Origin: Actinomycetota bacterium
Lineage (GTDB): Bacteria > Actinomycetota > Thermoleophilia > Solirubrobacterales > 70-9
Assembly: GCA_018268695.1 (NCBI GenBank)
Contig: JAFDWD010001127.1
Span: 1 to 13,602 of the forward strand
Direction: 5' to 3'
Length of the DNA: 13,602 bases
Below the pieces are notes generated by a model. It ran no database searches. It was given only the letters and a program-made list of their open reading frames with translations, and was not told where the DNA came from. A program made the position numbers and the translations under genes. Shown here in pieces: positions 1-13,602 of this stretch. Each line of letters begins with the position of its first letter. The first letter of the stretch is position 1.

Positions 1-263
1 CGGTGCCGCGCGGGGCGGCGATCGAAACGACGATCCCGCGGGGCTCGGCCGCGGCCGCCGCGGCGGTCGAGGTGCCAGTCCTCCTCGCCTACGGAGCGAT
101 CGACCTTTCGCCCGACCCGGCGGCCGAGGTGGCCACCTATCCGGCCTCGCCCGACGTGACCCTCTTGAGGCTGGCGAGCTCGGCCCACTGCCACAACCTC
201 TCGGCCGACCGGGAGCTGCTCTGGGGTCGCCTGCTCGGCTGGGCCAGGGAGGTGGCCGCGTGA
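1..263 (+). CDS. Alpha/beta hydrolase, C-terminal fragment (5' end outside window)
   Basis: Only about the last 86 residues are present; the reading frame is open to the left edge, so the start lies upstream. The fragment looks like the end of an alpha/beta hydrolase. A hydrophobic strand VPVLLAYGAID carries an Asp in the place of the catalytic acid, and about 35 residues later SSAHCHNL supplies a His that fits the catalytic histidine. The nucleophile elbow would be upstream and cannot be seen. The stop codon overlaps the GTG start of the next gene by four bases (GTGA), so the two are probably translated together. Substrate unknown: esterase, thioesterase, lactonase or C-C hydrolase are all possible. 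The Ala-rich first 25 residues are less typical. The family call is moderately sure. Confidence 0.6.
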   Translation, partial: VPRGAAIETTIPRGSAAAAAAVEVPVLLAYGAIDLSPDPAAEVATYPASPDVTLLRLASSAHCHNLSADRELLWGRLLGWAREVAA

Positions 264-1060
264 CCGAGGCGGCGATCGTCGTCGGTCTGGGCGACCTCGG
301 GATCTCGATCGCCCGCCGGCTGCACGCGGTGGATGTCGCGGTGATCGGTGTCGACGGGGCGGCGGAGCGACGTGAGATGTGGGAGCGCGAGAGCGGGCGC
401 GAGGCGCTCGCCTCGACCGCGGACCTGGGGTCGGAAGCGCCGGCGCGCGCCTTCGTCTGCGTCCGCACCACCGACCAGGCCGCCGCGGTGATCGACGATC
501 TGAACGGGCGCCTCGGTGCCGACGCGGCCCTCTACGTGGTGACCACGCTGGCGGTCGACTTCGCCCGAGGCCTCGGCGAGCGTGCCGCCGCCGACGGTCC
601 CCGCCTGATCGAGCTGCCGGTCTCCGGCGGCCGCGCGGGCGCGGAGCGGGGCGAGCTGGTGGTGATGACCGGCGGCCCGGCGACGCTGCCCGAGGACGCG
701 GTCTTCCTCGAGCGCACGCTCGCCTCGCTGGTGCTGCCGATGCGTCGCTACGGCGACGCCACCCTGGCCAAGCTGCTGAACAACGCCCTCGCCGCCTACA
801 ACGCCCTCGCCTTCGGCAGTGCGGTGGAGCTCGCCGCCGCGGCCGGCCTCGACGTCCCGGCAACCGCCGAGCTCCTCCGTCGCGGCTCGGGCGGCAGCTG
901 GATGGCCGACGCCTTCGCCGGCCTGGTCGACGACCTTCTGGCCAAGGACGCGGCACTGCTCGCCGCCGAGCTGGGCCCCCTCCCGGCGATCACGCTCGGT
1001 GACCCCGACGCGCTGCCGGCGGCTTTGGCGCGGGCCCGGGCGTTGCTGGGGGAGAGGTAG
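260..1060 (+). CDS. 3-hydroxyisobutyrate dehydrogenase-like NAD(P)-dependent oxidoreductase
   Basis: Beta-hydroxyacid dehydrogenase family, 266 aa, somewhat shorter than the usual 285-300. The N-terminal Rossmann fold starts immediately with GLGDLG (residues 9-14). The next strand ends in an Asp (VIGVDG), which suggests NAD rather than NADP. ELPVSGG (118-124), followed by a Gly-rich stretch and a MTGG turn, is the family substrate-binding signature. K171 in LAKLLNN is the expected catalytic lysine, with N175 nearby. The C-terminal helical domain keeps the KDAALLAAE element. The GTG start overlaps the preceding hydrolase stop, which supports both start and co-translation. The family oxidises small beta-hydroxy acids to semialdehydes, but imine reductases and glyoxylate reductases share these motifs, so the substrate is open. 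It converges with the SDR on the other strand, 43 bases away. Confidence 0.85.
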   Translation: MTEAAIVVGLGDLGISIARRLHAVDVAVIGVDGAAERREMWERESGREALASTADLGSEAPARAFVCVRTTDQAAAVIDDLNGRLGADAALYVVTTLAVDFARGLGERAAADGPRLIELPVSGGRAGAERGELVVMTGGPATLPEDAVFLERTLASLVLPMRRYGDATLAKLLNNALAAYNALAFGSAVELAAAAGLDVPATAELLRRGSGGSWMADAFAGLVDDLLAKDAALLAAELGPLPAITLGDPDALPAALARARALLGER

Positions 1061-1103
1061 CTCGGCCGGGGCGGCTTTCGCGCGACCCGCAGCGACCCCT
1101 CGC

Positions 1104-1919
1104 CTACGGCGACAGCGGGCGGTTGGTCCAGCCGCCCTCGTCCCGTGGGTACCAGCCGCCGGCCGCCTTGGTGCCGCCGTCGACGTGGATGGTGGTGCCG
1201 GTGACGAAGCTCGAGAGGGGGGAGGCGAGGAAGAGGGCGGCGCCGGCGACGTCCTCGGCGATGCCGTGGCGGGCGAGCGGGACCCAGGTCTTCCAGCGCC
1301 GGCGCTCGGACTCCTCGACCCAGTCGGTGTAGGGGAGCTGGGGGGTCTCGACGACGTCGGGGGCGATGTCGTTGACGCGAATGCTGTGCTCGCCGACCTC
1401 CAGGGCGAGGCTGCGGCCGAAGGCGACCACCGCCGCCTTGTAGGCCGAGTAGACGGCGTGGCCGGGGATGCCGCGGAAGGCCTCGACGGTGGTCAGGTTG
1501 ACGATGCTGCCGCCGCGACCGCGCTCGATCATCCCCGGCAGCACCGCGCGGGTGAGGGTCAGGACGTGGTCGAGGTTGACTGCCCGCTGGGCGTCCCAGG
1601 CCGGCGCGTCCTCGGCGGTGAAGACCGTCGGCGGGCGGAGGAAGTGACCGACGTTGTTGACCAGGAGGTCGGCGTCCGGGAGCGCCGCCGCGACCTCCTC
1701 GGCGGCGCCCGGGACGGTGACGTCGAGCTCCAGCGTCCGTAGGTCCGCGCCGTCGGCTCGCTCGCGCAGTCCTGCCAGCGCCTCGCCGTTCACGTCGACG
1801 GCGAGCACCGCGGCGCCGTGCGCGAGGAACGCCTCGCTGATCGCACCGCCGATGCCGGCGGCGCCACCGGTGACGATGGCATCACGGCCCTCGAGCAGGG
1901 GCCCGGGCTCGAGCGCCAC
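1104..1919 (-). CDS. Short-chain dehydrogenase/reductase (SDR), classical type
   Basis: Classical SDR of 271 aa when started at the GTG at 1919, preceded by an AGAGGCGG purine run just after the permease stop. The frame stays open further upstream, but that would run into the permease gene. Seen: TGGAAGIG cofactor turn (17-24), an Asp after the second strand (VDVN), which suggests NAD(H), NNVG in place of NNAG, active-site Y157 and K161 (YSAYK), and a C-terminal VDGG turn. The position 13 residues before the catalytic Tyr, normally Ser, is Thr144 (NLTT). The enzyme should interconvert an alcohol and a ketone in the cytosol. The gene lies 14 bases downstream of the ABC permease on the same strand, so it is probably the second gene of that operon and acts on the imported compound or its product. 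The substrate cannot be predicted. Confidence 0.88.
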   Translation of the reverse strand: MALEPGPLLEGRDAIVTGGAAGIGGAISEAFLAHGAAVLAVDVNGEALAGLRERADGADLRTLELDVTVPGAAEEVAAALPDADLLVNNVGHFLRPPTVFTAEDAPAWDAQRAVNLDHVLTLTRAVLPGMIERGRGGSIVNLTTVEAFRGIPGHAVYSAYKAAVVAFGRSLALEVGEHSIRVNDIAPDVVETPQLPYTDWVEESERRRWKTWVPLARHGIAEDVAGAALFLASPLSSFVTGTTIHVDGGTKAAGGWYPRDEGGWTNRPLSP

Positions 1920-1933
1920 CGGCGGACCCGCCT

Positions 1934-2953
1934 CTACTCCGCGGCGCGCGGCCGCCGCTGCATCTGGGTGATCCCGACCGCCGCGATCAGCACGACCCCC
2001 TGGAATACCTGCGGCGTCCAGTTCGGCGTCCCGGCGAGGAGCAGCCCGACGCTGCCGGTTCCGATCATCAGCACCGCGACGACGGTCCCCCATGGGTTGA
2101 ACCGACCGTGGCGGAACTGCGAGGCGCCGACGAAGGCGGCGGAGAAGGCGGGGATCAGGTACTCGGGACCCACCGAGGGGTCGGCGGAGCCGATCCGCGA
2201 CGCCAGCGCGATCCCGGCGAAGGAGCCGAGCACGCCCGAGAAGAGCAGGGAGATGGTGCGGATGCGGCCGACGCGCAGGCCGACGAGGCGCGAGACCTCG
2301 GGGCCGTAGCCGGAGGCGTAGACGCGCCTGCCGAAGACCGTCTGCTCGAGCACGAATCCGAGCACCAGCATCGCCACCAGCAGGTAGATGACCGGCAGCT
2401 GGACGCCGGCGATGTCAGTGCTGGCGATCTTGGTGAAGGCGCCCGAAACCTTGCCGGTGATGATTTCGTCGCTCGACACCCATAAGGTCGCCGCGGCGAT
2501 GATCGACCCGGTGGCCAGGGTGCCGATGAAGGAGTCGATGTTCATCCTCACCACGACGATCGCGTTCAGGGTGCCGATCGCCAGGCCGGCGACCAGGGTG
2601 AGCGCGACGGCCAGGCCGAGGGGCAGGCCCAAGGTGTTCATCGCCCAGCCGGCGAAGACGCCGGCGAAGCCGATGGTCGAGCCGATCGAGAGGTCGAAGA
2701 CGCCGGCCGCCAACGGCATCACCACGGCGAGCGCCGCGAGACCGGTGATCGCGTACTGGTTGACGACCGACTTGGCCGTCTGCGCGGTCGGGAAGAGGTG
2801 CGGTTTCCAGACCGTGAAGACGACGATCAGGAAGATCCATACGTAGACCGCGCCGATGTTGCGGTAGCTGAGGGCCTCGAGCCGGCGCGGCGCCGGCCGG
2901 CTGCGTTCGGGGGCCTGCGGCGACGGTGCGGCTGCATGTGCGTCGGTAGCCAT
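1934..2953 (-). CDS. ABC transporter permease, CUT2 (ribose/xylose) family
   Basis: Inner-membrane permease of about 339 aa, the normal length for RbsC-like proteins. After a roughly 40-residue Pro/Ala-rich cytosolic tail come many hydrophobic segments. The family landmark FDLSIGS (DLSxGS) lies near residue 100, and the C-terminal segment has the characteristic QVFQGVVLIAAV pattern. I chose the ATG at 2953 because an AAGGAGAG ribosome binding site precedes it. An in-frame ATG at 2989 would add 12 residues but would place this site inside the gene. The protein should pair with the ATPase and binding protein encoded divergently. It is cotranscribed with the downstream SDR. The operator-like palindrome at 3013-3028 sits about 60 bases upstream and probably controls it. 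CUT2 systems usually import monosaccharides but also carry autoinducer-2, purines and polyols, so the cargo is not certain. Confidence 0.92.
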   Translation of the reverse strand: MATDAHAAAPSPQAPERSRPAPRRLEALSYRNIGAVYVWIFLIVVFTVWKPHLFPTAQTAKSVVNQYAITGLAALAVVMPLAAGVFDLSIGSTIGFAGVFAGWAMNTLGLPLGLAVALTLVAGLAIGTLNAIVVVRMNIDSFIGTLATGSIIAAATLWVSSDEIITGKVSGAFTKIASTDIAGVQLPVIYLLVAMLVLGFVLEQTVFGRRVYASGYGPEVSRLVGLRVGRIRTISLLFSGVLGSFAGIALASRIGSADPSVGPEYLIPAFSAAFVGASQFRHGRFNPWGTVVAVLMIGTGSVGLLLAGTPNWTPQVFQGVVLIAAVGITQMQRRPRAAE

Positions 2954-3012
2954 GCTTCTCGATCTCTCCTTCCCGGGGATTGACGGCACCCACCAGGCTG
3001 ACTACTCTCCAG

Positions 3013-3028
3013 CCAAGCGCTTGCTTGG
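3013..3028. promoter_or_regulatory. Palindromic operator, copy 1 (divergent permease/ATPase promoter)
   Basis: A perfect inverted repeat, CCAAGC-GCTT-GCTTGG, lies in the 119-base gap between the divergent permease and ATPase genes. The same arms recur at 4662-4677 and 11404-11419, and copy 2 is its exact reverse complement. A palindrome of this length suits a dimeric TetR-type regulator. The internal CAAGCGCTTG (3014-3023) also resembles LacI-type and KstR2-type (CAAG-N2-CTTG) cores. A possible -10 for the ATPase, TACCCT, lies at 3038-3043, so a bound protein would sit just upstream of or over the promoter and could control both directions. The regulator gene is not in the window. Confidence 0.7.
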
Positions 3029-3057
3029 TTGGCAGCATACCCTACGGGCCACCACTT

Positions 3058-3066
3058 GAGGAGAGG
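3058..3066 (+). promoter_or_regulatory. Ribosome binding site deciding a TTG start
   Basis: GAGGAGAGG, followed by six bases and then TTG at 3073, fixes the ATPase start. The frame is open back to 2980, but the longer version would start in the regulatory gap, read through the operator and add residues without similarity to ABC ATPases. Confidence 0.75.
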
Positions 3067-3072
3067 ATTCGC

Positions 3073-4632
3073 TTGAGCACCGATTCGACGCCGGAGCCCC
3101 TGATCCAGATCGAGCATCTCTCGAAGACGTTCCCGGGGCAGCGTGCGTTGAAGGACGTCAGCTTCGAGATCGGCAAGGCCGAGATCCACGCGCTGGTCGG
3201 CGAGAACGGCTCCGGCAAGTCGACGCTGATCAAGGTCCTCTCCGGCTTCCACGACCCCGACCCTGGCAGCGTCGTGTTGATCGACGGCGAGCCGTTGGAG
3301 GTGAGCTCGGCCGAGGACGCGCGCCGCCGCGGCCTGCGCTTCGTCCACCAGGACCTCGGCCTGATCGGCGAGCTGACCGCGACCGAGAACGTCGGCCTCG
3401 TCTCCGGCTTCGCCACCCAGGGCCCGGGCAAGATCGCCTGGTCCAGGCAGCGCAGGCTGACCCGCGAGCTGCTCGGCCGGATCAACGTCGAGATGGACAT
3501 CGACCGGCCGGTCTCCGAGCTGAGAGCGGTCGAGCGGAGCGCCCTGACGATCGCCCGCGCGCTCGACGACACCCACGGTGCGATCTCGCTGCTGGTCCTC
3601 GACGAGCCCTCGGCGGCCCTCCCCCCGGCCGAGTGCGAGGCGCTCTTCACCGTCTGCCGCGAAGTGCTCGCCAAAGGGGTGAGCATCCTCTACGTCTCCC
3701 ACCGCCTCGACGAGATCCTCAACCTCGCCTCGCGGGTCACGGTGCTGCGCGACGGCGCCTACCAGGGGACCTTCGCCGCCAAGGGGATGGACCGGGCCCG
3801 CCTGGCCGAGCTGATCGTCGGCAGTGCGGTCGAGGAAACCGCGGCGCAGGCGCCCCGCCCGGCTCCCGACGCCGACCCGGTGCTCTCCGTGCGCGGGCTC
3901 CGCGGCGATCCGTTGGCGGGAGTCGACTTCGACGTCTTCCCGGGCGAGGTGCTCGGCATCGCGGGGCTCTCCGGATCCGGCCGCGAGACGTTGGCGGCGG
4001 CGGTCTGCGGCGCCGTCCCGGCGGCGATGGAGCTCACCGTCGCCGGCGAGCGGTGGTCGGGGGACATGAGCCCGCTCGAGGCGGAGCGGCTCGGCCTCGC
4101 CCTCGTCCTCCCCAACCGTCACCCTGACGCGGCGATCAAGGAGTTCTCGATCGGCGAGAACATAACGCTCGGTCGCCTGCCCCAGTTTCAGCGCGGTCTG
4201 CGGGTGAGCAGGCGCAAGGAGCGCGAGGCGGTGATGGAGTGGATCCGGCGGCTCGACGTGCGGCCCGCCGACCCGGACAAGCTCTACGGCCTCCTCAGCG
4301 GCGGCAACCAGCAGAAGGTGCTGCTCGCCAAGTGGTTCGGGATCGACCCGCGGGTCGTCTTCATGGATGACCCGACCAGCGGCGTCGACATCGGCGCCCG
4401 TCACGCGATCTACGACGTCGTCCGCGACTACGCGAAGACCGGCGCCGGGTTCGTCATCTGCTCTTCGGACATGGAGGACTTCGTCGGCGTCTGCGACCGG
4501 GTGGTGGTGCTCGTCGAGGGCGCGGTGACGGAGGAGCTGCACGGCGAGGCGGTGACCGAGCGTGAGCTGCTGCGCGCGATCTCCGCCGCCGGCGAGCGCT
4601 CCGTCCCCGAGGCCTACCAAGCATCTGCTTGA
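3073..4632 (+). CDS. Sugar-type ABC transporter ATPase with two nucleotide-binding domains (RbsA/XylG-like)
   Basis: 519 aa, the usual length for the fused double-domain ATPases of CUT2 importers. Domain 1 (about 10-250) has Walker A GENGSGKST (43-51), a degenerate signature region ending in TIARAL, Walker B LLVLDEP (173-179) and a switch His in VSHRLDE. Domain 2 (about 270-510) has the degenerate Walker A GLSGSGRET (Lys replaced by Arg304) that is common in this family, a full signature LSGGNQQK (408-415) and Walker B VVFMDDP. The usual catalytic Glu of domain 2 is Asp433 here. The protein powers import through the permease encoded divergently at 1934-2953, with the binding protein encoded next downstream. 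It starts at a TTG codon. Its stop codon lies inside a degenerate copy of the operator (4617-4632). Confidence 0.95.
   Translation: MSTDSTPEPLIQIEHLSKTFPGQRALKDVSFEIGKAEIHALVGENGSGKSTLIKVLSGFHDPDPGSVVLIDGEPLEVSSAEDARRRGLRFVHQDLGLIGELTATENVGLVSGFATQGPGKIAWSRQRRLTRELLGRINVEMDIDRPVSELRAVERSALTIARALDDTHGAISLLVLDEPSAALPPAECEALFTVCREVLAKGVSILYVSHRLDEILNLASRVTVLRDGAYQGTFAAKGMDRARLAELIVGSAVEETAAQAPRPAPDADPVLSVRGLRGDPLAGVDFDVFPGEVLGIAGLSGSGRETLAAAVCGAVPAAMELTVAGERWSGDMSPLEAERLGLALVLPNRHPDAAIKEFSIGENITLGRLPQFQRGLRVSRRKEREAVMEWIRRLDVRPADPDKLYGLLSGGNQQKVLLAKWFGIDPRVVFMDDPTSGVDIGARHAIYDVVRDYAKTGAGFVICSSDMEDFVGVCDRVVVLVEGAVTEELHGEAVTERELLRAISAAGERSVPEAYQASA
4617..4632. promoter_or_regulatory. Degenerate operator copy overlapping the ATPase stop codon
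   Basis: CCAAGC-ATCT-GCTTGA matches the operator arms at 11 of 12 positions. It covers the last codons and TGA stop of the ATPase gene, 45 bases before a perfect copy. Its closeness to copy 2 suggests an auxiliary site, but coding constraint makes chance or decay possible. Confidence 0.4.
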
Positions 4633-4661
4633 CAGCGGGGCGATCGTGCACTTAGGCTTGC

Positions 4662-4677
4662 CCAAGCAAGCGCTTGG
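4662..4677. promoter_or_regulatory. Palindromic operator, copy 2 (upstream of the substrate-binding protein)
   Basis: CCAAGC-AAGC-GCTTGG, the exact reverse complement of copy 1, lies in the 89-base gap before the lipoprotein gene. An overlapping half-site arrangement, GCTTG-CC-CAAGC (4656-4667), extends the symmetry to the left. This gives the binding protein its own regulated promoter in addition to any read-through from the ATPase. Confidence 0.7.
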
Positions 4678-4705
4678 TAAAGCGCGTGCGCACAACTGGT
4701 AAAGC
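4675..4705 (+). repeat. Nine-base direct repeat flanking a small palindrome in the leader
   Basis: TGGTAAAGC occurs at 4675-4683 and again at 4697-4705, exactly 22 bases (about two helical turns) apart. The 8-base palindrome GTGCGCAC lies between them at 4686-4693. The first repeat overlaps the end of operator copy 2. It may form part of the promoter or a second protein-binding site, or it may be chance. Confidence 0.4.
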
Positions 4706-4721
4706 TGTGAGAGGAGAGAGC

Positions 4722-5936
4722 ATGAAGCTGCACATTGCTTCCGCACGCGTGATCGCTGCGGTCGTCCTGTGCCTGGTTGCGCTGGTCCTGGTTGTCGCCG
4801 GATGTGGCGGTGGATCGAGCAGCACCAGCAGCAGTGGCGGCAGCACGGAATCGAGCGAAGGTTCCGGCGCGGAAACCACCGGCACCGAAACGGAAGAAGG
4901 CGAAGAATCGTCGACCTCGGAAACCGCTTTCCCGAAAGCCGCCAAAGCGAACGAAGAATTCGAAGAACGGCCGACCTCGGTCGGGATCGAGACGCCGGTC
5001 GGGAAACCGATCCCGAAAGGCAAAACCATCGACTTCATCCAGTGCGGCGTCCCCGCCTGCAAGACCGAGGGTGAAATCTTCGAAGCCGCCGCGAGCGAGC
5101 TCGGCTGGACGATCAAATCGATCAACGCCGGCACCACGCCGGAGGAAATCAAGGCCGCCTACGACCAGGCGATCAAGGATGAACCTGACGCCGTGCTCGG
5201 GTCCGGCTACCCACGTGTCCTGTTCGAACCGGAGATCGCCAAGCTGAAGTCGATGAACATCCCGGTGGTCGAGTTCTTCGTCGAGGAAGAAGCCGGCAAC
5301 GGCATCACCGCGGTCATCGCCGGCATCGGCACGACCGAAATCCAGGGCAAGATGATGGCCGACTTCATCCTCTCCCACAGCACCGACGAATCGATGGAAA
5401 TCGGCTCGGTCAACGCGAAGGGCTTCGAAACCGTCACCGCGACGATCGAAAGCGTCAAGAAGACGGTCGAAGGCGAATGCCCCGGCTGCTCGATCAAGAC
5501 GCTGGAAGCGCCGCTGACTTCGATCGGCAAAGACCTGCCGCAGCGGATCGCCTCGTTCCTCACCGCCAACCCGGGGATCGAATGGACGACCGTGGGCTAC
5601 AACGACATGGTCACCGGCCTGCCCACCGCGCTGAAGGGCGCCGGGGTCGAAGACGCGAAGCTGACGACGGTCAACATCAACAAGTCGATCGCCCCCTACA
5701 TGGCCAACGGCGAATACCTCCAGGCCACGATGGGGACGAGCTTCTACGAGGTGTACTGGCGCGGGATCGATCTCCTCGCCCGTCTCTTCGCCGGAGTCGA
5801 ATACAAAGAAGACGTCGACGACTCGACGCTTCCGTACTGGACGATCACGAAGGAATCGCTGCCGTCCACGGAAGAAGAATTCCCGGTCGTCGAAAACTAC
5901 GAAGAACAGTTCAAACAGCTCTGGGGCACCGAATAG
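4722..5936 (+). CDS. Substrate-binding lipoprotein of a CUT2 ABC transporter (periplasmic-binding-protein type)
   Basis: 404 aa. A Lys/Arg-bearing N-terminus, a hydrophobic stretch (10-26) and the lipobox VAGC put a lipid-modified Cys28 outside the membrane. Residues 29-75 form a Gly/Ser/Thr/Glu-rich linker. The rest resembles the two-lobed sugar-binding family (Peripla_BP_4-like): a first strand KTIDFIQCG, a DQAIKDEPDAVLGSG segment and a hinge near VGYNDMV. Two close cysteine pairs, C108/C113 and C253/C256 (CPGC), could form disulfides. The ATG at 4722 follows a GAGAGGAGAGAG ribosome binding site; earlier in-frame starts would extend the signal peptide for no reason. Codon use differs strongly from its neighbours: by hand count about 41 GAA against 8 GAG for Glu, whereas the ATPase uses almost only GAG. 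Ligand unknown. Confidence 0.93.
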   Translation: MKLHIASARVIAAVVLCLVALVLVVAGCGGGSSSTSSSGGSTESSEGSGAETTGTETEEGEESSTSETAFPKAAKANEEFEERPTSVGIETPVGKPIPKGKTIDFIQCGVPACKTEGEIFEAAASELGWTIKSINAGTTPEEIKAAYDQAIKDEPDAVLGSGYPRVLFEPEIAKLKSMNIPVVEFFVEEEAGNGITAVIAGIGTTEIQGKMMADFILSHSTDESMEIGSVNAKGFETVTATIESVKKTVEGECPGCSIKTLEAPLTSIGKDLPQRIASFLTANPGIEWTTVGYNDMVTGLPTALKGAGVEDAKLTTVNINKSIAPYMANGEYLQATMGTSFYEVYWRGIDLLARLFAGVEYKEDVDDSTLPYWTITKESLPSTEEEFPVVENYEEQFKQLWGTE

Positions 5937-5957
5937 CGGCCCAGACGCATTGAAGTC

Positions 5958-5994
5958 CCGCGGAAGCTCCGGCCTCGTGCCGGAGCTTCCGCGG
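5958..5994 (+). terminator. Strong stem-loop between binding-protein and aldehyde dehydrogenase genes
   Basis: A perfect 16-base stem begins CCGCGGAAGC and ends GCTTCCGCGG around the loop CTCGT, 22 bases after the binding-protein stop. Outer GAAG/CTTC could add pairs past a small bulge. There is no T-run after it, as is common in high-GC actinobacteria. It is likely a terminator or an RNA-stabilising hairpin that keeps the abundant binding-protein message apart from the downstream enzymes. Confidence 0.7.
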
Positions 5995-6022
5995 CTTCGA
6001 CCAGACGTAGACCGGAGGACCG

Positions 6023-7510
6023 ATGACGCTTGCCGGGCTCGACCACGCGGGGGCGCTGTACATCGGCGGCGATTGGGTCTCGCCGCCGGGGAAGACGACC
6101 GAGGACATCGTGAACCCGGCCACCGAGGAGGTCGTCGCCTCCTTGCCGGTCGGCGAGATGGCCGAATGCGACGCGGCCCTGGCGGCCGCCCGCGAGGCCT
6201 TCGAGGAGGGACCGTGGCCGCGGATGGCCGGACCGGAGCGGGCGGCGACGCTGCTGCGGATGCGGGGCGCGCTCGCCGCACGCCGGGACGAGCTGATCGA
6301 CCTGGTGATAGCCGAGACCGGGGCGCCGCGAGGGCTGGCCGCCGGGCTGCACGTCGACACGACCCTCGCCCACTTCCGCTTCTTTGCCGAGGCCGCCGCC
6401 TGGCCCGGCGTCGAGCCGCTGCCCCCCGATCTGACCGACCGCGTCGGCGGCGGCAAGCTGCTCGGGAGCCAGGTGCAGGTGTACGAGCCCTACGGCGTCG
6501 TGGTGGCGATCAGCCCCTTCAACTTCCCGCTCCTGATCAACGTGGCGAAGATCGCCCCGGCGATGGCGATGGGCAACACCGTCGTCCTCAAGCCCTCGCC
6601 GTTCACGCCGCTGCAGGCCTTCGTCCTCGCCGAGGCGGCGGAGGAGGCGGGCGTCCCGGCCGGGGTCCTGAACGTCGTCACCGGCGGGGTCGAGGTCGGC
6701 GAGGCGCTCACCTCCGATCCCCGGGTCGACCTGATCACCTTCACCGGCTCCGACACCGTCGGCGCCGCCGTCGCCCGACAGGCGGCAGGCACGCTGAAGA
6801 AGGTCGTGCTGGAGCTGGGCGGCAAGTCGGCCCTGATCGTGCGCGAGGACGCCGACCTCGAGGCCGCTGCCGCCTTCGCCGTCGGCCAGTACACCCTGCA
6901 GGCCGGCCAGGGCTGCAGCCTCTGCACCCGGCACCTCGTCCACAATTCGGTCCGCGGCCGCTTCCTCGAGCTGATGGAGGAGGGATCGCGGGCCCTGCGG
7001 ATCGGCGACCCGGCGGCCGCGACGACGACGATGGGCCCGTTGATCCGCGAAGCACAACGGGAACGGGTCGAACGGTATGTGGACGAGGCCCGCGACGACG
7101 GCGGCGAGGTCCTCATCGGCGGTCGGCGCCCGGTCGATCTCGACCGCGGGTTCTTCTACGAGCCGACGATCCTGACCGCGCTCGACAACTCCGCCAGGGC
7201 GGCCCAGGAGGAGATCTTCGGCCCGGTCGCGGTGGTGGTCGGGTTCGACTCCGACGCCGAGGCCGTGGCGATCGCCAACGACTCTCCGTTCGGCCTCTCG
7301 GGGGCGGTCTTCTCGCGGGACTCGGGCACCGCCTTCGAGCTCGCGCTGCAGCTGCGGACCGGGCAGGTGGCGCTGAACGGAGGGAGTGGCGCGATGAATT
7401 CGTGGGCACCGTTCGGCGGCTACAAGCGCTCCGGCATCGGCCGCGAGTACGGCGTCGCCGGAGTGCGGGAGTTCTGCCAGACGAAGGCGATCCACTTCAA
7501 CGCCGGCTGA
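6023..7510 (+). CDS. NAD(P)-dependent aldehyde dehydrogenase
   Basis: Full-length aldehyde dehydrogenase of 495 aa; it oxidises an aldehyde to a carboxylic acid in the cytosol. Motifs in order: SPFNFP with the oxyanion Asn, KPSPFTP cofactor loop, FTGSDTVG, LELGGK with general base E264, GQGC with nucleophile C298, EEIFGPV with the cofactor-ribose Glu, and the PFGGYKRSGIGRE tail. The ATG follows a GGAGG ribosome binding site by six bases. It opens a tight plus-strand run of four genes that includes a mycofactocin-type SDR 23 bases downstream, so it may oxidise the aldehyde produced from a primary alcohol. The strong hairpin upstream suggests either its own promoter or reduced read-through from the transporter genes. 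The sequence does not show which aldehyde is used. Confidence 0.95.
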   Translation: MTLAGLDHAGALYIGGDWVSPPGKTTEDIVNPATEEVVASLPVGEMAECDAALAAAREAFEEGPWPRMAGPERAATLLRMRGALAARRDELIDLVIAETGAPRGLAAGLHVDTTLAHFRFFAEAAAWPGVEPLPPDLTDRVGGGKLLGSQVQVYEPYGVVVAISPFNFPLLINVAKIAPAMAMGNTVVLKPSPFTPLQAFVLAEAAEEAGVPAGVLNVVTGGVEVGEALTSDPRVDLITFTGSDTVGAAVARQAAGTLKKVVLELGGKSALIVREDADLEAAAAFAVGQYTLQAGQGCSLCTRHLVHNSVRGRFLELMEEGSRALRIGDPAAATTTMGPLIREAQRERVERYVDEARDDGGEVLIGGRRPVDLDRGFFYEPTILTALDNSARAAQEEIFGPVAVVVGFDSDAEAVAIANDSPFGLSGAVFSRDSGTAFELALQLRTGQVALNGGSGAMNSWAPFGGYKRSGIGREYGVAGVREFCQTKAIHFNAG

Positions 7511-7533
7511 CAACAGGAGAGGGAAGGGTTCAG

Positions 7534-8367
7534 ATGAGCAAGCTGGAGGGAAAGGTGGCGTTCGTCACCGGCGCGGCCCGCGGGCAGGGTCGGTCCCACG
7601 CCGAGCGACTGGCCGCCGACGGGGCCGACATCGTCGCCGTCGACGTCTGCGCCGACATCGAGACGGTGCCCTATCCGATGGGCACCGCGGAGGAGCTCGC
7701 CGAGACGAAGGAGCGGGTCGAGGGGGCCGGCCGTCGCTGCGTCACCGCGACCGCCGACATCCGCAGCCTCGAGCAGTTGGGCGCCGCGGTGGACGCCGCC
7801 AAGGAGACCTTCGGGAAGATCGACATCCTCGTCGCCAACGCCGGCATCTGGTCCCAGTCGACCGAGTCCTGGACGCTCGACGAGGACACCTGGCAGACGA
7901 TGATCGACATCAACCTGACCGGCCAGTGGAAGACGGCCAGGGCGGTGGTGCCGACGATGATCGAGGGCGGCGCCGGCGGCGCGATCACGATCACCAGCTC
8001 CTCGATCGGGCTCAAAGCCACCACCGGGAACGTCCACTACACGACCGCCAAGCACGGGGTGATCGGGCTGGTGCGGACGCTCGCCCACGAGCTCGCCCCC
8101 CATGACATCCGGGTTAACGCCCTTTGTCCGACGACCGTCAGGTCGCCGATGATCACCAACGAGGCCCTCTACGGCCTGTTCCGACCCGACCTCGAGTCCC
8201 CGGGGCTCGCCGACGTGGAACCGGGACTGGCCGATCTGAACCTGCTCGACGTCAGCATGATGGAGCCGGGCGAGGTCAGCGCCGCGATCAGCTGGCTGGT
8301 CTCCGACGACGCCCGTTACGTCACCGGCGTCGCGCTGCCGATCGACGCCGGCTCGACCGCCAAGTAG
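7534..8367 (+). CDS. Mycofactocin-coupled SDR family oxidoreductase
   Basis: 277 aa. The N-terminus is the hallmark of the mycofactocin-coupled SDR group (carveol dehydrogenase-like): KLEGKVAFVTGAARGQGRSH, then ADIVAVDVCADIETVPYPM with the group's insert after the second strand. The nucleotide turn is TGAARGQG (12-19). The active site has a TSSS serine region, Y169 and K173 (YTTAK), and the C-terminus ends in VTGVALPIDAGS. In the known family, NAD is bound tightly and the electrons are passed to the peptide-derived redox carrier mycofactocin instead of exchanging NAD, so this enzyme is expected to oxidise an alcohol to a ketone or aldehyde. The ATG follows a GGAGAGGGAAGGG ribosome binding region. 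Mycofactocin biosynthesis genes are not in the window and must lie elsewhere. The substrate could be cyclic or terpenoid, by analogy only. Confidence 0.92.
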   Translation: MSKLEGKVAFVTGAARGQGRSHAERLAADGADIVAVDVCADIETVPYPMGTAEELAETKERVEGAGRRCVTATADIRSLEQLGAAVDAAKETFGKIDILVANAGIWSQSTESWTLDEDTWQTMIDINLTGQWKTARAVVPTMIEGGAGGAITITSSSIGLKATTGNVHYTTAKHGVIGLVRTLAHELAPHDIRVNALCPTTVRSPMITNEALYGLFRPDLESPGLADVEPGLADLNLLDVSMMEPGEVSAAISWLVSDDARYVTGVALPIDAGSTAK

Positions 8368-8373
8368 GCCGCG

Positions 8374-9171
8374 ATGGACCTCGAACTGAAGGGTCGACTG
8401 GCGCTCGTCACCGGGGCGACCAAGGGGATCGGGCACGCGGTCGCGGGCGCGCTCCTCGACGAGGGGGCGGCGGTGTTCGTCCACGGGCGCAGCGAGGAGA
8501 CCGTGGAGGACGCGGTCGCGCGGCTGCGGGGGCGCGGTGAGGTGCACGGGGTGGTCGGCGATCTCGCCGACCCGGCGGGGCCGGCGGCGATCGCCAGGCG
8601 GGTCGCGGCGGTCGGTCGGCCCGACGTGCTGGTCAACAACGCCGCCGTGTACGAGGTCAAGCCCTACCTCGATCTCGACCCGGACGACTGGCGTCGCAGC
8701 CTCCAGGTCAACCTGCTGAGTGGTGCCGCGCTGGCGCAGGCGTTCCTCCCCCCGATGCTGGAGCGCGACTGGGGGCGGATCGTCTTCGTCTCCTCCGACT
8801 ACGGCGTCCAGGTCAACCCGGACCTGATGCCCTACTCGGTCGCGAAGGCGGCGATGATCGCCCTCGGCCGCGGCCTGGCGGTGATGACGAGGGGGACCGG
8901 GGTCACCGTGAACACGACGATCGCCGGGCCGACCTGGACCGAGGGCTCGGCCGGGTTCCTCGACGGCGCCAACCCCGAGGGCAGGCCGGTGGAGGAGGTC
9001 AAAGCCGAGTTCTTCGAGCCGGGCGGGTTCCTCGCCGACACCCTGACCGGTCGCTTCGCCGATCCCGCCGAGGTGGCCGCGATGGTGGCGTTCCTCTGTT
9101 CGGGCCGCGCCTCCGCGGTCACCGGGGCGGCGCAGCGGGCCGACGGGGGCACGATCAAAGCGGCGCACTGA
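8374..9171 (+). CDS. Short-chain dehydrogenase/reductase (SDR), probably NADP-preferring
   Basis: 265 aa classical SDR. TGATKGIG is the cofactor turn, and the Lys there plus an Arg after the second strand (HGRSEE) suggest NADP(H). It has NNAA in place of NNAG, a VSSDYG serine 13 residues before Y154, and K158 (YSVAK). The C-terminal region has an inserted loop rich in Gly, Pro and Glu before FLADTLTGRFADP and ends in DGGTIKAAH. This tail resembles 3-oxoacyl-ACP reductase-like proteins of catabolic clusters more than FabG itself. The ATG lies six bases after the mycofactocin SDR stop with only a weak ribosome binding site, which suggests translational coupling. The one-base overlap with the next gene (TGATG) continues the operon. 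The role is probably reduction or oxidation of a pathway ketone/alcohol. Confidence 0.9.
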   Translation: MDLELKGRLALVTGATKGIGHAVAGALLDEGAAVFVHGRSEETVEDAVARLRGRGEVHGVVGDLADPAGPAAIARRVAAVGRPDVLVNNAAVYEVKPYLDLDPDDWRRSLQVNLLSGAALAQAFLPPMLERDWGRIVFVSSDYGVQVNPDLMPYSVAKAAMIALGRGLAVMTRGTGVTVNTTIAGPTWTEGSAGFLDGANPEGRPVEEVKAEFFEPGGFLADTLTGRFADPAEVAAMVAFLCSGRASAVTGAAQRADGGTIKAAH

Positions 9172-9599
9172 TGGAGGAGCTCGCGGTTCTCCTCGGCGCC
9201 TACGCTGCGGCGGTCGACGCCCGTGACCTCGACGCCCTGCGCGGCCTCTTCCTCGCCGACGCGACCCTGACGGTGAGGCGGGGCAAGGCGGAGCCGCAGG
9301 TGTTCCGCGGCCGCGCCGAGTTGAGCGGCGTGATCGAGGCCCTGGCCCCGTTCGAGCTGACCCTGCACGAGGTGTCCTCGGCGGAGTTCGCGGTCGACCC
9401 GGAGGGAGCGGAGGTAAGCGGGCGGAGCGTCTGCGTCGCCCATCACATACGGCGGGGCGAGGGGCGGGAGGGCTCCGACCTGGTGCTCCACGGCCGCTAC
9501 TCGGACCGCTTCCGGCGCGACGCCGACGGTGCCTGGCGCTTCGCCGCCCGCGAGCTGCGGGTGCTCTGGACCGAGAAGCGCGCCGTCCGACCGACCTAG
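9171..9599 (+). CDS. SnoaL-like / NTF2-fold protein
   Basis: 142 aa, the usual size of a single cone-shaped NTF2-like domain. The pattern fits: an N-terminal helix pair (LLGAYAAAVDARDLDALRGLFLADATL), a GRAEL element, then alternating beta strands ending in DGAWRFAARELRVLW. This fold includes SnoaL cyclases, scytalone dehydratase, ketosteroid isomerase and limonene-epoxide hydrolase. I see no residue set that decides between them, so dehydratase, isomerase or hydrolase roles are all open. The start codon overlaps the stop of the preceding SDR by one base, so it is translated as part of that operon. Its own stop codon shares a CTAG with the stop of the convergent luciferase-like gene. Association with SDRs suggests it handles the same hydroxylated or keto intermediate. 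Confidence 0.8.
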   Translation: MEELAVLLGAYAAAVDARDLDALRGLFLADATLTVRRGKAEPQVFRGRAELSGVIEALAPFELTLHEVSSAEFAVDPEGAEVSGRSVCVAHHIRRGEGREGSDLVLHGRYSDRFRRDADGAWRFAARELRVLWTEKRAVRPT

Positions 9600-10516
9600 G
9601 CGGTCGCGGCGCGGAAGGCCGCGGCGAGACCGGCGACGAACTCGGGCGCCCGGTCGGGATCCGGGCAGAGGTGCGACAGCGGCGCGTAGAAGTCGGTCGC
9701 GCCGAGGGCGCGGGCCTCGGCGAGGCGGTCCATGCTGCGCTCGACCGCGCCGTCGCCCTCCTTCGGCGGCGGCACGCCGATCCGGACGCGGACCTGGCCC
9801 GGGTCCCGGCCGGCCTCGGCCAGTGCCGCGTCGAGCGTCTCGATCCCGGCGGCGATGTCGCGGCGGCGGGCGGTCGGGCTCGGGATCCAGCCGTTGCAGC
9901 GGCGGACGATCCGAGCCAAGTTCCGCTGGTGCAGCTCGCCGCCGATCCAGAGCGGCACGCCGCCGTCCTGCACCGGGCGCGGCTCGCAGTAGACGTCCTC
10001 GAACCGCAGCCGTGGCGAGTCGAAGGCGGTCGGGCCGCCTTCCCAGAGGGCGCCGCAGGCGTCGAGCGCGTCGTCGAGGAGTCGGCCCCGCCGGGAGAAG
10101 TCGAGTCCGGCGGCCTCGTACTCCTTCGCCAGCCAGCCGGTGCCGACGCCAAGGTCGAGCCGGCCGCCGGAGACCACGTCGAGCGTCGCCGCCGTCTTCG
10201 CCAGAAGCGCGGGCGGGCGCAGCGGGGCGATCAGGACGCCGGTCATCAGCCGCACCCGCTCGGTGCGCCCGGCGATCGCCGCGAGGCAGGTCAGGGGCTC
10301 GAGCCAGGGTGCGGCGGGCGCGGTCGCGAAGGGGCCGTAGGGGTAGCCGGAGAGATCGCCGCCGAGCACCACGTGGTCGACCACGACGATCGTGTCGACG
10401 CCGGCCTCGTCGGCGGCCTGGCCGAGCTCCAGCAGCCGCGCCCAGTCGCCGCGCAGGTAGGAGCCGTAGTTGTCGAGGCCGACGTGGAGGCGGGGCGGCA
10501 GCGCGGCGCGGCTCAC
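9596..10516 (-). CDS. Luciferase-like (LLM class) flavin/F420-dependent oxidoreductase
   Basis: 306 aa TIM-barrel protein of the luciferase-like family. The VVDHV element (47-49 DHV) and the GRLDLGVGTGW stretch (119-128) are typical of the actinobacterial F420-dependent branch. AATLDVVSGG and a VPLWIGGE strand agree with the family. F420-dependent members move a hydride to or from ketones, alcohols or enoyl groups, while FMN-dependent relatives are monooxygenases, including type II Baeyer-Villiger enzymes. The sequence alone leaves this choice open, although I favour F420. The GTG start overlaps the stop of the SMP-30-like gene by four bases (GTGA), so the two proteins are probably made together and may act on consecutive intermediates. 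The gene converges on the SnoaL-like gene, with the stop codons overlapping. Confidence 0.88.
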   Translation of the reverse strand: MSRAALPPRLHVGLDNYGSYLRGDWARLLELGQAADEAGVDTIVVVDHVVLGGDLSGYPYGPFATAPAAPWLEPLTCLAAIAGRTERVRLMTGVLIAPLRPPALLAKTAATLDVVSGGRLDLGVGTGWLAKEYEAAGLDFSRRGRLLDDALDACGALWEGGPTAFDSPRLRFEDVYCEPRPVQDGGVPLWIGGELHQRNLARIVRRCNGWIPSPTARRRDIAAGIETLDAALAEAGRDPGQVRVRIGVPPPKEGDGAVERSMDRLAEARALGATDFYAPLSHLCPDPDRAPEFVAGLAAAFRAATA

Positions 10517-11361
10517 GGGGCGGGGACCGGCGCCTCGTCCACGAGTCGGTGGATCGACCCGGCCCGGTTGGCGACCGCCTCCTCGGGGACCCAGCTCGGC
10601 GCCGTGGCGACGAAGAGCTCGCGGCCGCCGGGACCGCCGAGCGCCACCGCGTAGGGGCTCGGGAACGACAGCCGGCGGTCGATCGCGCCGTCGGCGGTGA
10701 CCCGGACCAGCTCGTCGCCGAAGGGGAAGGCGACCCAGACGCCGCCCTCCGCGTCGATCGCGATCCCGTCGGGGAAGCCGCCCTCGAACTCGGCCAGGGT
10801 CCGGCGGCCCGAGAGCGAGCCGTCCGCGCCGATCGCGAACGCCGTCAGCCTGCCGGGGACCGCCCGCGTCTCGGCGACGACGAGCGTGGCGCCGTCGGGG
10901 GTGATCGCGATCCCGTTGGGGAACCAGAGATCTTCGGCGACGACCCGTGCCTCGCCGTCCGGCTCGACCAGGAGGAGAACGGTCGGCCTGGGGGGGTCGG
11001 GCGGGGCGGAACCGTCGCCGAAGTTGCCGACGTAGGCGCGGCCGCGGCGATCGACGTACATGTCGTTCGTGTGCCAGGGCGCCAGGGTCGAGAGGTCGGC
11101 GTGCTCGGTGGGTCCGTCCTCACCCAGCCGCAACAGCCGCCGGTCGTGCATCGAGACGACGAGCGGGGTGCCGTCGGGGAGGAAGCCGAGCCCCGAGGGA
11201 CACTCCGGCACCTCGGCGACGACTTCGGGCTCCGCACCCGGGACGAGACGCTGCACAGTGTGCGCGTGCATGTCCGAGAACCACAGCGCGCCGTCGTGCC
11301 AGCGCACTCCCTCGGGGAAGGTGAGGCCCTCGACAAGCGTCTCTGAGGCGGTCGTCTCCAT
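10513..11361 (-). CDS. SMP-30/gluconolactonase-like hydrolase
   Basis: 282 aa six-bladed beta-propeller of the SMP-30/gluconolactonase/LRE family. The divalent-metal ligands are in place: E17 (FPEG), N149 (FPNGIA) and D198 (FPDGIAID). N99 in TNDM matches the substrate-side Asn known in the family. No signal peptide is visible, so it should act in the cytosol. The family hydrolyses lactones such as gluconolactone, with some members acting on organophosphates or other esters. The ATG follows a strong GGAGGAG ribosome binding site. The gene heads an operon with the luciferase-like gene. Its upstream region is shared divergently with the MaoC gene and contains operator copy 3, so it probably belongs to the same regulon as the transporter. 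A sugar-lactone or cyclic-ester intermediate would fit, but the substrate is not shown. Confidence 0.9.
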   Translation of the reverse strand: METTASETLVEGLTFPEGVRWHDGALWFSDMHAHTVQRLVPGAEPEVVAEVPECPSGLGFLPDGTPLVVSMHDRRLLRLGEDGPTEHADLSTLAPWHTNDMYVDRRGRAYVGNFGDGSAPPDPPRPTVLLLVEPDGEARVVAEDLWFPNGIAITPDGATLVVAETRAVPGRLTAFAIGADGSLSGRRTLAEFEGGFPDGIAIDAEGGVWVAFPFGDELVRVTADGAIDRRLSFPSPYAVALGGPGGRELFVATAPSWVPEEAVANRAGSIHRLVDEAPVPAP

Positions 11362-11392
11362 CGTCTCCTCCAGTTTGACCTCGGTCGTGGCG

Positions 11393-11403
11393 TAGGATAT
11401 AAA
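11393..11403 (+). promoter_or_regulatory. Probable -10 region of the MaoC-type gene
   Basis: TAGGATATAAA is a rare AT-rich run in this GC-rich DNA, directly before operator copy 3. TAGGAT (11393-11398) fits TANNNT and TATAAA (11398-11403) is an alternative. Either would start transcription within the operator, close to the GTG at 11424, giving a very short leader. The reverse strand (TTTATATCCTA) could serve the divergent SMP-30-like gene. Confidence 0.45.
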
Positions 11404-11419
11404 CCAAGCGAGCGCTTGG
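11404..11419. promoter_or_regulatory. Palindromic operator, copy 3 (divergent SMP-30/MaoC promoter)
   Basis: CCAAGC-GAGC-GCTTGG, extended by a matching A and T to 18 bases, lies between the divergent SMP-30-like and MaoC-type genes. It is immediately downstream of the likely -10 and only four bases before the GTG start. A bound dimer would cover the transcription start, a classic repressor position. The arms are identical to copies 1 and 2, while the four central bases differ. Confidence 0.72.
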
Positions 11420-11423
11420 TCAA

Positions 11424-12248
11424 GTGACGGACACGATCGACACCCTCAAACCCGCCGCCGAGGCCGCCGGACTGGAGCTCGGCACGCGCCGCGTGGCCTA
11501 TGCCGACCGCGACGCGATCCTCTACGCGCTGGCCGTCGGCGCCGCCGCCGAGGACCTCGATCTGGTCTTCGAGCGGGACCTCCGGGTGCTACCTACCTAC
11601 GGTCTCGGGCTCGGCCTCCCGGCCTGTGACGAGCTCGGCGGCCGCGGCTTCTTCTCCTCGACCAACTCACTGCACGCGGGCCAGCGGCTCGAGGTGCTCG
11701 GGCCGCTGCCGGCATCCGGGGAGCTGGAGCTGGCCGCCCGCGTCGTCGACGTCTGGGACAAGGGCTCCGCCGCCCTCTTCGACATCGAGGTCGCCTGCGA
11801 GTACTTTCGCGCCATCTACTCGATCTTCGCCCCGGGGCAGGGCGGTTGGGGCGGTGAGCGAGGCACCTCCGCCCGCCGCGAACCGGAGTCCGCGCCGACC
11901 CGCGGGGCGAGGCTGGGGACGAGCCGCGAGAGTGCGGTCCTCTACCGCCTGCTCGGCGACCGCCACCTGATCCACGTCGATCCCGAGGCCGCGCACGCGA
12001 TCGGCCAAACGCGCCCGATCCTGCACGGGCTCTGCACGCTCGGCATCGCCGCTCGCGCAATCCCCGGCCTGCTCGGCCGCCGGCCGGACGAGCTCCGGGC
12101 CCTCGAGGCCCGCTTCGCCGCCGCCGTCCTCCCCGGTGACCCACTCGAGCTGCGCGTCTGGGAGCCGCTCGACGACGGCAGCGTGCCCTTTTCCGTGGCG
12201 ACCCCGGAAGCCGTCGCCCTGAGCGGCGGCCTGATGCGTTTCGGCTAG
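11424..12248 (+). CDS. MaoC-type (R)-specific enoyl-CoA hydratase, double hot-dog
   Basis: 274 aa with two hot-dog halves. The N-terminal half has YALAVGA, then the DLDLVFERDLRVLPTYGLGL pattern of hydratase-2 proteins. The C-terminal half holds the catalytic segment YRLLGDRHLIHVD (D179, H181, H184) followed by RPILHGLCTLG. The usual hydratase motif is GDxNPxH; here Asn is His181 and Pro is Leu182, while the catalytic Asp and last His are kept. It should hydrate a 2-enoyl-CoA to a 3-hydroxyacyl-CoA. The GTG start has no convincing ribosome binding site and is only four bases after operator copy 3, so a leaderless or nearly leaderless message is likely. The thiolase gene follows after 44 bases and would complete a beta-oxidation-like sequence. 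The acyl chain is unknown. Confidence 0.88.
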   Translation: MTDTIDTLKPAAEAAGLELGTRRVAYADRDAILYALAVGAAAEDLDLVFERDLRVLPTYGLGLGLPACDELGGRGFFSSTNSLHAGQRLEVLGPLPASGELELAARVVDVWDKGSAALFDIEVACEYFRAIYSIFAPGQGGWGGERGTSARREPESAPTRGARLGTSRESAVLYRLLGDRHLIHVDPEAAHAIGQTRPILHGLCTLGIAARAIPGLLGRRPDELRALEARFAAAVLPGDPLELRVWEPLDDGSVPFSVATPEAVALSGGLMRFG

Positions 12249-12280
12249 ATGGCGTGGCGCCGTCGCCACCAATGTCAACG

Positions 12281-12286
12281 AAGGAG
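12281..12286 (+). promoter_or_regulatory. Ribosome binding site deciding the thiolase start
   Basis: AAGGAG, six bases before GTG at 12293. It supports that start over the in-frame ATG at 12272, which has no purine-rich site before it and would place this AAGGAG inside the coding region. Confidence 0.7.
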
Positions 12287-12292
12287 ATCCCC

Positions 12293-13507
12293 GTGTCTGA
12301 GGAAGCCGTAATCGTCGCCGCCGCCCGCACCCCGATCGGGAGGGCCGGAAAGGGGTCGCTGGTGTCGATGCGCGGGGACGACCTCGCGACGATCGCGGTC
12401 GAGGCCGCGCTCGCCCAGGTGCCCGAGGTGAAGCCCGACGACGTCGAGGACCTGATGATGGGATGCGGCCAGCCGGCGGCCGAGCAGGGCTTCAACATGG
12501 GCCGCGTGGTGGCGGTGATGGCGGGCCTCCCCGAGGTCCCCGGGGTCACCGTGAACCGCTACTGCTCCTCCTCCTTGCAGACGATCCGCATGGCCACGCA
12601 CGCGATCCGCTCGGGCGAGGGCGAGTGCTTCATCGCCGCCGGTGCCGAGTCCTGCAGCCACTTCGACAAGGGCAACGCCGACCGCGTCCCCGACACCAAG
12701 AACCCGCGTTTCGCCGCGGCGATGGAGCGGAGCGCGGAGCGGGCGCAGGCCGGGGCACCCCCGTGGGAGCCGGCCGCGGGCCTGCCCGACGTCTACATCG
12801 CGATGGGCTACACGGCGGAGAACGTGGCCGATCTCGAGGGCATCACCCGCGAGGAGATGGACGCCTTCGCGGCGCGCTCCCAGCAGCTCGCCGTGGCGCG
12901 CCAGGAGGAAGGTTTCTTCGACGCCGAGATCACCCCGGTGACGCTGTCCGACGGGACCGTCGTCGACCGTGACGACGGTCCGCGCCCCGGCACCACCGCG
13001 GAGAAGCTGGCGGGCCTGAAGCCGGTCTTCCGCGAGGACGGGCGGATCACCGCGGGCAACGCCTGCCCGCTGAACGACGGCGGCGCCGCGGTGGTCGTCA
13101 CCAGCGCGAGCTTCGCCCGCGAGCGTGGGATCGAGCCGCTCGCCCGCATCGTCGCCACCGGCGTCGGCGCGGTCGACCCGGAGGTCATGGGCCTCGGCCC
13201 GGTGCCCGCCTCGAGGGCTGCGCTCCGCTGGGCGGGGATGACGATCGACGACGTCGACCTGGTCGAGATCAACGAGGCCTTCGCCGCCCAGGTGATCCCC
13301 AGCGCCCGCCGCCTCGACATCCCCCTCGACAAACTGAACGTGAACGGCGGCGCGATCGCCCTCGGCCACCCCTTCGGGATGACCGGAGCCCGCATCCTGA
13401 TCACCCTCCTGAACGGCCTCCGCGCCCGTGACGCGACGATCGGCCTGGAGACGATGTGCGTCGGCGGTGGCCAGGGGATGGCGCTGATCGTGGAGCGGTT
13501 GAAGTAG
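12293..13507 (+). CDS. Thiolase (acetyl-CoA acyltransferase)
   Basis: 404 aa, the standard thiolase length. The first strand VIVAAARTPIG is typical. VNRYCSSSLQTI carries the nucleophile C91 (the usual motif is C-x-S-G-L; here S-S-L). NEAFAAQ is conserved. GGAIALGHPFGMTGAR gives H359, and CVGGGQGMALI gives the second active-site Cys, C389. It should cleave a 3-oxoacyl-CoA with CoA to acetyl-CoA (or propionyl-CoA) and a shortened acyl-CoA; biosynthetic condensation is possible but less likely in this degradative setting. It follows the MaoC-type hydratase in the operon controlled by operator copy 3. A dedicated 3-hydroxyacyl-CoA dehydrogenase is not seen nearby, so one of the SDRs may fill that step. 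The chain-length preference cannot be read from the sequence. Confidence 0.95.
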   Translation: MSEEAVIVAAARTPIGRAGKGSLVSMRGDDLATIAVEAALAQVPEVKPDDVEDLMMGCGQPAAEQGFNMGRVVAVMAGLPEVPGVTVNRYCSSSLQTIRMATHAIRSGEGECFIAAGAESCSHFDKGNADRVPDTKNPRFAAAMERSAERAQAGAPPWEPAAGLPDVYIAMGYTAENVADLEGITREEMDAFAARSQQLAVARQEEGFFDAEITPVTLSDGTVVDRDDGPRPGTTAEKLAGLKPVFREDGRITAGNACPLNDGGAAVVVTSASFARERGIEPLARIVATGVGAVDPEVMGLGPVPASRAALRWAGMTIDDVDLVEINEAFAAQVIPSARRLDIPLDKLNVNGGAIALGHPFGMTGARILITLLNGLRARDATIGLETMCVGGGQGMALIVERLK

Positions 13508-13602
13508 GGGAGTTGCGCGGGCCGCTCCGGCCGTCCGAGGTGCAGGACGGGAGGGAGTGCGGTGTTTCGCCGAGGGTCCGTGCGTGATCTGCCACACCCG
13601 GC

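Follow-up and report, generated by a model that had tools for sequence, protein, structure and literature searches.

A KstR2-type operator probably places a ribose-type ABC importer in a HIP-degradation regulon of Thermoleophilia

The window, by which we mean the whole 13,602-nucleotide stretch that was analysed, carries an ABC importer and a set of enzyme genes, with short palindromes at their promoters (Table 1). The importer combines a Peripla_BP_4 binding protein, a BPD_transp_2 permease and a double ABC ATPase, the composition of a CUT2 system. What does it carry? A single-sequence search of the binding protein against PDB gave no match at E 0.001, with a profile search reaching only down to 0.013, and a fold search returned generic sugar-binding folds at 8-20% identity, which give no clue to the substrate. 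Among the enzymes, the SMP-30 protein matched SMP-30/gluconolactonase proteins and designed propellers in PDB.

Table 1. Genes and sites of the window (positions are those of the window; a dot marks features without strand)
Feature	Position	Strand	Remarks
3-hydroxyisobutyrate-dehydrogenase-like protein, NAD-binding	260..1060	+	start closely similar to that of a G001 cluster protein (97407-98207)
SDR	1104..1934	-	downstream of permease, likely same operon
ABC importer permease	1934..2953	-	BPD_transp_2, ribose/CUT2 type
Operator 1	3013..3028	.	CCAAGCGCTTGCTTGG (CCAAGC-GCTT-GCTTGG), perfect; permease/ATPase divergent gap, 59 bp from permease start and 44 bp from ATPase start
ABC importer ATPase	3073..4632	+	two ABC domains; TTG start chosen by reading
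Operator 2b	4617..4632	.	CCAAGCATCTGCTTGA, one mismatch; overlaps ATPase stop codon
Operator 2	4662..4677	.	CCAAGCAAGCGCTTGG (CCAAGC-AAGC-GCTTGG), perfect; 44 bp before binding-protein ATG
Substrate-binding protein	4722..5936	+	lipoprotein-like, Peripla_BP_4, pentose-binding-protein fold
Aldehyde dehydrogenase	6023..7510	+	without own operator; possibly read through from binding-protein operon
Mycofactocin-coupled SDR oxidoreductase	7534..8367	+	TIGR03971
SDR oxidoreductase	8374..9171	+	
SnoaL-like protein	9171..9599	+	
F420-dependent LLM-class oxidoreductase	9596..10516	-	TIGR03619
SMP-30/gluconolactonase-like protein	10513..11361	-	behind operator 3
Promoter-like hexamers for SMP-30	11394..11423	-	TTGACC, 18 nt, TATCCT; consensus match only
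Operator 3	11404..11419	.	CCAAGCGAGCGCTTGG (CCAAGC-GAGC-GCTTGG), perfect; SMP-30 (42 bp) / MaoC (4 bp) gap
MaoC/MFE-2-type hydratase	11424..12248	+	behind operator 3
Thiolase	12272..13507	+	start uncertain (12254 or 12272)

The original prediction had described the palindrome CCAAGC-N4-GCTTGG in three perfect copies, all of them intergenic and the first two exact reverse complements of each other, with CAAGCGCTTG present in copies 1 and 2 and absent from copy 3; all of this was re-found. It had also tied three promoters into a single regulon, of which the sharing stands and the size does not: the regulon is larger, and the window itself holds a fourth site, operator 2b, 45 bp start to start before operator 2 as its tandem partner. 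Operator 3 occupies the spacer of the promoter-like element of the SMP-30 gene and extends into its first hexamer, a position that would suit repression by occlusion. Perfect sites arose at a mean of 0.002 per run in 2,000 order-2 Markov simulations of the window, four runs having one such site and none more. With up to three mismatches allowed, the window holds 8 sites against a simulated mean of 7.4, which is chance level, and the signal is thus confined to sites with at most one mismatch.

The same arrangement recurs in relatives. Five of the 399 genomes in a class sample (Thermoleophilia) encode the TetR protein discussed below: G001, G234, G271, G284 and G398. G001 is the Solirubrobacterales MAG RYN_247 (4.0 Mb), the closest named relative, and G234 appears to be the cultured Conexibacter woesei. 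A genome scan for the motif, proposed at the outset and run in these relatives, placed all five perfect copies of G001 within one 26-kb stretch around orthologous genes, including a perfect counterpart of operator 1 at C146:95011; a control pattern had 4 matches in this genome. Counting sites with zero or one mismatch, the cluster of G001 holds eleven and those of the other four relatives five to ten, tandem pairs among them (93355/93400 in G001, 45 bp apart and both with one mismatch; 46619/46666 in G284, 47 bp apart). Conservation of the sites, on which the original prediction had staked itself, was found, at zero or one mismatch, at the SMP-30/MaoC gap in 5/5 genomes and before the importer genes in all five; in G398 a site precedes an apparent operon in which the importer genes come after an acyl-CoA ligase, and one of the two genes for a binding protein lacks a preceding site.

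The window was pooled with most of the stretches taken from the five genomes (347,284 bp). Perfect sites number 15 in this DNA, where none of 59 permuted-arm controls exceeds 1; with one mismatch allowed the count is 43, where no control exceeds 9. Forty of the 43 are intergenic, though intergenic DNA makes up 53,149 of the 347,284 bp by gene-caller estimate. This count leaves out two stretches, L038 (G271 C204) and L039 (G234 around 3434559), which carry both perfect sites lying outside the clusters of the positive genomes (2/14), one of these within a gene. The N4 centre is constrained as well: with those two outlying sites set apart, of the 15 perfect sites that the window and the clusters of its relatives contain, 13 have a centre of the form [AG][AC][GT][CT], as do 3 of 61 perfect matches from genomes other than the five positive ones, among the matches listed. 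The consensus becomes ACCAAGC-RMKY-GCTTGGT. The bare 12-base pattern was rejected as a genome-wide marker, a perfect copy occurring in 80/399 class genomes, mostly singly.

Which protein reads these sites? The window holds no regulator gene; the TetR is known here from the relatives, and the window's own host presumably encodes the same protein. A dimeric repressor of either TetR or LacI type had been predicted, with the advice to look for such a gene carrying its own copy, and the G001 cluster contains a TetR gene (domains TetR_N and TetR_C_24) with a perfect site 14 bp before its ATG, which points to a TetR-type regulator and leaves no need to invoke a LacI one. A site with at most one mismatch precedes this gene in 4/5 genomes; in G234, where none stands directly before it, the gene (C1:2485286-2485915, + strand) follows a MaoC-thiolase pair whose promoter has a site and with which it is probably co-transcribed. 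The G001 protein is identical to KstR2 at 92/187 positions (49%) and at 24/27 residues across the DNA-binding helices. Against solved chains it matches 2ibd at E 5e-63 and KstR2 (4w97/4w1u) at 1.8e-58, with the next chain at 4.6e-23, and several of its relatives are named 'cholesterol catabolism regulator' by JGI. Judged on these alignments, it would be an ortholog of KstR2.

The resemblance of the motif to KstR2 sites, raised in the original prediction, proved a correct lead: six of the seven sites listed in the published KstR2 material lie within one mismatch of the palindrome, and none of 19,999 shuffles fitted this match. Operator 2 with its flank contains the complete published KstR2 14-mer AnCAAGnnCTTGnT, which operator 1 matches except at a single outer base. 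The core CAAGnnCTTG is found inside 23/41 cluster sites (41 of the 43, omitting 39673 in G001 and 49044 in G284_C88, which have no gene start nearby). Copy 3 had been set apart for lacking CAAG-N2-CTTG; we reject this as an objection to its being KstR2-like, because a listed KstR2 site of Rhodococcus jostii (RHA1), CCAAGCGATTGCTTGG, lacks this core too.

HIP is what remains of steroid rings C and D, a fragment of two rings. Close IpdA proteins (71-100% identity) occur in the same 5/399 class genomes as the TetR, and all five, each with sites, are among the 8/399 that encode a homologue of the window's binding protein. The other three (G375, G295 and G279) have this homologue at 36-40% identity, as distant as in G234 and G398, and gave neither a perfect site nor a TetR match; in a 'family' sample of 50 genomes the binding protein was found only in G001. 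Beyond these samples, some long contigs, among them ones of 877,698 and 863,739 bases, appear to encode the binding protein together with the TetR. The CoA-transferase-like subunits of G234 match 6co6 at 4e-102 and 4e-80, against only 7e-24 and 4e-10 for glutaconate CoA-transferase. We take 6co6 and 6con, whose PDB names say CoA-transferase subunit, to be IpdAB, as the position of Gly57 supports. IpdB of RHA1 is described as having Gly57 where type I CoA transferases have the catalytic Glu (Crowe et al. 2017, PMC5380842, in part), and the IpdB-like beta subunits of 5/5 genomes have Gly at this place, read DG (G234 aligned to 6co6_B).

A site with at most one mismatch stands before ipdA in 4/5 genomes (G001, G234, G398 and G284), with none in G271, and by their position KstR2-type sites are predicted to control HIP genes, ipdAB included, in these relatives. 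As far as the relevant portion of Crowe et al. (PMC5380842) sets out the HIP pathway (IpdA/B/C/F, EchA20, FadA6, FadD3 and FadE30-32), the relatives share with it, besides the IpdA- and IpdB-like proteins and their conserved Gly, NMO-family (IpdC-like), SDR, enoyl-CoA hydratase, thiolase, acyl-CoA dehydrogenase-like and CoA ligase genes alongside. IpdA and IpdB were the two matched to solved chains; the proteins assigned as IpdC, IpdF, EchA20, FadA6 and FadD3 are candidates by family and context, the best solved matches of the EchA20-like protein being named just enoyl-CoA hydratase. Among the 14 window proteins scanned there was no CoA-transferase, NMO or enoyl-CoA hydratase (ECH) match for HIP ring opening, and the window spans only the importer/SMP-30/MaoC part of the proposed regulon. 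Elsewhere in the class sample, G130 has a distant IpdA-like match (42%).

The palindrome is very probably the operator of a KstR2-type TetR, within a Thermoleophilia KstR2 regulon for HIP that extends to a CUT2 ABC importer. The repressor, encoded outside the window, would bind the consensus given above, and its regulon would take in HIP degradation, the importer, the SMP-30 lactonase-like/LLM pair and the MaoC hydratase/thiolase pair. With no fragment present it would cover the promoters; after uptake of a fragment and its coupling to CoA it would let go, and importer and enzymes would be made together. The likely effector would be HIP-CoA; a CoA ester as inducer, one of the options of the original prediction, is in line with publications on KstR2. 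Because the palindrome resembles a KstR2-type operator, the substrate of the neighbouring "sugar-type" importer may well be a steroid fragment, putatively HIP or a close relative, rather than a sugar. The importer would thus differ from known CUT2 (ribose/AI-2 type) importers in being putatively regulated with steroid-fragment catabolism instead of a sugar pathway, and its binding protein has at most 20% identity to the listed solved binding proteins.

Within what the source gives on the KstR2 regulon of Mycobacterium and Rhodococcus, for which three motifs are listed (Kendall et al. 2010, PMC3068626), the two systems share the KstR2 sequence group of TetR regulators, one and the same palindromic operator, divergent promoters and clustered ipdAB-like and other beta-oxidation-type genes. 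They differ in host, here Thermoleophilia, in the five to eleven sites with at most one mismatch per genome's clusters against those three listed motifs, and in the addition here of CUT2 ABC importer, SMP-30, LLM, MaoC and thiolase genes.

Is the fragment derived from a steroid at all? A further difference from the KstR2 regulon is that no protein of the five genomes passed the cut-off of the models for KshA, HsaC and KstD, as would be expected if the regulon were of KstR2 type and its substrate some other alicyclic acid with one or two rings, such as one derived from terpenoids, passed into Ipd-like ring opening. The aldehyde dehydrogenase, mycofactocin-type SDR and F420 LLM genes lie outside the KstR2 regulon in the description available and suggest alcohol or ketone oxidation before CoA activation. 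However, the IpdAB-like proteins fall together with 6co6/6con and retain the IpdB Gly, and the HIP regulon has this same regulator and operator; we consider a non-steroid substrate unlikely, if deserving of real weight.

Conversely, the hosts might degrade whole steroids by an upper pathway that the models missed, with the importer taking bile acids or whole steroids. Three models were run, with no positive control for HsaC and KstD; the assemblies of G001, G271, G284 and G398 are each split over several contigs, and a flavoprotein of G271 reached 425 of the 789 bits of the KstD cut-off, the best KstD score. Yet the KshA model (PF19298), which found none in the five, has matches in 14/198 phylum genomes, with E below 1e-87 in five of these. 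The HsaC model (TIGR03213) gave 0/5 above cut-off, at best 67 of 366 bits. Of the 24 proteins in these genomes with an FAD_binding_2 match of at least 88 bits, none passed a KstD cut-off of NCBIfam. G234, whose contig appears to be the complete C. woesei genome, yielded no protein above the cut-off of any of the three models, its closest TIGR03213 match being a catechol 2,3-dioxygenase and its best KstD-like protein much nearer another flavoprotein. Degradation of whole steroids seems improbable.

Might the KstR2-like gene be a coincidental neighbour, the sites being bound by another TetR of similar specificity? In G234 and G398 a further TetR of this family, less closely related at 40-42% identity, is encoded near a one-mismatch site, so that two regulators may share the motif, and eleven genomes without a TetR match have at least two perfect copies (five in G225, four in G343, three each in G175 and G325, two in each of seven). 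The near-identity of the DNA-binding helices to those of KstR2, the operator as published and the presence of the TetR in exactly the genomes with a close IpdA make this very doubtful. Chance palindromes, for which the mostly single perfect copies across the class could speak, are rejected on the simulation, the permuted-arm controls and the centre bias, and clustering and conserved position in relatives argue so strongly against them that their probability is negligible.

Returning to a KstR2 regulon for HIP, we tentatively propose, at somewhat below an even chance, that some Thermoleophilia, C. woesei included, carry the lower half of steroid degradation only and scavenge HIP or its lactone, leaked by other microbes, through the KstR2-controlled ribose-type importer. 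The SMP-30 protein, a candidate HIP-lactone hydrolase, would open the lactone, and the MaoC hydratase, a candidate enoyl-CoA hydratase of HIP side-chain removal, would act on the side chain with the thiolase, a candidate for the same process; for R. jostii the side-chain hydratase is given as unknown. If so, such scavengers would be missed by surveys keyed on KshA and HsaC. The KstR2-type reading itself brings a regulon known from mycolic-acid actinobacteria to a class that branches deeply, and suggests a substrate class for a group of binding proteins to which one source gives the name 'ribose transport system'. It also provides a specific model of how microbes might cross-feed on steroid fragments, testable in a cultured strain, C. 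woesei. A parallel by description is CamABCD, an ABC transporter that with CamM transports cholate metabolites in R. jostii RHA1, according to the part of PMC8399759 that treats them, the proposed likeness being the uptake of partly degraded steroids by an ABC transporter. The profile of the window's binding protein found one weak match (E 1e-7) among the 14 genomes with a KshA_C match.

The three perfect copies of the palindrome CCAAGC-N4-GCTTGG claimed for the window by the original prediction lie where it had placed them, each intergenic by sequence and gene reading (see table), and a fourth, with one mismatch, accompanies copy 2. In 2,000 order-2 simulations perfect copies averaged 0.002 per window and never exceeded one; at up to three mismatches the window's eight sites are uninformative, a dinucleotide-shuffle control averaging 7.4. 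Operator 3 (copy 3) sits between promoter-like hexamers for SMP-30 and 4 bp ahead of the MaoC start.

Which regulator might read these sites? A resemblance to the operator of KstR2 had been suggested, and it is borne out by the published sites. The KstR2 motif is given as AnCAAGnnCTTGnT, with listed sites, and in gel shifts KstR2 bound probes of all three M. tuberculosis sites (Kendall et al. 2010, PMC3068626). Six of the seven distinct sites taken from that paper depart from the palindrome at no more than one position, the remaining one departs at two, and 0 of 19,999 shuffled-site controls reach the one-mismatch level. Copy 3 does lack the CAAG-N2-CTTG core, as had been remarked, and so does one RHA1 site from the same source that is yet a perfect palindrome match.

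At E 0.001 or better, 191 database proteins score as relatives of the importer's substrate-binding protein; the named organisms among the best 120 of these 191 are Solirubrobacterales MAGs. A reference-genome scan, with two Streptomyces matches (25-28% identity) set aside, gave a single close relative (L001, 79% identity) in Solirubrobacterales MAG RYN_247 (G001, 4.0 Mb). The original prediction had proposed a genome-wide motif scan and a search for a TetR/LacI gene carrying its own copy, and in this relative both gave the expected result: the genome's five perfect copies are confined to positions 77,684 to 103,864 of a single 109,745-base contig, and one of them directly precedes a TetR gene. 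Because a reversed control pattern also matches four times in this genome, it is the clustering and not the copy number that counts as evidence.

Positions of palindromes and neighbouring features
Sequence	Position	Type	Context
Window	3013-3028	perfect (copy 1)	intergenic
Window	4617-4632	one mismatch	overlaps ATPase stop codon; copy 2 starts 45 bp further on
Window	4662-4677	perfect (copy 2)	intergenic
Window	11404-11419	perfect (copy 3)	intergenic
Window	4800-4930	linker	behind binding-protein lipobox
Window	5950-6002	hairpin	between binding-protein and aldehyde dehydrogenase genes
Window	7534-8367	mycofactocin-coupled SDR	within likely regulon
G001	39673	one mismatch	outside cluster; twelfth site at 0-1 mismatch
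G001	58345	one mismatch	ipdA
G001	59881	one mismatch	amidohydrolase/acyl-CoA-dehydrogenase-like pair
G001:C146	70494-75084	second importer-like set (L009)	close to aminotransferase and TetR sites
G001	76430	one mismatch	aminotransferase
G001	77684-77699	perfect	before TetR gene, ATG read at 77669 (simple gene caller: 77594), 14 bp between
G001	82079	perfect	before acyl-CoA ligase
G001:C146	83731-84419	small gene pair	between acyl-CoA ligase and thiolase genes
G001	86532	perfect	between MaoC and SMP-30
G001	93355, 93400	one mismatch, tandem pair	before binding protein
G001	95011	perfect	between ATPase and permease
G001	99195	one mismatch	hydrolase/ligase pair
G001	103849	perfect	between acyl-CoA dehydrogenase-like gene and ligase
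G234:C1	2494372-2494989	second TetR	adjoins one-mismatch site
G398:C42	206968-207570	second TetR	adjoins one-mismatch site

The TetR protein of this relative contains TetR_N and TetR_C_24 domains and exceeds the cut-off of none of the NCBIfam models. Among solved structures it is closest to 2ibd (E 5e-63, 101/191 identical) and to KstR2 itself (4w97/4w1u; E 1.8e-58, 92/187 identical), the next following at 4.6e-23; in the DNA-binding helices 24 of 27 residues agree with KstR2, and several close relatives carry the JGI name 'cholesterol catabolism regulator'. At least 10 contigs above 10 kb, matched by size alone, are apparently common to the best 120 of 191 binding-protein and the best 120 of 7,367 TetR matches, an overlap suggesting frequent linkage of the two genes on one contig. 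G234, which we take to be the cultured Conexibacter woesei, and G398 each encode a further TetR from this family, more distant at 40-42% identity and possibly a paralogue sharing or splitting the regulon.

In an even sample of 399 genomes of the class, the TetR occurs at E 1e-30 in five (G001, G234, G271, G284 and G398), and exactly these five also have a close IpdA (71-100% identity), the sole distant match (42%) being in G130. The binding protein, at E 1e-60, is found in these five and in three others (G279, G295 and G375, 36-40% identity); no perfect palindrome was present in those three or in seven genomes lacking the binding protein. Perfect copies occur in 80 of the 399 genomes, and in eleven TetR-less genomes there are at least two (five in G225, four in G343, three each in G175 and G325, two in the other seven); G225 and G343 have no TetR, IpdA or binding-protein match. 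Genome-wide in the five TetR-positive relatives, 12 of 14 perfect copies fall in the clusters.

Random spread, inside genes included, and a lack of conservation in relatives had been named as outcomes that would speak against a regulon; in the five relatives the sites are mostly clustered and several keep their positions. Over 347,284 bp, made up of the window plus most of the stretches fetched from the five genomes, there are 15 perfect sites and 43 at 0-1 mismatch, against at most 1 and at most 9 for any of 59 permuted-arm palindromes; the stretches were chosen for holding the genes, so this compares the motif with other motifs in the same DNA and does not test the region. Forty of the 43 sites are intergenic, in DNA that a simple gene caller divides into 294,135 bp genic and 53,149 bp intergenic. 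A further two fetched stretches, left out of this count, contribute a single non-cluster perfect site apiece, of which one is intragenic. An arm spacing of 4 is enriched; so is 0, with 19 one-mismatch sites, through overlap with the KstR2 register. With two sites that have no gene start near dropped, the remaining 41 give the consensus ACCAAGC-RMKY-GCTTGGT, and 23 of them contain CAAGnnCTTG; the N4 centre fits this consensus in 13 of 15 copies in clusters versus 3 of 61 outside the five genomes, among the matches listed and with G225, G325 and G343 not included.

Both in the window and in every one of the five relatives, the SMP-30/MaoC divergent gap holds a site at 0-1 mismatch, which in G271 and G284 falls inside an over-long MaoC open frame, ahead of the likely MaoC ATG. 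Each of the five also has importer genes downstream of a site, those of G398 further along in what appears to be a ligase operon. Ahead of the binding protein, tandem sites recur with a spacing of 45 bp (G001) or 47 bp (G284), and direct sites are found at TetR in four of five relatives and at ipdA likewise in four of five.

The CoA-transferase-like subunits of G234 match 6co6, which we take to be IpdAB, at 4e-102 and 4e-80, followed by glutaconate CoA-transferase at 7e-24 and 4e-10; PDB names of 6co6-type entries say just CoA-transferase subunits. The label is supported by residue 57, described as Gly in place of the catalytic Glu in IpdB of RHA1 (Crowe et al. 2017, PMC5380842), which is Gly in 6co6_B and, at the aligned place, in the beta subunit from each of the five genomes. 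Gene order in G001 is that of G234: ipdA, ipdB, an NMO-family gene, SDR and thiolase.

For the upper steroid pathway, KshA_C was found in none of the five TetR-positive genomes, against 14 of 198 phylum genomes, five at E below 1e-87. TIGR03213, which we expect to catch HsaC, gave nothing above cut-off in the five (best 67 of 366 bits, run without an HsaC positive control), its best match in G234, a single contig of 6,359,369 bp, being catechol 2,3-dioxygenase. Likewise, none of 24 FAD_binding_2 matches of at least 88 bits in the five genomes passed a KstD cut-off, the nearest being a G271 protein at 425 of 789 bits (without a KstD positive control). Conexibacter, Thermoleophilia and Solirubrobacter all go unmentioned in the main texts of two steroid surveys (PMC4810484, PMC5790920), and among the matches listed from open-licence literature KstR2, ipdAB or HIP steroid terms never appear together with these names.

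The original interpretation of a shared operator and regulon is supported and sharpened: judged from sequence, the palindromes are probably KstR2-type operators, in the relatives within ipd-containing clusters, and the mechanism beyond this point is one we infer. One KstR2-type dimer, or several that overlap, would occupy the promoters until a ligand, by analogy HIP-CoA, freed the repressor from DNA. The importer would bring in HIP, the two-ring fragment from steroid rings C/D, or its lactone, which SMP-30 would open; a ligase would attach CoA, dehydrogenases, MaoC, SDR and thiolase would shorten the side chain, and the Ipd enzymes would open the rings. A regulon of this kind is already known; its ecological reading here is testable and fairly surprising.

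A mycofactocin-coupled SDR (TIGR03971, 379 bits against a cut-off of 300) within the likely regulon, together with a nearby F420-type LLM, hints at an alcohol or ketone step. In the same G001 cluster, what looks by eye like another importer set, with binding protein, ATPase and permease, accompanies SDR genes, and a small gene pair looks toxin-antitoxin-like, again by eye. The window's long, near-perfect hairpin (-40.9 kcal/mol, RNAfold) lacks a T run; it may stabilise the transcript of the binding-protein gene or act as a partial terminator for it. The low-complexity Ser/Gly/Thr/Glu linker of the binding protein is also present in the consensus of 20 relatives.
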